A DNA stretch of 64,000 bases from the NCBI GenBank assembly GCA_963576725.1, contig OY755243.1, positions 40,595,243 to 40,659,242 on the forward strand, given 5' to 3'. How positions within the stretch are numbered: position 1 is the first letter of the stretch; each line of letters starts with the position of its first letter. The stretch is from Azorinus chamasolen. Lineage: Eukaryota; Mollusca; Bivalvia; Cardiida; Solecurtidae. The notes under the pieces were generated by a model that saw nothing but the letters and a program-made list of their open reading frames with translations, was not told the DNA's origin and ran no database searches. A program made the translations under genes and the position numbers. Shown piece after piece: positions 1 to 64,000 of the stretch.

Positions 1-340
1 TGGCCGGGGGTAGGGACTCTTGAAGGCTATTTGGCCGGGGGTAGGGACTCTTGAAGGCTGTTTGACCGGGGTAGGGACTCTAACTGTGAACTCTGATTGT
101 GAACAGATGAAAACTACTGCCCGAGTGTCAAAATACTGTCCAAGTGTCAAACACTACTGTCCAAGTGTCAAACTACTGTTCAAGTGTCAAACGTTCAAGT
201 GTCAAACTACTGTTCAAGTGTCAAACTACTGTCCAAGTGTCAAACGGCATGGATACTGATTTGCTACTGGGCGTCTTAATACGAGTCAAAAGTTGTTCAG
301 CTGTATTAACATCATCGTTGCAGTTCGTCAATATCTGCAT
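1..340 (+). repeat. Two minisatellites in a family C remnant
   Basis: Bases 1-85 hold about three copies of a ~28-base G-rich unit (GGGGTAGGGACTCTTGAAGG). Bases 120-246 hold a ~19-base unit (CAAGTGTCAAACTACTGT). The second unit resembles the family C segment CCAAGTGTCAAACAGC. The bases after it (CATGGATACTGATTTG, then GGGCGTCTTAAT and CGAGTCAAAAG) follow the order of the rest of a C element, so the array appears to have grown inside one. The window begins within the first array. Confidence 0.7.
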
Positions 341-2080
341 CATTTGCGATGATTGAGAGTCAAACACCATCGATTCTGACAAGTTACAAAGGGGGATATC
401 TCTATGAAAACGCGACATTAAAAACAAAAATAACAGCAATAATAATAACAATTAAATAACAATAAAATACTACTACTAATAATTATGATTAAAACAAAAC
501 ATAATTCAGTGTTCCCGTTTACGTCGTAATCATATCTAAATACGCACGGAAAATCGTTGGAACGCAAAATAGTCAAGTATGTTGCGTCCATGGGACGCAA
601 GATCATTGATTGAAATTTTACAGATTTAAATGAATCTACGTAAATTAACAACTGATACTCGGTCTTACATCAATCCGGATCAATAAACAAAGTGAATCTC
701 ACTCCATTTTCTTGACATTTTTCCGAAATTGCAACGCATCTATTAATATCGAGTCGTGGGTTATTCCAGGTACGTAGGAGGGCACCTGCATTGACTGGTT
801 ACGATTTCCACCCTAATGTCAGCATCTAAAATTATGTAATTCTATGAGAACCGTTCTGTCACGTAGTAGTAAAAAGTTGAACACGCCAGGAACTTTAAAA
901 CGTTATGGGTGCAAGATCGTGAGTTGTAAGTAAATGATGTTAGCCCTGAAACCAATAGAATTACCATGTGATGCTTTGTATGCACTGAAAATGAAGTGAA
1001 AACCGCTTTTACGTACCAGCGGATACAGTGATGCTCAGCTCAGCTCACTCAAACGATGCTCATCGTCGTGCACTTCAAATCAAAGCATCAAGAAATACCT
1101 TATTATACAGTGCTTATAATACTTATCTTTTTGATGTTAAATGATACACCTTTACATTTAATGGTGCAAAAAAGCTCCATTACAAAAGCAGAAGTGAAAT
1201 TATCTGGGACTCAGTTGTATTTGCTTGGGACGCAACTTTTGTTGATGCCCTGGGTCCCAGGGACTCGGTAAAATTCAATCCCAATGAGAACACTGATAAT
1301 AATAATAACAATGATGATTATGATAATAATAATAGTACTTTTATTATTAGGTGTGGGTTTATTGCTGAGGAGTTTCAATTAATCGGCTATGCCATAATCG
1401 CAAAACTCGACAATTTTCAGATAGAATGTATACATCTATGACATATCATACATAACATGACCGGTGATTATTGTCACCACAACGTTTGCGTTTAGTGTAA
1501 GGGCTATCCCAGTATGACTTCCGTCGTGGTGCTAATCAGCAAAAATAGATACTGAAAGTAAGTATATTTCTGCCATACGTCTTTCTATGATTTTTGAAAG
1601 TCATGCTCACATGTCTCTAACTGAATAATTCGAAACATACTACTCACTTTCAGCAGCCATGTCTATTGGGCTAGCTACACAACGTAAGTCGTAATTTCTA
1701 ACACATGGCGCGACTGCGGTGGTACCAAAGATTACCAGGCGAGTATATCCGCAAACAGTTGCGTAATACGATTGGACGACAAAGAAAACAAAAGTTATGA
1801 CAATACATCAACTTGTTTTCTTCTGAAAACGCATGAACCGAAAATCGATAACATTTGAACAAACGTGTTTACTCTTCACCCCGTTTTAGTAGTATGGGAT
1901 TTCTATTATTTTCGTGTTTAACTAGACGATCCCTAAATAATGTACTTCCAAAGCAAGAATTTATTATTTTCTGCCACTGGGATCGACGTTTTACGGTGTA
2001 AAAACGATTAAATTACAAGTACGTGCAATTTGGTTGAACAAGTTATGTGGATTTGAAACTTCTGTTTACGGATTATATAT
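341..2080. other. No gene seen; AT-rich DNA
   Basis: The stretch has a short AAT-rich run (1290-1335) and weak family C-like traces near 660-700. I see no coding signal, no intact mobile element and no long tandem array here. Confidence 0.5.
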
Positions 2081-2084
2081 TGTT

Positions 2085-2690
2085 TGGATCAAGATCGGAC
2101 ATCGGTTAACCCGGTGTCTAATCAGGATTCAAAATATCTGCCAACTTGGTCAACAAAGATAGGATGCGCAATGGATCAGAAAATGAACAGCATGATCAAC
2201 ATAGATAGGATGTGCAACGGATCAGATAATGGACAGCATGGTCAACATAGATAGGACATGCAACGGATCAAATAATGTACAGCATGGTCAGCATAGATAG
2301 GACATGCAACGGATCAAATAATGGACAGCATGGTCAGCATATATAGGACATGCAACGGATCAAATAATGGACAGTATGGTCAACATAGATAGGACATGCA
2401 AGGGCTCAGATAATGGACAGCATGGTCAGCATAGATAGGACATGCAACGGATCAGATAATGTACAGCATGGTCAACATAGATAGGATGTGCAACGGATCA
2501 GATGGACAGCATGGTCAGCATAGATAGGACATGCAACGGATCAGATGGACAGCATGGTCAGCATAGATAGGACATGCAACGGATCAGATAATGGACAGCA
2601 TGGTCAGCATAGATAGGACATGCAACGGATCAGATAATGGACAGCATGGTCAACATAGATAGGACATGCAACGGATCAAATAATGGACAG
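2085..2690. repeat. ~46-48-base minisatellite beside a family C core
   Basis: About eleven units read CAGCATGGTCAGCATAGATA, GGACATGCAACGG, ATCAAATAATGGA; some units lack ATAAT. At 2085-2145 lies a degraded C core (GATCAAGATCGGACATCGG, then CCGGTGTCTAATCAGGATTC), so the array starts at or in an old C copy. Confidence 0.85.
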
Positions 2691-2862
2691 CAATCACTCG
2701 CTTTTTACAACATGCTAGGGGTTAAAGGATTCTTGAAAATGTCCGTAGGATGAAACGCCAAAATCTGACGATATACCATTCAGACAGTGGTGCATTGTAC
2801 CTGATCTGTAATTTATTACATGTGTGTAACATTCTCTGTAACGTATGGCTTACTTATACAGT

Positions 2863-3056
2863 TCTAAACCCCTCTCCCACTGTGATAAAACATAATATCT
2901 CCTCAAACATTTGGATCCGGTACAATTTTCACTTTTTCTTATTCGATCAAGCTTTTGAAAGCTACCGACCAGGTGTCAAACAGTTTAAATCCAGATAAGA
3001 CGCCAAGTTATTCCGCGTCTCTTCTGAAAATGCCAGTCAAGTCGCTGATAACAGAT
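2863..3056 (+). mobile_element. Family C element, end replaced by an array
   Basis: The left part reads TAAACCCCTCTCCCACTG, then CTCAAACATTTGGATC, GTGTCAAACAGTTTAAATCC and AAAATGCCAGTCAAGTCGCTG, which is the C order. The normal GGGTTAA right end is missing; the 22-base array starts there. Confidence 0.6.
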
Positions 3057-5330
3057 CAGAGTCAACCCTTCATCAACCCTTTGTCAGCTGAGAGTCAACC
3101 CTTCATCTGCTGAGAGTCAACCCTTCATCTATCTGCTGAGAGTCAACCCTTCATCTGCTGAGAGTCGACCCTTCATGCTGAGAGTCAACCCTTTGTCTGC
3201 CGGGAGTCAATCCTTCATCCGCTGAGAGTCAACCCTTCATCTGTTGAGAGTCAACCCTTCATCAGCTGAGAGTCAAGCTGAGAGTCAACCCTTTGTCTGC
3301 CGGGAGTCAATCCTTCATCTGCTGAGAGTCAACCCTTCATCAGATGAGAGTCAACCCATCATCAGATGAGAGTCAAGCTGAGAGTCAACCCTTTGTCTGC
3401 CGGGAGTCAATCCTTCATCTGCTGAGAGTCAACCCTTCATCAGCTGAGAGTCAACCCTTCATCAGCTGAGCGTCAACCCTTCAGCAGCTGAGCGTCAACC
3501 CTTCATCAGCTGAGAGTCAACCCTTCATCAGCTGAGAGTCAACCCTTCATCAGCTGAGCGTCAACCCTTCATCAGCTGAGAATCAGCTGAGCGTCAACCC
3601 TTCATCAGCTGAGAGTCAACCCTTCATCACCTGAGAGTCAACCCTTCATCAGCTGAGAGTCAACCCTTCATCAGCTGAGAGTCAAGCTGAGAGTCAACCC
3701 TTCATCAGCTGAGAGTCAACCCTTCATCAGATGAGAGTCAACCCTTCATCAGCTGGGAGTCAACCCTTCATCAGCTGAGAGTCAACCCTTCATCTGCTGA
3801 GAGTCAACCCTTCATCTGCTGAGAGTCAACCCTTCATCAGCTGAGAGTCAACCCTTTATCTGCTGAGAGTCAACCCTTTATCTGCTGAGTCAACCCTTTA
3901 TCTGCTGAGAGTCAACCCTTCATCAGCTGAGAGTCAAGCTGAGAGTCAACCCTTCTTCTGCTGAGAGTCAACCCTTCATCTGCTGAGAGTCAACCCTTCA
4001 TCAGCTGAGAGTCAACCCTTTATCTGCTGAGAGTCAACCCTTCATCAGCTGAGAGTCAAGCTGAGAGTCAACCCTTCATCAGCTGAGCGTCAACCCTTCA
4101 TCAGCTGAGAGTCAACCCTTCATCAGCTGAGAGTCAACCCTTTGTCTGCTGAGAGTCAACCCTTCATCAGCTGAGAGTCAACCCTTTGTCTGCTGAGAGT
4201 CAACCCTTTGTCTGCTGAGAGTCAACCCTTCGTCTGCTGAGAGTCAACCCTTTGTCTGCTGAGAGTCAACCCTTTGTCTGCTGAGAGTCAACCCTTTGTC
4301 TGCTGAGAGTCAACCCTTCATCAGCTGAGAGTCAACCCTTTATCTGCTGAGAGTCAACCCTTTGTCTGCTGAGAGTCAACCCTTTGTCTGCTGAGAGTCA
4401 ACCCTTTGTCTGCTGAGAGTCAACCCTTTATCTGCTGAGAGTCAACCCTTTGTCTGCTGAGAGTCAACCCTTCATCAGCTGAGCGTCAACCCTTCATCAG
4501 CTGAGAGTCAACCCTTCATCAGCTGAGAGTCAACCCTTTGTCTGCTGAGAGTCAACCCTTTGTCTGCTGAGAGTCAACCCTTCTTCTGCTGAGAGTCAAC
4601 CCTTTATCTGCTGAGAGTCAACCCTTTATCTGCTGAGAGTCAACCCTTTATCTGCTGATAGTCAACCCTTTGTCTGCTGAGAGTCAACCCTTTGTCTGCT
4701 GAGAGTCAACCCTTTATCTGCTGAGAGTCAACCCTTTGTCTGCTGAGAGTCAACCCTTCATCTGCTGAGAGTCAACCCTTCATCTGCTGAGTCAACCCTT
4801 TATCTGCTGAGAGTCAACCCTTCATCAGCTGAGAGTCAACCCTTTGTCTGCTGAGAGTCAACCCTTCATCAGCTGAGAGTCAACCCTTTGTCTGCTGAGA
4901 GTCAACCCTTCATCAGCTGAGAGTCAACCCTTTGTCAGCTGAGAGTCAACCCTTCATCAGCTGAGAGTCAACCCTTCACCTGCTGAGAGTCAACCCTTCA
5001 TCAGCTGAGAGTCAACCCTTTATCTGCTGAGAGTCAACCCTTCATCTGCTGAGTCAACCCTTCATCTGCTGAGAGTCAACCCTTCATCTGCTGAGTCAAC
5101 CCTTCATCTGCTGAGAGTCAACCCTTCATCTGCTGAGTCAACCCTTCATCTGCTGAGAGTCAACCCTTCATCTGCTGAGAGTCAACCCTTCATCTGCTGA
5201 GAGTCAACCCTTCATCTGCTGAGTCAACCCTTTATCTGCTGAGAGTCAACCCTTTATCTGCTGAGAGTCAATCCTTTATCAGCTGAGAGTCAACCCTTCA
5301 TCAGCTGAGAGTCGACCCTTCATCTGCTGA
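3057..5330. repeat. 22-base minisatellite, ~100 units
   Basis: The unit is GCTGAGAGTCAACCCTTCAT plus CA or CT, repeated over 2.3 kb. Main variants are TTCATCAG, TTTGTCTG, TTTATCTG, GAGCGTC and a short form lacking AGAG. Like variants cluster: TTTGTCTG units dominate 4130-4560 and short units cluster near 5050-5230, a sign of local duplication. The unit resembles the AGTCAAGTCGCTGATA end of the adjoining family C element. Confidence 0.95.
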
Positions 5331-5441
5331 GGTCCACCTTACAGTTTGACACTTTCTCATTATAACAGCTCACAGTTCAAGCGAACACATTTTTCAGCAA
5401 AATAAGAAGTTATCTCTCAATCGGACACCATTTATCAAACA

Positions 5442-5511
5442 TGGACAGACGGACAGACGGACAGACGGACGTACGGACAGACGGACAGACGGACAGACGG
5501 ACGTACGGACA
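5442..5511. repeat. GGACAGAC/GGACGTAC microsatellite
   Basis: Alternating ACGGACAG tetramer-based repeats with two GGACGTAC interruptions. The surrounding bases (5331-5600) show no other feature. Confidence 0.9.
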
Positions 5512-5607
5512 CATAGCATCAATACTTTACTTTAGTCTAATTACTGCTGCGAATCCATAATTGACACACAGGCGACCAGTGTATACCCACACCAGGTGAC
5601 TCCCTCC

Positions 5608-5844
5608 TTAACCCCTTTACTATTTATAACGGCATATGTACATAGAATGGTGGTACTGTTGGAAACTATAGAGTCAAATCTTTTATAACCCTTTCAATCA
5701 TATAAATAAACATAGAACAGGGAAAAGGGATCAGCTCATAAGCAAGCGCAACGGGCCCTGATCAGACGGCTCCAATATGAACTTCTGGTCTGGTTCTCTC
5801 TTTGTTAAGGCGTGAAAAAGGGTTTATATGAGGGATAGTGTTAA
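5608..5844 (+). mobile_element. Family B element, degraded
   Basis: It runs from TTAACCCCTTTAC to GAGGGATAGTGTTAA and keeps the internal landmarks CATAAGCAAGCGCA, CCCTGATCAGACGGCTCC and TTTGTTAAGGCGTG. The AT-rich left part is shortened. Confidence 0.7.
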
Positions 5845-5912
5845 GTGATCCCAAACATCATTCGAAGGTCAATTTATCTTATCCTGATTACAGTTAGGTA
5901 GGGATATAAATG

Positions 5913-6432
5913 CACAGTTAACCGCTCCTAAAGCGACCACCAAAACATGTATAATTATTCGGCTTAAAGCCAGATCGTAGCTTATTGCAAGATGAAAGTA
6001 ATAAAGAAAGCTTCCAAAAGAGTTTTCTGCAGTACTACCGTCAAATATTAATCAACGATCTGTTCTAAATGACATCTACAACGTATTTGAGTGTTCGTAG
6101 TATCGAATTTTTACAGTACATGTACGTATTTGAGTGCTCGTAGTATCAGGTTTTTACTGTATGTATTTGAGTGTTCGCAGTATCGAGTTTTTACTGTGCA
6201 CGCGTATTTGAGTGCTCGTAGTATCGAGTTTTACTGTGCACGCGTATGTGAGTGTTCGTAGTATCGAGTTTTTACTGTACGTATTTGAGTGTTCGTAGTG
6301 CCGAGTTTTTACTGTATGTATTTGAATGTTCGTAGTATCGAGGTTTTACAGTACGTATTTGAGTGTTCGTAGTATCGAGTTTTTACTGTATATCTATTCG
6401 CAATGTGGTCGCTTTACACGGGTGTTACTGTA
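5913..6432. mobile_element. D-type element with an internal minisatellite
   Basis: The left end CAGTTAACC..TAAAGCGACCAC is mirrored at the right by GTGGTCGCTTTACACGGG..TTACTGTA. The right end abuts TA; the left has CA where TA is expected. Between the ends, 6085-6395 holds about eight ~36-44-base units (GTATTTGAGTGTTCGTAGTA, TCGAGTTTTTACTGTA). The TTTTTACTGTA part of the unit resembles the element's own right end. Confidence 0.7.
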
Positions 6433-6509
6433 TAACACGTTTAACTGACAGTAATGAAAATCAGATAAAGCAAAAGACTATATAATGCAGTGTGATGTTG
6501 AAGTAACGC

Positions 6510-6753
6510 TTAACCCTTGCCCTGGTGAATATATGTAAGAAATAATGAAATCATTAATGTCTTAGCTGATTCTTATAAAGGCATATATACACATGAAGTT
6601 TTGGTACTGAAAGAAACTGTAAGGTCAGATACATTATAATACCATAAGCGAACAGAGCAAACACTGGTCAGACGCCTCCTACTGGAGCCGCATTATCTGG
6701 GTATACTCTGTTTGCAAAGGCGTGAACATCGCTTGTATAAAGAACAGTATTAA
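6510..6753 (+). mobile_element. Family B element
   Basis: Bounded by TTAACCCTTGCCC and ..AACAGTATTAA. It has ATGTAAGAAATAATGA near the left, CATAAGCGAACAGAGCA and GGTATACTCTGTTTGC flanking the imperfect central palindrome, and GCGTGAACATCGC near the right end. Confidence 0.75.
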
Positions 6754-7759
6754 ATACATAAAGACATGCTAGAACAAAGAACGTCCATGACTGAAATTAT
6801 CTAACCCATACTCATAAGGTTACAGAAATGACAAATTTCTCAAATATGTTTCTTTGTTCCTTCAGTTTCAAACATGTTTTACATCATTTTTTGAGCTTCA
6901 GAACCAGCCCCATAACCCTTTCGCTGCCATTGTTGCATCTATGGTTATCTATGCAAACGATATGGATCCGAGTTAGACACCAAGTAACTCGCCGTCTCAG
7001 GATCAAAACTCTTTGTTACTTTGGTAAAGAAAAGGAAGAAAATTAAACAACATGCAGCAGACTACAGTATTTGACAACGAGAGAATTAAGTGAATACACA
7101 GTAAACGCTTTGAAAAAATGAATAAAAGACACAGCTTTCCCTCGACGCCATACCTCGTTATCACCAGAATTATTAGGCATTGAACAGTCACATTCTTATA
7201 AACACCAATAAAAATTACCTGTCTCCGCATCCGTTTCTCAGGTAACAGAAACACTTAATAAATAAATGAATCTCCTTGTTCCCCAAAAATGTCCAAAAAT
7301 CGTTACAAGCTCACGATGAATTGTGGGGAGAAAGCAAAACCAATTACAGCTTGGGTTCCACGTGATTACTGAAAAGAGGTGCACCTTTTTATAGTTTTCC
7401 AGGTGTCAGCTACCGAAAATCGATAAAGTTTTAGGAAAATTGTCTCTTGAAGTCGCCAAGCTTCGGAACTGGAGACGAGGAACAAGCGACATTGGCAGCG
7501 ATCGGCACGGCGTTACAATAGGCCAGATAGGCTATCGATCGCCCCCCATCCATAGCAAGTGTCGTCTGCTGAACAGTTATCGTCTGCAACAGCCTCATTA
7601 AATTAACCATATCGTTGTTTTATAACTTATAGTCAAGTCTCCAGGCATCAAACCACTTGGATCCGGATCAGAAATTGAATCAATCAAAAGATGAGAGGGG
7701 GTTCTAATTTCACTCCAAACAGTAGCATTTACAAAGCAAGTTCAATTAAAGCAAAGTAT
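6754..7759. other. No gene seen; a small GC-richer patch
   Basis: Mostly AT-rich single-copy-looking DNA. Bases 7440-7560 are GC-richer, and 7640-7680 carries a family C trace (AGGCATCAAACCACTTGG). No exon with both splice sites could be supported. Confidence 0.45.
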
Positions 7760-7967
7760 TACAATAATAATCCCCTAAACTGGACGATGAGTACAGAAGA
7801 TTTGAGATGTTTGTAGGCAGGTGGCAGCTTAATGCAGAGTGATAGGCATACAGAAACCTCCTCTGGGAGCTTTCTGTACGACTTTCACTCTGCATTAAGC
7901 TGCCGCCTGCCTTAAAAACCGATAATGATACTGATTTAAAATTCCGATTTAGAGAGGGATTATTGTA
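7760..7967. mobile_element. Family D2 element (208 bases)
   Basis: Complete copy between TA dinucleotides with ends TACAATAATAATCCCCTAAAC and AGGGATTATTGTA. The inner palindrome reads GGCAGGTGGCAGCTTAATGC, a centre like CTCCTCTGGGAGCTTTCTG, and GCATTAAGCTGCCGCCTGCC. Confidence 0.8.
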
Positions 7968-8306
7968 TAGCGAAGCTGACAGAAACACTTTTCACCGCTT
8001 CAGTCTTTAGTCCGCTATTTGCCACTTGACTCGCATTGGCAAACTCGGCATTTCATCTGTTTGACACTCGGTCAATAGTTTTTCAAATGCTTGATCGAAT
8101 CAGGCTTAGTCTAAATTGCACCAGCTCTAAACATTAGCACACATTATTTCTTCACAGAGAGGTAAAGCTTAATGCTTTTCGAAAAGTCAACCTAAATGAT
8201 TGTAATACTCGGTGTGATATTTACCAGACGCACGTGATGCGCATTGTCGTGATCGCTGTTGTAAAAAAAGGTTTATATCGAGATGAGGCACGGCTGCATT
8301 TACCCT
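7968..8306 (-). mobile_element. Family C remnant and unassigned DNA
   Basis: Bases 8010-8110 read in the minus C orientation (GACTCGCATTGGCAAAC, CTGTTTGACACTCGGTCAAT, TTTTTCAAATGCTTGATCG). The central palindrome is deleted. The rest of the interval shows nothing recognisable. Confidence 0.5.
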
Positions 8307-8499
8307 TTAACCCATTACTTCATAGGCTATTTTTAGATGCAACCTCTAGAAGAAAAGTTTGAGAATTTTGTAATTTGAAACCATTGTGATAAATAGAACA
8401 TTTGCTCCTATAGGAGCAAATGCTCTATTTATCACAATGGTTTCATAAAATGACTTTTACAGAGTCGTCAAAAGCTGTCAATATGACGGAATGGGTTAA
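8307..8499 (+). mobile_element. Family A element, internally shortened
   Basis: TTAACCCATTACTTCATAGG to GACGGAATGGGTTAA. The central hairpin is kept at about 8378-8447, but the CTTTGAATAAATC part of the left arm is deleted. Its right TTAA is also the left TTAA of the next element. Confidence 0.85.
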
Positions 8500-8630
8500 C
8501 TCATGAGTATTCATGAAAGAAATAATTACATCATGAATATTTACTTACTGATTTTATATCATGGTACATGAACACGGATCTTTTTCTTTTATTTTGGCGG
8601 AAGGTGTAGAATAAGATCTATATAATTCCA
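8496..8630 (+). mobile_element. Family B left half, cut by element F
   Basis: TTAACTCATGAGTATTCATG, AAATAATTACATCATGAATA and GTAGAATAAGATCTATATAA match the left half of B. The match stops at 8630, where element F begins. Confidence 0.7.
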
Positions 8631-9767
8631 AACAAGAGGGCCATGATGGCCCTGATATCGCTCACCAGACAATCAGAGGAGAAGATCTTTAAAGTTTTCA
8701 CTATGTTCTATAGAAAACTGGCCACCCTTGGGGTGGGGCTTCATTTCTTAGCATGACTCGACTGAAATTAGCACACAGTTTGGATTCTGATCCGACGCAT
8801 ACCGGTATGTATCTTCATATGTGGTTTGTACATGAGTTAATTGTAAGATTGATATGCATTAACCCTTTCCTCAATAAAAACGCCTTTCTACGCCTCTGTA
8901 ATAGTCACTTTATGAAACCATTGTCATAAATAGAGCATTTGCTCCATAGGAGTAAATGCTCTATTTATCACAATGGTTTCAAATCTACACAATTCTGAAA
9001 ATTTCCTTTTCTCTAATTAATGCTCCTTATCAGTAGATTTATTCAAAGAGGTAGGATCTGAAAATAGCCTATGAGGGAATGGGTTAAAAACAGTGTGAAC
9101 AAACAGACACTAATTCTGAAGCAGACAACTTTATAGAGTTTTGACCAGGAACTTGACCTTTCCAATGATTGCACAACACAGACTGAGTATCTGGAGTCCT
9201 TCTAGCTAAGGTGAACCTTTATACTGTAAAAGTCTATTTTAAAGTATAACCAACAGGGCAGGGCCAATTTTAACCTCAGAACTATGAAATTAACCAATTT
9301 CATTAAGGTATCATAAGTAAATCTATACACCAACTATCTAAGCTCTGTGACATGTAGTTTTTGACAAGAAGATTTTTAAAGTTTTCCCCATGCCTAACCT
9401 AAGTGAACCCAGCATTCTGCTACTTGTACAGAAAACAGAACAACAGTCAGCTTGAGAAAACTGGCCACCCCTGGAACGGGGCCAATTTTGACCCCAGGGG
9501 CATAATTTATATAACTTTTGTAGAGGACCTGAACATGATGCTATGTGCCAAATATGAAAGTTGAGAACATTACAATTTCAGAGGAGAAGATTTTCAAAGT
9601 TTTCACTATATATTTCTATTGAAAACTTGAAATCCCCGGGGCGGGGCCAATTTTGACTCCAGGGACATAATTTATATAACTTTTGTAGAGGACCTATAGA
9701 TGATGCTATGTGCCAAAGATGAAAGCTAAGAACCCTGTAGATTCAGAGGAGAAGACTTTTAAAGGTT
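8631..9767. mobile_element. Element F, second copy, interrupted and truncated
   Basis: It begins AACAAGAGGGCCATGATGGC and TCGCTCACC, the same end (opposite orientation) that closes the F copy at 37948-40098. It then carries degraded internal units with GGCCACCCCTGGAACGGGGC and TTTTGACCCCAGGGGC. A family A element (8859-9087) interrupts it. The hairpin-bearing far end is lost at 9767, where a half A element starts. Confidence 0.7.
8859..9087 (-). mobile_element. Family A element nested in F
   Basis: TTAACCCTTTCCTCAATAAA to TATGAGGGAATGGGTTAA, full length, with the central hairpin carrying one-arm changes (TTGTCATAA on the left; GGAGTAAATG on the right). Confidence 0.9.
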
Positions 9768-9885
9768 CACAATGGTTTCAGAACTACAAAATTCTAAAAC
9801 TTTCCTTTTCTCTAGTTAATGCTCCTTTTCGGTAGATTTAATCAAAGAGGTTGGATCTAATTTAGCATATGAGGTAATGGGTTAA
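9768..9885 (-). mobile_element. Family A right half
   Basis: It starts abruptly at CACAATGGTTTCAGAACTAC, the outer base of the hairpin's second arm, and continues normally to GAGGTAATGGGTTAA. The other half and the hairpin tip are missing. Confidence 0.85.
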
Positions 9886-9893
9886 ATAGTAGC

Positions 9894-10140
9894 TTAGCCC
9901 TTTCCCTCATAAAAACGACTATTGGCACTTTTATAAACAGAGAAGACCCAGATCAGACAGTTCCCCCGGATCCGTCTGATCAGAGTAGTCTATGTTTGCT
10001 TATGAAATTGCATAGATCTGATTCTACAGTTTCTGGCATGATTATAAATGCCTGTGATCGTGTGCTATTATGAAACTTCAACTAATTAATATCAATGAAG
10101 TCATTATTTCTTACATGAATATTCATTAAGTAAACGGTTA
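9894..10140 (-). mobile_element. Family B element
   Basis: From TTAGCCCTTTCCCTCATA through AGACCCAGATCAGACAG, CCGTCTGATCAGAGTAG and GATCTGATTCTACAG to CATTATTTCTTACATGAATA and CGGTTA. Confidence 0.8.
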
Positions 10141-10217
10141 TTGGTGGATTTGAGCAATTTTTATTTTTATTTTTAAAACGGTTTAAAAAAAATTATAAAG
10201 CCTATAGATTATACTTC

Positions 10218-10471
10218 TAAACCCTTTCCTTCGTATCAACGCTTTCTTATTTTTGCAAACAGAGTAGACCAAGATCAGACCGCTCCTGTAGAAGCCATCT
10301 GATCAGTGTCTGCTCTGTTGGCTTATAAAATTATGATAGATCTGATTTCTACCACTACAGTTTCTACCACTACCAAACTTCCATGAGCATATGCCATTAT
10401 AAAATTCAGCTAATAAATATTCATAATATCATATTATTTCTTACACGAATATTCAACAGGGAGAAGGTTAA
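10218..10471 (-). mobile_element. Family B element
   Basis: TAAACCCTTTCCTTCGTA to CAACAGGGAGAAGGTTAA. The centre reads AGATCAGACCGCTCCTGTAG. A short CTACCACTA tandem duplication sits in the left half (near 10352-10376). Confidence 0.8.
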
Positions 10472-10677
10472 GTGTAAGCATTGTATACAGTTCTATTATT
10501 TCGTGAGGCGGCTCAGTTTTATTTCTTACTTCTCATACGCAAACTGTTCCATTTTATTGCTCTTTAAATCGTTTTCCTCTCCATTCTTGCAGCGAGAGTA
10601 ATCTCCCTCTCGCAGAGGAACCAAATCACAGTGAAACAGCTTCATCAGCTGACCAGTGTGTAAACCATCGACACAGA

Positions 10678-10903
10678 CTAACCATTACCTCACATGCTAT
10701 TTTTAGATACAACCTCTTTGAATAAATCTACCGAAAAGGAGCATTAACTAGAGAAAGGAAACTTTTAGAATTTTGTAGTTTGAAACCATTGTGATAAATA
10801 GAGCATTTGCTCCTGTAGGAGCAAATGCTCTATTCATCACAATGGTTTCACAAAGTGACTTTTACAGAGTTGTCAAAAGTCGCCAATATGAGGGAATGGG
10901 TTA
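10678..10903 (+). mobile_element. Family A element
   Basis: CTAACCATTACCTCACATGC to ATGAGGGAATGGGTTA. The hairpin is intact but for a G at the tip (CTCCTGTAGGAG) and one C in the right arm. Bases 10472-10677 and 10904-11267 show no supported feature. Confidence 0.85.
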
Positions 10904-11267
10904 TGCATGTAAAATATTGTTGTTCCAGTCCTGATCCAGAGCCCAATATTTAACTGATCTAACATTTCAGTACTAAAGATTTATAATCCTTCACCCATTC
11001 AACTTAAACCGAGCATGGATGGCATTGATTTTTCAGATAAGGACAGGCTTATCTAGGAGACAGACGTTTCCTCCTAGATTAGTCACTCTTTCAACAGTTC
11101 CCCCAAGATCGGTGTTATTCTCGAGTTCTTGTCCTCAGTCTGTGTGCCTCACAGCTAAAATCAATCCCCGTAAGATTGTATCCCAGTCATCATATGACAG
11201 ATCGTGTTTATTACCCATGCGTGAAACCCCGGATCGTCAACTCTTTACTTTATAGATATGCAGTTTA

Positions 11268-11476
11268 ATCTTATTGCAAATAGGGTAGATCCAGATCAGG
11301 CAATTCCTGTAGGAGTACTCTGATCAGGGTTGACTCTATTTTCTTAAGAAATACTACAGACATACAGTTTTTGCCATGACCGAAATTCTCTGCGATCACG
11401 TCATTTTAAAAAATAATCTAATTAATTTCAATGATGTCATTTTTTCTTACATGCATATTAATGGATAAAAGAATTA
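11268..11476 (-). mobile_element. Family B element, degraded
   Basis: TTATTGCAAATAGGGTAGAT, CTGATCAGGGTTGACTCTAT, TTTTGCCATGACCGAAA and TTTTTTCTTACATGCATATT occur in B order. Both terminal TTAA motifs have decayed. Confidence 0.65.
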
Positions 11477-11976
11477 AACAAACTGCAAGAATGCCAAAAT
11501 AGTTCGATGCTGAAATATTTGGAGCTTCATCTGGATCTAAACTGTTTACAAAAGTTATCACCAATGCGCCTATAAGGTGTTAAAGGTTTAAACTCTATTT
11601 AATATTTTGAAACAATCAAGCTATCATATATACATGACACATTCAATATGTCAAAGCAATAACCAGCTGAAGCCACTAAAAGGATATGAAATATAGCTAC
11701 TCTGCAGGTAAATCTACTACAAGCTCTCAGATTTAAAGAGAAAAGAAAAACAACGAATAAAATCGATGCTTTCCGAAGAGAGCAGTCAATTAAGATGGAT
11801 CTTATCGGCTTAGAATATGACCCGCTTGCTTTGCTAAATTATAGTGACGACTTAAAAGCCTCGCAGCCAGTATCTGGGCGACATGAATGGTACCGAATAC
11901 ACCTGTTGCCATAGAAATGGATATTAGACGAAAAACGTTGGCGTCAGAATGGGGTGGATGTCTCAAGCAGCTTTGT
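11477..11976. other. No gene supported
   Basis: AT-rich up to about 11740, then a more balanced stretch. A plus-strand frame from ATG at 11793 runs about 39 codons to a stop. No splice sites, family match or neighbour supports it as a gene. Confidence 0.4.
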
Positions 11977-12188
11977 TTAACATTTACCTTGGTGAATATT
12001 CATGTTAAAACAATGACTTATATAAATAGTAATAAGATGGAGTTTCTATAATGGCAGACACTGTAGAATCAGATTTATATTATTTCATAAGCAAACAAAA
12101 CAGACATTGGTCAGGTAGGGGCTGTTTGATCTGGATCAACTCTGTTTTCAAATGCGTAAAAAATCGTCTCCATCGATTAAAATGTTAA
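11977..12188 (+). mobile_element. Family B element
   Basis: TTAACATTTACCTTGGTGAA to TCCATCGATTAAAATGTTAA, with GCAGACACTGTAGAATCAG and CATAAGCAAACAAAACAGAC. The centre has lost one palindrome arm. Confidence 0.8.
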
Positions 12189-12233
12189 GATGAATTCCTG
12201 ACTTCTGATACTACACTACTAACAAAGTTTTTA

Positions 12234-12461
12234 CTAACTCATTCACTCTTAGACTATTTTTAGACCAACCTCTTTGAATAAATCTACCGAAAAGGAGCAT
12301 TAACTATAGAAAATGAGAATTTTAGAATTGTGTAGTTTTGAAACCATTGTGATAAATAGAGCATTTGCTCCTATGGAGCAAATGCTTTATTTATCACAAT
12401 GGTTTCAAAATGTGACTTTTACAGAGGCGCCAAAATGCGTCACTAGTAGGGAATGTGTTAA
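12234..12461 (+). mobile_element. Family A element
   Basis: CTAACTCATTCACTC to TAGGGAATGTGTTAA. The hairpin tip is shortened to GCTCCTATGGAGC. Confidence 0.9.
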
Positions 12462-12470
12462 AAGGTAAAC

Positions 12471-12705
12471 CTAACCATATCCTTCATATGAACGATTTTT
12501 CCATGTCATTGCAAACAGCGTAGACACAGTTCAGACGGATCCTGCTGGAGTCTGTTCTGTTTGCAAATGAAATTATAATAGATCTGACTCTACAGTTTTT
12601 TTAATACCTAAACATCCTTTGTAATTAGACGATTATGAAAATCCACCTGATAAATACATGTATTCATGATGTCATTATTTCTTAAATAAATATGAGATGT
12701 ACAAC
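12471..12705 (-). mobile_element. Family B element, degraded
   Basis: CTAACCATATCCTTCATATG, GCAAACAGCGTAGACACAG, ATAGATCTGACTCTACAG and TCATGATGTCATTATTTCTT follow the minus-orientation order. Confidence 0.65.
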
Positions 12706-12927
12706 ATGTATTTTGGAATTAGCAGCAGAACACATGTATGTGAATTTACTCTTTTCTTATATTTATTAAAGGGGATTTATGGGGGTGATTTTTGGTTGTT
12801 GTATTTTTATTTATTTATTTGCCTTTTTTGTTTTGTTTGTTTGTTGTTGCTGGTTTATTTGTAGGTGCGTGGGGTGTTTTGGAGGGATGGCGAGGGCTCG
12901 TGTGCTGTTATATAAAGAATTATCCTA

Positions 12928-13115
12928 TTAACCCTTTCCTTCAGATAAGCGCATTTTCAATCCTTTGCAAACAGAGTAAACCCAGATCAGACGGTCCCTA
13001 CAGTTTCTACCAATACGGAAAAATGCTGTGGTCATATCCCATTATAATAATACAGCTAACAGATATTCATGATGTCATTATTTCTTACATGAATATTGAA
13101 AAGGGAAATAGTTAA
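12928..13115 (-). mobile_element. Family B element with the centre deleted
   Basis: TTAACCCTTTCCTTCAGATA to AAAAGGGAAATAGTTAA. The sequence jumps from CCAGATCAGACGGTCCCTAC directly to AGTTTCTACC, so the second palindrome arm is absent. A TTATTT/TTTG-rich tract at 12795-12845 precedes it. Confidence 0.8.
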
Positions 13116-13172
13116 TCCTTATGATGTCATTATTTCGTCGTTATATGTCATTATATGGCGGATACCTGGGTC

Positions 13173-13302
13173 CAAGGTTATAAAACTCTGAGTCTGAGAT
13201 CATTCTCAAGTATCTGATCGGTCAGATTCTGAGCAAGCTCAGAATCTGACCAATCAGATGCTTGAGAATGATCTCAGACTCAAGCAAAAAGCTTTATAAC
13301 CT
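13173..13302. mobile_element. Family G long hairpin (130 bases)
   Basis: AGGTTATAAAACTCTGAGTC on the left is mirrored by ..AGACTCAAGCAAAAAGC..TTATAACCT on the right. The arms (GATCATTCTCAAG; CTGATCGGTCAGATTCTGAG) pair almost perfectly around 13234. A diverged relative lies at 35165-35302. Family unknown. Confidence 0.75.
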
Positions 13303-13436
13303 CGAAGCATGAAGTCTGGATATCTAAACTCAGAGAAGTTTTTTCGTGAAGACCCGCGAAGACAATAACAAATACGCATTCGTTAAGTTTCAGAGTTCCG
13401 GATAAGATGCGTACATTGATATGTTTTCAAGAATAA

Positions 13437-15050
13437 TTTCATTTCTCCATCTAACCCTATCTTGTGACCAACTTCATTTCTCCATCTAACCCTATGTTGT
13501 GACCAACTTCATTTCTCCATCTAACCCTATGTTGTGACCAACTTCATTTCTCCATCTAACCCTATCTTGTGACCAACTTCATTTCTCCATCTAACCCTAT
13601 CTTGTGACCAACTTCATTTCTCCATCTAACCCTATCTTGTGACCAACTTCATTTCTCCATCTAACCCTATCTTGTGACCAACTTCATTTCTCCATCTAAC
13701 CCTATCTTGTGACCAACTTCATTTCTCCATCTAACCCTATCTTGTGACCAACTTCATTTCTCCATCTAACCCTATGTTGTGACCAACTTCATTTCTCCAT
13801 CTAACCCTATCTTGTGACCAACTTCATTTCTCCATCTAACCCTATCTTGTGACCAACTTCATTTCTCCATCTAACCCTATCTTGTGACCAACTTCATTTC
13901 TCCATCTAACCCTAGGTTGTGACCAACTTCATTTCTCCATCTAACCCTATGTTGTGACCAACTTCATTTCTCCATCTAACCCTATCTTGTGACCAACTTC
14001 ATTTCTCCATCTAACCCTATGTTGTGACCAACTTCATTTCTCCATCTAACCCTATGTTGTGACCAACTTCATTTCTCCATCTAACCCTATGTTGTGACCA
14101 ACTTCATTTCTCCATCTAACCCTAGGTTGTGACCAACTTCATTTCTCCATCTAACCCTATGTTGTGACCAACTTCATTTCTCCATCTAACCCTATCTTGT
14201 GACCAACTTCATTTCTCCATCTAACCCTAGGTTGTGACCAACTTCATTTCTCCATCTAACCCTAGGTTGTGACCAACTTCATTTCTCCATCTAACCCTAT
14301 GTTGTGACCAACTTCATTTCTCCATCTAACCCTATCTTGTGACCAACTTCATTTCTCCATCTAACCCTAGGTTGTGACCAACTTCATTTCTCCATCTAAC
14401 CCTAGGTTGTGACCAACTTCATTTCTCCATCTAACCCTATCTTGTGACCAACTTCATTTCTCCATCTAACCCTATCTTGTGACCAACTTCATTTCTCCAT
14501 CTAACCCTATGTTGTGACCAACTTCATTTCTCCATCTAACCCTATGTTGTGACCAACTTCATTTCTCCATCTAACCCTATCTTGTGACCAACTTCATTTC
14601 TCCATCTAACCCTATGTTGTGACCAACTTCATTTCTCCATCTAACCCTATGTTGTGACCAACTTCATTTCTCCATCTAACCCTATCTTGTGACCAACTTC
14701 ATTTCTCCATCTAACCCTATCTTGTGACCAACTTCATTTCTCCATCTAACCCTATGTTGTGACCAACTTCATTTCTCCATCTAACCCTATGTTGTGACCA
14801 ACTTCATTTCTCCATCTAACCCTATCTTGTGACCAACTTCATTTCTCCATCTAACCCTATGTTGTGACCAACTTCATTTCTCCATCTAACCCTATCTTGT
14901 GACCAACTTCATTTCTCCATCTAACCCTATCTTGTGACCAACTTCATTTCTCCATCTAACCCTATCTTGTGACCAACTTCATTTCTCCATCTAACCCTAG
15001 GTTGTGACCAACTTCATTTCTCCATCTAACCCTATGTTGTGACCACTCAG
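13437..15050. repeat. 35-base satellite, ~46 units
   Basis: The unit is ACCAACTTCATTTCTCC, ATCTAACCCTA and then TCTTGTG, TGTTGTG or GGTTGTG. Units are otherwise almost identical over 1.6 kb, so the array is young or homogenised. Only the two bases after CCCTA vary, giving three unit types in irregular order. No host element is recognisable at its edges. Confidence 0.97.
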
Positions 15051-15559
15051 TAGAATCGTCTCGAATGAGAAAATTCTAAAGAGTGATAACAACATAGCGT
15101 TTGGTGGAGAAAAGGTCGGTTTTAGTACATGTATTGAGTTTCATTACAAAGCACCGTTATTAATCCATAAATATCCCCGGCCCAATACACAAAACATAGG
15201 CCAACAGGGTAGAACCTGATCAGAGGACTCCTTCTTCTCATCGGGGTCTGAATTATTTGCTATCCCAATCAATGTTAAATGCTTTACACCAGTATTTTTT
15301 TTTTATTTTATCTTTTTAGTATGGAAAATGGATGGGTTTCAAACAAGTATAAAAACAGCAAGGAGTTCTTATTAGCATACCATCTCTGTTTTCACCAAAC
15401 TAATCCCTTCTGGAAGTTTGCATTCTGTCAAAATGGAGAATTTTAAATTCAAATGAGAATATAATTTCAGGTTATTGAACAACTGTGTTTGACAGGAGCT
15501 GACGATGTGCTTGTATTCTTCACACTCGTGGTGTAACAACTCTGGTCTGGTGTACTTTA
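15051..15559. other. No gene seen; family B trace
   Basis: A short B-like fragment occurs at 15190-15255 (GGGTAGAACCTGATCAGAGG, TCGGGGTCTGAATTATTTGC). The rest is AT-rich without features. Confidence 0.45.
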
Positions 15560-15716
15560 CTTACCATGTAGAGTCAATTAGTTGACGCTTTTGAGAAGTT
15601 ATTGAGTATCTAACAGCTTGTATCCTGAGGAGACACCGAGTTACCAGGCGGCTCATTTTGGTTCAAGGTGTCTGAAGATGGCAGTGAGGTCGCTCGTAGC
15701 ATGATAAGGGTTAAGA
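15560..15716 (+). mobile_element. Family C element, left-truncated
   Basis: GTATCTAACAGCTTGTATCC, GAGACACCGAGTTACCAGGC, AGTGAGGTCGCTCGTAGC and ATGATAAGGGTTAA match the central and right parts of C. Confidence 0.65.
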
Positions 15717-15734
15717 AGCAGTTTGCCAGAATTT

Positions 15735-16360
15735 TTAGAATCTACAGAGCACTAGAAAATCGAATGAGCACTAGAAAAACTGCACTAGAAAAGCTAATGA
15801 GTACTAGAAAACTGCACTAGAAAATCTAATGAGCACTAGAAAAACTGCACTAGAAAACCTAATGAGCACTAAAAAACTGCACTAGAAAATATAATGAGCA
15901 CTAGAAAAACTGCACTAGAAAATATAATGAGCACTAGAAAAACTGCACTCTAGAAAATCTAATGAGTACTAGAAAACTGCATTTGAAAACCTAATGAGCA
16001 CTAAAAATTCTCTTGAGCTATAGAAAATCTATTAGAAAATCTATTGAGCACAAAATTATATATTAGAAACCCTATTGAACACTGAAAATCTATAAGAAAA
16101 TCTATTGAACATTAGACAATCTACTGAGCCCTAGAAAATCTATACGAAACTCTAATAAACACTAGAAAATCAATTTAGCTTAAGGAAATATGTTAAAAAT
16201 CTATTTAGCACTAGAAAATATATTGAGCACTAGAAAAGTTATTGAGCACTGGAATAGAAAATTTATTCAGCACTAGAAAGTATGTTAGGAAATATATTTA
16301 GCACTAGAACAATATATTGGGTACATGTACTAGAAAAATCTATTGAGCTCTAGAAAATCC
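15735..16360. repeat. 33-base CACTAGAAAA minisatellite, degrading rightwards
   Basis: Units of GAGCACTAGAAAAACTGCAC plus TAGAAAATCTAAT are clear to about 16000. They then decay into shorter ~22-base CTAGAAAATCTATTGAG-like units, so the left side is the homogenised part. Confidence 0.9.
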
Positions 16361-16543
16361 AACTGGTGAATTACAGCAAAACCTCTCTTAAGCAGTCACT
16401 CTACAGAAATATTGTTGCCATGGAGACTATTAGCTCTGTTGCCAAATAATTTGGATCCAGATGAGAGTAGTTCAGAATCACATCAGGATCTAAACTGTTT
16501 AACAATGACGAGTGTTAAGAAAACTGAAACAGACAATAATTTA
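16361..16543. mobile_element. D2-type end plus family C fragment
   Basis: ACAGCAAAACCTCTCTTAAG (16373-16392) resembles a D2 end. Bases 16440-16525 carry C landmarks (TTTGGATCCAGATGAGAG, CATCAGGATCTAAACTG), without the perfect core. Confidence 0.5.
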
Positions 16544-16779
16544 TTAACCCTTTCCCTGTTGTATATTCATGTAAGAAATGATGACGTCATAAATATTAAT
16601 AAGATTATTTTTATAATGGCATACGAACACAAGACATTTTGCCTCAGGCAGAAGCTGTAGACTAAGATCTATATTACATCATAAGCAAACAGAGCAGACC
16701 CTGATCAGACGGCTCCTATAGGAGGGTCTTCTCTGTGTGCAGATGCGTCAAAATGCGCTTACATACGGGTAAGGGTTAA
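16544..16779 (+). mobile_element. Family B element
   Basis: TTAACCCTTTCCCTGTTG to ATACGGGTAAGGGTTAA. It has GCAGAAGCTGTAGACTAAG, AGCAAACAGAGCAGACCC and a centre CGGCTCCTATAGGAGGGTC whose second arm is partly lost. Confidence 0.9.
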
Positions 16780-17181
16780 GTAGGCGAATTTATTTGGCGG
16801 TGTATGGATCAAAAGTAACCGATCAGGGCGTGATTCATGCAACGCCAAAACTATAACTGTAAAAATTGTACACGCGCTTTGAGCACAGTGCAGACCCAGA
16901 CAAACTATCTTACTCTAGACCCCACATATTCAATTGTACAAAGCGCTTATTTATTCTGCCGTGCGACATCTGGTTTTCTTTTCTTTTGTTCATGGATGCT
17001 AGCAAGAAGCCACCTCTATATCCTTTGACTATGAAAGTGGATCTGTTCATGAATTATGTATGATTCAAGCGTCAAATGAACTGCCCTAGAAACTTAGCTC
17101 TGTGCCAAAAAAACAAAGAGAACGATTTGCCTCGAAATCAATAGAGCATACGTATCCGATACAAGTTACATGAATACAGCT

Positions 17182-19192
17182 AATAACCGTTGGTTCCATG
17201 AATGTGTATGTAAGACATAATTTGAATAACAGAAATTTGATAACGGCACTAAGAACATATAACTGCTGTACCACTAAGAACAGGGGATTGTTGTACCACT
17301 ATGAACAGGGAATTGTTGTACCACTATGAACAAGGGATTGTTGTACCACTAAGAACAAGGGTTTGTTGTACCACTATGAACAAGGGATTGTTGTACCACT
17401 AAGAACAGGGAATTGTTGTACCACTATGAACAAGGGATTGTTGTACCACTAAGAACAGGGAATTGTTGTACCACTATGAACAAGGGATTGTTGTACCACT
17501 AAGAACAAGGGATTGTTGTACCACTAAGAACAGGGAATTGTTGTACCACTATGAACAAGGGATTGTTGTACCACTAAGAACAAGGGATTGTTGTACCACT
17601 AAGAACAGGGGATTGTTGTACCACTATGAACAGGGAATTGTTGTACCACTATGAACGGGGGATTGTTGTACCACTAAGAACAAGGGATTGTTGTACCACT
17701 AAGAACAGGGGATTGTTGTACCACTATAAACAGGGAATTGTTGTACCACTATGAACAAGGGATTGTTGTACCACTAAGAACAAGGGATTGCTGTACCACT
17801 AAGAACAGGGGATTGTTGTACCACTATAAACAGGGGATTGTTGTACCACTATAAACAGGGAATTGTTGTACCACTATGAACGGGGGATCGTTGTACCACT
17901 AAGAGCGGGGATTGTTGTACCACTAAGAACAAGGGGGTGTTGTACCACTAAGAACAGGGAATTGTTGTACCACTATGAACAAGGGATTGTTGTACCACTA
18001 AGAACAGGGAATTGTTGTACCACTATGAACTAGGGATTGTTGTACCACTAAGAACAGGGAATTGTTGTACCACTATGAACAAGGGATTGTTGTACCACTA
18101 AGAACAAGGGATCGTTGTACCACTAAGAACAGGGGATTGTTGTACCACTATAAACAGGGAATTGTTGTACCACTATGAACAAGGGATTGTTGTACCACTA
18201 AGAACAAGGGATTGTTGTACCACTAAGAACAGGGGATTGTTGTACCACTATAAACAGGGGATTGTTGTACCACTATAAACAGGGAATTGTTGTACCACTA
18301 TGAACGGGGGATCGTTGTACCACTAAGAACGGGGATTGTTGTACCACTAAGAACGGGAGATTGTTGTACCACTAAGAACAAGGGGGTGTTGTACCACTAT
18401 AAACAGGGAATTGTTGTACCACTATGAACAAGGGATTGTTGTACCACTAAGAACAAGGGATTGTTGTACCACTAAGAACAGGGGATTGTTGTACCACTAT
18501 AAACAGGGGATTGTTGTACCACTATAAACAGGGAATTGTTGTACCACTATGAACGGGGGATCGTTGTACCACTAAGAGAGGGGATTGTTGTACCACTAAG
18601 AACGGGGATTGTTGTACCACTAAGAACGGGAGATTGTTGTACCACTAAGAACAAGGGGGTGTTGTACCACTATAAACAGGAAATTGTTGTACCACTATGA
18701 ACAAGGGATTGTTGTACCACTAAGAACAAGGGATTGTTGTACCACTAAGAACAGGGGATTGTTGTACCACTATAAACAGGGGATTGTTGTACCACTATAA
18801 ACAGGGAATTGTTGTACCACTATGAACGGGGGATCGTTGTACCACTAAAAGCGGGGATTGTTGTACCACTAAGAACGGGAGATAGTTGTACCACTAAGAA
18901 CGGGGATTGTTGTACCACTAAGAACGGGGATTGTTGTACCACTAAGAACGGGGATTGTTGTACCACTAAGAACGGGAGATTGTTGTACCACTAAGAACGG
19001 GAAATTGTTGTACCACTAAGAACAAGGGGGTGTTGTACCACTAAGAACAAGGGATGTTTGTACCACGACAGAAAAAGTGGAATCAGATCTACATCATTTC
19101 ATAAGCAAACAGAACAAACCCTGATCAGACGACTCCAACAGGTGTCGTCAGATCTGGATGTACACTGTTTGCTATCAGGTAAAGGGATCAGT
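17182..19192 (+). mobile_element. Family B element swollen by a 25-base satellite
   Basis: Left of the array, 17184-17260 gives AACC..CCATGAATGTG, ATGTAAGACATAAT and GATAACGGCACTAAGAACA, the left half of B. Right of it, 19062-19192 gives GACAGAAAAAGTGGAATCAG, ATCTACATCATTTCATAAGC and AAACAGAACAAACCCTGATC, the right half in the correct order. The array thus sits inside one B copy. Confidence 0.7.
17262..19062. repeat. 25-base satellite, ~72 units
   Basis: The unit is CACTAAGAACAGGGGATTG plus TTGTAC. Variants are TATGAA, TATAAA and TAAGAA, followed by AAGGG, GGGAA or GGGGA. Blocks of several variants in fixed order recur near 17700-17900, 18120-18320 and 18430-18560, a higher-order repeat. The unit can be aligned with B's own CACATGAACACAGGA..TGCCATGG segment. 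The open reading frames through it are artefacts of stop-free repeats. Confidence 0.95.
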
Positions 19193-19379
19193 TGTTTAGA
19201 AGCAGATCTCAGTTTGTCATTGGATTTTGACTAAAAGCTATTTTTAATTCAAATTACTATATATTTACCAAATTTCCAAATATTTTGGTTTAGATCCAGA
19301 TGAGACGCCGCGTACTACAAGGGCACGTGTACATGTACCTGAACGTGTTTGTAAAGAAAACTTTTAAATTTAGAAGCAG

Positions 19380-19610
19380 ACTATATATACGACTTTTAAC
19401 GCATATGCGAACAGAGAATACCCAGACTAAACGGCTCCTTTAGGAGCCGTCTGCTCCGGGTCTGTTATGTTTGCTAATGGAATAATATAGATATGATTCT
19501 ACAGTTTCTTCAAAGCCCGATAAGCACGTGTTTATGGACCACGGTGCATGAAAATTCAACTTATACTCTTTCTTACATGGGCATTTACGTTATATAGGTT
19601 TAAACAAACG
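19380..19610 (-). mobile_element. Family B element, degraded
   Basis: AACGCATATGCGAACAGAGA, CGGCTCCTTTAGGAGCCGTC (an intact core), TAGATATGATTCTACAG and TCTTTCTTACATGGGCAT occur in minus order. Confidence 0.7.
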
Positions 19611-19616
19611 ATAATT

Positions 19617-19808
19617 TGAGCAGACGTTACTTTGCTCAGACTGATGAGCAGACGACACTTTGCTCAGACTGATGTTGAGCAGACGGCACTTTGCTCAGAC
19701 TGATGAGCAGACGACACTTTGCTCAGACTGATGAGCAGACGACACTTTGCCCAGACTGATGAGCAGACAACACTTTGCCCAGACTGATGATGAGCAGACG
19801 GCACTCTC
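19617..19808. repeat. 28-base minisatellite, ~7 units
   Basis: The unit is GAGCAGACGACACTTTGCTC plus AGACTGAT; two units carry an extra GTT or GAT. It resembles the ATTGAGCAGACATTATTTTT segment of family C. Confidence 0.9.
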
Positions 19809-20039
19809 TCAGAATATCAGCATACGCGGCAGAAGCTCCATTTATTTGCCGGAAACATTGAAAATTGCTTCCAGATTGTTCGATTTGAAACAGATTCAGA
19901 TTTAAGACACATTTCTCAGAAAGATGAGAATTGTTGAAACCTTACAAGGCCTACCGCTTTTCGGACCCGTATAATTGCACAGATTGCTGACATGAAAGCA
20001 CATCACTTGTAATATAATGGAACTTCTCTATAGCTGACA

Positions 20040-20267
20040 TTAACCCATTCCCCCATAGGCTATTTAGGTCCAACCTCTTTGAATAAATCTACCCAAAAGG
20101 AGCATTAACTAGAGAAAAGGAAAGTTTTAGAATTTTGTAGTTTTAAAACCATTGTGATAAATAGAGCATTAGCTCCTATAGGAGCAAATGCTCTATTTAT
20201 CACAATGGTTTCAAAGATTGACTTTTACAGAGGCGTAAAAAAGCGTATTTATGGAAGATGGTGTTAA
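20040..20267 (+). mobile_element. Family A element
   Basis: TTAACCCATTCCCCCATAGG to GGAAGATGGTGTTAA. The hairpin is full length with one left-arm change (GCATTAGCTCC). Confidence 0.9.
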
Positions 20268-20731
20268 TGTAATAAGACGAGTGGCAGTAACAGTTGGTGA
20301 TTGCTTAATGCAGGACGAAGGGAGCTTTCAGCATACGTCCTCCATTACGCTATCACATGTCTGCTTAGCAACATACATAGCGTAACGACTGTGGAGAGGA
20401 CGTAGTTGTAAATAATGACGTTAAATAGTGAATCTATTATCAACTTTGAAAATAGAAAGAAACTCAGAGTCTCATAAGGATCCAAACTGTTTGAAACCGA
20501 AATTATGTTTTTCAGACAAAAGAGGAAATGTAAAACAAAACATTGAAGCAGACGACACATTTTGCAGATGGAAGTAAGTAAGTATTGAGGAAACGTTCAT
20601 TAGGCTATATGCATATACAGTAAAATCTCTCCACAACAACCACCAAATAGAAATCTAATGATATGGAAAAGGCACAAGATATGTCTGGCGAAACAGCCGT
20701 TGTTGTACATTTTTGTGATTATCTAATCTTT
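20268..20731. mobile_element. D2, C and D fragments
   Basis: 20270-20375 is a reduced D2 (GTGATTGCTTAATGCAGGAC, GAGCTTTCAGCAT). 20455-20560 has minus C landmarks (CATAAGGATCCAAACTGTTT). 20618-20650 is a D-type end (ACAGTAAAATCTCTCCACAA). Confidence 0.5.
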
Positions 20732-20988
20732 TTAACCTTTTCCTGAAGAATATGCGTTGTAGAAATAATGACACCGTGAATATTAATTAATGACATCATG
20801 AATATTAATTAATGACATCATGAATACTTGTTAACTTATTTTTTTATAATGCTATGCAATATATCTGGCTTTGGTAGAAACTTATAATCAGATGTTTATT
20901 AGTTTATAAGTAATCAGAACAGACACTGATCAGACGACTCCTTCATGGGTCTATCCTGTTTGCAAATGTGTAAAGGTTTCTCTATTAA
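20732..20988 (+). mobile_element. Family B element sharing TTAA with the next
   Basis: TTAACCTTTTCCTGAAGAAT to TGTGTAAAGGTTTCTCTATTAA. The AT-rich part contains a duplicated AATTAATGACATCATGAATA. Its right TTAA (20985-20988) is the left TTAA of the family A copy that follows. Confidence 0.85.
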
Positions 20989-21212
20989 CCCTTTCCTCAA
21001 TAAATACACCTTTCTACGCCTCTGTAATAGTCACTTCTTGAAACCGTTGTGATAAATAGAGCATTTGCTCCATAGGAGCAAATGCTCTATTTATCACAAC
21101 GGTTTCAATACTACACAATTCTAACATTTTCATTTTATCTAGTAAATGTTCCCTTTTGGTAGATTCATTCGAAGAGGTTGAGTCTAAAATGGCCTATGGA
21201 GGAAAGGGTTAA
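20985..21212 (-). mobile_element. Family A element, subfamily with the CAACGG arm
   Basis: TTAACCCTTTCCTCAATAAA to TGGAGGAAAGGGTTAA. Both hairpin arms carry the change from ATTG to GTTG (AACCGTTGTGATAA and TTATCACAACGGTT), so pairing is kept. Confidence 0.92.
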
Positions 21213-21289
21213 GTAAAAGGTTCACGCAACATATACCGCAACCAAAACTCCCACGCAAACACATGAATAGACGTCTGTCATTAAGGTAA

Positions 21290-21631
21290 TTAAATATTTA
21301 CCAGGTGAATGTCCATGTAACAAGTAATTGATATTATATCTTGTATAATGATATTCTATTAACCATGACAGTAACTGCATGCACAATCAGATATACGCAC
21401 GTATCTCTGAACACTTAACTAACGGACGTATATCTTAACATCTAGCCTTAGTACGTATCTCTTAACATCTAGCTTTCGTACGTATATCTTAACATCTAGC
21501 TTTCGTACGTATCTCTTAACATCTAACTTTCGTACGTATCTCTCAACATCTAGCCTTCGTACGTATATATAAACATCCAGCTGTCGTACGTATATCTTAA
21601 CATCAAGCTTACGTACGTATCTCATAAACAT
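21290..21631 (+). mobile_element. Family B left half running into a 27-base array
   Basis: 21290-21400 follows B (GGTGAATGTCCATGTAACAA, AACCATGACAGTAACTG, AATCAGATATACG). From 21400 a 27-base unit (CGTACGTATCTCTTAACATC, TAGCTTT) repeats about eight times to 21631. The right half of B is absent. Confidence 0.7.
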
Positions 21632-21960
21632 GATGCTTATACGTATCTTATTTTAGTTCAATTTATTATCGACGATGATTGATGAAATCTACGTTTAGAT
21701 GGGATGTCAAGCAAGTATTGTATATACAGTGAAATCGCCCTGAGTCGACACGTCATAGATTCCAAAACTGTAGTTGTGCATTTGAATGTCAATATTACCC
21801 AGAATCCTTTAAACGTGATCTGCTTATCATTTGCAAACAGCATAGACCCAGAACAGACGCAGACTTATTCATCAGGATTCAAGCTGTTTGACATTCGGTC
21901 AAGAGACTCTCAAACACTTGAACGCATCGGTATTAATTAAACATTTCAACAGACAAGAGT
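21632..21960 (-). mobile_element. Unassigned DNA, then family C remnant
   Basis: 21632-21827 shows no feature. 21828-21960 reads as minus C (ATTTGCAAACAGCATAGACC, CATCAGGATTCAAGCTGTTT, GACATTCGGTCAAGAG) with the palindrome lost. Confidence 0.55.
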
Positions 21961-22071
21961 TTAAGCAGACATAATTTTTACAGCAAGATACTAACTGAGA
22001 GTACAAAAGGCTATATAAATACATGTACAGATTTTATTGATTTACAGGGATATTTGGTTTGGTCGGTCTGC

Positions 22072-22299
22072 TTAACTCTTTACCTGATGAATATTCATGT
22101 TAGAAATTATGACGTCATGAAAATAAATCAGACATTTTAAAAGGTATGTGAACACAAGACGTGTTTGGGGGAACGATAGAAGCTACAGTGAGATCAGTAA
22201 AAGTTCATTTATAAGCAAATGGAAAACCCCATATACAGCAGACGTCTGTGATCAGGGTCTGCTGTGTATAGTGGCCATGGGAGACTGTAGAATAAAGTA
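22072..22299 (+). mobile_element. Family B element and start of a second B
   Basis: TTAACTCTTTACCTGATGAA, AGCTACAGTGAGATCAG, GTTCATTTATAAGCAAATGG and GTGATCAGGGTCTGCTG follow B. From 22271 a second B segment (TGGCCATGGGAGACTGTAG) begins and is interrupted at 22300. Confidence 0.65.
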
Positions 22300-22508
22300 T
22301 ACAGTAAAACCCCTCTAATGTGACCACTTAATGAACAAACATGGCTGCCTTCATAAGCAGGTGATTGCTTAATGCGGGACGAAAGTTATGCAGAAAGCTC
22401 CTATAGGAGCTTTCTGCATAACGTTCGTCCTGCATTAAGCTACCACCTGCCTATGTCACTGTGAATTATTCCCCTTTCTCGTGGTCGCATTAGACAAGTT
22501 TTACTGTA
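22300..22508. mobile_element. Family D2 element inserted in B (209 bases)
   Basis: Between two TAs: CAGTAAAACCCCTCTAATGT at the left and AGACAAGTTTTACTG at the right. Its long palindrome centres on GAAAGCTCCTATAGGAGC. Outside it, ..GTAGAATAAAGTA and TATAATTTCATAAGC are the two sides of B's TATATA tract. Confidence 0.9.
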
Positions 22509-22720
22509 TATAATTTCATAAGCACACAGCGCAGACCCTGTTCAGACGGCCACAGGTAGATGGCTAACCTTCAGTGCAGTAAGAGCGAACACGTGATTAC
22601 CTATGTTAACAGTTTGGATCCAGATACGGAGCCGAGCTACTTTTGACCTGCATTAAGCAATCACCTGCTTTATAACACTCCTGTATCCAATAAACGAATG
22701 GCTGCTTAGGAGAGATTATA
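22509..22720. mobile_element. B right half, C and D2 fragments
   Basis: 22509-22560 continues B (TAATTTCATAAGCACACAGC, CCCTGTTCAGACGGCC). 22605-22640 has C-like ACAGTTTGGATCCAGATACG, and 22640-22725 is a D2 right part (CCTGCATTAAGCAATCACCT). Confidence 0.55.
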
Positions 22721-23638
22721 CTGGGTTTTTTTCATAGAAAGGGAGATAAAATTAAACCATGACAATTGTGACAGACGACAAAACTTGCGTCCGTGTTTAC
22801 TATGGCGGGAAAAATGACTCAACAGTAATCGAATCTGCAGCCCTGAAGAGTTCCTAGAACTCTAACGTTATAAGTGTCAATCACTGTTAAACAACTTGAC
22901 TTAACCATCTCAATATGGGAATCGATATATCTGGAATTTGAAAACAGTGTAGATCCAAACCAAATGATTTTTTTCTAAACCGCTTATACTGTGTTTTATT
23001 TCAAATTCATTTCACACCAACAAATATTACCTTTAAATACCGACTGGACTCAGCTATAACTAATAGAGGGTCATTCAACATTCTAAATTCAGCATTTAAA
23101 GAGTTAGCCTACTCACAACCAGTCACATTTCTCCAGACAGGATATCGCAACAAAACACTGCACTTATTACGTATACATAGATCGCTGAAGATATAAGTTT
23201 GATATTTGTAATAAAGAGCTTTATCTCTCCGACATTCATTAACCCCTTAAACCCTGACCTATCAGAGTGGAATAGCCCATCAGTGTTTAACTATAGAGTT
23301 CACTCAGTACGAAAGGCTTAAACTCGCTAGAGGATTTCAAATGACAAACTGTGCAGACCCTGATCAGATGGTTCCTCTAGGATCGTTCTGATCTGGGTCA
23401 ACACTGTTTGCAAATGACACTGCATGCGTGCCACCGGTTGAAATGATTAAGATATGCCGTGCAACCTGCCTTGTAGCGGTTACCTCCCATAAATTATCGG
23501 TTAACAGCGTTGACAGTACAGCTACTGTATGATAGGGGAGGTAACACCGTACGTGTTTTAAGGAGTGCGATTGGCGGCCCAAGTTGAATCTTCCAAAACG
23601 TCGACCACCTAATACGAACGAATAATACAACAAATGTG
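22721..23638. other. No gene supported; B fragment
   Basis: Mostly unassigned. Bases 23335-23420 hold a B centre (AACTGTGCAGACCCTGATCA, TCTGGGTCAACACTGTTTGC). The stretch 23430-23630 is GC-richer, but I found no splice-site pair there. Confidence 0.45.
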
Positions 23639-23867
23639 TTAACCCTTTCCTCCATAAATACGCCTTTCTACTCCTCTGTAAAAGTCACTTTTTGAAACCA
23701 TTGTGATAAATATAACATTTGCTCCTATGGAGCAAATGCTCTATTTATCACAACGGTTTCAGTACTACACAATTCTAACATTTTCCTTTTCTCTAGTAAA
23801 TGCTCCTTTTTGGTAGATTCATTCAAAGAGGTTGGGTCTAAAAATAGCCTATGGGGGAATTGGTTAA
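23639..23867 (-). mobile_element. Family A element, CAACGG subfamily
   Basis: TTAACCCTTTCCTCCATAAA to GGGGGAATTGGTTAA. The right arm has CAACGG while the left keeps CCATTG, so here the arms mismatch. The left arm also reads AAATATAACATTT. Confidence 0.92.
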
Positions 23868-23876
23868 AGCGATCAC

Positions 23877-24095
23877 TTAACACTTTACCTCATGAATATT
23901 CATATAAGAAAATAGGAGATGTCAGATTGAGACATTATATGCTATGTGTGTTTACAGAATAACAAAGATCCGAGTTTATAGTTCTTGCCATGGCCAAAAC
24001 CTCATACTCATATGATATTATATAACTTCTTCTAATTAATGTTTGTATTACCATTATTTCTTTAGTGAATATTCACGAGATAAATGTTTTTGTTT
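23877..24095. mobile_element. Two B left ends facing each other
   Basis: TTAACACTTTACCTCATGAA and CATATAAGAAAATAGG open a plus B. From about 23975 the sequence is the minus complement of a B left half (GTTCTTGCCATGGCCAAAAC, TTATTTCTTTAGTGAATATT), ending in GAGATAAA. No central B palindrome lies between. Confidence 0.6.
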
Positions 24096-24173
24096 TGCTT
24101 TGGGGGTTTTTGTGTGTGTTTTTTTTAAGAAAATAAATACATGTAATTAAATAAACAAAGATCCCATGGTTAC

Positions 24174-24267
24174 CTGTTCTGACTTCCGGTTTCGGACTGT
24201 GTCCCTCCTCCATAGGCGACGGACTTGTTCCCGTACTCATTTCACTATTTACACTGGATACACTGTC
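24174..24267 (-). CDS. Internal exon of an unidentified minus-strand gene (probably exon 2)
   Basis: On the minus strand a T-rich tract ending in CAG precedes GACAGTG, and the exon ends AGAACAG followed by GTAACC, so both splice sites are canonical. The 94 bases encode 31 codons plus one base. They begin DSVSSVNSEMSTGTSPSP, continue through an acidic/proline stretch (MEEGHSPKPEVRTG), and the last G starts a split codon (phase 1). The composition (Ser, Pro, Glu, Thr) suggests a disordered linker rather than a folded domain. The sequence around it carries no recognised repeat, unlike most of the window. Later exons should lie to the left on the same strand; I could not identify one between 1 and 24173. 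The family is unknown. Confidence 0.6.
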
Positions 24268-24274
24268 CTGAAAA

Positions 24275-25823
24275 AAACATATTAGAAAAGGTATTTTAGA
24301 GCTATTCATAGAAAGCGAACTGATCCAAATCCCTCATTTCTTAGATATACGGTGTATTGATCTCTCATTTCTCAGCCGCTCATATATACATGTAGTTTTG
24401 ATAAGTCTTCGATACCCCACTTTATGTACATCTCTCTTCATTATAAATGAACGATGCAATTGAATTTCGCCGATTCGTGACTCTGTCAACAATGAACACA
24501 CCTTTGAAGCACGCGCAGTGATTGGCCTATAAGTTGGCACTTTTTTCATTCATTAGCACCGATAACAGTAAAGTTCCTATAATGGTCATACAGCAGTGAT
24601 AAAGTTTTCACGATGCCATACAGTCACATTGTTGTACGAAATATAAATGTAAGCAAGTCTCAAATTCCGGAAGGACGTGCGTAGCATATTCATTTCATCC
24701 TGCTCTACACCTTGCACCTAATCCTTGTGCATATTATTACAGATAATAATATTCTTTCGTGTAATATTATCAATGCAAGGGGCATATGTTTTATAATATA
24801 ACAATATATGCCATGATACCATTGACTGAACACCTTTTTATGCAACACTGTATATTCCAATTTCCCCCCCAAATCTCTTTTTTGGGAAAAGAGAAAGAAC
24901 ATAATAAACGGGAGAAAGACATGCCTTACTACGGTTAAGCGTAAATTTACCGAAGCGTAACATGTGATAAGAAATGTTTGTAAGTTAGATTGAAGTCGTG
25001 GAATCTCTTTTTATATCTCATGATTTTTCATATATATATGTTGATCAGTTCATATTCACGTTCAAATTTATCAACTGTTCCTTTATATTTGCTATGAATC
25101 TACTAGTGGCTATCGTAAATTTGAGGCACCTTTTAAATGATATTAGGTTCATATCCTGGACATCATATAGTTAACAATTGAACTTTAATTTACACCATTG
25201 GAAGTAGTGGTACAAAACTAACCAATGCAATCCGTGATTCAATACATGGGACATAGACAAATAGTGAAGCCATCTTATCAGGGTATGAACTGTTTATAAA
25301 CTTCAAGTCAATGCCAAACGTTTTAATAAGCATATATTTCCTTTTCAGGAACCGCTCAAATGAAAATATGGATGGATTCAAAATTAGACTTTATAAGAGT
25401 TTTCCTGATATGATATGAGATTAAGTCTTTCCTCTATAAAAATCATAGCACTGAAATCACTGAATTGAGCAGAGCCAAACAAAACGAAACGAAGAATTGA
25501 AGGTACGCTTGCAACTGTAAAACATTCAAGTTCCGTTGTTCAACGATATTGCACCAGACCCTCTACAGTGTAAAACAATATTGAATTAAATTAATTATTT
25601 TGAAATTAAATTAATGATTCTAGCAGTTGTACAAACAGACAGATAAGACAAATATAGTTGAAGTGCTAAAAGGTTGAAAGTAGTATCACTCATAACAGGA
25701 CAATGCATTTCAATTAAATTAAATGCCTTTATTTCCTCAACATAAGAGATGTGAGTAATATAATCATATTATGATACATAATACGTATTTTGTATATATA
25801 ATATACCTATAACAATGGTAAGA
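24275..25823. other. Transposon-poor intronic DNA
   Basis: AT-rich sequence with no recognised repeat except short AT microsatellite-like runs near 25780-25805. No second exon could be supported here. Confidence 0.45.
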
Positions 25824-26150
25824 TACAGTTGAACTTCGATATCTCGAACTCGGATAACTCGAACTACGGGATAACTCGAACTAAACGTTTAGATCTTCCA
25901 AAATCTTAAAATACAGAATTGCTCTAAAATGTATCACTACGCATAATTATCTAGAAACACATTTCACAGCTTAATGCAGGTCTACAGAAATGCTGAAAGC
26001 TCCTACAAGAGCTTTCAGCATTACTGTATACCTGCATTAAGCTGAGAAATTGAGAAATTGTCCAGATTAGAATTCGGATAACTCGAACTTCTGTTATCTC
26101 GAATTATTTATATAGTCCCTTGAAGTTCGAGATATCGAAGTTCAACTGTA
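25824..26150. mobile_element. Family D3 pogo-like element (327 bases)
   Basis: Ends CAGTTGAACTTCGATATCTC and its exact inverse GAGATATCGAAGTTCAACTG lie between TAs. Internal copies of GGATAACTCGAACT occur on both sides. The middle holds a D2-like palindrome: CAGCTTAATGCAGG, GAAAGCTCCTACAAGAGC, CCTGCATTAAGCTG. The TIR style is that of pogo/Tigger elements (recalled, not searched). Confidence 0.85.
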
Positions 26151-26157
26151 TTTGCAA

Positions 26158-26299
26158 AATTTACTCCATGAATATTTATGTAAGAAAAAATAACATGATG
26201 AATTTTCATTAGTATATTTTTTATAAAGCAAACAGATCAGACCATGATCTGGGTCTACCGTGTTTGCAATGACATAGAAAGGGTGAAGTAAAGGGTTAA
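26158..26299 (+). mobile_element. Short family B element
   Basis: TTTACTCCATGAATATTTAT, TAAAGCAAACAGATCAGACC, GATCTGGGTCTACCG and GAAGTAAAGGGTTAA. The central palindrome is reduced to AGACCATGATCTGGGTCT. Confidence 0.8.
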
Positions 26300-26485
26300 C
26301 ACTTTGTCCGATGTAAAATAATGTCTGCTCAAAGTTTGATCTCGTTCAATTGTGACTTTTTGTGATACGTTCAAGCTTTGATCGAGTGTCAAACAGCTTG
26401 GGTCCTGATGATGAAACAATAATTTATGCGGCGTCTCATCTGGATCTAAGCTGTTTGCAAATGCGAGTCAAGTCGCTGATAGTGG
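26296..26485 (+). mobile_element. Family C element sharing TTAA with B
   Basis: TTAACACTTTGTCCGATG, TAATGTCTGCTCAAAGTTTG, GTGTCAAACAGCTTGGGTCC, GCGGCGTCTCATCTGGATCT and GCAAATGCGAGTCAAGTCGC. One arm of the core is deleted and the right TTAA end is replaced by the adjoining D element. Confidence 0.8.
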
Positions 26486-26807
26486 TACAGTAAAACCTCT
26501 CTATAACGACCACTAAATTACAGTATAACCTCTCTATAACGGCAACTAAATTACAGTTAAACCTCTCTATAACGGCCACTAAATTACAGTATCTCTATAA
26601 CGGCCACTAAATTACATTAAGTATTTTCTGTTAAAGGCAGGTGGTATTTAGGGCAGGTGGCCGCTTAAAGCAAGGTGAAAGTAAAACAGAACGCTCCTAT
26701 AGGAGCGTTCTGTTTTACTTTCATCTTGCTTTAAGTTGCCACCTGCCCTAAATACCAAATAATTAACACAATTTAGTGGCCGTTATATATAGCGAGGCTT
26801 TACTGTA
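26486..26807. mobile_element. Family D element with a multiplied left end
   Basis: Four successive copies of the end (ACAGTAAAACCTCTCTATAA, CGGCCACTAAATT, ~33-35 bases; the last lacks AAACC) fill 26488-26618. A single right end (AATTTAGTGGCCGTTATATA, TTTACTG) closes it. The body has a long palindrome on GAACGCTCCTATAGGAGCG. Confidence 0.9.
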
Positions 26808-27509
26808 CAATGGTTAACGAGTGGGATATGTTTAAAGTAGCGGAATAAAAGTTAATATGAGACACTAACGAACTCCCTTATATTCTCGGGTGATCGCACA
26901 TTGTAGTCAGGAAACCCAAGGGACGAAGACAAAAGGTGAAAAGAGACACAACAGTGCATGATTACAGTCTGTTGTTGCATTGCTATGGGTGGCCTAACAG
27001 AGACACTGCATGGCGCGTCGACATTCGTAAATATGGTTCAGAACTCTTCAGATCCAGATCAACTACCGCGATTGAAAGCGGTGTCTGAACAAGGTCTACA
27101 TAGCTTACAAGTATCTCAACAAGGTAGAATTATCTCGTATATGTTCCCTACAAAGAACAGATTCTGATCAGATGCCACGTTCCAGCATTGCCTTTAACCA
27201 TAACGATGGGGTTGGGGCGGACTCTTCGCTTGAATAGGCATATTGATAATAATATCAATGTATTCTGCGTGAAGCACCATGTGAAATAAAGGGCAACATT
27301 TGGAGATAGAAAACATTGGTGTGTCTGTGTAAGCGCATCTGTTGTTTCGATTCATACGTTATTTCTGAATCAAAGTAAAATATAAAGAAACAGGTAGAAA
27401 TCAGTAATGACTTGAAACCATTTGTGTTTTTGGTACCCTTCCTATAGAGTAGAACCAGACCAGTCACCGGGCCTGAGCTATGTCACCTTAACCTTTAATG
27501 TGCTGAAAA
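26808..27509. other. No gene supported
   Basis: A short stretch at 27030-27060 (CAGAACTCTTCAGATCCAGA) resembles family C. The rest shows no repeat or exon I can defend. Confidence 0.4.
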
Positions 27510-27757
27510 TTAACCATTTCCTCTTTGAATATTCATGTAAGAAATAACGACGTCATTAATATTAATTAGTTTAATTGTTATAATAGCACATGGACACATG
27601 GATTTTTGGCCATGGCAGAAACTGTAGAATCGCGTCTATATCATATCATAAGCAAACAAAGCAGACCCTGGTCAGACGGTTCCTACAGAAGTCTTTGATC
27701 TGGGTCTATCCTGTTTGCAAATGGGTAGAAACGCGTATTTATGGGGTAAAGGGTTAA
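27510..27757 (+). mobile_element. Family B element, near-consensus
   Basis: TTAACCATTTCCTCTTTGAA, CATGTAAGAAATAACGACGT, TTGGCCATGGCAGAAACTG, CATAAGCAAACAAAGCAGAC, GATCTGGGTCTATCCTG and TGGGGTAAAGGGTTAA. It is a good reference copy. Its last TTAA starts the next element. Confidence 0.92.
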
Positions 27758-27877
27758 ATGAGTGCCAAACAGCTTGGATCCTGATCAGACGTCGAGGTTA
27801 CTGGGGTCTTGATCCACGATTGGATCCCAGTTGTTTGCAAACGCTAGTCTGGTCACGCTTAGGATGGGAAGGGCTAA
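27754..27877 (+). mobile_element. Short family C element in a TTAA chain
   Basis: TTAAATGAGTGCCAAACAGC, TTGGATCCTGATCAGACG, TTGCAAACGCTAGTCTGG and GGATGGGAAGGGCTAA. It shares its first four bases with B and its last four (CTAA) with E. Confidence 0.85.
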
Positions 27878-28118
27878 CCCCTTCTACTGTTCACGTCAAT
27901 ACTACCTGTAAACAGTGAAGACCCTGATGAGACAGCCCCTGCAGGAACTGTCTCATCAGGGTCTGCACTTTTTACAAGTTGATTGTGTAACCAGTGCAGT
28001 CGACAGCAGTGATTGCATATAGAAATATTTGTAGAACGTGAAGATGTATGTAGCTATTCAACAGGATATGGGCAAAGAATGGGAAATGTGTTTTAAAACT
28101 CAGCATGAGAAGGATTAA
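27874..28118 (-). mobile_element. Family E element in a TTAA chain
   Basis: CTAACCCCTTCTACTGTTCA to CAGCATGAGAAGGATTAA. The centre is GAGACAGCCCCTGCAGGAAC, TGTCTCATCAGGGTC. Minus relative to the copies at 47110-47356 and 54998-55248. Confidence 0.88.
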
Positions 28119-28166
28119 AGGGGAATACAAGGATGGTCAGATTATGTACATTATAGTATATAGCAA

Positions 28167-28374
28167 TACAGTAAAATCTCTCTATAACGGTCATTAAATT
28201 GTGTTTATTAGTTGGTATTTAGGACAGGTGGGTGCTTAAAGCAAGGTGAAAGTAAAACAGAACGCTCCTATAGGAGCGTTCTGTTTTACTTTCATCTTGC
28301 TTTAAGCGGCCATCTACCTTTAACACAAAATACTTGATGTAATTTAGTGGCCATTATAGATAGGTTTTACTGTA
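28167..28374. mobile_element. Family D element (208 bases)
   Basis: A clean copy between TAs: CAGTAAAATCTCTCTATAAC and GATAGGTTTTACTG. The inner stem runs from GGACAGGTGGGTGCTTAAAG through GAACGCTCCTATAGGAGCG to CTTTAAGCGGCC, and the core stem is uninterrupted. Confidence 0.93.
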
Positions 28375-28495
28375 TAGATCCTGATGAGACATCACTGTTT
28401 ACTTGACTCTTGATCTGAGTCCACCATTCCCCTAAATACACATTTAGCTCGTGATATGGCTCATATACAAAGTATGTGCTTCCAACAACAAACAC

Positions 28496-28753
28496 TTAAC
28501 CCTTTACTCTATGAATATTCATGTAAGAAATCATGACATCACGTTTATTGATTAACTATACATGTATTTTATTTTTTATAATAACATATAAACGCAGGAA
28601 TGTTTAACCAAGACAGAAAGTACAAAAGCATATGTATATTATGTCATAAGCAAATAGAGCAGATACTGATAAGATAACTCCTATAGGAGCCGTCTGATCT
28701 GGGTCTACTCTGTTTGCAAAGGCGTAGACAATCGTATGGAGTAAAGGTTTAAA
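28496..28753 (+). mobile_element. Family B element
   Basis: TTAACCCTTTACTCTATGAA to GGAGTAAAGGTTTAA. The centre is AACTCCTATAGGAGCCGTC. A second B centre (28778-28868; CAGACCAGACCCTGATCAG, CCGTCTGATCTGGGTCTAC) follows directly. Confidence 0.88.
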
Positions 28754-29008
28754 ACACGTACCATTCCATAGGTAAACAGACCAGACCCTGATCAGAAAAT
28801 TCCTACAGGAACCGTCTGATCTGGGTCTACTATGTTTGCAAATATGTCAAAAAGTGTCATGTTTAAGAAAGAATGGGATGAGTATTGGATTTTGTTTTTG
28901 GCCGATAAAATTGCGAATGAATTGACAAAAGAGTAGCTTTGTATAAAAGAAAGACAGAAAGGAAAACTGTTAGACAGACGAACACACTAGGTTAGGAAAG
29001 AAAGCAAA

Positions 29009-29656
29009 CAAAACACTGTCAACGAGACAGCATGGACAATTAAATAAACCACTGTCAACGAGACAGCATGGACAATTAAACAAAACACTGTCAACGAGAC
29101 AGCATGGACAATTAAACAAAACACTGTCAACGAGACAGCATGGACAATTAAACAAAACACTGTCAACGAGACAGCATGGACAATTAAACAAAACACTGTC
29201 AGCGAGACAGCATGGACAATTAAACAAACCACTGTCAACGAGACAGCATGGACAATTAAACAAAACACTGTCAGCGAGACAGCATGGACAATTAAACAAA
29301 ACACTGTCAACGAGACAGCATGGACAATTAAACAAAACACTGTCAACGAGACAGTATGGACAATTAAACAAAACACTGTCAACGAGACAGCATGGACAAT
29401 TAAACAAAACACTGTCAACGAGACAGCATGGACAATTAAACAAAACACTGTCAACGAGACAGCATGGACAATTAAATAAAACACTGTCAACGAGACAGCA
29501 TGGACAATTAAACAAAACACTGTCAGCGAGACAGCATGGACAATTAAACAAAACACTGTCAGCGAGACAGCATGGACAATTAAACAAAACACTGTCAACG
29601 AGACAGCATGGACAATTAAATAAAACACTGTCAACGAGACAGCATGGACAATTAAA
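29009..29656. repeat. 36-base satellite, 18 units
   Basis: The unit is AAAACACTGTCAACGAGACA, GCATGGACAATTAAAC. Each unit holds the small dyad CTGTC-AACGA-GACAG. Variants are AGCGAG, CAAACC, TAAATA and one TATGG. There are no spacers, so it is not a CRISPR. The two ~200-codon minus-strand frames exist because 36 is divisible by 3 and the unit lacks stops in those frames. Confidence 0.97.
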
Positions 29657-29794
29657 TCTGAATGTTAAAGTAAATTTACTCCAATTAATAACCTATGCCA
29701 AATACCAGAAGTATTCGGAGAACACTGACAGTGGAGTTGTAAAGCTGAACAAGTCACTTTTGCACAGTTTTAAGAAGTTCAAATTAGACTGGCA

Positions 29795-29920
29795 TGGTAG
29801 CAAATAGGGTAGACCCTGATCAAAACTGCTCCCGAAGGTGCACTTTGATCTGGGTCTGCACTATTTGTCAGTATTTGTCTGTCTGATATTTAAGGGTAAT
29901 TAGGGCCCTCCATTGGCTCT
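29795..29920. mobile_element. Unnamed palindromic element fragment
   Basis: AGCAAATAGGGTAGACCCTG, CAAAACTGCTCCCGAAGGTG and TTTGATCTGGGTCTGCACTA form a stem, followed by TTTGTCTGTCTGATATTTAA and GGGTAATTAGG. The same tail recurs at 49510-49580. Confidence 0.6.
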
Positions 29921-29998
29921 TATCGACATTTGACGACAATTGAGATACACATCAGATCAACATAAATTTTCACGACAATCTTTATAGCTGCAGGGAAG

Positions 29999-30226
29999 CA
30001 ATGGCCATATTCAACCCTTCTCATGCTGACAAAAATAATCTCTACTAAAACTTTCATCTCTTACGAGTTTTATTTACATCCCATTCGTTCATGTTTCCAA
30101 AACATCAACGGACCAAGTAACAAACAGCTTGGATCCTGATGAGACGCCGAGTTACTCGGCGTCTCATCTGGATATAAGCTGTTTGCAAATGCGAGTCAGG
30201 TCTCACACAGTGTGAGAAGAGTTAAT
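29999..30226 (+). mobile_element. Family C element with a perfect core
   Basis: CAACCCTTCTCATGCTGACA, AAATAATCTCTACTAAAACT, CAAACAGCTTGGATCCTGAT, the palindrome GAGACGCCGAGTTACTCGG then CGTCTCATC, GCAAATGCGAGTCAGGTC and GAAGAGTTAA. Confidence 0.85.
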
Positions 30227-30603
30227 GACATATAATTGATAGATACGGGAAATTTTGGACCGCCGATTTTCCAGGTTCCCGATGAAAACTGATGCGAATC
30301 GCAGTTATGGGCAAACCAGCTGTTGCCAAAACGAGTCGCATAGGAATACCTTGTCGCGAAATGTTGCCCGTTATATCTTTTATGATGGATGTTTGTTTTA
30401 GGTAAACGCAAGCACATGCTTGCTTCTGGTTAGGCTCCCAAATTTGTTTTTGTACAAACTTGACTGTTTGTATATTTTGGAGACTAATTGCAACAGAGAT
30501 TCTCTGATTTGCTTATGCACGGGTTACATTTGTTCCCATGTAGACTGAATATAACAACAGATGATCATAATATATATGGTTTAAACACAGCAAGAGCCAT
30601 GTT
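30227..30603. other. No gene supported
   Basis: 30300-30420 is comparatively GC-balanced, with short minus-strand frames only. No repeat was recognised. Confidence 0.4.
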
Positions 30604-30752
30604 TTAACCCTTTCCCTCATATAAACGTGTTTTCACGCATTTGCAATCAGAGTAGACCCAGATGAGACGCCGAGTAACTCGGCGTCTCATCAGGATCCAA
30701 GCTGTTTGTCACTTGATCAGTTGGAATAAACGAAGAACAGGGAAAGGGCTAA
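30604..30752. mobile_element. B/C mosaic element (149 bases)
   Basis: The left end TTAACCCTTTCCCTCATA, ACGCATTTGCAATCAGAG, TAGACCCAGATG is minus B. The centre GAGACGCCGAGTAACTCGG, CGTCTCATCAGGATCC, AAGCTGTTTGTCACTTG is C. The right end AACAGGGAAAGGGCTAA is B again. Confidence 0.8.
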
Positions 30753-30856
30753 TTTTATATGCCTGTCTTGTCACGTTATACTTTTTCATATGTTTCCAAA
30801 CTGGTTAAGCCTTTCAACAATATATGGACAAATGTGTGATGGTCCGTGCAAACAGC

Positions 30857-30980
30857 CTAGATCAAGATGAGACTTGAGTGACATCTGCAAAACTTTGGAT
30901 CTAGATCAGACATCGAGTAACTCGGCACTCGGCCTCTCATCAACATCCAAAGTGTTTGAAACTTGGAAACTATTTTTTAA
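30857..30980 (+). mobile_element. Family C fragment
   Basis: CAGCCTAGATCAAGATGAG is followed by a second core (CTTTGGATCTAGATCAGAC, ATCGAGTAACTCGGCACTCG, CATCCAAAGTGTTTG), so two partial C cores are juxtaposed. Confidence 0.6.
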
Positions 30981-30987
30981 AAAGAAA

Positions 30988-31062
30988 TTAACCCTTTCCC
31001 TCAAACTGACGACTTTTGACGACTCTGTAAAAGTCACTTTGCGAAATAATTGTGATAAATAG

Positions 31063-31098
<36 letters not shown>

Positions 31099-31228
31099 TA
31101 ATCTATTTATTACAATGGTTTCAAACTACAAATTCTAAAAATTTTCCTTTTCTCTAGTTAATGCTCCTTTTCGGTAGATTTATTCAAAGTGGTTGGATCT
31201 AAAAATAGCCCATGAGGTAATGGGTTAA
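30988..31228 (-). mobile_element. Family A element with an AAT loop
   Basis: TTAACCCTTTCCCTCAAACT to CATGAGGTAATGGGTTAA. The GAGCATTTGCTCC tip of the hairpin is replaced by an (AAT)n run at about 31063-31096. The outer arms remain (TTGTGATAAATAG and CTATTTATTACAATGG). Confidence 0.9.
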
Positions 31229-31236
31229 AGACTACT

Positions 31237-32320
31237 TTAACCCCTCACTTATAGGGACGCCTTATGATGCCTTACACACGGGGTAGATCCTGATCAGACG
31301 CCTTATGATGCCTTACACACGGGGTAGATCCTGATCAGACGCCTTATGGTGCCTTACACACGGGGAAGTCACTGGTCAGATGCCTTATGATGCCTTACAC
31401 ACGGGGTAGATCCTGATCAGACGCCTTATGATGCCTTACACACGGGGTAGATCCTGGTCAGACGCCGTATGATGCCTTACACACGGGGAAGTCACTGGTC
31501 AGACGCCTTATGATGCCTTACACACGGGGAAGTCACTGGTCAGACGCCTTATGATGCCTTACACACGAGGAAGTCACTGGTCAGACGCCTTATGCTGCCT
31601 TACACACGGGGAAGACCCTGGTCAGACGCCTTATGATGCCTTTACACACGGGGAAGACCCTGATCAGACGATTTATGCTGCCTTACACACGGGGAAGACC
31701 CTGATCAGACGCCTTATGATGACTTTACACACGGAGTAGACCCTGATCAGACGCCTTATGATGACTTTACACACGGGGTAGACCCTGATCAGACGATTTA
31801 TGGTGCCTTACACACGGGGTACATCCTGATCAGACGCCTTATGATGACTTTACACACGGGGAATACCCTGATCAGACGCCTTATGATGACTTTACACACG
31901 GGGTAGACCCTGATCAGACGCCTTATGATGACTTTAAACATGGAGTAGACCCTGATCAGACGCCTTTTGATGACTTTACACACGGGGAAGACCCTGGTCA
32001 GACGCCTTATGATGCCTTACGCACGGAGTAGACCCAGATCAGACGCCTTATTATGCCTTACGCACAGGGTAGACCCTGATCAGACGCCTTGTGATGCCTT
32101 ACGCACGGAGTAGACCCAGATCAGACGCCTAATTATGCCTTACGCACGGGGTAGACCCTGATCAAACGGCTCGTGTAGGAGTAGGGATTGCTCTGTTTGC
32201 TTATGTAATGATTTAGTTTCTACCAGGGAAAACAGATCTGGCGGTCACGTGCCATTATAAACAATCAACTAATAAATAGTCATAATGTCATTATTTCTTT
32301 CAGGAATATTCATGAAGTAG
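31237..32320 (-). mobile_element. Family B element swollen by a 41-base satellite
   Basis: TTAACCCCTCACTTATAGGG (a B end) leads straight into the array. After it come GACCCTGATCAAACGGCTCG, GCTCTGTTTGCTTATGTAAT, GTGCCATTATAAACAATC and GTCATTATTTCTTTCAGGAA, the rest of a minus B. Confidence 0.75.
31257..32165. repeat. 41-base minisatellite, ~22 units
   Basis: The unit is GACGCCTTATGATGCCTTAC, ACACGGGGTAGATCCTGATC, A. Variants are GAAGTCACTGGTC, GTAGACCCTGATC and ATGACTTTACAC. It corresponds to B's own stretch from the end-proximal ACGC to the AGACCCAGATCAGACG arm. Confidence 0.93.
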
Positions 32321-32723
32321 AGAAGTGAATCAGGCGAAGTCTGATTGTTGAGCGAGTTTAAGTTTGCTACCCAGTCAGTCAAATGCAGGTGTACGGTATA
32401 CAATGAAACGCCATGGTCTCCACGGAACAAAGGAATCGATATATGTATTCCGTGCTTCCATACCGTGTCACCCCTGCATCTAATAGAGGTATCTCAGCTG
32501 ACACCCCCATGACGCACCAGGGAAACTCTCCTTGCTTAACCGCCTGGAAAACGAATTGTCGTCTGAGCACAAATTAACGGTTGCTTAAGTTTTCGAATGT
32601 CATTTTTATGTATCTATAATTTTATGGAAAAAGACACTATCTCAAGGCAAATACGAGTAGTTTAGATCATAATCTGATAGCAGGATCACAAATCTTCAAG
32701 AATAAATTGGATCAAAATCGTTC
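32321..32723. other. No gene supported
   Basis: 32370-32580 is GC-richer with a 63-codon minus-strand frame. I see no family match, splice sites or repeat. Confidence 0.4.
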
Positions 32724-33131
32724 TTAATCATTTATATCATGACTATTTATGTAAGAGATAATGACACCATGACTATTAATAAGCTGACATACATAAAATT
32801 TTGACAATGGCAAAAACTGTAGAATCTGATTAATAGTATTCCATTCATAAGCAAACACAGCAGACCCTGAACAGTTGGTTCCTACTGGAGCCGTATTTTC
32901 TGGGTCTGTTCCTGTTTGTAAATACTCTAAATGCGTATACAGTACAACCTCTCTATAACGGTCACTAAATTACATCAAGTATTTTTGTGTTAAAGGCAGG
33001 TGGCTGCTTAAAGCAATGTGAACGTAAAATACCTTGCTTTAAGCAACCACCTCTCCGAAATACCAACTAATTAACACAATTGAGTGGCCGTTATAGAGAG
33101 GTTTTATTGTATATGGAGTAAAAGGGTTTAA
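32724..33131 (+). mobile_element. Family B element with a nested D
   Basis: TTAATCATTTATATCATGAC, GCAAAAACTGTAGAATCTG, CATAAGCAAACACAGCAGAC and AATGCGTA precede the D insertion. ATGGAGTAAAAGGGTTTAA after it is B's right end. Confidence 0.8.
32938..33111. mobile_element. Family D element, tip deleted, in B
   Basis: CAGTACAACCTCTCTATAAC to TATAGAGAGGTTTTATTG between TAs. The central GCTCCTATAGGAGC tip is deleted, leaving AACGTAAAATACCTTGC. Confidence 0.88.
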
Positions 33132-33151
33132 TGTCAGTTCGTTCCCCTCAG

Positions 33152-33342
33152 TTAACCCTTGTACTGTTGTGAAGCAATAACTGCTCAAATTTGGATCTGG
33201 TACATTTTTGACTGTCAAGCTTCGGTCAAGCTTTTGAGAAACTACTGGCGAGTGTCAAGGCGACAAGGATTTCGGCGTCTCATCCTGAGTCTAGACTGTT
33301 TGCAAACGCGAGTCAGGTCGAGATTAGCCGGATAAGGGTTAA
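33152..33342 (+). mobile_element. Family C element, full length
   Basis: TTAACCCTTGTACTGTTG, TAACTGCTCAAATTTGGATC, CAAGCTTCGGTCAAGC, GGCGTCTCATCCTGAGTC, CGCGAGTCAGGTCG and CCGGATAAGGGTTAA. One core arm is partly lost. Confidence 0.85.
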
Positions 33343-33685
33343 GTAAAAGAGGAAGATATGAATTATGAAAAATATTTCCTACTGTCACGGTTCCTGCCCA
33401 ACAAAGTAGCTAACCGTCTCTTTAATTTGCAATTCTTACTTCAGCTTCAATCTTAATCCTGATTTTGTTTACTGTGGCCTGCATTTGCCTCTACTTTACT
33501 AGTTTCCTTTTTAATATTATTAGTATCATTATATTAATTTTGTCAGCTTGGTTGAATTGAAAATGATTAAGATTAAAACTACTAAACGGAAAATCTTCTT
33601 CCACCATCGACTTGCTAATGTCCTACAGCTAAGCCATATAAAACAACTACCACCAAGTCTGCCCTTATCTCGCCTATCTCCACTT
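33343..33685. other. No gene seen
   Basis: AT-rich sequence with no repeat or exon signal. Confidence 0.4.
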
Positions 33686-33689
33686 GACT

Positions 33690-33850
33690 GCCATTTGAAA
33701 ACAGCATGGATCAAGATGAGACGCCGAGTAACTCGACGTCTCATCAGGATCCATGCTGTTTAACTCTGGGTAAATATTTCTCAAACTTTTGAACGAATTT
33801 GAAGACGACAAAATCGCACTAGATCAGACATTTTAGTAAACATATTTTTG
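33690..33850 (-). mobile_element. Family C element, minus
   Basis: AAAACAGCATGGATCAAGAT, the core GAGACGCCGAGTAACTCG then ACGTCTCATC, AGGATCCATGCTGTTTAAC, and the AAATCGCACTAGATCAGAC tail. Confidence 0.75.
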
Positions 33851-34044
33851 TAGAGAGTGGTAATGGCTAAAACCAGGCACGCATTTTAGGCTATTTAGCT
33901 TACCAAAGTGATTGTGAATACTACTTTCACTTGCATAATTCATTAGAGACTCTAATCGGTTGGTTAGTCAACCGCCTCCAAAAGGTGATTCACTGATTCC
34001 TGATTTGGCAGTTACAGACGCGTGCTCACTTCCAACAGCAACCA

Positions 34045-34240
34045 TTTTAACTCTTCCGCTGCCACATATTGTCGTCTGCAAAGTTTGACGTCTGCTACAT
34101 GTTTCAGTCTGTATTTTCTTCCCTTTTTCTTTCAAACGCATTACCACAGTAACAAACAATTTGAATCCTGATGAGATGGGGGCTTCAAATAATCTGGATC
34201 TATTTCAACTGTTTGCAAATGTAATCACAGATTCAAGTTT
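34045..34240 (+). mobile_element. Family C element, degraded
   Basis: TTTTAACTCTTCCGCTGCC, CTGCAAAGTTTGACGTCTGC, AACAAACAATTTGAATCCTG, ATGAGATGGGGG and CAACTGTTTGCAAATG. Confidence 0.65.
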
Positions 34241-34363
34241 GGCAGCAAACGATTTTCAACCATTGATTTGAAAGACTTGAACAACGCTCTCAGACTTCAG
34301 TTCATAATGTCAAAATGAGGAACTTCATGAGAACCTGCAGGGCTATACAAATGGTATACATCA

Positions 34364-34377
34364 CCCCCCCCCCCCCC
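34364..34377. repeat. Run of 14 C
   Basis: Homopolymer just before the 65-base array; the length is probably uncertain in the assembly. Confidence 0.9.
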
Positions 34378-34389
34378 ATCCCCCAAACA

Positions 34390-34850
34390 GACCAGCGGTC
34401 ACATAAACAACGACACGTGTCAAACAGTATAAACCAAGAACGACTACACGTGTCAATGATCAGTCACATAGACGCTGGATAGTGTCTAACAGTGTAAACC
34501 AAGAACGACCACACGTGTCAATGATCAGTCACATAGACGCTGGATAGTGTCTAACCGTGTAAACCAAGAACGACTACACGTGTCAATGATCAGTAACATA
34601 GACGCTGGATAGTGTCTAACAGTGTAAATCAAGAACGACCACACGTGTCAATGATCAGTCACATAGACGCTGGATAGTGTCTAACAGTATAAACCAAAAA
34701 CGACTAATCAGTCACATAGACGCTGGATAGTGCCTAACAGTGTAAACCAAGAACAACTAGTACTACACGTGCCATTGATCAGTCACATAGACGCTGGATA
34801 GTGTCTAACAGTGTAAACCAAGAACGACTACACGTGTCAATGATCAGTCA
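34390..34850. repeat. ~65-base satellite, ~7 units
   Basis: The unit is GTCACATAGACGCTGGATAG, TGTCTAACAGTGTAAACCAA, GAACGACTACACGTG, TCAATGATCA. One unit lacks CACGTGTCAATG, and one gains TAGTACTACACG. It ends against a broken family A copy. Confidence 0.93.
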
Positions 34851-34963
34851 ATGGTTTAAAAACTACACAATTCTAAAAATTCCATTTTCTCTAAAAAAAT
34901 GTTCATTTTCGGTAGTTTTATTCACAGGGGTCGGATCTAAAAAAAAATATTGAATGTGTTAAA
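34851..34963 (-). mobile_element. Family A right half
   Basis: It begins ATGGTTTAAAAACTACACAA, inside the hairpin's second arm, and ends AATGTGTTAA. The hairpin and left half are missing and a satellite abuts the break. Confidence 0.8.
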
Positions 34964-35164
34964 ATAGATGAGAAGTTTGACAGGAGATGGTACACGAAAG
35001 TCCGCAGCAACCCCAGAAAACACAGAAGTCCCAAAAGACTGATTTTCAGACAGCAGGCTTATATAATGTTGACTTTCAAAGAATTTTTGTGCACGTAGTT
35101 TAGTAAAACTGTACCTAGAGCTACAGATAATATGCTTACTTGTCTATTGAAATCTCTTTTTCCC

Positions 35165-35302
35165 GAGGTTATAAAACTGTGTGCTTGAGTCTAAGCTCGT
35201 TCTAAAACACCCGATTGGTCAGATTTTAAGTGAAACTCAAAATATGACAAATCAAATTGTTGAGAACAAACTCAGATGAAGGCTTAGACGTTTTATAACC
35301 TT
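35165..35302. mobile_element. Family G hairpin, diverged
   Basis: GAGGTTATAAAACTGTGTGC..ACCCGATTGGTCAGATTTTA and ..AATATGACAAATCAAATTG, CGTTTTATAACCTTGGACC. Its end context (CGAGG / CCTTGGACC) mirrors that of 13173-13302. Confidence 0.65.
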
Positions 35303-35432
35303 GGACCATGGTCTATCTAAACCTCTTATTTCTAAGCCAAATCCTGTGATGTTGGCACCTATCAAAATCACCACTCCGATGATAAACAATGCAGGGTCTA
35401 ACGGGAAAATTAGGAAATTGTTGACCTACATT

Positions 35433-35866
35433 TCCTAAATATTGCTGTTATATATGTTCAACTCTAAATATTGCTGTTATATATGTTCAACTCTAAATAT
35501 TGCTGTTATATATGTTCAACTCTAAATATTGCTGTTATATATGTTCAACTCTAAATATTGCTGTTATATATGTTCAACTCTAAATATTGCTGTTATATAT
35601 GTTCAACTCTAAACATTGCTGTTATATATGTTCAACTCTAAATATTGCTGTTATATATGTTCAACTCTAAATATTGCTGTTATATATGTTCAACTCTAAA
35701 CATTGCTGTTATATATGTTCAACTCTAAATATTGCTGTTATATATGTTCAACTCTAAATATTGCTGTTATATATGTTCAACTCTAAATATTGCTGTTATA
35801 TATGTTCAACTCTAAATATATGTTCAACTCTAAATATTGCTGTTATATATGTTCAACTCTAAATAT
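35433..35866. repeat. 29-base satellite, ~15 units
   Basis: The unit is TAAATATTGCTGTTATATAT, GTTCAACTC, nearly invariant apart from two CATTG units and one truncated unit near 35812. A family B end begins 4 bases after it. Confidence 0.96.
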
Positions 35867-35869
35867 GTT

Positions 35870-36255
35870 TTAACCCTTTACTATCAACCTCTTTGCAAAC
35901 AGAGCAGACCCAGATAAGACGGGTGATATGGGAACCGTCTGATTGGGGACATGGAATTATATACAGTTAAACCTCTCTATAACGACCACTAAATTGTGTT
36001 AATTAGTTGGTATTTAGGGCAGGTGGTTGCTTAAAGCAAGGTGAAAGTAAAACAGAACGCTCCTATAGGAGCGTTCTGTTTTACTTTCATCTTGCTTTAA
36101 GCAGCCACCTGCCGTTAACACAAAGTACTTGATGTAATTCAGTGGCCGTTATAGAGAGGTTTTACTGTACATGTAGATCTGATTATACAGCCATCTGCCA
36201 TGGTCAACATTCTCTGTAATCATGAGATATTGTGAAAAAAGACTGTCCGTTAACA
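35870..36255 (-). mobile_element. Family B element with a nested D
   Basis: TTAACCCTTTACTATCAACC, GCAAACAGAGCAGACCCAG and GGACATGGAATTATA precede the D. CATGTAGATCTGATTATACA, GCCATCTGCCATGGTC follow it. Confidence 0.75.
35962..36169. mobile_element. Family D element in B (208 bases)
   Basis: Between TAs: CAGTTAAACCTCTCTATAAC and AGAGAGGTTTTACTG. The stem and tip GAACGCTCCTATAGGAGCG are intact. It is inserted in B's TATATA tract next to GATCTGATTATACAG. Confidence 0.92.
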
Positions 36256-36433
36256 TTCATAAAGTCGTTACAAGTCGGCCCTGAAATATCACAACGTCAT
36301 AGATGAGACGGCTGATCTGGATCTACACTGTTTGCAGAACTGCCGATACATATTTTCTAGCTGTTAGACTGACTTGACTACTGTTTCCCAACTCTGTCAA
36401 CACTGATTTAGGAGGTGATAATTGCGGGAGGGT

Positions 36434-36600
36434 TAACTCTTATTCCGCCACGTGCGACATGACTCGCATTTGCAAACAACTCGGCTCCAAATCTGATGCC
36501 GAGTAACTCGGCATCTCATCAGGATTCACGCTGTTTGACTCTCGGTGTTTAGTTTTTCAAAAGTTTGAGAAAATCGGTAAACAAATTAAAACAGTACAGC
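36434..36600 (-). mobile_element. Family C element, minus
   Basis: TTAACTCTTATTCCGCCACG, CATGACTCGCATTTGCAAAC, core GATGCCGAGTAACTCGGCAT then CTCATCAGGATTCACGC, and TTTGACTCTCGGTGTTTAG. Confidence 0.8.
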
Positions 36601-36956
36601 AAATAAGAGTCTGGGAAGAATTGAAGTTTTACAGAACGATAGCGGTAAACCATGAGAAAACTGTAATCATTGAGGGGACATTTTCGGGAGTGTTGTTCCA
36701 TGAGAAACAGAGGAGAATTAGCGCGCAATTTGTCGTATGTACACAAGGACCAAATGAGATACAGTATACATAAATAAGGAAAATTACTTCATCTACATTT
36801 TCGTATATTGTTCAAGTGGTGGGAGATATATACATGTGCATACCAATTGTGTGGGTTGGATATACACTCATGTATAATTATGACACACTGCTTAATTTGC
36901 TTCCTTGAATTTGGACGAACTTTTGCGAATCAAGATAGAGATTGTATATAATATAA
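36601..36956. other. No gene seen
   Basis: AT-rich sequence. A 65-codon minus-strand frame has no supporting features. Confidence 0.4.
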
Positions 36957-37164
36957 TACAATAAAACCCCACTAAACTGGACCTTTAATTTAGTATAAAT
37001 ATCGGTCTTGGGGACAGATGGTAGCTTAATGCAGGGTGAAAGTCATGCAGAAAACTCCTCTAGGAACTTTCTGTATGACTTTCAACCTGCATTAAACATC
37101 CACCTGCATAAAACGTATCTAAATTCTTCTCTTCTAGAAGTCCGGTTTACAGAGGCTTGCTGTA
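36957..37164. mobile_element. Family D2 element (208 bases)
   Basis: Between TAs: CAATAAAACCCCACTAAACT and AGAGGCTTGCTG. The inner stem is GATGGTAGCTTAATGCAGGG, AAACTCCTCTAGGAACTTTC, CCTGCATTAAACATCCACC. Confidence 0.85.
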
Positions 37165-37221
37165 AATGTTAGTCAGCTATGACAATTATATATATAACGA
37201 GAATTTGAAGTGTCTTAAGTT

Positions 37222-37450
37222 CTTAGCCCTTTACTTAATGTATTCATGTAAGAAATAGCGACTTTATAAATATTAATTAGCTGGGGATTTCGCAATTGCT
37301 TAAGAACAAAGCAATATGTTGCAATGACATGGCTTGTAGAATTTGATTTATACCATTATATAAGCAAACAGGACAGATTCTAATTAGCCAACTCATATAG
37401 GAGCTGTCTATAGGAGCGGGGTCTATACTGTTTGCATAGGAGCAAAAAGG
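37222..37450 (+). mobile_element. Family B element, degraded
   Basis: TTAGCCCTTTACTTAATG, TTCATGTAAGAAATAGCGAC, TATAAGCAAACAGGACAGAT, TAGGAGCTGTCTATAGGAGC and ATACTGTTTGCATAGG. Confidence 0.75.
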
Positions 37451-37530
37451 TGACACTATCAGGTACATCGTAAAGTTTTAGTCTTAGTTCAACACACCGA
37501 TTTGTCGTTTGCATCAATCATCACGTCGCC

Positions 37531-37541
37531 TGTAAGATTTA
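37531..37541 (+). repeat. Left target-site duplication of the foldback element
   Basis: TGTAAGATTTA, repeated in the same orientation at 46392-46402, directly outside the matching inverted ends. Confidence 0.75.
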
Positions 37542-37587
37542 TGTGTGTGAAGCTGGCTCAGCAATCAACCATCAACCATCAACATTC

Positions 37588-37947
37588 GTTTTTATATAAG
37601 GAAATCGAATGTTGATCTGGAATGTCGAGCTCGCCCATCAACATTCGTTTTTATATAAGGAAATCGAATGTTGATCTGGAATGTCGAGCTCGTCCATCAA
37701 CATTCGATTTTATATAGAGAAACCGAATGTTGAGCTGGAATGTCGAGCTCGCCCATCAACATTCGTTTTTATATAAGGAAATCGAATGTTGATCTGGAAT
37801 GTCGAGCTCGCCCATCAACATTCGTTTTTATGTAAGAAAATCGAATGTTGATCTGGAATGTCCAGCTCGCCCATCAACATTCGTTTTTATATAGAGAAAC
37901 CGAATGTTGAGCTGGAATGTCCAGCTCGCCCATCAACATTCGTTTTT
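37588..37947 (+). repeat. 59-base satellite, outer left arm (6 units)
   Basis: The unit is CATCAACATTCGTTTTTATA, TAAGGAAATCGAATGTTGAT, CTGGAATGTCGAGCTCGCC. CAACATTCG and CGAATGTTG form a dyad in each unit. Element F cuts the array at CGTTTTT|ATATAAGG. Confidence 0.95.
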
Positions 37948-40098
37948 AGCTCACCTGGCACAAAGTGCCAGGTGAGGTATTGTGAGGGGGCAGTGTCCGG
38001 CGTCCGTCGTCGTGCGTCGTGCGTATGTGCGTCGTGCGTCGTCAACAATTTACTTAAACATCTTCTTCTCTGAAACCACAAAGCCTAGAGCTTTGATATT
38101 TTGTATGTAGAATCATCTAATGGTCCTCTACAAAGATTGTTCAAATTATGACCCCCGGACCAAAATTGGCCCCGCCCCGGGGCTTATCAGTTTTTCATAG
38201 GAAAATCTTTAAAAATCTTCTTCTCTGAAACCGTAAGGCCTAGACCTTTGGTATTTAGTATGTAGCATCATCTAATGGTCCGCTACAAAGATTGTTCAAA
38301 TTATGACCCCCGGGCCAAAAATGGCCCCGCCCCGGGGCTTATCAGTTTTTCATAGGAAAATCTTTATAAATCTTCTTCTCTAAAACCGTAAGGCCTAGAC
38401 ATTTGATATTTGGTATGTAGCATTATCTAATGGTCCTCTACAAAGATTGTTCAAATTGTGTCCCCCACACCAAAAATGGCCCCGCCGTGGGGCTTATCAG
38501 TTTTTCTTAGGAAAATCTTTAAAAATCTTCTCCCCTGAAACCGTAAGGCCTAGACCTTTGATATTTGGTATGTAGCATCATCTAACGGTCCTCTACAAAG
38601 TTTGTTCAAATTATGACCCCCGGACCAAAAATGGCCCGCCCCAGGCCTTATGAGTTTTTCATAGGAAAGTCTTTAAAAATCTTCTTCTCTGAAACCGTAA
38701 GGCCTAGACCTTTGGTATTTAGTATGTAGCATCATCTAATGGTCCTCTACAAAGATTGTTCAAATTATGACCGCCGGGCCAAAAATGGCCCCGCCCCGGG
38801 GCTTATCAGTTTTTCATAGGAAAATCTTAAAAAAATCTTCTTCTGAAACCGTAAGGCCTAGACCTTTGGTATTTAGTATGTAGCATCATCTAATGGTCCT
38901 CTACAAAGATTGTTCAAATTATGACCCCCGGACCAAAATTGGCCCCGCCCCGGGGCTTATCAGTTTTTCATAGGAAAATCTTTAAAAATCTTCTTCTCTG
39001 AAACCGTAAGGCCTAGACCTTTGGTATTTAGTATGTAGCATCATCTAATGGTCCGCTACAAAGATTGTTCACATTATGACCCCCGGGCCAAAAATGACCC
39101 CACCCCGGGGCTTATCAGTTTTTCATAGGAAAATCTTTAAAAATCTTCTTCTGAAATCGTAAGGCCTAGACATTTGATATTTAGTATGTAGCATTATCTA
39201 ATGGTCCTCTACAAAGTTTGTTCAAATTATGTCCCCCGGACCAAAAATGGCCCTGTCCCGGGGCTTATCAGCTTTTCAAAGGAAGATCTTTAAAAATCTG
39301 TAAGGCCTAGACCATTGATATTTGGTATGTAGCATTATCTAATGGTCCTCTACAAAGATTGTTCAAATTATGACCCCTAGATAAGCCCCGGGGCTTATCA
39401 GATTTTCATAGGAAAATCTTTAAAAATCTTCTCTGAAACTGTAAGGCCTAGACCATTGATATTTGGTATGTAGCATTATCTAATGGTCCTCTACACAGAT
39501 TGTTTAAATTATGACCCCTGTACCAAATATGGCCCCACCCCGGGGCTTATCAGTTTTTCTTAGGACAATCTTTAAAAATATTCTTCTCTGAAACCGTAAG
39601 GCCTAGACCTTTGATATTTGGTATGTAGTCTCATCTAACAGTCTTCTACAAAGATTGTTCAAATTATGACCCCTTGACCAAAATGGCCCCGCCCGGGGGC
39701 TTATCAGTTTTTCATAAAAAGCTTCTTCTCTGAAACCGTAAGGTCTAGACCTTTGATTTTTAGTATGTAGCATCATCTAATGGTCCTCTACAAAGATTGT
39801 TCAAATTATGACCCCTGGACCAAAATGGCCCCGCCCCTGGCTTATCAGTTTTTCATAGGACACTCTTTAAAATCTCCTGTGAAATTGTAAGGCCCGGAAC
39901 TTTGAAACTTATATGAAGCATCGTCTAATGTTCCTTTATTTAGATTGCTCAAATTTGAAACTCAAGGCCTAAAATTATGGCCCTTGGTTTCATATTGGCC
40001 CCAATCTGAAGCTTACTTATTTTTACATAGAAATACAGTGTATGCATATGCCTATAGTAACCAGGTGAGCGATTTAGGGCCATCATGGCCCTCTTGTT
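37948..40098. mobile_element. Element F, 2.15 kb, inserted in the left arm
   Basis: The left end is AGCTCACCTGGCACAAAGTG, CCAGGTGAG, a hairpin, followed by CGTCGTGCG repeats. The right end is CCAGGTGAGCGATTTAGGGC, CATCATGGCCCTCTTGTT. Removing it restores an exact satellite unit, with no target duplication beyond at most one base. I recall similar ends as a common non-autonomous repeat in bivalve genomes. The hairpin end, internal tandem units and insertion between A and T suggest a Helitron-like element, but a canonical CTRR end is not evident. Confidence 0.75.
38062..39900. repeat. 155-base tandem repeat inside F, ~12 units
   Basis: Each unit has CTTCTTCTCTGAAACCGTAA, GGCCTAGACCTTTGGTATTT, AGTATGTAGCATCATCTAAT, GGTCCTCTACAAAGATTG, TTCAAATTATGACCCCCGG, GGCCCCGCCCCGGGGCTTAT. 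The first units are spaced exactly 155 bases; later units carry indels and decay to the right. Confidence 0.93.
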
Positions 40099-41283
40099 AT
40101 ATAAGGCAATCGAATGTTGATCTGGAATGTCGAGCTCGCCCATCAACATTCGTTTTTATATAAGGAAATCGAATGTTGAGCTGGAATGTCGAGCTCGCCC
40201 ATCAACATTCGTTTTTATATAGAGAAACCGAATGTTGAGCTGGAATGTCGAGCTCGCCCATCAACATTCGTTTTTATATAGAGAAACCGAATGTTGAGCT
40301 GGAATGTCGAGCTCGCCCATCAACATTCGTTTTTATATAAGGAAATCGAATGTTGATCTGGAATGTCGAGCTCGCCCATCAACATTCGTTTTTATATAAG
40401 GAAATCGAATGTTGATCTGGAATGTCGAGCTCGCCCATCAACATTCGTTTTTATATAAGGAAATCGAATGTTGATCTGGAATGTCGAGCTCGCCCATCAA
40501 CATTCGTTTTTATATAAGGAAATCGAATGTTGATCTGGAATGTCGAGCTCGCCCATCAACATTCGTTTTTATATAGAGAAACCGAATGTTGAGCTGGAAT
40601 GTCGAGCTCGCCCATCAACATTCGTTTTTATATAGAGAAACCGAATGTTGATCTGGAATGTCGAGCTCGCCCATTAACATTCGTTTTTATACAAGGAAAC
40701 CGAATGTTGATCTGGAATGTCGAGCTCGCCCATCAACATTCGTTTTTTATATAGAGAAACCGAATGTTGTGCTGGAATGTTGAGCTCGCCCATCAACATT
40801 CGTTTTTATATAAGGAAATCGAATGTTGATCTGGAATGTCGAGCTCGCCCATCAATATTCGTTTGTATATAGAGAAACCAAATGTTGAGCTGGAATGTCG
40901 AGCTCGCCCATCAACATTCGTTTTTATATAAGGAAACCGAATGTTGATCTGGAATGTCGAGCTCGCCCATCAACATTCGTTTTTATACAAGGAAACCGAA
41001 TGTTGATCTGGAATGTCGAGTTCGCCCATCAACATTCGTTTTTTATATAGAGAAACCGAATGTTGTGCTGGAATGTTGAGCTCGCCCATCAACATTCGTT
41101 TTTATATAAGGAAATCGAATGTTGATCTGGAATGTCGAGCTCGCCCATCAACATTCGTTTTTATATAAGGAAATCGAATGTTGAGCTGGAATGTCGAGCT
41201 CGCCCACCAACATTCGTTTTTATATAGAGAACCCGAATGTTGATCTGGAATGTCGAGCTCGCCCATCAACATTCGCCATTATA
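40099..41283 (+). repeat. 59-base satellite, inner left arm (~20 units)
   Basis: Continuation of the outer left array. Two unit types alternate irregularly: ATAAGGAAATCG with TTGATCTGG, and ATAGAGAAACCG with TTGAGCTGG. A few carry TTGTGCTGG plus an extra T. Confidence 0.95.
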
Positions 41284-42028
41284 TAGGGAAATATTTTTCT
41301 CTGAATATACAGGATTATCAGCTTTCATCTTTGGCACATAGCATCATCTGTAGGTCCGCTACAAAAAATTTGCCCATGGTGTAAAAATTGGACCCGGCCG
41401 AGGGGTTGCCACTTTCTATAGGAACATATAGCTAAAATGCTGAAAATGTCTCTGAAACTGGAAGCTCTTAGCTTTCAAGATGGCAAATTACGTCACCTTG
41501 AAGTCCGCTGCGGTCAGATAAGGCCCAGCTACATGGGTAGTCAGATTTCTATAGAAAAATATAGTGAAAAACTTGATTTTTCTCCAATGATTGGCTTGTG
41601 AACGATACCAGGGTCATCATGGTAATATTGATGTGTAATGCAAAGTTTGACCTATTGATTGTTGATAAATTTATGTGAACATGTGCGTCTGGGGTATAGG
41701 AATTTTTAAAGATCATACTCAAGTCAAACATATATGTTTGATAGTTAGTCATGATAAGTATCAGTATGTAACTGCTGCCTATTCATTAAAATACATATAT
41801 TGATTTTAATAACCGCAGGCCTTAAATTATATAATCAGATGTGGCATATCTGTGTCCTATGAAAACATTTACCTTTTAGTTTTTATCTAGGACGTTTTAT
41901 TGAAGATAGCCCTTCTTAGAAACCGACTTTTCGTTTTAGGAATATACATGTATCTTGAAAATATGCTTTATATCTTCTTTATTACATCTGCATGTGTAAA
42001 TTTGGCATTTAGTCAATTCTAAAGGTGG
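41284..42028. other. Middle of the foldback element, first part
   Basis: 41290-41560 is a diverged F-type unit (CTTTGGCACATAGCATCATC, GTAGGTCCGCTACAAAAAAT). 41561-42028 is unassigned AT-rich DNA. No transposase-like frame is present. Confidence 0.6.
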
Positions 42029-43028
42029 TGTCACACTAGAGCGTATGGCACGAACGTATGCGAACGTATGAGAAAAAAATGCTCATACGCTCGCATACGC
42101 AGATAAACGCTATGGGTAGTATAGGCATACGTTGTATAAGCTGCCATATGTCGGTGTACGTTCTCATACGCAGAGAACGAAACTAATTTTTGAACATGTT
42201 CAAAGCAGTTCAGCGTATACGAGCGTATGAAGTATACTAGGTCAAATACGTTTCACATACGGTGGCATGAAGGCGGCCAGTAAATCTATCATATGGATAG
42301 CGTATCAGTAACGTAATTTTAACGTATGTCTGACGAACGACTAACGTTTTTAACCTATTTCTGGCTATCCATACGCTATTCATGCGCTCACATGAGGTAA
42401 GAATACGTTACTTATATGCTCACACACGCTATCTATAGGCTGATATACGCTACATTGACGGTGACATAAGTTGACACATGCTCGTATACGTTTCCCATGC
42501 GTTGCCTATACGCCAGATATACGGTACGCATACGCTATTCACGCGCTGCTAATACGTTCATCGAAGATAGAGGCGGAAAATTACGGATTCATACGCTCAA
42601 AAGTTGTGCGTATGCCCAGGATTTCATACGCACGCTATGCATACGTTCGTCTCATACGCTATAGTGTGACATGGGCATAATTTAACGTATGTCTGACGAA
42701 TGACTAACGTATTTAAAGTATTTAACCTATTTCTGGCTATCCATACGCTGCTCTTGCGCTCACATGCAGTAAGAATATGTTACTCATATGCTCGCATACG
42801 CTAGTTATACGCTGATATACGCTTCACTGACGGTGACATAAGTTGACACACGCTCGTATACGATTCTCATGCGCTGCATATACGCCAGATATACGGTACA
42901 CATGCGCTGGTAGTAGGTTCATCGAAGATAGTGTTGGGAAATTTCGGGTTCATACGCTCAACAGTTGTGCGCATGATCAGTTTTTCATACGCTATGCATA
43001 CGTTCGTCTCATACGCTATAGTGTGACA
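42029..43028. mobile_element. CGTATG-rich inverted-repeat element, partly duplicated
   Basis: The left end TGTCACACTAGAGCGTATGG, CACGAACGTATG is mirrored at the right by CATACGTTCGTCTCATACGC, TATAGTGTGACA. That right end occurs twice (to 42671 and to 43028) because a ~360-base block is duplicated. The whole body is studded with CATACGC/GCGTATG on both strands. Class unknown. Confidence 0.75.
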
Positions 43029-43432
43029 GGACCATTAAGACAATTCGCAAGTGCCCATAACCAGTAACACTTTGAGTATGAATTTGAGAACCATGCATTG
43101 CAATTGTGATTTCATATTTATAACACGTGATGTTTGATTTTGCAGTTTATAAGAAGTTTAAATATTACAATGGATTAACGAACATGTTTTACAGCTGCTT
43201 AAGTTAAATATTAGCTTTTAAATTTGAACTCATTATGTTAATGAATATGGCTATGGACCCATTGTATTTGGAAAGTTCCCAATAAAAATGTTTAAACAAA
43301 TGGTGCATAGTATTGTCATATGTCAGGCATATTCAGTTGTGTTATTCACATTGTATGATATTCCGCAAGAGAAATTCTATATAGCTACAATGGTAGAATG
43401 GGGGAGTTTACATTCCAGCTTAGCATTCTGTT
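43029..43432. other. Middle of the foldback element, last part
   Basis: Unassigned AT-rich sequence. CCAATAAAAATG at 43280-43291 contains a possible polyadenylation signal, but nothing upstream looks coding. Confidence 0.4.
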
Positions 43433-46357
43433 TCCTTATATAAAAACGAATGTTGATGGGCGAGCCAAACAGTCCAGCTCGACATTCAGTTTCTCTATAT
43501 AAAAACGAATGTTGATGGGCGAGCTCGACATTCCAGATCAACATTCGATTTCCTTATATAAAAACGAATGTTGATGAGCGAGCTCAACATTCCAGCTCAA
43601 CATTCGGTTTCTCTATATAAAAAACGAATGTTGATGGGCGAGCTCGACATTCAAGTTCGACATTCAGTTTCCCTATATAATGGCGAATGTTGATGGGCGA
43701 GCTCGACATACCAGATCAACATTCGATTTCCTTATATTAAAACGAATGTTGATGGGTGAGCTCGACATTCCAGATCAACATTCGGTTTCCTTATATAAAG
43801 ACGAATGTTGATGGGCGAGCTCGACATTCCAGATCAACATTCGGTTTCCTTATATAAAAAACGAATGTTGATGGGCGAGCTCGACATTCCAGATCAACAT
43901 TCGATTTCCTTATATAAAAACGAATGTTGATGGGCGAGCTCGACATTCCAGATCAACATTCGATTTCCTTATATAAAAACGAATGTTGATGGGCGAGCTC
44001 GACATTCCAGATCAACATTCGATTTCCTTATATAAAAATGAATGTTAATGGGCGAGCTCGACACTCCAGCTCAACATTCGATTTCCTTATATAAAAACGA
44101 ATGTTGATGGGCGAGTTCGACATTCTAGATCAACATTCGATTTCCTTCTATAAAAACGAATGTTGATGGGCGAGCTGGACATTCCAGATCAACATTCGGT
44201 TTCTCTATATAAAAACGAATGTTGATGGGCGAGCTCATCATTCCAGCTCAACATTCGGTTTCTCTATATAAAAACGAATGTTGATGGGCGAGCTCAACAT
44301 TCCAGATCAACATTCGGTTTCCTTATATAAAACGAATGTTGATGGGCGAGCTCGACATTCCAGATCAACATTCGATTTCCTTATATAAAAATGAATGTTG
44401 ATGGGCGAGCTCGACATTCCAGCTCAACATTCGATTTCCTTATATAAAAACGAATGTTGATGGGCGAGCTCGACATTCCAGATCAACATTCGATTTCCTT
44501 ATAAAAAACGAATGTTGATGGGCGAGCTCGACATTCCAGCTCAACATTCGATTTCCTTATACATGTATAAAAACGAATGTTGATGGGCGAGCTCGACATT
44601 CCAGATCAACATTCGATTTCCTTATATAAAAATGAATGTTGATGGGCGAGCTCGACATTCCAGCTCAACATTCGATTTCCTTATATAAAAACGAATGTTG
44701 ATGGGCGAGCTCGACATTCCAGCTCAACATTCAATTTCCTTATATAAAAACGAATGTTGATGAGCGAGCTCAACATTCCAGCTCAGCATTCGGTTTCTCT
44801 ATATAAAAACGAATGTTGATGGGCGAGCTCGACATTCCAGATCAACATTCGGTTTCTCTATATAAAAACGAATGTTGATGGGCGAGCTCGACATTCCAGA
44901 TCAACATTCGATTTCCTTATATAAAAACGAATGTTGATCGGCGAGCTCGACATTCCAGATCAACATTCGATTTCCTTATATAAAAACGAATGTTGATGGG
45001 CGAGCTGGACATGCCAGATCAACATTCGATTTCTCTATATAAAAACGAATGTTGATGGGCGAGCTCGACATTCCAGCTCAACATTCGATTTCCTTATATA
45101 AAAACGAATGTTGATGGGCGAGCTCGACATTCCAGCTCAACATTCAATTTCCTTATATAAAAACGAATGTTGATGAGCGAGCTCAACATTCCAGCTCAGC
45201 ATTCGGTTTCTCTATATAAAAACGAATGTTGATGGGCGAGCTCGACATTCCAGATCAACATTCGGTTTCTCTATATAAAAACGAATGTTGATGGGCGAGC
45301 TCGACATTCCAGATCAACATTCGATTTCCTTATATAAAAACGAATGTTGATCGGCGAGCTCGACATTCCAGATCAACATTCGATTTCCTTATATAAAAAC
45401 GAATGTTGATGGGCGAGCTGGACATGCCAGATCAACATTCGATTTCTCTATATAAAAACGAATGTTGATGGGCGAGATCGACATGCCAGATCAACATTCG
45501 ATTTCTCTATATAAAAACGAATGTTGATGGACGAGCTCGACATTCCAGATCAACATTCGGTTTCTGTATATAAAAACGAATGTTGATGGGTGAGCTCGAC
45601 ATTCCAGATCAACATTCGATTTCCTTATGTAAAAACGAATGTTGATGGGCGAGCTCAACATTCCAGCTCAACATTCAGTTTCTCTATATAAAAACGAATG
45701 TTGATGGGCAAGCTCAACATTCCAGATCAACATTCGGTTTCCTTATATAAAAACGAATGTTGATGGGCGAGCTCGACATTCCAGATCAACATTCGATTTC
45801 CTTATATAAAAACAAATGTTGATGGGCGAGCTCGACATTCCAGATCAACATTCGATTTCTCTATATAAAAACGAATGTTGATGGGCGAGCTCGACATTCC
45901 AGATCAACATTCGGTTTCTGTATATAAAAACGAATGTTGATGGGTGAGCTCGACATTCCAGATCAACATTCGATTTCCTTATATAAAAACGAATGTTGAT
46001 GGGCGAGCTCGACATTCCAGATCAACATTCGGTTTCCTTATATAAAAACGAATGTTGATGGGCGAGCTCGACATTCCAGATCAACATTCGATTTCCTTAT
46101 ATAAAAACGAATGTTGATGAGCGAGCTCAACATTCCAGCTCAACATTCGGTTTCTCTATATAAAAAACGAATGTTGATGGGCGAGCTCAACATTCTAGAT
46201 CAACATTCGGTTTCCTTATATAAAAACGAATGTTGATGGGCGAGCTCGACATTCCAGACCAACATTCGATTTCCTTATATAAAAACGAATGTTGATGGGC
46301 GAGCTCGACATTCCAGATCAACATTCGATTTCCTTATATAAAAACGAATGTTGATGG
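43433..46357 (-). repeat. 59-base satellite, right arm (~49 units)
   Basis: Inverse complement of the left arm (CGAATGTTGATGGGCGAGCT, CGACATTCCAGATCAACATT, CGATTTCCTTATATAAAAA). A 413-base block (7 units) is tandemly duplicated: the variant string TGAGCGAGCTCAACATTCCA with AGCTCAGCATTCGG occurs at 44761 and again at 45174. Confidence 0.96.
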
Positions 46358-46391
46358 TTGATGGTTGATTGCTGAGCCAGCTTCACACACA

Positions 46392-46402
46392 TGTAAGATT
46401 TA
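46392..46402 (+). repeat. Right target-site duplication of the foldback element
   Basis: TGTAAGATTTA, identical to 37531-37541. The adjoining bases (GTCGCC before the left copy, CAGAGA after the right) would be joined at the empty site. Confidence 0.75.
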
Positions 46403-46862
46403 CAGAGAGCAGATGCACGTCACTAACCATATACTCTATATCGCCTGTATGATTATGGGTATGTAAGTCAAGTGGTTGTTTATTGCAGGGCAAATGTAAT
46501 GCAAACAGTTCTACATTACTTTTGCCATACATTAAGCGTCCACCTGCTTTCTAAGACAATGAATGACCGCTTAGGACAGTATCTACTGTAGACTTACAGT
46601 TCAATGAACGCCTTTGGAGGGAAGAGCTGGTGAATTGTGCCCGATATCATCTTGCATCTTGTACTGTCTAGCAAACGCAATTACCAAGAGTAATAAATAG
46701 AAGAATATCTCCAAAATTATATTCAGACCCTGACGTTTGATATAGAATATTGTGTAAACATAAAAACCTCTTCATCGAACGATAGAGAACTCAACTTTTA
46801 TAGGATCCTACAGCCATTCTGCTTATGATTATTATGAAACGTCTAGAGTAGAACACACAGGG
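46403..46862. mobile_element. Flank of the foldback element with a D2 fragment
   Basis: 46460-46590 is a degraded D2 (AAGTGGTTGTTTATTGCAGG, GTAATGCAAACAGTTCTAC, ACATTAAGCGTCCACCTGC, ACAGTATCTACTGTA). The rest is unassigned. Confidence 0.55.
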
Positions 46863-47026
46863 CGATAACACTTTATCGAGCGAATATTCGTGTAAGAAAT
46901 AGTGACTGTATGAATACCAAATAGCTGATTTTTAAAAATGCAATTATGGACAATGGAATTTTAAATTTCTGTTTGCAAAGGCGTAGAAAGGCGTAGAAAG
47001 GCGTATTCATGGAGTAAATGGTTAAA
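46863..47026 (+). mobile_element. Family B element, short
   Basis: ATAACACTTTATCGAGCGAA, CGTGTAAGAAATAGTGACTG, TTTCTGTTTGCAAAGGCGTA and a right end with a tandem AAAGGCGTAG, then GGAGTAAATGGTTAA. The central palindrome is deleted. Confidence 0.75.
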
Positions 47027-47109
47027 CGCATGTGACAGCTAAAGTACAGAACACAAGTAATGGGAACGTTTAGTGTTATGGGTTGCCCTCCGTGTCCACA
47101 GCATGTATT

Positions 47110-47356
47110 TACCCTTCTCTTGCTGAATTTTAAAATACATTTCTCCTTTACCCATGTCCTGTTGTATAATTACATATATCTTCGCTGTGTACAAGTATTT
47201 CGCTGTGCAATCACTGCTGTGGAGTGCACTGGTTGCACAATCAACTTGTAAATAGTGCAGACCCTGATGAGACAGCTCCTGCAGGAGCTGTCTCATCTGG
47301 GTCTTCACTATCTACAGGTAGGTATATTGACGTGAATAGCAAGCGAAGGGTTAAAG
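47110..47356 (+). mobile_element. Family E element
   Basis: TTACCCTTCTCTTGCTGAAT to AGCAAGCGAAGGGTTAA. The core is GAGACAGCTCCTGCAGGAGC then TGTCTC. It is about 95% alike to 54998-55248 by eye. Confidence 0.9.
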
Positions 47357-47579
47357 ACCAACTATTTATCTGTTTTTGAGTGATTTTCGTTAAGCGTTTA
47401 CTCTAACCAAACTGTATCATAGAGTGCGCTCCCTTGTCGGTATAGGAAACCAGGAACGATAACTCTAGAGAAATAATGACATCAGTATTTGTGTCGATTT
47501 CATTCATTAGTTTCACTCTTCTCAAATTAAAAAAAAAAGCGTCTTGACTTCTATTTGCAACAACTAATTATTGGTCTGC

Positions 47580-47690
47580 AAGACAGGTAATAGCTTAATG
47601 CAGGTGAAAAGTAATGCAGAAAGCTCCAACAGGAGCTTTCTGCATTCCTTTTGTCCTGTATTAAGCAACCATATGCTTTTTAAGACTACT
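47580..47690. mobile_element. Family D2 fragment
   Basis: AGACAGGTAATAGCTTAATG, GCAGAAAGCTCCAACAGGAG, CTTTCTGCATT, CCTGTATTAAGCAACCATAT; the outer ends are missing. Confidence 0.7.
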
Positions 47691-47781
47691 ATATGTACTT
47701 AAAAGTTATGATGACACTCACACAACTTCAAAACTAGGAACAGATTAAGTATGAGAAAACCTGGGTTTTTTAAAAACCAAA

Positions 47782-48001
47782 TTAGCCCTTTAGATGACAG
47801 AGGCGACTGTTGACACCTTGACTAACAGAACAGACCCAGACCAGACATCACCTGCTCTATATGTATCCATGGATAATAGAACTCTGATTCTACAGTTTCT
47901 GCCTTGCCAATATTCCTTGTGATTATTTGCCATTATATGGCACTAATTTATATTTATGCTGTCCTTATTGTTTACATGAATCTTCATCAGATACATGTTA
48001 A
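47782..48001 (-). mobile_element. Family B element sharing TTAA with A
   Basis: TTAGCCCTTTAGATGACAG, ACAGAACAGACCCAGACCAG, GAACTCTGATTCTACAG, TTTCTGCCTTGCCAAT, TTGTTTACATGAATCTTCAT. One core arm is lost. Its last TTAA is the first of the next element. Confidence 0.75.
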
Positions 48002-48225
48002 CACATTCCCTCATATTGACGCCATTTGACGCCATTGTAAAAGTCACGTTCTGAAACCATTGTAATAAATAGAGCATTTGCTCCATAGGAGCAAATGCTC
48101 TATTTATTACAATGGTTTCAAAACTACACAATTCTAAAAAGAGTATTTTCTCTAGTAAATGCTCCTTCTCGGTAGATTTACTAAAGAGGTATGATCTAAA
48201 AATAACCTATGAGGGAATGGGTAAA
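47998..48225 (-). mobile_element. Family A element with matching arm changes
   Basis: TTAACACATTCCCTCATATT to ATGAGGGAATGGGTAAA. Both arms carry the same change: CCATTGTAATAAATAG and CTATTTATTACAATGG, against GTGATA/TATCAC in other copies. Confidence 0.92.
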
Positions 48226-48342
48226 TTAGCTTCAAGAACCCCATGTTGAAGAAGCACGTGCCATTTATGAGTTTGAAGAGGCAGTCAGTCTGATTCCGAA
48301 ATGACACACACTATATTTGATTCCACTAATGATTTATGACAA

Positions 48343-48722
48343 TACAGTAAAACACATCTACAGCTACAACCAGAAATACGCCTGACATTGGATCTTAACC
48401 CTTTCCCTGTTCTATGTTTATTACAAATTACAATACCTTTCAATTGATCGTTCATGGACAAAATGTTTATAATGAAATATGGAAGGTGGAACATTGTAGC
48501 CAGTTTAGAAAGTCACGAAACAGATTTAGTCAAATCCCATTAGCAAACAGAGCAGACCCTGATCAGAAGGCTCCTATAGGAGCCGTCTGATCTGGGTCTA
48601 CTCTATTTTCAAATGCGTGAAAAGAGGTTTATATGAGGGAAATGGTTAAAGGCATATAGTAGCTTAGCAGGTCTTAAGTCATGCAGAAAGATTCAATACA
48701 CAGCTTTGCATATCTTTGACTG
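48343..48722. mobile_element. D2-type host with a B2 insertion
   Basis: TACAGTAAAACACATCTACA begins the host. After the B2 copy come AGTAGCTTAGCAGGTC, AAGTCATGCAGAAAG and AGCTTTGCATA. The host's right end is degraded. Confidence 0.6.
48395..48648 (+). mobile_element. Family B2 element
   Basis: TTAACCCTTTCCCTGTTC, AATTACAATACCTTTCAATT, AAATATGGAAGGTGGAACAT, core AAGGCTCCTATAGGAGCCGT, ATGAGGGAAATGGTTAA. B2 shares B's right half but has a different left half. The second full copy is at 55279-55532. Confidence 0.9.
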
Positions 48723-48944
48723 TATCACACGTGGACTCGCGTCGGAAACCAATTAGATCCAACACAATGCAAGTAATGTAAAATTAATATTTAACAGTAT
48801 TAATTGTATATAAATGTAATTTCATTTTGAATATTCTGGTGTTTACTAAGCATCGCGGAATTGCGTGCAAACAGTCTGACGTATGCTTAGACGTCGAGTA
48901 CTTTGGATGTCAAAGTTCGGAGACACACCATTTACACATTATAC

Positions 48945-49200
48945 ATGTGTTTCCCTGTTGACTATTCATGTAAGAAATAATAACATAGTGAATATTTATT
49001 AGTTAAATATTTATAATGACATGCAGGACAGTTTGGGCATTTGCAGAAACTGTTAAATCAAATCTATATACATTGTACATGTATTCAATAAGCAAACAGG
49101 GTATAGACTCTGATCAAACGACCCCGACATGAACAGTCTGATCTGGGTCTACTCTGTTTGCAAAGTCGTGAAGAGGTGTTAATATGAAGAAATGGGTGTA
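48945..49200 (+). mobile_element. Family B element
   Basis: TTTCCCTGTTGACTATTCAT, GTAAGAAATAATAACATAG, GCAGAAACTGTTAAATC, AATAAGCAAACAGGG, GATCTGGGTCTACTCTG and ATGAAGAAATGGGTG. Terminal TTAA lost on both sides. Confidence 0.8.
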
Positions 49201-49254
49201 GAGATACACAAGCAAGCCTGAATATTCGTTACACAAACTCTGTAGTACAATTGA

Positions 49255-49480
49255 TTAAGTCGTCCCCTAATACTGACGCCCTTTGACGCCTTTGTAAAAG
49301 TTGCTTTATGAAACCATTGTGATAAATAGAGCATTTGCTCCTAAGGAGAAAATGCTCTATTTATCACAATGGTTTCAAAACTACACAATTCTATTTTTTC
49401 CTGTTCTCTAGTAAATACTCCCTTTCGGTAGATTTACCAAAAGAGGTTGGGTCTAAAATAGCTTATGAGGTAATGGTTAA
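49255..49480 (-). mobile_element. Family A element
   Basis: TTAAGTCGTCCCCTAATACT to TATGAGGTAATGGTTAA; hairpin tip GCTCCTAAGGAGA. Confidence 0.9.
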
Positions 49481-49647
49481 AGTCTATTTAGTATCATTCT
49501 GTTAACTCAGGAGCAGTTTGATCTGGGTCTGCACTATAGGCGTACATTTGTCTGTCCACATATCTAGGGCAATTAGGACATGCAGCATACCCCACCAGAC
49601 AACCATTTGGTTAATCGTACTAAAGTTATAGAAACTAAGTCCTTTTC

Positions 49648-49834
49648 ACATTAAGCTTGACCTATCTCGCATTTGCACACAGTTAGATCCAGATGAGACG
49701 ACGAATAACGCTGTGCCTCATCAGGATCCTAGCTGTTTCACCGTCGGTTAAAAGTAAAAATGAATCGGATGAAGGCAAAAATGTGTAACAGATCAGAGTT
49801 TTGGTAGAACTTTTTTTGCAGCAGGAGAAGGGTT
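49648..49834 (-). mobile_element. Family C element, minus
   Basis: TTAAGCTTGACCTATCTCGC, ATTTGCACACAGTTAGATCC, AGATGAGACGACGAATAACG, CATCAGGATCCTAGCTGTTT, CACCGTCGG and GAGAAGGGTTTAA. Confidence 0.82.
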
Positions 49835-49937
49835 TAAGAAAGCATGAGGCAGTGTTCCTATTTCGTATGTGCCTCAATCAATAGCAAGAGGCACATCGCC
49901 AGACTTCTCTGTGTACATTAGCAGTGCATTTCGTGAT

Positions 49938-50176
49938 ATTACCCTTTCCCTCATACAAACGCCTTGTAAAACCTTTGCAAAAACAGAGTAGACCCAGATC
50001 AGACGGCTCCTATAGCAGCTGTCTAATCTTGGTATGCTCTGTTTGCTTATGGAATTACATGTATATAGATCTGATCCTACGATATTTGTCAAAAGTTTAC
50101 ATAATAAAAACTAAGTTAATAAATATTCAAGATGTGATCAATATCCATACAGAAATGTTCATTTGGGAATAGGATA
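49938..50176 (-). mobile_element. Family B element
   Basis: ATTACCCTTTCCCTCATACA, ACAGAGTAGACCCAGATCAG, CGGCTCCTATAGCAGC, ATATAGATCTGATCCTACG; the AT-rich end is decayed. Confidence 0.78.
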
Positions 50177-50179
50177 ATC

Positions 50180-50274
50180 CATGCAAACAGTTTGGATCCA
50201 TATAATCCATGCAAACAGTTTGGATCCAGATGAAATGCCGAGTAACTAACTCGGCTACTCATCAGCATCCATAT
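50180..50274. mobile_element. Family C core with a short duplication
   Basis: AATCCATGCAAACAGTTTGG occurs twice (near 50177 and 50206). Then come ATGAAATGCCGAGTAACTAA, CTCGGCTACTCATCAGCATC. Confidence 0.7.
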
Positions 50275-50503
50275 TTAACCCATTACCTCATAGGCTATTT
50301 TTAGATCCAATCTCTTTGAATAAATCTACCGAAAAGGAGCATGAACTAGAGAAAAGGAAAACTTTAGAATATTGTAGTTTGAAACCATTGTGATAAATAG
50401 AGCATTTGCTCCTATAAGAGCAAATGCTCTATTTATCACAATGGTTTCACAAAGTGACTTTTACAGAGTCGTCAAAAGTCGTCAATATGAGGGAAAGGGT
50501 TAA
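50275..50503 (+). mobile_element. Family A element, left of a head-to-head pair
   Basis: TTAACCCATTACCTCATAGG to ATGAGGGAAAGGGTTAA, hairpin intact with CTATAAGAG at the tip. It serves as a good reference copy for A. Confidence 0.95.
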
Positions 50504-50711
50504 CCCATTCCTCATATTGACGCTTTTTGACACCTCTGTAAAAGTCACTTTTTGAAACCATTGTTATAAGTACAGCATTTGCTCCATAGGAGCAAATGCT
50601 ATATTTATCACAATGGTTTCAAAACTACGCATTTCTAAAATTTTCCTTTTTCTAGTAATAGCTCCTTTTCAGTAGATTGGGTCTAAAATAGCTTATGAGG
50701 GAATGTGTTAA
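50500..50711 (-). mobile_element. Family A element, right of a head-to-head pair
   Basis: It starts with the TTAA that ends the previous copy and runs to GAGGGAATGTGTTAA. It has a ~12-base deletion near GTAGATTGGG, and left-arm changes (TTGTTATAAGTACAGC). Confidence 0.93.
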
Positions 50712-50859
50712 GAGATATGAAAGAAGATAATTGGCCTACAAAACGTTACGTCGATGAAGAAAAAGACGTTGAGGAAAATTGGCCTAAAACACGGTACAAC
50801 GTGTTTTGTGTTATAATAGATGGACAGTGTCCACACAGATTTGATATTCTATGTTAAGA

Positions 50860-51055
50860 ACTAGACTCATAATGTGAACTTGACTCAAAATGTAAACTTG
50901 ACTCAAAATGTGGATTCAAAATGTGAACTAGATTTAAAATGTGAACTAGACTCCAAATATGTATTCAAAATGTGAACTAAATCCAAAATGTGAACTAGAC
51001 TCCAAATATGTATTCAAAATGTGAACTAAATCCAAAATGTGAACTAGACTCCAAA
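50860..51055. repeat. AATGTGAACTAGACTC minisatellite
   Basis: Irregular repeats of AATGTGAACTAGACTCCAAA, TATGTATTCAA and shorter forms. It is a low-copy, imperfect array. Confidence 0.8.
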
Positions 51056-51145
51056 TGAAGGTTCTTGAATCTGTATGTATCTGGTATATAGCATACTGGA
51101 CAACTAGTGTCTATAAATAGTGATGTCTGCTTAAGTGATAGTGTC

Positions 51146-51376
51146 TTAACCCTTTGCTCCCGAAATATCCATGTAAGAAATAATGGCATCATGCACATTG
51201 ATAAAATTAATCTTTTATAAGTGTACATTGTATATGGACAAAGGGATGTGGCCATGGCAGAAAATGTTGATTAGTTCATAAGCAAACAGAACAAAACCTG
51301 ATCAGACGGCTTCTGCCGGTTCATCTGATCTGGGTCTGCTCTGTTTGTTTCGGGGTACCGACGGAGAAAATGATTA
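51146..51376 (+). mobile_element. Family B element
   Basis: TTAACCCTTTGCTCCCGAAA, CATGTAAGAAATAATGGCAT, GTGGCCATGGCAGAAAATG, CATAAGCAAACAGAACAAAA, GATCTGGGTCTGCTCTG, GAAAATGATTAA. The core tip is CGGCTTCTGCCGG. Confidence 0.85.
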
Positions 51377-51498
51377 AATTAGCAATGTCTTAACTTTTAA
51401 ACTGGGTTAGCGTATCAATCAGTTTGACTTTGCACGAACAGTACGATGCCTCACCTGGAATCAAACAGTACCCCACCCACCCATATTAGCATACTAAA

Positions 51499-52460
51499 GG
51501 TTAACCCCTAATATATCGAAAAATAACATAATGGCTGAAACATTGAACTAAGGATCCCTGAAACATGATCTACTGATCACTGAAACATACATTGATCTAC
51601 TGATCCCTGAAACATTGATCTACTGATCACTGAAACATACATTGATCTACTGATCAGTAAAACATTAATCTGTTGATCACTGAAACATACATTGATCTAC
51701 AGATCACTGAAACATTGACCTACTGGCCCCTGAAACATTAATCTACTGATCACTGAAACATACATTGATCTACTAATCACTGAAACATTAATCTGTTGAT
51801 CACTGAAACATACATTAATCTACTGATCACTGAAACATTGATCTACTGAAATATTGATCTACTGATCGCTGAAACATTGATCTACTGATCACTTAAACGT
51901 TGATCTACTGGTCACTGACACATTGATCTACTGATCTATTGATCACTGAAACATTGATCTACTAATCACTGAAACATTGATCTACTGACCCCTGAAACAT
52001 TAATCTACTGATCACTGAAACATACATTGATCTACTAATCACTGAAACATTAATCTGTTGATCACTGAAACATACATTAATCTACTGATCACTGAAACAT
52101 TGATTTACTGAAATATTGATCTACTGATCGCTGAAACATTGATCTACTGGTCACTGACACATTGATCTACTGATCTATTGATCACTGAAACATTGATCTA
52201 CTAATCACTGAAACATTGATCTACTGACCACTGAAACATTGATCTACTGATTAATGAAACATTGATTTACTGACTTATTGAAATATGGATCTACTGATCT
52301 ACTGATCACTGAAACATTGATCTACCGATCAACTCTTTAAACAACGAAACGGCATGAGTGCCAAACAGCTTGGATCCTGACGAGTAACTCGGCTTCTCAT
52401 CTGGATCCTAGCTATTAGTAAATCACTGTAAGCTCGCGATCGGGCATGATAAGGGAGAAA
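51499..52460 (+). mobile_element. Family C element swollen by a 23-26-base array
   Basis: TTAACCCCTAATATATCGAA, AAATAACATAATGGCTGAAA opens it. The array follows, then GAGTGCCAAACAGCTTGGAT, CCTGACGAGTAACTCGG, TTCTCATCTGGATCC and GGGCATGATAAGGG close it. Confidence 0.65.
51535..52328. repeat. CTGAAACATTGATCTACTGATCA minisatellite
   Basis: About 33 units of 22-27 bases (CACTGAAACATTGATCTACT, GAT), with an insertion variant ACATACATTGATC. A block near 51690-51900 recurs at about 51960-52160, including the ACTGAAATATTGATC and GTCACTGACACATTG variants. Confidence 0.93.
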
Positions 52461-52486
52461 CAAAAACAGAACAATTGTTACAGTAC

Positions 52487-52531
52487 CTCTTTCGCTGTTT
52501 TCTCTGTCTTCTCGCTACCCTTCTTCGACAT
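52487..52531 (-). CDS. First coding exon of an unidentified minus-strand gene
   Basis: Read on the minus strand from 52531, ATG opens 15 codons (MSKKGSEKTEKTAKE) and the exon ends GAG followed by GTACTG, a good splice donor at 52486-52481. The start is supported by an A at -3 and by an in-frame TAA at 52546-52544, so the frame cannot extend upstream without splicing. The peptide is Lys/Glu/Thr/Ser-rich and hydrophilic, with no signal peptide or membrane segment. It ends in phase 0, which fits the phase-0 start of the exon at 24174-24267. Joining the two gives a charged, then Ser/Pro-rich N-terminus, as is common in nuclear or signalling proteins; I do not recognise the family. It lies in one of the few transposon-poor stretches of the window, as expected around a promoter and first exon. 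Confidence 0.55.
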
Positions 52532-53400
52532 ATTTCTGTACAATTACGTTGTACCTTGACACCGTGGTAACCGTTTTTACACTCCTTGTTTTTCGAATTA
52601 ATTGTTATAGAATCACCTTAAAGGCACACTCGTTACCTCTATTGACCGAAGACTCAACCTATATGCGACAAAATTAGAGGTGCACTAGCAAATCGGCCCC
52701 TGGTATTGTAAAACTAGTGTTAAGTCAGTGTTTTCCTGTTGTAAGTTCAAATATTAACACCTGTCATGTGTGCTTCCCCCATTATCACTAAACATCCAAT
52801 AAAGGTGTAAAACTACTGGAGTTGACGGGGGACCGCGAAGGAGCCGGCCAGCTGGTGATCCACTGCAGATCCTTTCATCAATAAACTAACAAAAGCTCTC
52901 ACTCCAAACTACCTCTACCGAATCCTATAAACTTCCGAGTATGGGTACTGTACACAGGCAAAAAGAACCGATGTTCATTACAGTATGCCGTGTCACATGA
53001 TCTCTCAGTAGCAGCAGCCGAAAAATCAAATACATGGAGGACACGGGAGCCGAATTGTTTTAAGGCAACAGTTATACACCCTAGCGGAGCATGCGTGGAG
53101 AAAAGTCTGTAAGCAAGCAGGGCCTTTTAGTATGAAGATGGTGTTTATAATCCGGCAAGTGACAGAGCGAATAGAGATCTATAGTGTATGGGAAGATGAT
53201 ATTGGAAAGACACATGTAGATCAACATTTATAGGAGAACACATGACAAAAGTAGATCTCTACACTTGCTGAAGAGGGATTGAGTACATAATGAAAGATGT
53301 CATACAGGAACGTATCGATTTTAGAAAAGACTTACACAATCATACCATAATGTCATTTTACACACACACACCATAATACCAACTCGTATTTTTCTGTAAT
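52532..53400 (-). promoter_or_regulatory. Putative 5' UTR and promoter region
   Basis: This stretch lies immediately upstream of the minus-strand start codon. It lacks the short palindromic transposons found almost everywhere else, and around 52810-53110 it is more GC-rich than its surroundings. No TATA box or transcription start can be fixed by eye. The call rests on position and on the absence of repeats. Confidence 0.3.
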
Positions 53401-53586
53401 TGCATGCTGTCATTTGCCTATATAAACGTCCTAAAGTGCATGGCTATGTTCTGCATACATTTATTTCCCGTTTGTGATTGTTCTATGAATCAGTCGATTT
53501 CTCTTTCTTCTTTCTCTATCTCTCTTCTCTTTGTGTCTGTCTGTATGCCTGTCTGTCATTCTGCATGTCCCTCCCTCTCCCCCCCT

Positions 53587-53589
<3 letters not shown>

Positions 53590-53635
<46 letters not shown>
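53590..53635. repeat. (TC)n microsatellite
   Basis: 23 TC dinucleotides in a wider pyrimidine-rich tract (53500-53790). The overlapping 60-120-codon frames are low-complexity artefacts. Confidence 0.95.
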
Positions 53636-53639
<4 letters not shown>

Positions 53640-53723
53640 CATCTCCCCTCCCCATCTTTGTCTATTTTCTCTATGTGCCACTTCACTTCTCTCAGTCTCT
53701 TTCTCTTTCTCTGTCTCTCTCTA

Positions 53724-53734
53724 GCTCTGTCTGG

Positions 53735-53766
<32 letters not shown>

Positions 53767-53783
53767 GTCTGTCTGTCTGTCTC
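53724..53783. repeat. (TGTC)n microsatellite
   Basis: TGTCTGTCTGTC repeats with single-base interruptions. Confidence 0.9.
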
Positions 53784-53827
53784 TCTAAAACGGCTACTCA
53801 AAAGATGTATAATTCTGAATTTACAAA

Positions 53828-53993
53828 CACGTGGTAGCTTTATACAGGACCATAGCAGCTTTCTGTATTATTTTCCCTGATTTAAGCAACCACCTGTTTT
53901 TACAGACTCCTTTTTAACAAATTATGTGATACCTGTATTAAAATCTCAAATTTGTCTTATTTCGAGTGATCGTATTATAGAGGCTTTATTGTA
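53828..53993. mobile_element. Family D2 element, left-truncated
   Basis: CACGTGGTAGCTTTATACAG, CAGCTTTCTGTATTATTTTC, TTTAAGCAACCACCTG and AGGCTTTATTG, then TA. The TA is also the start of the next D2. Confidence 0.7.
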
Positions 53994-54189
53994 CAGTAGA
54001 ACCCGGCTTAAGCGGCCATAAAAAGGGTCTAAATATGGGTCTGTAGGGCAGGTGGTAGCTTTAATGCAGGCCAAAAGTAACGCAGAAAGCTCATACTGCC
54101 ATGCATTAAGCAACCATGGTTCACCTGCTTTTTAGGATTTCTGCGTTAAAACAATTCAAAGTCGCTTAATACAGACAAGTTCTACTGCA
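53992..54189. mobile_element. Family D2 element sharing TA with its neighbour
   Basis: TACAGTAGAACCCGGCTTAA to AGACAAGTTCTACTGCA. The inner stem is GGCAGGTGGTAGCTTTAATG..CATTAAGCAACCATGG; the tip is reduced to AAGCTCATACTG. Confidence 0.85.
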
Positions 54190-54279
54190 CTTACTCTTAA
54201 ATATTTCGCGCCAACAAATGTCGTCTGCTAAATTTTTCTTTTGCTTCGTGCTTCAAAGTGATATGTTCATCCTATTATT

Positions 54280-54353
54280 TACAAACATGTAGCCAGATTG
54301 TCAAACTGTATAGATCCTGATGAGACAACATGTGACATCTGGCTGCAAACTGT
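54280..54353 (+). mobile_element. Family C fragment
   Basis: GATTGTCAAACTGTATAGAT, CCTGATGAGACAACATG, CATCTGGCTGCAAACTG; it abuts the TTAA of the next element. Confidence 0.6.
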
Positions 54354-54582
54354 TTAACCTATTCCCCCATAGGCTATTTTAAGACCCAGCCTGTTTGAAT
54401 AAATCTACCGAAAAGGAGCAGTAACCAGAAAAAAGGAAAACTTTAGATTTTTGTAGTTCTGAAACCATTGTGATTAATAGAGAATTTGCTCCATAGGAGC
54501 AAATGCTCTATTTATCACCATGGTTTCCAAACGTGCGTTTTACAGAGGCGTCCAAAGCCGTCAACATGGGGGAATGGTTTAA
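54354..54582 (+). mobile_element. Family A element
   Basis: TTAACCTATTCCCCCATAGG to ATGGGGGAATGGTTTAA; several hairpin arm changes (GATTAATAGAGAATTTG; CACCATGG). Confidence 0.9.
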
Positions 54583-54651
54583 TAAACGTTTTCACTGATT
54601 CGCCTAAGGCAACGAAAGATTTAATTTTAGTACAATACGCAAACGTTTGTT

Positions 54652-54910
54652 AACCCTGTCCCTGTTGTACGTTTATTCCAAATTTCAATACCTACTGAAT
54701 AGTTCATGACCTGAATGTTCGTGGAACGGGGGCCATGGTGGCCTTTTCAAACAGTTTGGATCCAGATACGATGCCGAGTGACTCTCATCATGATACCAGC
54801 TGTTAGTATCCGGTCAGCTTTTTCTCAAAAAAAAGGTGAACGAATCGGGAGTAAACGAAAAATTGCTCTAGATTAGATATTGAGCAGACATTATTTTTGA
54901 CGACATGACA
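54652..54910. mobile_element. B2 left part, then family C remnant
   Basis: 54650-54735 follows B2 (TTAACCCTGTCCCTGTTGTA, CAAATTTCAATACCTACTG). 54745-54910 reads CAGTTTGGATCCAGATACGA, TGCCGAGTGACTCTCATC, ATTGAGCAGACATTATTTTT. Confidence 0.6.
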
Positions 54911-54997
54911 TGAGTTAACACAATATAGTACAAAATAACGTAGTGGTATAGTAAAACTTCCATACAGTAGAACCTCACCTAATCAACAAGTCATGTA

Positions 54998-55248
54998 TTA
55001 ACCCCTTCTCTCGCTGAATTTTAAAATACATTTCTCCTTCTTTACCCATGCCCTGTTGTATAATTACATATATCTTCACTGTGCACAAGTATTTCGCTGT
55101 GCAATCACTGCTGTGGAGTGCACTGGTTGCACTATCAACTTGTAAATAGTGCAGACCCTGATGAGACAGCTCCTGCAGGAGCTGTCTCATCTGGGTCTTC
55201 ACTATTTACAGGTACGCATATTGACGTGAATAGCAAGCGAAGGGTTAA
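54998..55248 (+). mobile_element. Family E element, reference copy
   Basis: TTAACCCCTTCTCTCGCTGA to AGCAAGCGAAGGGTTAA, core GAGACAGCTCCTGCAGGAGC then TGTCTC, perfectly palindromic. It is inserted in D2 at TTAA. Confidence 0.93.
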
Positions 55249-55278
55249 ACATAGGAATCTAAAAAAGCAGGTAGTTGC

Positions 55279-55532
55279 TTAACCCTTTCCCTGTTCTACC
55301 CGTATGTTTATTCCAAATTTCAATACCTACTGAATATTCATGGACAACATAGTTCTAATGAAATATGGAAGGTGGAACATTGTAGCCATTTTAGAAAGTA
55401 AAGAATCAGATCTTTCAAATTCCACTAGCAAACAGAGCAGACCCTGATCAGACGGCTCCTCTAGGAGCCGTCTGATCTGGGTCTACTGTTTGCAAATGCG
55501 TGAACACACGTTTATATGAGGGAAAGGGTTAA
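55279..55532 (+). mobile_element. Family B2 element inserted in D2
   Basis: TTAACCCTTTCCCTGTTC to ATGAGGGAAAGGGTTAA, core CGGCTCCTCTAGGAGCCG. The flanks GGTAGTTGC and TGCAGGACACAAG are continuous D2 sequence. Confidence 0.93.
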
Positions 55533-55649
55533 TGCAGGACACAAGTAATGCAAAAAGCTGACATATGAGCTTTCTGCATTATCTATGCCCTGTATTAAGC
55601 TACCACCTGCCTAACAGACCCTTAGTTAGACCCATCTTTTTATGGTCGT

Positions 55650-55862
55650 TTAACCCTTTCCCTTATGTAAGCGCATTTTGGCTCCTATAGGAGCCAAATG
55701 ATCAGGGTCTGCTCTGTTTGCTTATGGTGTAATACAGATATGATTCTACAGCTTCTGCCTGAGCCGAAATGTCCTGTGTTCATATGCCATTATAAAAATA
55801 ATCTTATTAATATTCATAACATCATTAATTCCTACATGAATATTCATCAGGGAAAGGGTTAA
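55650..55862 (-). mobile_element. Family B element inserted in D2
   Basis: TTAACCCTTTCCCTTATG to TTCATCAGGGAAAGGGTTAA. The first core arm is shortened, so GGCTCCTATAGGAGCC lies 26 bases from the end. Confidence 0.9.
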
Positions 55863-55878
55863 GACAGAGTCTACTGTA

Positions 55879-56064
55879 ATGCGAGTCAGTGACCACTTAC
55901 TTTGGACGTCTATAAGAGCAGGTGGTTGGTTAATGCAATCGCAAAGTGAAAACAGTGTACACCCAGAATAGAAGATTCCTAGATGTGCCCTCTTAATAGG
56001 ATCTGCGCTGTTTGTCATTCAAAATCCTCTAGCAAATTATGCCTACCATACGGAATGCATTCTC
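55879..56064. other. Short mixed stretch
   Basis: A D2-like AGCAGGTGGTTGGTTAATGC at 55918-55937, then B-centre-like ACAGTGTACACCCAGAATAG and AGGATCTGCGCTGTTTG. No full element. Confidence 0.4.
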
Positions 56065-56290
56065 GTAACCCTTTCCCTCATATAAACGTGTTTTCACGCA
56101 TTTTGCAAACAGACTAGACCCAGATCAGATGACTCCTATTGGATATGGTTGACTTTATTATGATAGATGTGACTCTACAATTCTGTCAATGCCAAAAGCT
56201 CCTGTGTACATATTCCATTATAAAGTTCAGCTAATAAATATTCATGGTGTCATTAAATCTGACATAAATATGCAACAGGGAGGAGCTTAA
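56065..56290 (-). mobile_element. Family B element
   Basis: GTAACCCTTTCCCTCATATA to CAACAGGGAGGAGCTTAA; the second core arm is deleted (CCAGATCAGATGACTCC, then ATATGGTTGAC). Confidence 0.82.
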
Positions 56291-56435
56291 GTAATTATAT
56301 AAATCTGATTCTACAAATCTTATAAAAGTAAACAAAAAGTATCATTTTCTATTTAAAAAACAACAACGATGGTATGATTAATTTTTCAATGATTTTCCTC
56401 AAGTAAAGAGTTAAACGTTTGAGTTCCGGTGTTCT

Positions 56436-57400
56436 TACTGTCTGTCGTCTGCTTTACAATTGTCTGTCGTCTGCTTTACAATTGTCTATCGTCTGCTTTA
56501 TAACATACACTGTCTATATTGTCTGTCGTCTGCTTTACAATTGTATGTCGTCTGCTTTACAATTGTCTATCGTCTGCTTTATAACATACACTGTCTATAT
56601 TGTCTGTCGTCTGCTTTACAACATACACTGTCTATATTGTCTGTCGTCTGCTTTACAATTGTATGTCGTCTGCTTTACAATTGTCTATCGTCTGCTTTAT
56701 AACATACACTGTCTATATTGTCTGTCGTCTGCTTAACAACATACACTGTCTATATTGTCTGTGGTCTGCTTTACAACAGTCACTGTCTATATTGTTTGTC
56801 GTCTGCTTTACAACAGACTGTCTATATTGTATGTCGTCTGCTTTACAACAGACTGTCTATATTGTATGTCGTTTGCTTTACAACAGACTGTCTATATTGT
56901 CTGTCGTCTGCTTTACAACAGACACTGTCTATATTGTATGTCGTCTGCTTTACAACAGACACTGTCTATATTGTATGTCGTCTGCTTTACAACAGACTGT
57001 CTATATTGTCTGTCGTCTGATTTACAACAGACACTGTCTATATTGTATGTCGTCTGCTTTACAACAGACTGTCTATATAGTCTGTCGTCTTATTTACAAC
57101 AGACACTGTCTATATTGTATGTCGTCTGCTTAACAACAGACTGTCTATATTGTCTTTCGTCTGCTTTACAACATACTGTCTATTTTGTCTGTCGTCTGCT
57201 TTACAATAGACAATGACTACATGTATATTGTCTGTCGTCTGCTTTACAACAGACTGTCTATATTGTCTGCCGTCTGCTTTACAACATACTGTCTATTTTG
57301 TCTGTCGTCTGCTTTACAATAGACATCGACTATAGTGTCTGTCGTCTGCTTTACAACAGACTGTCTATATTGTCTGCCGTCTGCTTTACAACAGACACTG
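56436..57400. repeat. ~35-base TCTGTCGTCTGCTTTACAAC satellite
   Basis: The unit is GTCTGTCGTCTGCTTTACAA, CAGACTGTCTATATT, with short (~19-base) units at the left and ATACAC/ACAC insertion forms. The left part repeats as a ~115-base block (56480-56590, 56590-56700). The 60-177-codon frames are array artefacts in three frames. Confidence 0.94.
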
Positions 57401-57662
57401 TCTCAACATCCGAACTTTACCAAGTTTTATTCAATTTGTTTCACAAACAAGGACTTCGACAGGAATCGCAAGAACTTGGTCTCAGATAATAGACTATAAG
57501 TTGCCGAGGAATTGAAATACTTTCTGACTTTCGGACTTAAAGTTCTCCATATGATAATCCTATATCCGATGAATATTTTCTGGCATAGGCAAAAAGGGAA
57601 GTTCTGGCTATCGAAGAAACCATAGAAACAGATCTATGTACATGTAACTTAAATATAATTCA
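57401..57662. other. No gene supported
   Basis: The last array unit runs into unassigned AT-rich DNA. A weak B trace occurs at 57565-57650 (GATGAATATTTTCTGGC, CGAAGAAACCATAGAAAC). Confidence 0.4.
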
Positions 57663-57895
57663 ATAACCCTTTCCTCGATAAACACGTATTTCTACGCATC
57701 TGTAATAGTCACTTCTTAAAACCATTGTGATAAATAGAGCATTTGCTCCTGTGGAGTATATGCTCTATTTATCACAACGGTTTCAATACTACACAATTCT
57801 AACATACATTTTCCTTTTCTCTAGTAAATGATCCTTTTGGATAGATTCATTCAAAGAGGTTGGGTCCAAACATAGCCTATGGAGGAAAGGGATAA
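57663..57895 (-). mobile_element. Family A element flanked by ATAA
   Basis: ATAACCCTTTCCTCGATAAA to GGAGGAAAGGGATAA. It belongs to the CAACGG subfamily (right arm only). Both ends abut ATAA instead of TTAA. Confidence 0.9.
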
Positions 57896-57975
57896 GCAAA
57901 CAAGAGCAGGCCCTAGTAAGACGGCTCCTACAAGGGGCGCCCTCTGATCGCTGTCTTCTCTGTTTGTAAAGGTGT
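57896..57975 (+). mobile_element. Family B centre fragment
   Basis: AAGCAAACAAGAGCAGGCCC, ACGGCTCCTACAAGG, CTGTCTTCTCTGTTTG. Confidence 0.6.
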
Positions 57976-58547
57976 CACTAGTTGTATCTAAAGAGGTAAA
58001 CGAATACCGAGCATACTTCAATGTTAGACATTAAGGGATAATGATCTTGGAACCATGAACATAATATTTGTTTCGTCCTATAACTTCCGTTTTATATAAC
58101 TCATTCACACTTAATATTGGAACCATCAATTTCAGGGATAGGGGTCAATGCAAAATAAATACATGCTGGTGAAAACATTTGCTATATTCCGTTTTCAAAA
58201 CGTTAAATGAGCAATAATGTAATTATCAATTGTGAATCGGAGGCATTGTAAAGTCATTAAGAAGTCGCCAACCACGCTGTCTAACACTGTCTAAAATATG
58301 CTTCCAAAAACAATACAGTAAAACCCCTCTAAACCGTCTTACTGCACTTATTGAGATCTTTGAACTGTATGAAAGAGTAGTCTGACTAAATTATCCATAT
58401 TTTGCATAATTTGCTTATTTTGCATAAATGTATATTGCATAGTTTATATATCTTGCGGAGGCTGGTTTACTGTTGGAGCAAATCAATAAAAGTAGTTACA
58501 TAAAGTTTCATCTAATAGAACAGAGTTTCTTATAACTCTTTCTTGCT
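57976..58547. other. No gene seen; D-type end trace
   Basis: AT-rich. ACAGTAAAACCCCTCTAAAC at 58315-58334 is an isolated D2 left end. Confidence 0.45.
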
Positions 58548-58740
58548 TTAACCCTACACGCTGCAAAAAATAATGCCTGCTCAAATTTTGACTCTGTGCG
58601 ATTGTGACTGCTTTCAATCCTATCCAGAAACTATTGACCAAGTGTCAAACAGCTTGGATCCTGGTGGGACACCGACTGTTATTCTGGATGCAAACTGTTT
58701 TCATATGCGAGTCATGTCTAGGATACAGAGATGAGGTTAA
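58548..58740 (+). mobile_element. Family C element, full length
   Basis: TTAACCCTACACGCTGCAAA, AATAATGCCTGCTCAAATTT, CTATTGACCAAGTGTCAAAC, AGCTTGGATCCTGGTGGG, GCGAGTCATGTCTAGG and GATGAGGTTAA. Core arms partly deleted. Confidence 0.87.
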
Positions 58741-58894
58741 GAAAGGAAGTGGAAGAAAAAACACCCACTTTAAAATTTGAAGTAGATAACAAGTTTGAAC
58801 GAACGTTTATCCTTTAAAGGAGTGGGGTTTTTTGTACAAAGCTCTAGACATAAGATTTCAGTAGAACATCTCAAAAGCGGCCACTTAATGAAAT

Positions 58895-59143
58895 AACTAG
58901 GGCGTCATAACGAATACTCATGTAAACATAATGACTCAATGAGTATCAAATATATTATCTTTTAATGGCATCATACAAGGGTTTCTTATAATATCAGAAA
59001 GTATAGCATTAGATTTGTACTATTCCATAAGTAAAAAGTGGAGACCCTGATCAGACGGCCCCTACAAGAAGGGTCTGGTAAATATCTACTTTGTTTGAAA
59101 AGACGTCAAAAGGCGTTCATACATGTATTAGGTAAAGGGTTAA
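58895..59143 (+). mobile_element. Family B element sharing TTAA with C
   Basis: GGGCGTCATAACGAATACTC, ATTCCATAAGTAAAAAGTGG, AGACCCTGATCAGACGGCCC and TAGGTAAAGGGTTAA; the left end is decayed. Confidence 0.78.
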
Positions 59144-59260
59144 CCCCTTTTGCCACCATAGACGAACCAATAATAACATTTGCTAACAGTTTGGATCCAG
59201 ACCAGACATCGAGTAACTCGGCGGCTCCTCAGGATCCAAACTGTTTGACACTGATTATAT
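59140..59260 (+). mobile_element. Family C element, truncated
   Basis: TTAACCCCTTTTGCCACCAT, TTTGCTAACAGTTTGGATCC, AGACATCGAGTAACTCGG, CAGGATCCAAACTGTTTGAC; no right TTAA. Confidence 0.7.
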
Positions 59261-59626
59261 TTACGTTAAGAAATTAAAGAAAACGTCACTTTGAAACCTG
59301 AAGCAAACGGAATTTATTTTTCCCCGAAAAACGCTAAGGTGCAGTGCCGCTTGCCATACAGATGCATAAATAAACAAGTGGCTGTGACCTTTATAGAGGG
59401 AGTTCATTATGCATCCTACATGACAATGGCGACACCTTGAGTATCAGTCGTTCTTGTGTGCCATAAAACTTGTGAACACGCTCCATGGATTACTCAAAAC
59501 CACTTAGAATATGGATTGTAATCGTGACTTCTCACCACACCATGAGACAGGATGGTCAAAAAAAGGAAGCAAGATGACTGACTTTTGGATACTTCCGTAT
59601 TGAATTTTCAATCGTTATTGTTCAGT
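59261..59626. other. No gene supported
   Basis: Mixed-composition DNA without a recognised repeat or splice-site pair. Confidence 0.4.
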
Positions 59627-59990
59627 TTAACCCTTTACTCCATGAATATTCATGTTAGAAATAATGACAACATGAATATTAATTGTTAGATTAATTGTTA
59701 TAAATGCGCATGGCCATAGCAGAAATTATAGAATCATATCTACAGTAAAACCTCTCTATAAAGGACACTAAATTACATCAAGTATTTTGTGTTAAAGGCA
59801 GGTGGCTGCTTAAAGCAAGGTGAAAGTAAAACAGGAGCGGTCTGTTTTACTTTCATCTTGTTTAAGCGGCCATCTGCCCTATATATCAAATAATTAACAC
59901 AATTTAGTGGCCGTTACAGAGAGGTTTTACTGTACACGAACCCTCTGATCAATGTACGCACTCACTGTTGTCGTTCAAAAGTCTATAGCA
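59627..59990 (+). mobile_element. Family B left half with a nested D
   Basis: TTAACCCTTTACTCCATGAA, CATGTTAGAAATAATGACAA and TAGAATCATATC lead to the D insertion. After it only B-like traces (CTCTGATCAATGTACGC) remain. Confidence 0.75.
59741..59934. mobile_element. Family D element in B (tip shortened)
   Basis: Between TAs: CAGTAAAACCTCTCTATAAA and CAGAGAGGTTTTACTG. The tip is reduced to AAAACAGGAGCGGTCTG. Confidence 0.9.
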
Positions 59991-60085
59991 ATTCAAACAT
60001 TCCATGCTGAATGGGCTTCAACAATAAAACCTCAACGTGGCCATATTTAAAGCCAGAGTTTCTTGTCATATCCATAATATGTATG

Positions 60086-60260
60086 TTAACCCTTTGCTTG
60101 AAATTGACGTCTTTTGACATTGCTCTTGTTTTAGCCATGACAGACACTGTAGAATCAAATTTATATAAAAAAGTAAAATAAAGCAGACCCTGACCAGACG
60201 TCTTCTATAAGAGTCACATGACCTGAGTCTTCATTGTTTGCCAATACATAATAAGGCGTT
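60086..60260 (+). mobile_element. A-end/B-body mosaic
   Basis: TTAACCCTTTGCTTGAAATT, GACGTCTTTTGAC is a family A end. From TTTAGCCATGACAGACACTG, TAGAATCAAATTTATAT it continues as B to GCCAATACATAATAAGGCG. Confidence 0.6.
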
Positions 60261-60430
60261 ACAGGTTTTGTATCTCGTCTCCCCTTCTTTTCAATTGCCA
60301 CACGAAAGTTCTTTCATTTTCTGACGAACAACACGGCCAGAATGTCTAACGGTTTGTATCTGGATTATACGTTGAGTTTCTAGGCATCTCACCTAGATCA
60401 CATCTATAAGGAAGGGTAACCACCCAGGAT

Positions 60431-60642
60431 TCTATTATACGATAGAGTCTCGCTAAAGCCACCACATGCTTTATCAAGATTGGAGACTGTTAAAGCATGT
60501 GGTTCCTTGTGCAGGACAAGAGTGATACAAAAAGTTCCTATGAGAACGTTCTGTATCACCTTTGTCCTGTAGAATGCCACCAACTTTTAAAAATCTAAAA
60601 TCATACTTTGTTGTGCGGTCGTATTAGCGAGAAATTACTGTA
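60431..60642. mobile_element. Family D2-like element, diverged
   Basis: TATACGATAGAGTCTCGCTA and TAGCGAGAAATTACTGTA are imperfect inverted ends. The inner stem is AGCATGTGGTTCCTTG, AAAGTTCCTATGAGAACG, CTTTGTCCTGTAGAATGCC. Confidence 0.65.
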
Positions 60643-61129
60643 CATGTATTCAGTTTACACTAGAAGTTAAGATACTTGCAGCAGTAGCCCAAAAAGCGAG
60701 CAAAGAGCAACTCAACGTTATGAAGTTTGAATTACAGGAGAAGCTGCTTCATTTGATAGCACAAAATTTACAATAAAACTACTCGGGTGCTTAAGTAGGT
60801 ATCGAATTCATTTGTCAAGAAATACATGTGTGCGTCTTTTTGTCATTTATCAAACAAATCAGGCATCTAGACTAGAACTGAAAAACCATTGTATTAGAGT
60901 TTGCCTTATGCTGTCACATACCTTCTTAATAAAGAGTCTGTAAAACAGATGGTTGTTTAATGTAGGGGAAAAGTAATACAGAAAGATCAAGTAGGAGCAT
61001 TCTGCATAACGTTTTCCCTGTATTAAACTCTAAAATCCAGAATAATACTTCATTCCAATAGTCGTTTTAACCCGATAAATTTGGTTCAATTTTGACTTAC
61101 TCCGACTCGAAGAAGCTTTTGACAAACTA
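60643..61129. mobile_element. D2 and C fragments in unassigned DNA
   Basis: 60930-61040 is a D2 core (ACAGATGGTTGTTTAATGTA, AAGATCAAGTAGGAGCATTC, CCCTGTATTAAACTC). 61070-61128 resembles a C left part (AAATTTGGTTCAATTTTGAC). Confidence 0.5.
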
Positions 61130-61320
61130 TTAACCCATTCTCTCCTACTGACGCATTGTGTGCCTCTGTAAATCTCATTTATTGAAACCATTGTGATAAA
61201 TAGAGCCTTTACTCAATAGAAACCAATGTTCTATTTATCACAATGGTTTGAAAGTACACAATTATGAAATTCTCCTTTTCTATAGTTAAAGCTCCTTTTC
61301 GGTAGATTAATTCAAAGAGG
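61130..61320 (-). mobile_element. Family A element, truncated and fused to C
   Basis: TTAACCCATTCTCTCCTACT, a diverged hairpin with tip ACTCAATAGAAACC, and AATTCAAAGAGG. At 61321 a C core follows at once (ATGACGTCGAGTGACTCGAC, GTCACG, ATCCAAGCTGC). Confidence 0.8.
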
Positions 61321-61847
61321 ATATGACGTCGAGTGACTCGACGTCACGTTTGTATCCAAGCTGCTTGTAAGTCGCACAAAGAATGGTCAGCATAAATGCT
61401 ATACAATGTGCCATTTCAAATGATTGTAACAAAAAATAAATGAAGGAGATTTGTTTTGTATTGTTTATTTTTTGTTTGTTTTTACTTTTAAAGAAATCTA
61501 ACCACATAAAACGACCACAAAGGTGTCTTAAAAGTCGTAATATACAATGCATTATTGATGTCTGGTCAAGGTGAAGTGTCTAATGTAACGGGACAACAAA
61601 AGTCGATGATGTATTTTGGACGATAGAATATGAAGTTCTACTATATTTTCAACAATCGCACACTAATAGTAGCACGTTTCAAAAAATAAAGAGTCGGCAC
61701 GTTTCAAAAAATAAAGAGGCGGTCTTAATCCGCCATGTTTATTCGTGTATGTGATAAACGGAAGCTTACATTCGTAGTTAGTTCTTATTGTTATTATTAT
61801 TAATATGCCGCTAACCAAGGTTCTCGTCGCGATATTTTGATAAATTC
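61321..61847. other. C core, then no feature
   Basis: 61321-61370 is the fused C core with a perfect GACGTCGAGTGACTCGACGT palindrome. A tandem CACGTTTCAAAAAATAAAGA pair lies at 61675-61720. The rest is unassigned. Confidence 0.5.
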
Positions 61848-62084
61848 GTTTCACCATTTCCTTATCGAATATTCATGTAAGAAATAATGACACCATGAAC
61901 ATTTATTAACTGAATTTTAACAACGGCATAAATGTATATACACGGAATTTGTTTTTGTATTGATATAAACTGTACAGACAGAATTATAATATTTTCATAA
62001 GCAAACAGAACAAATCATGAGCAGTCGGTCTAACTGATCTGAGTCGACTGTTTGCAAAAGCGTTTATATGAGGGAAAGGGCCAA
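61848..62084 (+). mobile_element. Family B element of a back-to-back pair
   Basis: TTTCACCATTTCCTTATCGA, CATGTAAGAAATAATGACAC, CATAAGCAAACAGAACAAAT and TATATGAGGGAAAGGGCCAA. Confidence 0.82.
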
Positions 62085-62291
62085 CCCTTTTCTTGGTAAT
62101 GAACCATTTAAACGCCTTTTCAAACGGAATAGGCCATTTAAGTGAGCTGTGCTCTGTTTGTTTATGAATGAATATATATTTGATTACATTCCAAACCCCC
62201 TGTGTTCATATGGCATTATGATATAGAACCATCTAAGCAATCTTAAGAGTGTTATTTTTTCTTACATGACTAGACATGGTGAAAAGGTTAA
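62081..62291 (-). mobile_element. Family B element of a back-to-back pair
   Basis: CCAACCCTTTTCTTGGTAAT, CTCTGTTTGTTTATGAATG, TCATATGGCATTATGAT and TTTTTTCTTACATGACTAG to GAAAAGGTTAA. The shared junction is CCAA, a decayed TTAA. Confidence 0.75.
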
Positions 62292-62487
62292 TATTATATA
62301 TTGAACCACATAATTATACAAAAGCAACATTTTAATTAAATAATAAATCCGTATTGCTGGGTGAATTTGCCAAAACCTTTAATTTGGAGATATTACATGA
62401 CACATCAGTAGGGATAATTCTGTAAGACCATTTATAATGCTGGCTTGCTGTTTGGAAAATAATTATTGGTGCGAACAACCTCTGATC
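62292..62487. other. No feature seen
   Basis: AT-rich DNA between the last B element and the terminal satellite. The bases after the array (63903-64000) also show no clear element. Confidence 0.4.
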
Positions 62488-63902
62488 TCGGTTATAACTG
62501 TGTGCCTTAACAATTAACATGAAGACTGTGCGCCTTAACTGTTAACATGAAGAGACAACCTCTTAACTGTGCGCCTTAACTAATAACATGAAGAGACAAC
62601 CTCCTAACTGTGCGCCTTAACTAATAACATGAAGAGACAACCTCCTAACTGTGCGCCTTAACTAATAACATGAAGAGACAACCTCTTAACTGTGCGCCTT
62701 AACTAATAACATGAAGAGACAACCTCCTAACTGTGCGCCTTAACTAATAACATGAAGAGACAACCTCCTAACTGTGCGCCTTAACTAATAACATGAAGAG
62801 ACAACCTCTTAACTGTGCGCCTTAACTAATAACATGAAGAGACAACCTCCTAACTGTGCGCCTTAACTAATAACATGAAGAGACAACCTCTTAACTGTGC
62901 GCCTTAACTAATAACATGAAGAGACAACCTCTTAACTGTGCGCCTTAACTAATAACATGAAGAGACAACCTCTTAACTGTGCGCCTTAACTAATAACATG
63001 AAGAGACAACCTCCTAACTGTGCGCCTTAACTAATAACATGAAGAGACAACCTCCTAACTGTGCGCCTTAACTAATAACATGAAGAGACAACCTCTTAAC
63101 TGTGCGCCTTAACTAATAACATGAAGAGACAACCTCCTAACTGTGCGCCTTAACTAATAACATGAAGAGACAACCTCTTAACTGTGCGCCTTAACTGTTA
63201 ACATGAAGAGACAACCTCTTAACTGTGCGCCTTAACTAATAACATGAAGAGACAACCTCTTAACTGTGCGCCTTAACTAATAACATGAAGAGACAACCTC
63301 TTAACTGTGCGCCTTAACTAATAACATGAAGAGACAACCTCCTAACTGTGCGCCTTAACTAATAACATGAAGAGACAACCTCTTAACTGTGCGCCTTAAC
63401 TAATAACATGAAGAGACAACCTCCTAACTGTGTGCCTTAACTAATAACATGAAGAGACAACCTCCTAACTGTGTGCCTTAACTAATAACATGAAGAGACA
63501 ACCTCCTAACTGTGTGCCTTAACTAATAACATGAAGAGACAACCTCTTAACTGTGCGCCTTAACTAATAACATGAAGAGACAACCTCCTAACTGTGCGCC
63601 TTAACTATTATCATGAAGAGACAACCTCCTAACTGTGCGCCTTAACTAATAACATGAAGAGACAACCTCCTAACTGTGTGCCTTAACTAATAACATGAAG
63701 AGACAACCTCCTAACTGTGTGCCTTAACTAATAACATGAAGAGACAACCTCCTAACTGTGCGCCTTAACTATTATCATGAAGAGACAACCTCCTAACTGT
63801 GTGCCTTAACTAATAACATGAAGAGACAACCTCCTAACTGTGCGCCTTAACTATTATCATGAAGAGACAACCTCCTAACTGTGCGCCTTAACTAATAACA
63901 TG
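62488..63902. repeat. 41-base satellite, ~34 units
   Basis: The unit is CTGTGCGCCTTAACTAATAA, CATGAAGAGACAACCTCCTA, A. Variable sites are CCTCT/CCTCC, GTGCG/GTGTG and AATAAC/ATTATC/GTTAAC. GTGTG and ATTATC units cluster at the right end (63420-63870). No host element is recognised; C-like GACGTCACACCTGGATCAAA follows. Confidence 0.97.
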
Positions 63903-64000
63903 ATAAGTGTAATCTTGACGTCACACCTGGATCAAAACTATTTGATACATGGCCTATAACAAAAAGAAAGATAATTCAAACAGGAAAAATGAAGCAGACG

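Follow-up and report, generated by a model that had tools for sequence, protein, structure and literature searches.

Foldback elements have long been linked with satellite DNA, often through non-autonomous relics without a visible enzyme. Tetris is an example of such a relic, with no known enzyme in the accessible part of its description (PMC4079207). Rehavkus elements, whose transposase carries a PHD finger, are listed only from arthropods and annelids in the available sections of PMC6446971. Further papers behind the comparison are PMC10218199, PMC13359780 and PMC8268682. We found no mollusc foldback family with satellite arms described in titles and abstract openings of a mainly open literature, with subscription journals and Repbase largely outside it. 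Here we describe such a family, family 1, from the genome of a bivalve, a host also suggested by the Pearl-like inserts and by the Mytilus relative. It is very probably a non-autonomous Foldback-type transposon, moved whole by a transposase made elsewhere and leaving a 9-bp target duplication.

Anatomy of the window copy

The window, by which we mean the whole stretch of 64,000 nucleotides that was analysed, holds one family-1 element spanning 37541-46392 (8852 bp) once the terminal A/T is counted in (Table 1). Its termini are perfect inverse complements over 132 bp from TGTGTGTG (37542 and 46391), the first mismatch falling at offset 132, and the true terminus reads ATGTGTGTG... when the outermost A, recognised by comparing the flanks of copies, is added. 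An array scan placed the opposed 59-bp arrays at 37576-37948 and 40097-41291 on the left and at 43410-46357 on the right. The original prediction had proposed a foldback-like mobile unit of about 8.85 kb whose ends are exact inverse complements and lead into one 59-base satellite in opposite orientation, and all of this was borne out by the span, the 132-bp match, the array scan and the 242 related ends found in the genome (see below). A 35-nt end with at most three mismatches matched twice in the window and never in 100 shuffles. The family-1 element was also the sole zero-mismatch pair in a window scan that looked for inverted ends of 16 bp bordered by direct repeats of 8-12 bp, a scan that left out arrays and palindromic repeats and in which, unfiltered, palindrome-ended repeats and array units pair too.

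Table 1. Parts of the family-1 element, in window positions
Feature	Positions	Strand	Basis
Left target-site duplication GTAAGATTT, 9 bp	37532..37540	.	Boundary from 31 copies
Left terminal domain ATGTGTGTGAAGCTGGCTCAGCAATCAACCATCAACC	37541..37577	+	29-nt core with 122 + 120 genome copies
Outer stretch of left arm, units of the 59-bp satellite	37578..37948	+	Array scan
Insertion nested in left arm, ~155-bp repeat array, Pearl/Helentron-like by structure	37949..40096	.	
Inner stretch of left arm, units of the 59-bp satellite	40097..41291	+	Array scan
Non-coding middle domain	41292..43409	.	Common to 15 of 21 whole copies
Right arm, units of the 59-bp satellite inverse to left, internal 7-unit segmental duplication	43410..46355	-	
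Right terminal domain, inverse of left	46356..46392	-	
Right target-site duplication GTAAGATTT, 9 bp	46393..46401	.	

Each 59-bp unit can form a hairpin (two variants folded) from an inverted repeat at most 11 bp long. Of 1465 units in total, 1337 measure exactly 59 bp, and 789 of these keep all 11 stem pairs intact. At none of the 11 pairs did the five commonest combinations include a compensatory change, and the hairpin therefore has no demonstrated importance.

Several other repeats were observed in the window. The 2.15-kb insert that splits the left array carries a GGGCCATCATGGCCC hairpin near one of its ends and shows no evident duplication; it has the appearance of the Pearl/Helentron-type elements described from bivalves in PMC7492417. 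At 8631-9767 there is a diverged relative. Within the family-1 middle, at 42020-43037, lies a short inverted-repeat element that ends in GTGTCACACTAGAGCGTATG-like sequence and has an internal duplication spaced at 361-372 bp. Another repeat, ending in CTCCTATAGGAG-like palindromes, is found repeatedly in the window (for example at 26704-28275, 36061 and 48091-54489), often in inverted pairs. Other long minisatellite arrays, with units of 22-44 bp, occupy 3073-5338, 13438-15045, 17267-19066, 31256-32168 and 62525-63903, and the window pair scan did not bring out any clear inverted, duplication-flanked termini bounding these arrays. Pfam matches above the cut-off were absent from the 10 window frames compared, out of 28 frames of at least 90 codons.

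Family 1 across the genome

Copies were sought in the assembly that holds the window (1.72 Gb, 137 contigs). The 29-nt end, allowing two mismatches, gave 122 forward and 120 reverse matches (242 in total), and a reversed control gave 0 + 0. With a 99-bp end there were at least 40 exact full-length matches (40 of 363 candidates scored). Among the matches listed we counted 100 exact ends and, by eye, at least 41 convergent pairs about 1 to 38 kb apart, besides unpaired ends. Viral contigs contained no match to a 27-nt end. From the 41 listed pairs, 20 of the 22 shorter than 10 kb were taken whole, and of the 19 longer pairs (about 13 to 37.5 kb) the flanks of 10 were read. Together with the window copy this makes 31 pairs, picked before their flanks were seen.

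A perfect 9-bp direct repeat flanked 27 of these 31 pairs, and in 29 the repeat had no more than one mismatch; the imperfect duplications were those of L013 and L039/L040 (one mismatch each), L014 (two) and L028 (four of 9). The 9-mers differed between copies, so that the search for further copies with different direct flanks, which had been suggested as a check, was successful. In all 31 pairs an A stands outside TGTGTG and a T follows CACACA, and the same A...T rule was observed in eight single ends (L001-L008). Since the two bases are constant in 31 of 31 pairs, both belong to the terminus and the duplication is 9 bp long. The original prediction was correct that an 11-mer, TGTAAGATTTA, flanks the element on both sides (its only two occurrences in the window are those at 37531 and 46392), but an 11-bp duplication had to be rejected, as the 11-mer consists of the 9-mer GTAAGATTT and a chance T/A match of the window copy (about 1 in 16).

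When the flanks of a copy were joined after removal of one 9-mer and compared with the window and the fetched loci longer than 2 kb, 5 of 22 aligned across the junction to unbroken sequence elsewhere. The joined flank of L010 matched the interior of a family-2 copy (L079; see below) at 98.9% over 189 bp without a gap. Those of L019 (93% over 119 bp, ungapped), a copy on C8 (91-92%) and L024 (78%) also crossed the junction, and the match of L021 was weak (77%, gapped). No match in the same set was found for the joined flank of the window copy, and 17 of the 22 were likewise unmatched. Unbroken paralogous sites were obtained for some other copies and not for the window copy, whose empty site had been proposed as a check. 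The outcome named beforehand as refuting a transposon, ends confined to this locus or other copies without flanking duplications, did not occur. The 242 ends, the differing direct flanks and the five unbroken sites together indicate that the two inverted satellite arrays were mobilised as a single unit, as had been suggested; in most copies, however, that unit also includes a conserved middle of about 2.1 kb.

This non-coding middle was common to 15 of the 21 whole copies; it carries an insertion in L019 and is interrupted in L022. The left middle junction was alike in all 15 copies save for small differences, and the right junction matched in 12. In the thirteen middles compared, pairwise divergence ranged over 1.1-4.6% with a mean of 2.2%, and divergence from the majority sequence over 0.5-2.8%. 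The longest stop-free frame of the middle has 77 codons in the window copy, and no copy has one beyond 104 codons. A middle common to 15 of 21 copies with a mean divergence of 2.2% points to a single founder that moved as a unit, and repeated mobility of family 1 from one founder is shown by these data; this low divergence also makes the family young. The six whole copies without a middle have six different centres (by eye), as expected if the middle was lost by separate deletions at the palindrome centre, which we infer to have happened.

The arms varied from 4 to 78 counted units across the 21 whole copies, and one arm of a longer copy exceeds 9 kb and 150 units. Segmental duplications are present within each arm of the window copy, for instance a repeat of seven units in the right arm, and suggest that arms probably grow and shrink by unequal exchange. 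A variant of the first satellite unit was found in 9 of 15 left arms and in 0 of 15 right arms (copies oriented by the middle; counted by eye). The left and right arms have kept separate identities since the one founder. Homogenisation of the arms within a copy was considered and rejected: sharing of rare units was 0.016 within an element (15 elements), scarcely more than the 0.0145 obtained when a left arm was set against the right arm of another element. Arms of the same side in different elements shared more rare units (0.024 and 0.044), with medians of 0 throughout.

The 37.5-kb copy on C4 (L049-L051, C4:97370000-97399700) has a perfect outer 9-bp duplication and owes its length to insertions nested in an arm, including a retroelement, which by eye only is Ty3/gypsy-like, and other repeats. 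No Pfam match above the cut-off was obtained with 10 open fragments of long family-1 copies.

A sister family and its candidate transposase

In the family-1 copies we saw no transposase gene. The full-length copy with the same ends and a transposase that the original prediction had hoped for was not found; transposase genes reside instead in a sister family with related ends, family 2. At C8:64313431-64332110 (L056, L055, L057) the middle of a family-1 copy is split by an 11,661-bp family-2 element with inverse 68-bp satellite arms, a perfect inverted terminus of 93 bp and a 3.4-kb middle. This element is flanked by a perfect 9-bp duplication, AAAAGTTGT, and the unsplit counterpart of its insertion site is found at window positions 42599-42607. 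Nesting occurs both ways, the family-1 copy L010 being inserted in sequence that is also present in a family-2 interior. The family-2 terminus ATGTCCGTGAAGTTGGCT equals that of family 1 at 15 of 18 positions, a similarity reached by 0 of 200,000 shuffles, and the 59-bp and 68-bp satellites are unrelated despite the similar termini. The terminus pattern ATGTNNGTGAAGTTGGCT had 88 + 88 matches in the genome and none in the control; one of the 100 family-2 end matches listed reads GT, not CC, at NN. Ten further family-2 pairs showed eight perfect 9-bp duplications and two with one mismatch, which brings the family to 9 perfect duplications of 11, all with at most one mismatch. On C3 one family-1 and one family-2 copy (77966843-77986152 and 77986839-78006094) lie within 700 bp of each other.

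The consensus 68-bp unit of family 2 carries an inverted 19/21 match to the terminus, and 0 of 2000 shuffles were as good. Because the unit bears this inverted terminus copy, the family-2 arms may act as reiterated transposase-binding sites. No terminus similarity was found in the 59-bp unit of family 1: a terminus copy was unsupported on the same strand (score 13; 443 of 2000 shuffles as good) and inverted (score 12; 860 of 2000), and in a separate one-strand test of the family-1 terminus against this unit 283 of 2000 shuffles were as good. The family-1 end matched the inverted 68-bp unit weakly (94 of 2000 shuffles).

Three near-identical transposase genes were detected, each 15.55-15.62 kb from a family-2 right end, and the gene-bearing copies of which both ends were seen measure 32.7 and 39.3 kb. 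The central 7.8 kb read of a 40-kb family-2 copy on C8 contained no gene, just the 68-bp array and a short insert. DDE transposases of the IS256, Mutator, P and hAT type have the residues D, D and E, with C-x2-H between the second D and the E, in an RNase H-like fold. The family-2 enzyme has D, D, E and C-x2-H placed in such a fold, and the fold predicted for a relative is IS256/P/hAT-like; judged by the invariant residues and this predicted fold, the gene product is likely a DDE-type transposase. The protein (P0001) matched no Pfam family at E ≤ 1, and a PF10551 (MULE) match is thus absent. Neither a PHD finger nor a THAP domain was detected in it by Pfam (in the part of the gene read), and the 17.2 kb around the gene gave no stop-free match to one C4HC-type pattern; a PHD finger is present in two of nine relatives of the protein. 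At L082:2746-5643 this gene is a 965-codon open frame without a Pfam match, of which the genome has the three near-identical copies.

In the mechanism that we propose, a transposase made elsewhere in the genome would bind the two ATGTGTGTGAAGCTGGCT ends, the whole inverted satellite pair would be moved by cut and paste, and insertion would leave the 9-bp target duplication. The enzyme would be of the Mutator/IS256-type DDE kind and recognise ATGTnnGTGAAGyTGGCT, with family 1 as its passenger. From the similar termini, the equal duplication length and the co-residence of the two families, the family-2 enzyme or a close relative is the probable source of mobility for family 1, in trans. A wider reading is offered tentatively, and we would sooner doubt than adopt it: a single transposase lineage with the conserved ATGTnnGTGAAGyTGGCT terminus may run several families with unrelated 59- and 68-bp arms, the arms being interchangeable modules that grow by the addition of binding sites, and may thereby disperse satellites, seeding a genome with inverted arrays that reach tens of kb.

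It is unlikely that family 1 depends for its movement on a classical MULE transposase (PF10551) with no relation to the enzyme of family 2. The genome has 36 PF10551 matches, several of them in long frames, as that reading would need. None of them lies between the listed family-1 or family-2 ends (by eye), and the family-2 enzyme sits in elements with almost identical termini. A classical MULE enzyme inside the elements was rejected on the same count, 0 of 36 PF10551 matches falling within the listed pairs (by eye). Of 30 P0001 matches, likewise by eye, 0 fell within the listed family-1 pairs. We regard it as improbable that the element is a Foldback-like member of the P superfamily, of the Galileo type, and not of the Mutator/Rehavkus type. 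P elements duplicate 8 bp of target and Galileo 7 bp, against 9 bp here; P0001 has no THAP domain by Pfam in the exons covered. The PHD fingers in two of nine relatives are a Rehavkus feature according to the accessible text of PMC6446971. A local inverted duplication of a satellite array with a flanking repeat that arose by chance, for which one could cite the local expansion of the window arrays by segmental duplication within each arm and the abundance of minisatellites in the window (88 array-scan rows), has next to no probability: the sequences flanking other copies refute it (27 of 31 pairs with perfect 9-bp duplications), and the 242 genome-wide ends, the common middle and the unbroken paralogous sites also speak against it.

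Under the favoured reading, transposition of family 1 by an enzyme supplied in trans, the family pair illustrates how satellite DNA can travel as transposon cargo. One genome combines a young, founder-derived family with intact duplications and a sister family with near-identical ends, and adds open candidate transposase frames, two-way nesting and, in family 2, a satellite unit that copies the terminus. This combination makes the spread of satellites as transposon cargo directly testable.

Comparison with described elements

Family 1 has long inverted termini made of tandem repeats whose length varies between copies, a middle domain that is variable or absent, and target duplications mostly of 9 bp, within the 8-10 bp of Foldback-type elements. 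Galileo of Drosophila differs from it in belonging to the P superfamily and in the length of its duplication. The likeness to Galileo lies in long inverted repeats with inner tandem repeats (PMC4079207) and, as proposed here for family 2, in extra transposase-binding sites within the repeats (PMC4079207, PMC3688188). Tetris of Drosophila virilis resembles family 1 as a non-autonomous element with long terminal inverted repeats, inner tandem repeats, a variable middle and 8-10-bp duplications (PMC4079207). Its repeats are 220 bp long and no transposase is known for it in the accessible account, whereas in the present case a candidate enzyme comes from a sister family, and the ends number 242.

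Tm1 of root-knot nematodes shares Foldback-like composite termini with a variable number of units, duplications mostly of 9 bp (8-10 bp in 45 of 53) and transposase-bearing members (PMC3169594). It differs in its unit of about 14 bp, compared with 59 and 68 bp here, and in its enzyme, which is described as Phantom-like, whereas the enzyme here is PF10551-negative. The Pearl/Helentron elements of bivalves are likewise mobile carriers of satellite-like arrays (PMC7492417). They are rolling-circle elements with central arrays, in contrast to the inverted arms and 9-bp duplications described here; Helitrons and Helentrons are marked by the absence of a target duplication, and 9-bp duplications are present in both our families.

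Rehavkus, for example Rehavkus-1_TC of Tribolium, is alike in its 9-bp duplications and near-terminal minisatellite (PMC6446971), and families 1 and 2 both have the 9-bp duplication and a minisatellite beside the inverted terminus at both ends (59 bp in family 1, 68 bp in family 2). A Mutator-related DDE enzyme would be a further likeness, together with the PHD finger in two of nine relatives of the family-2 protein. The differences are that no PHD finger was seen in the family-2 gene as read here, and that the present elements reach more than 9 kb in a single arm and 32.7 and 39.3 kb in gene-bearing family-2 copies. Since the 9-bp duplication and the terminal minisatellite are present and the PHD finger, not seen in the gene as read, occurs in relatives, the element is probably best called Rehavkus-like, a placement made by features rather than by a tree, and is not filed as a Rehavkus member.
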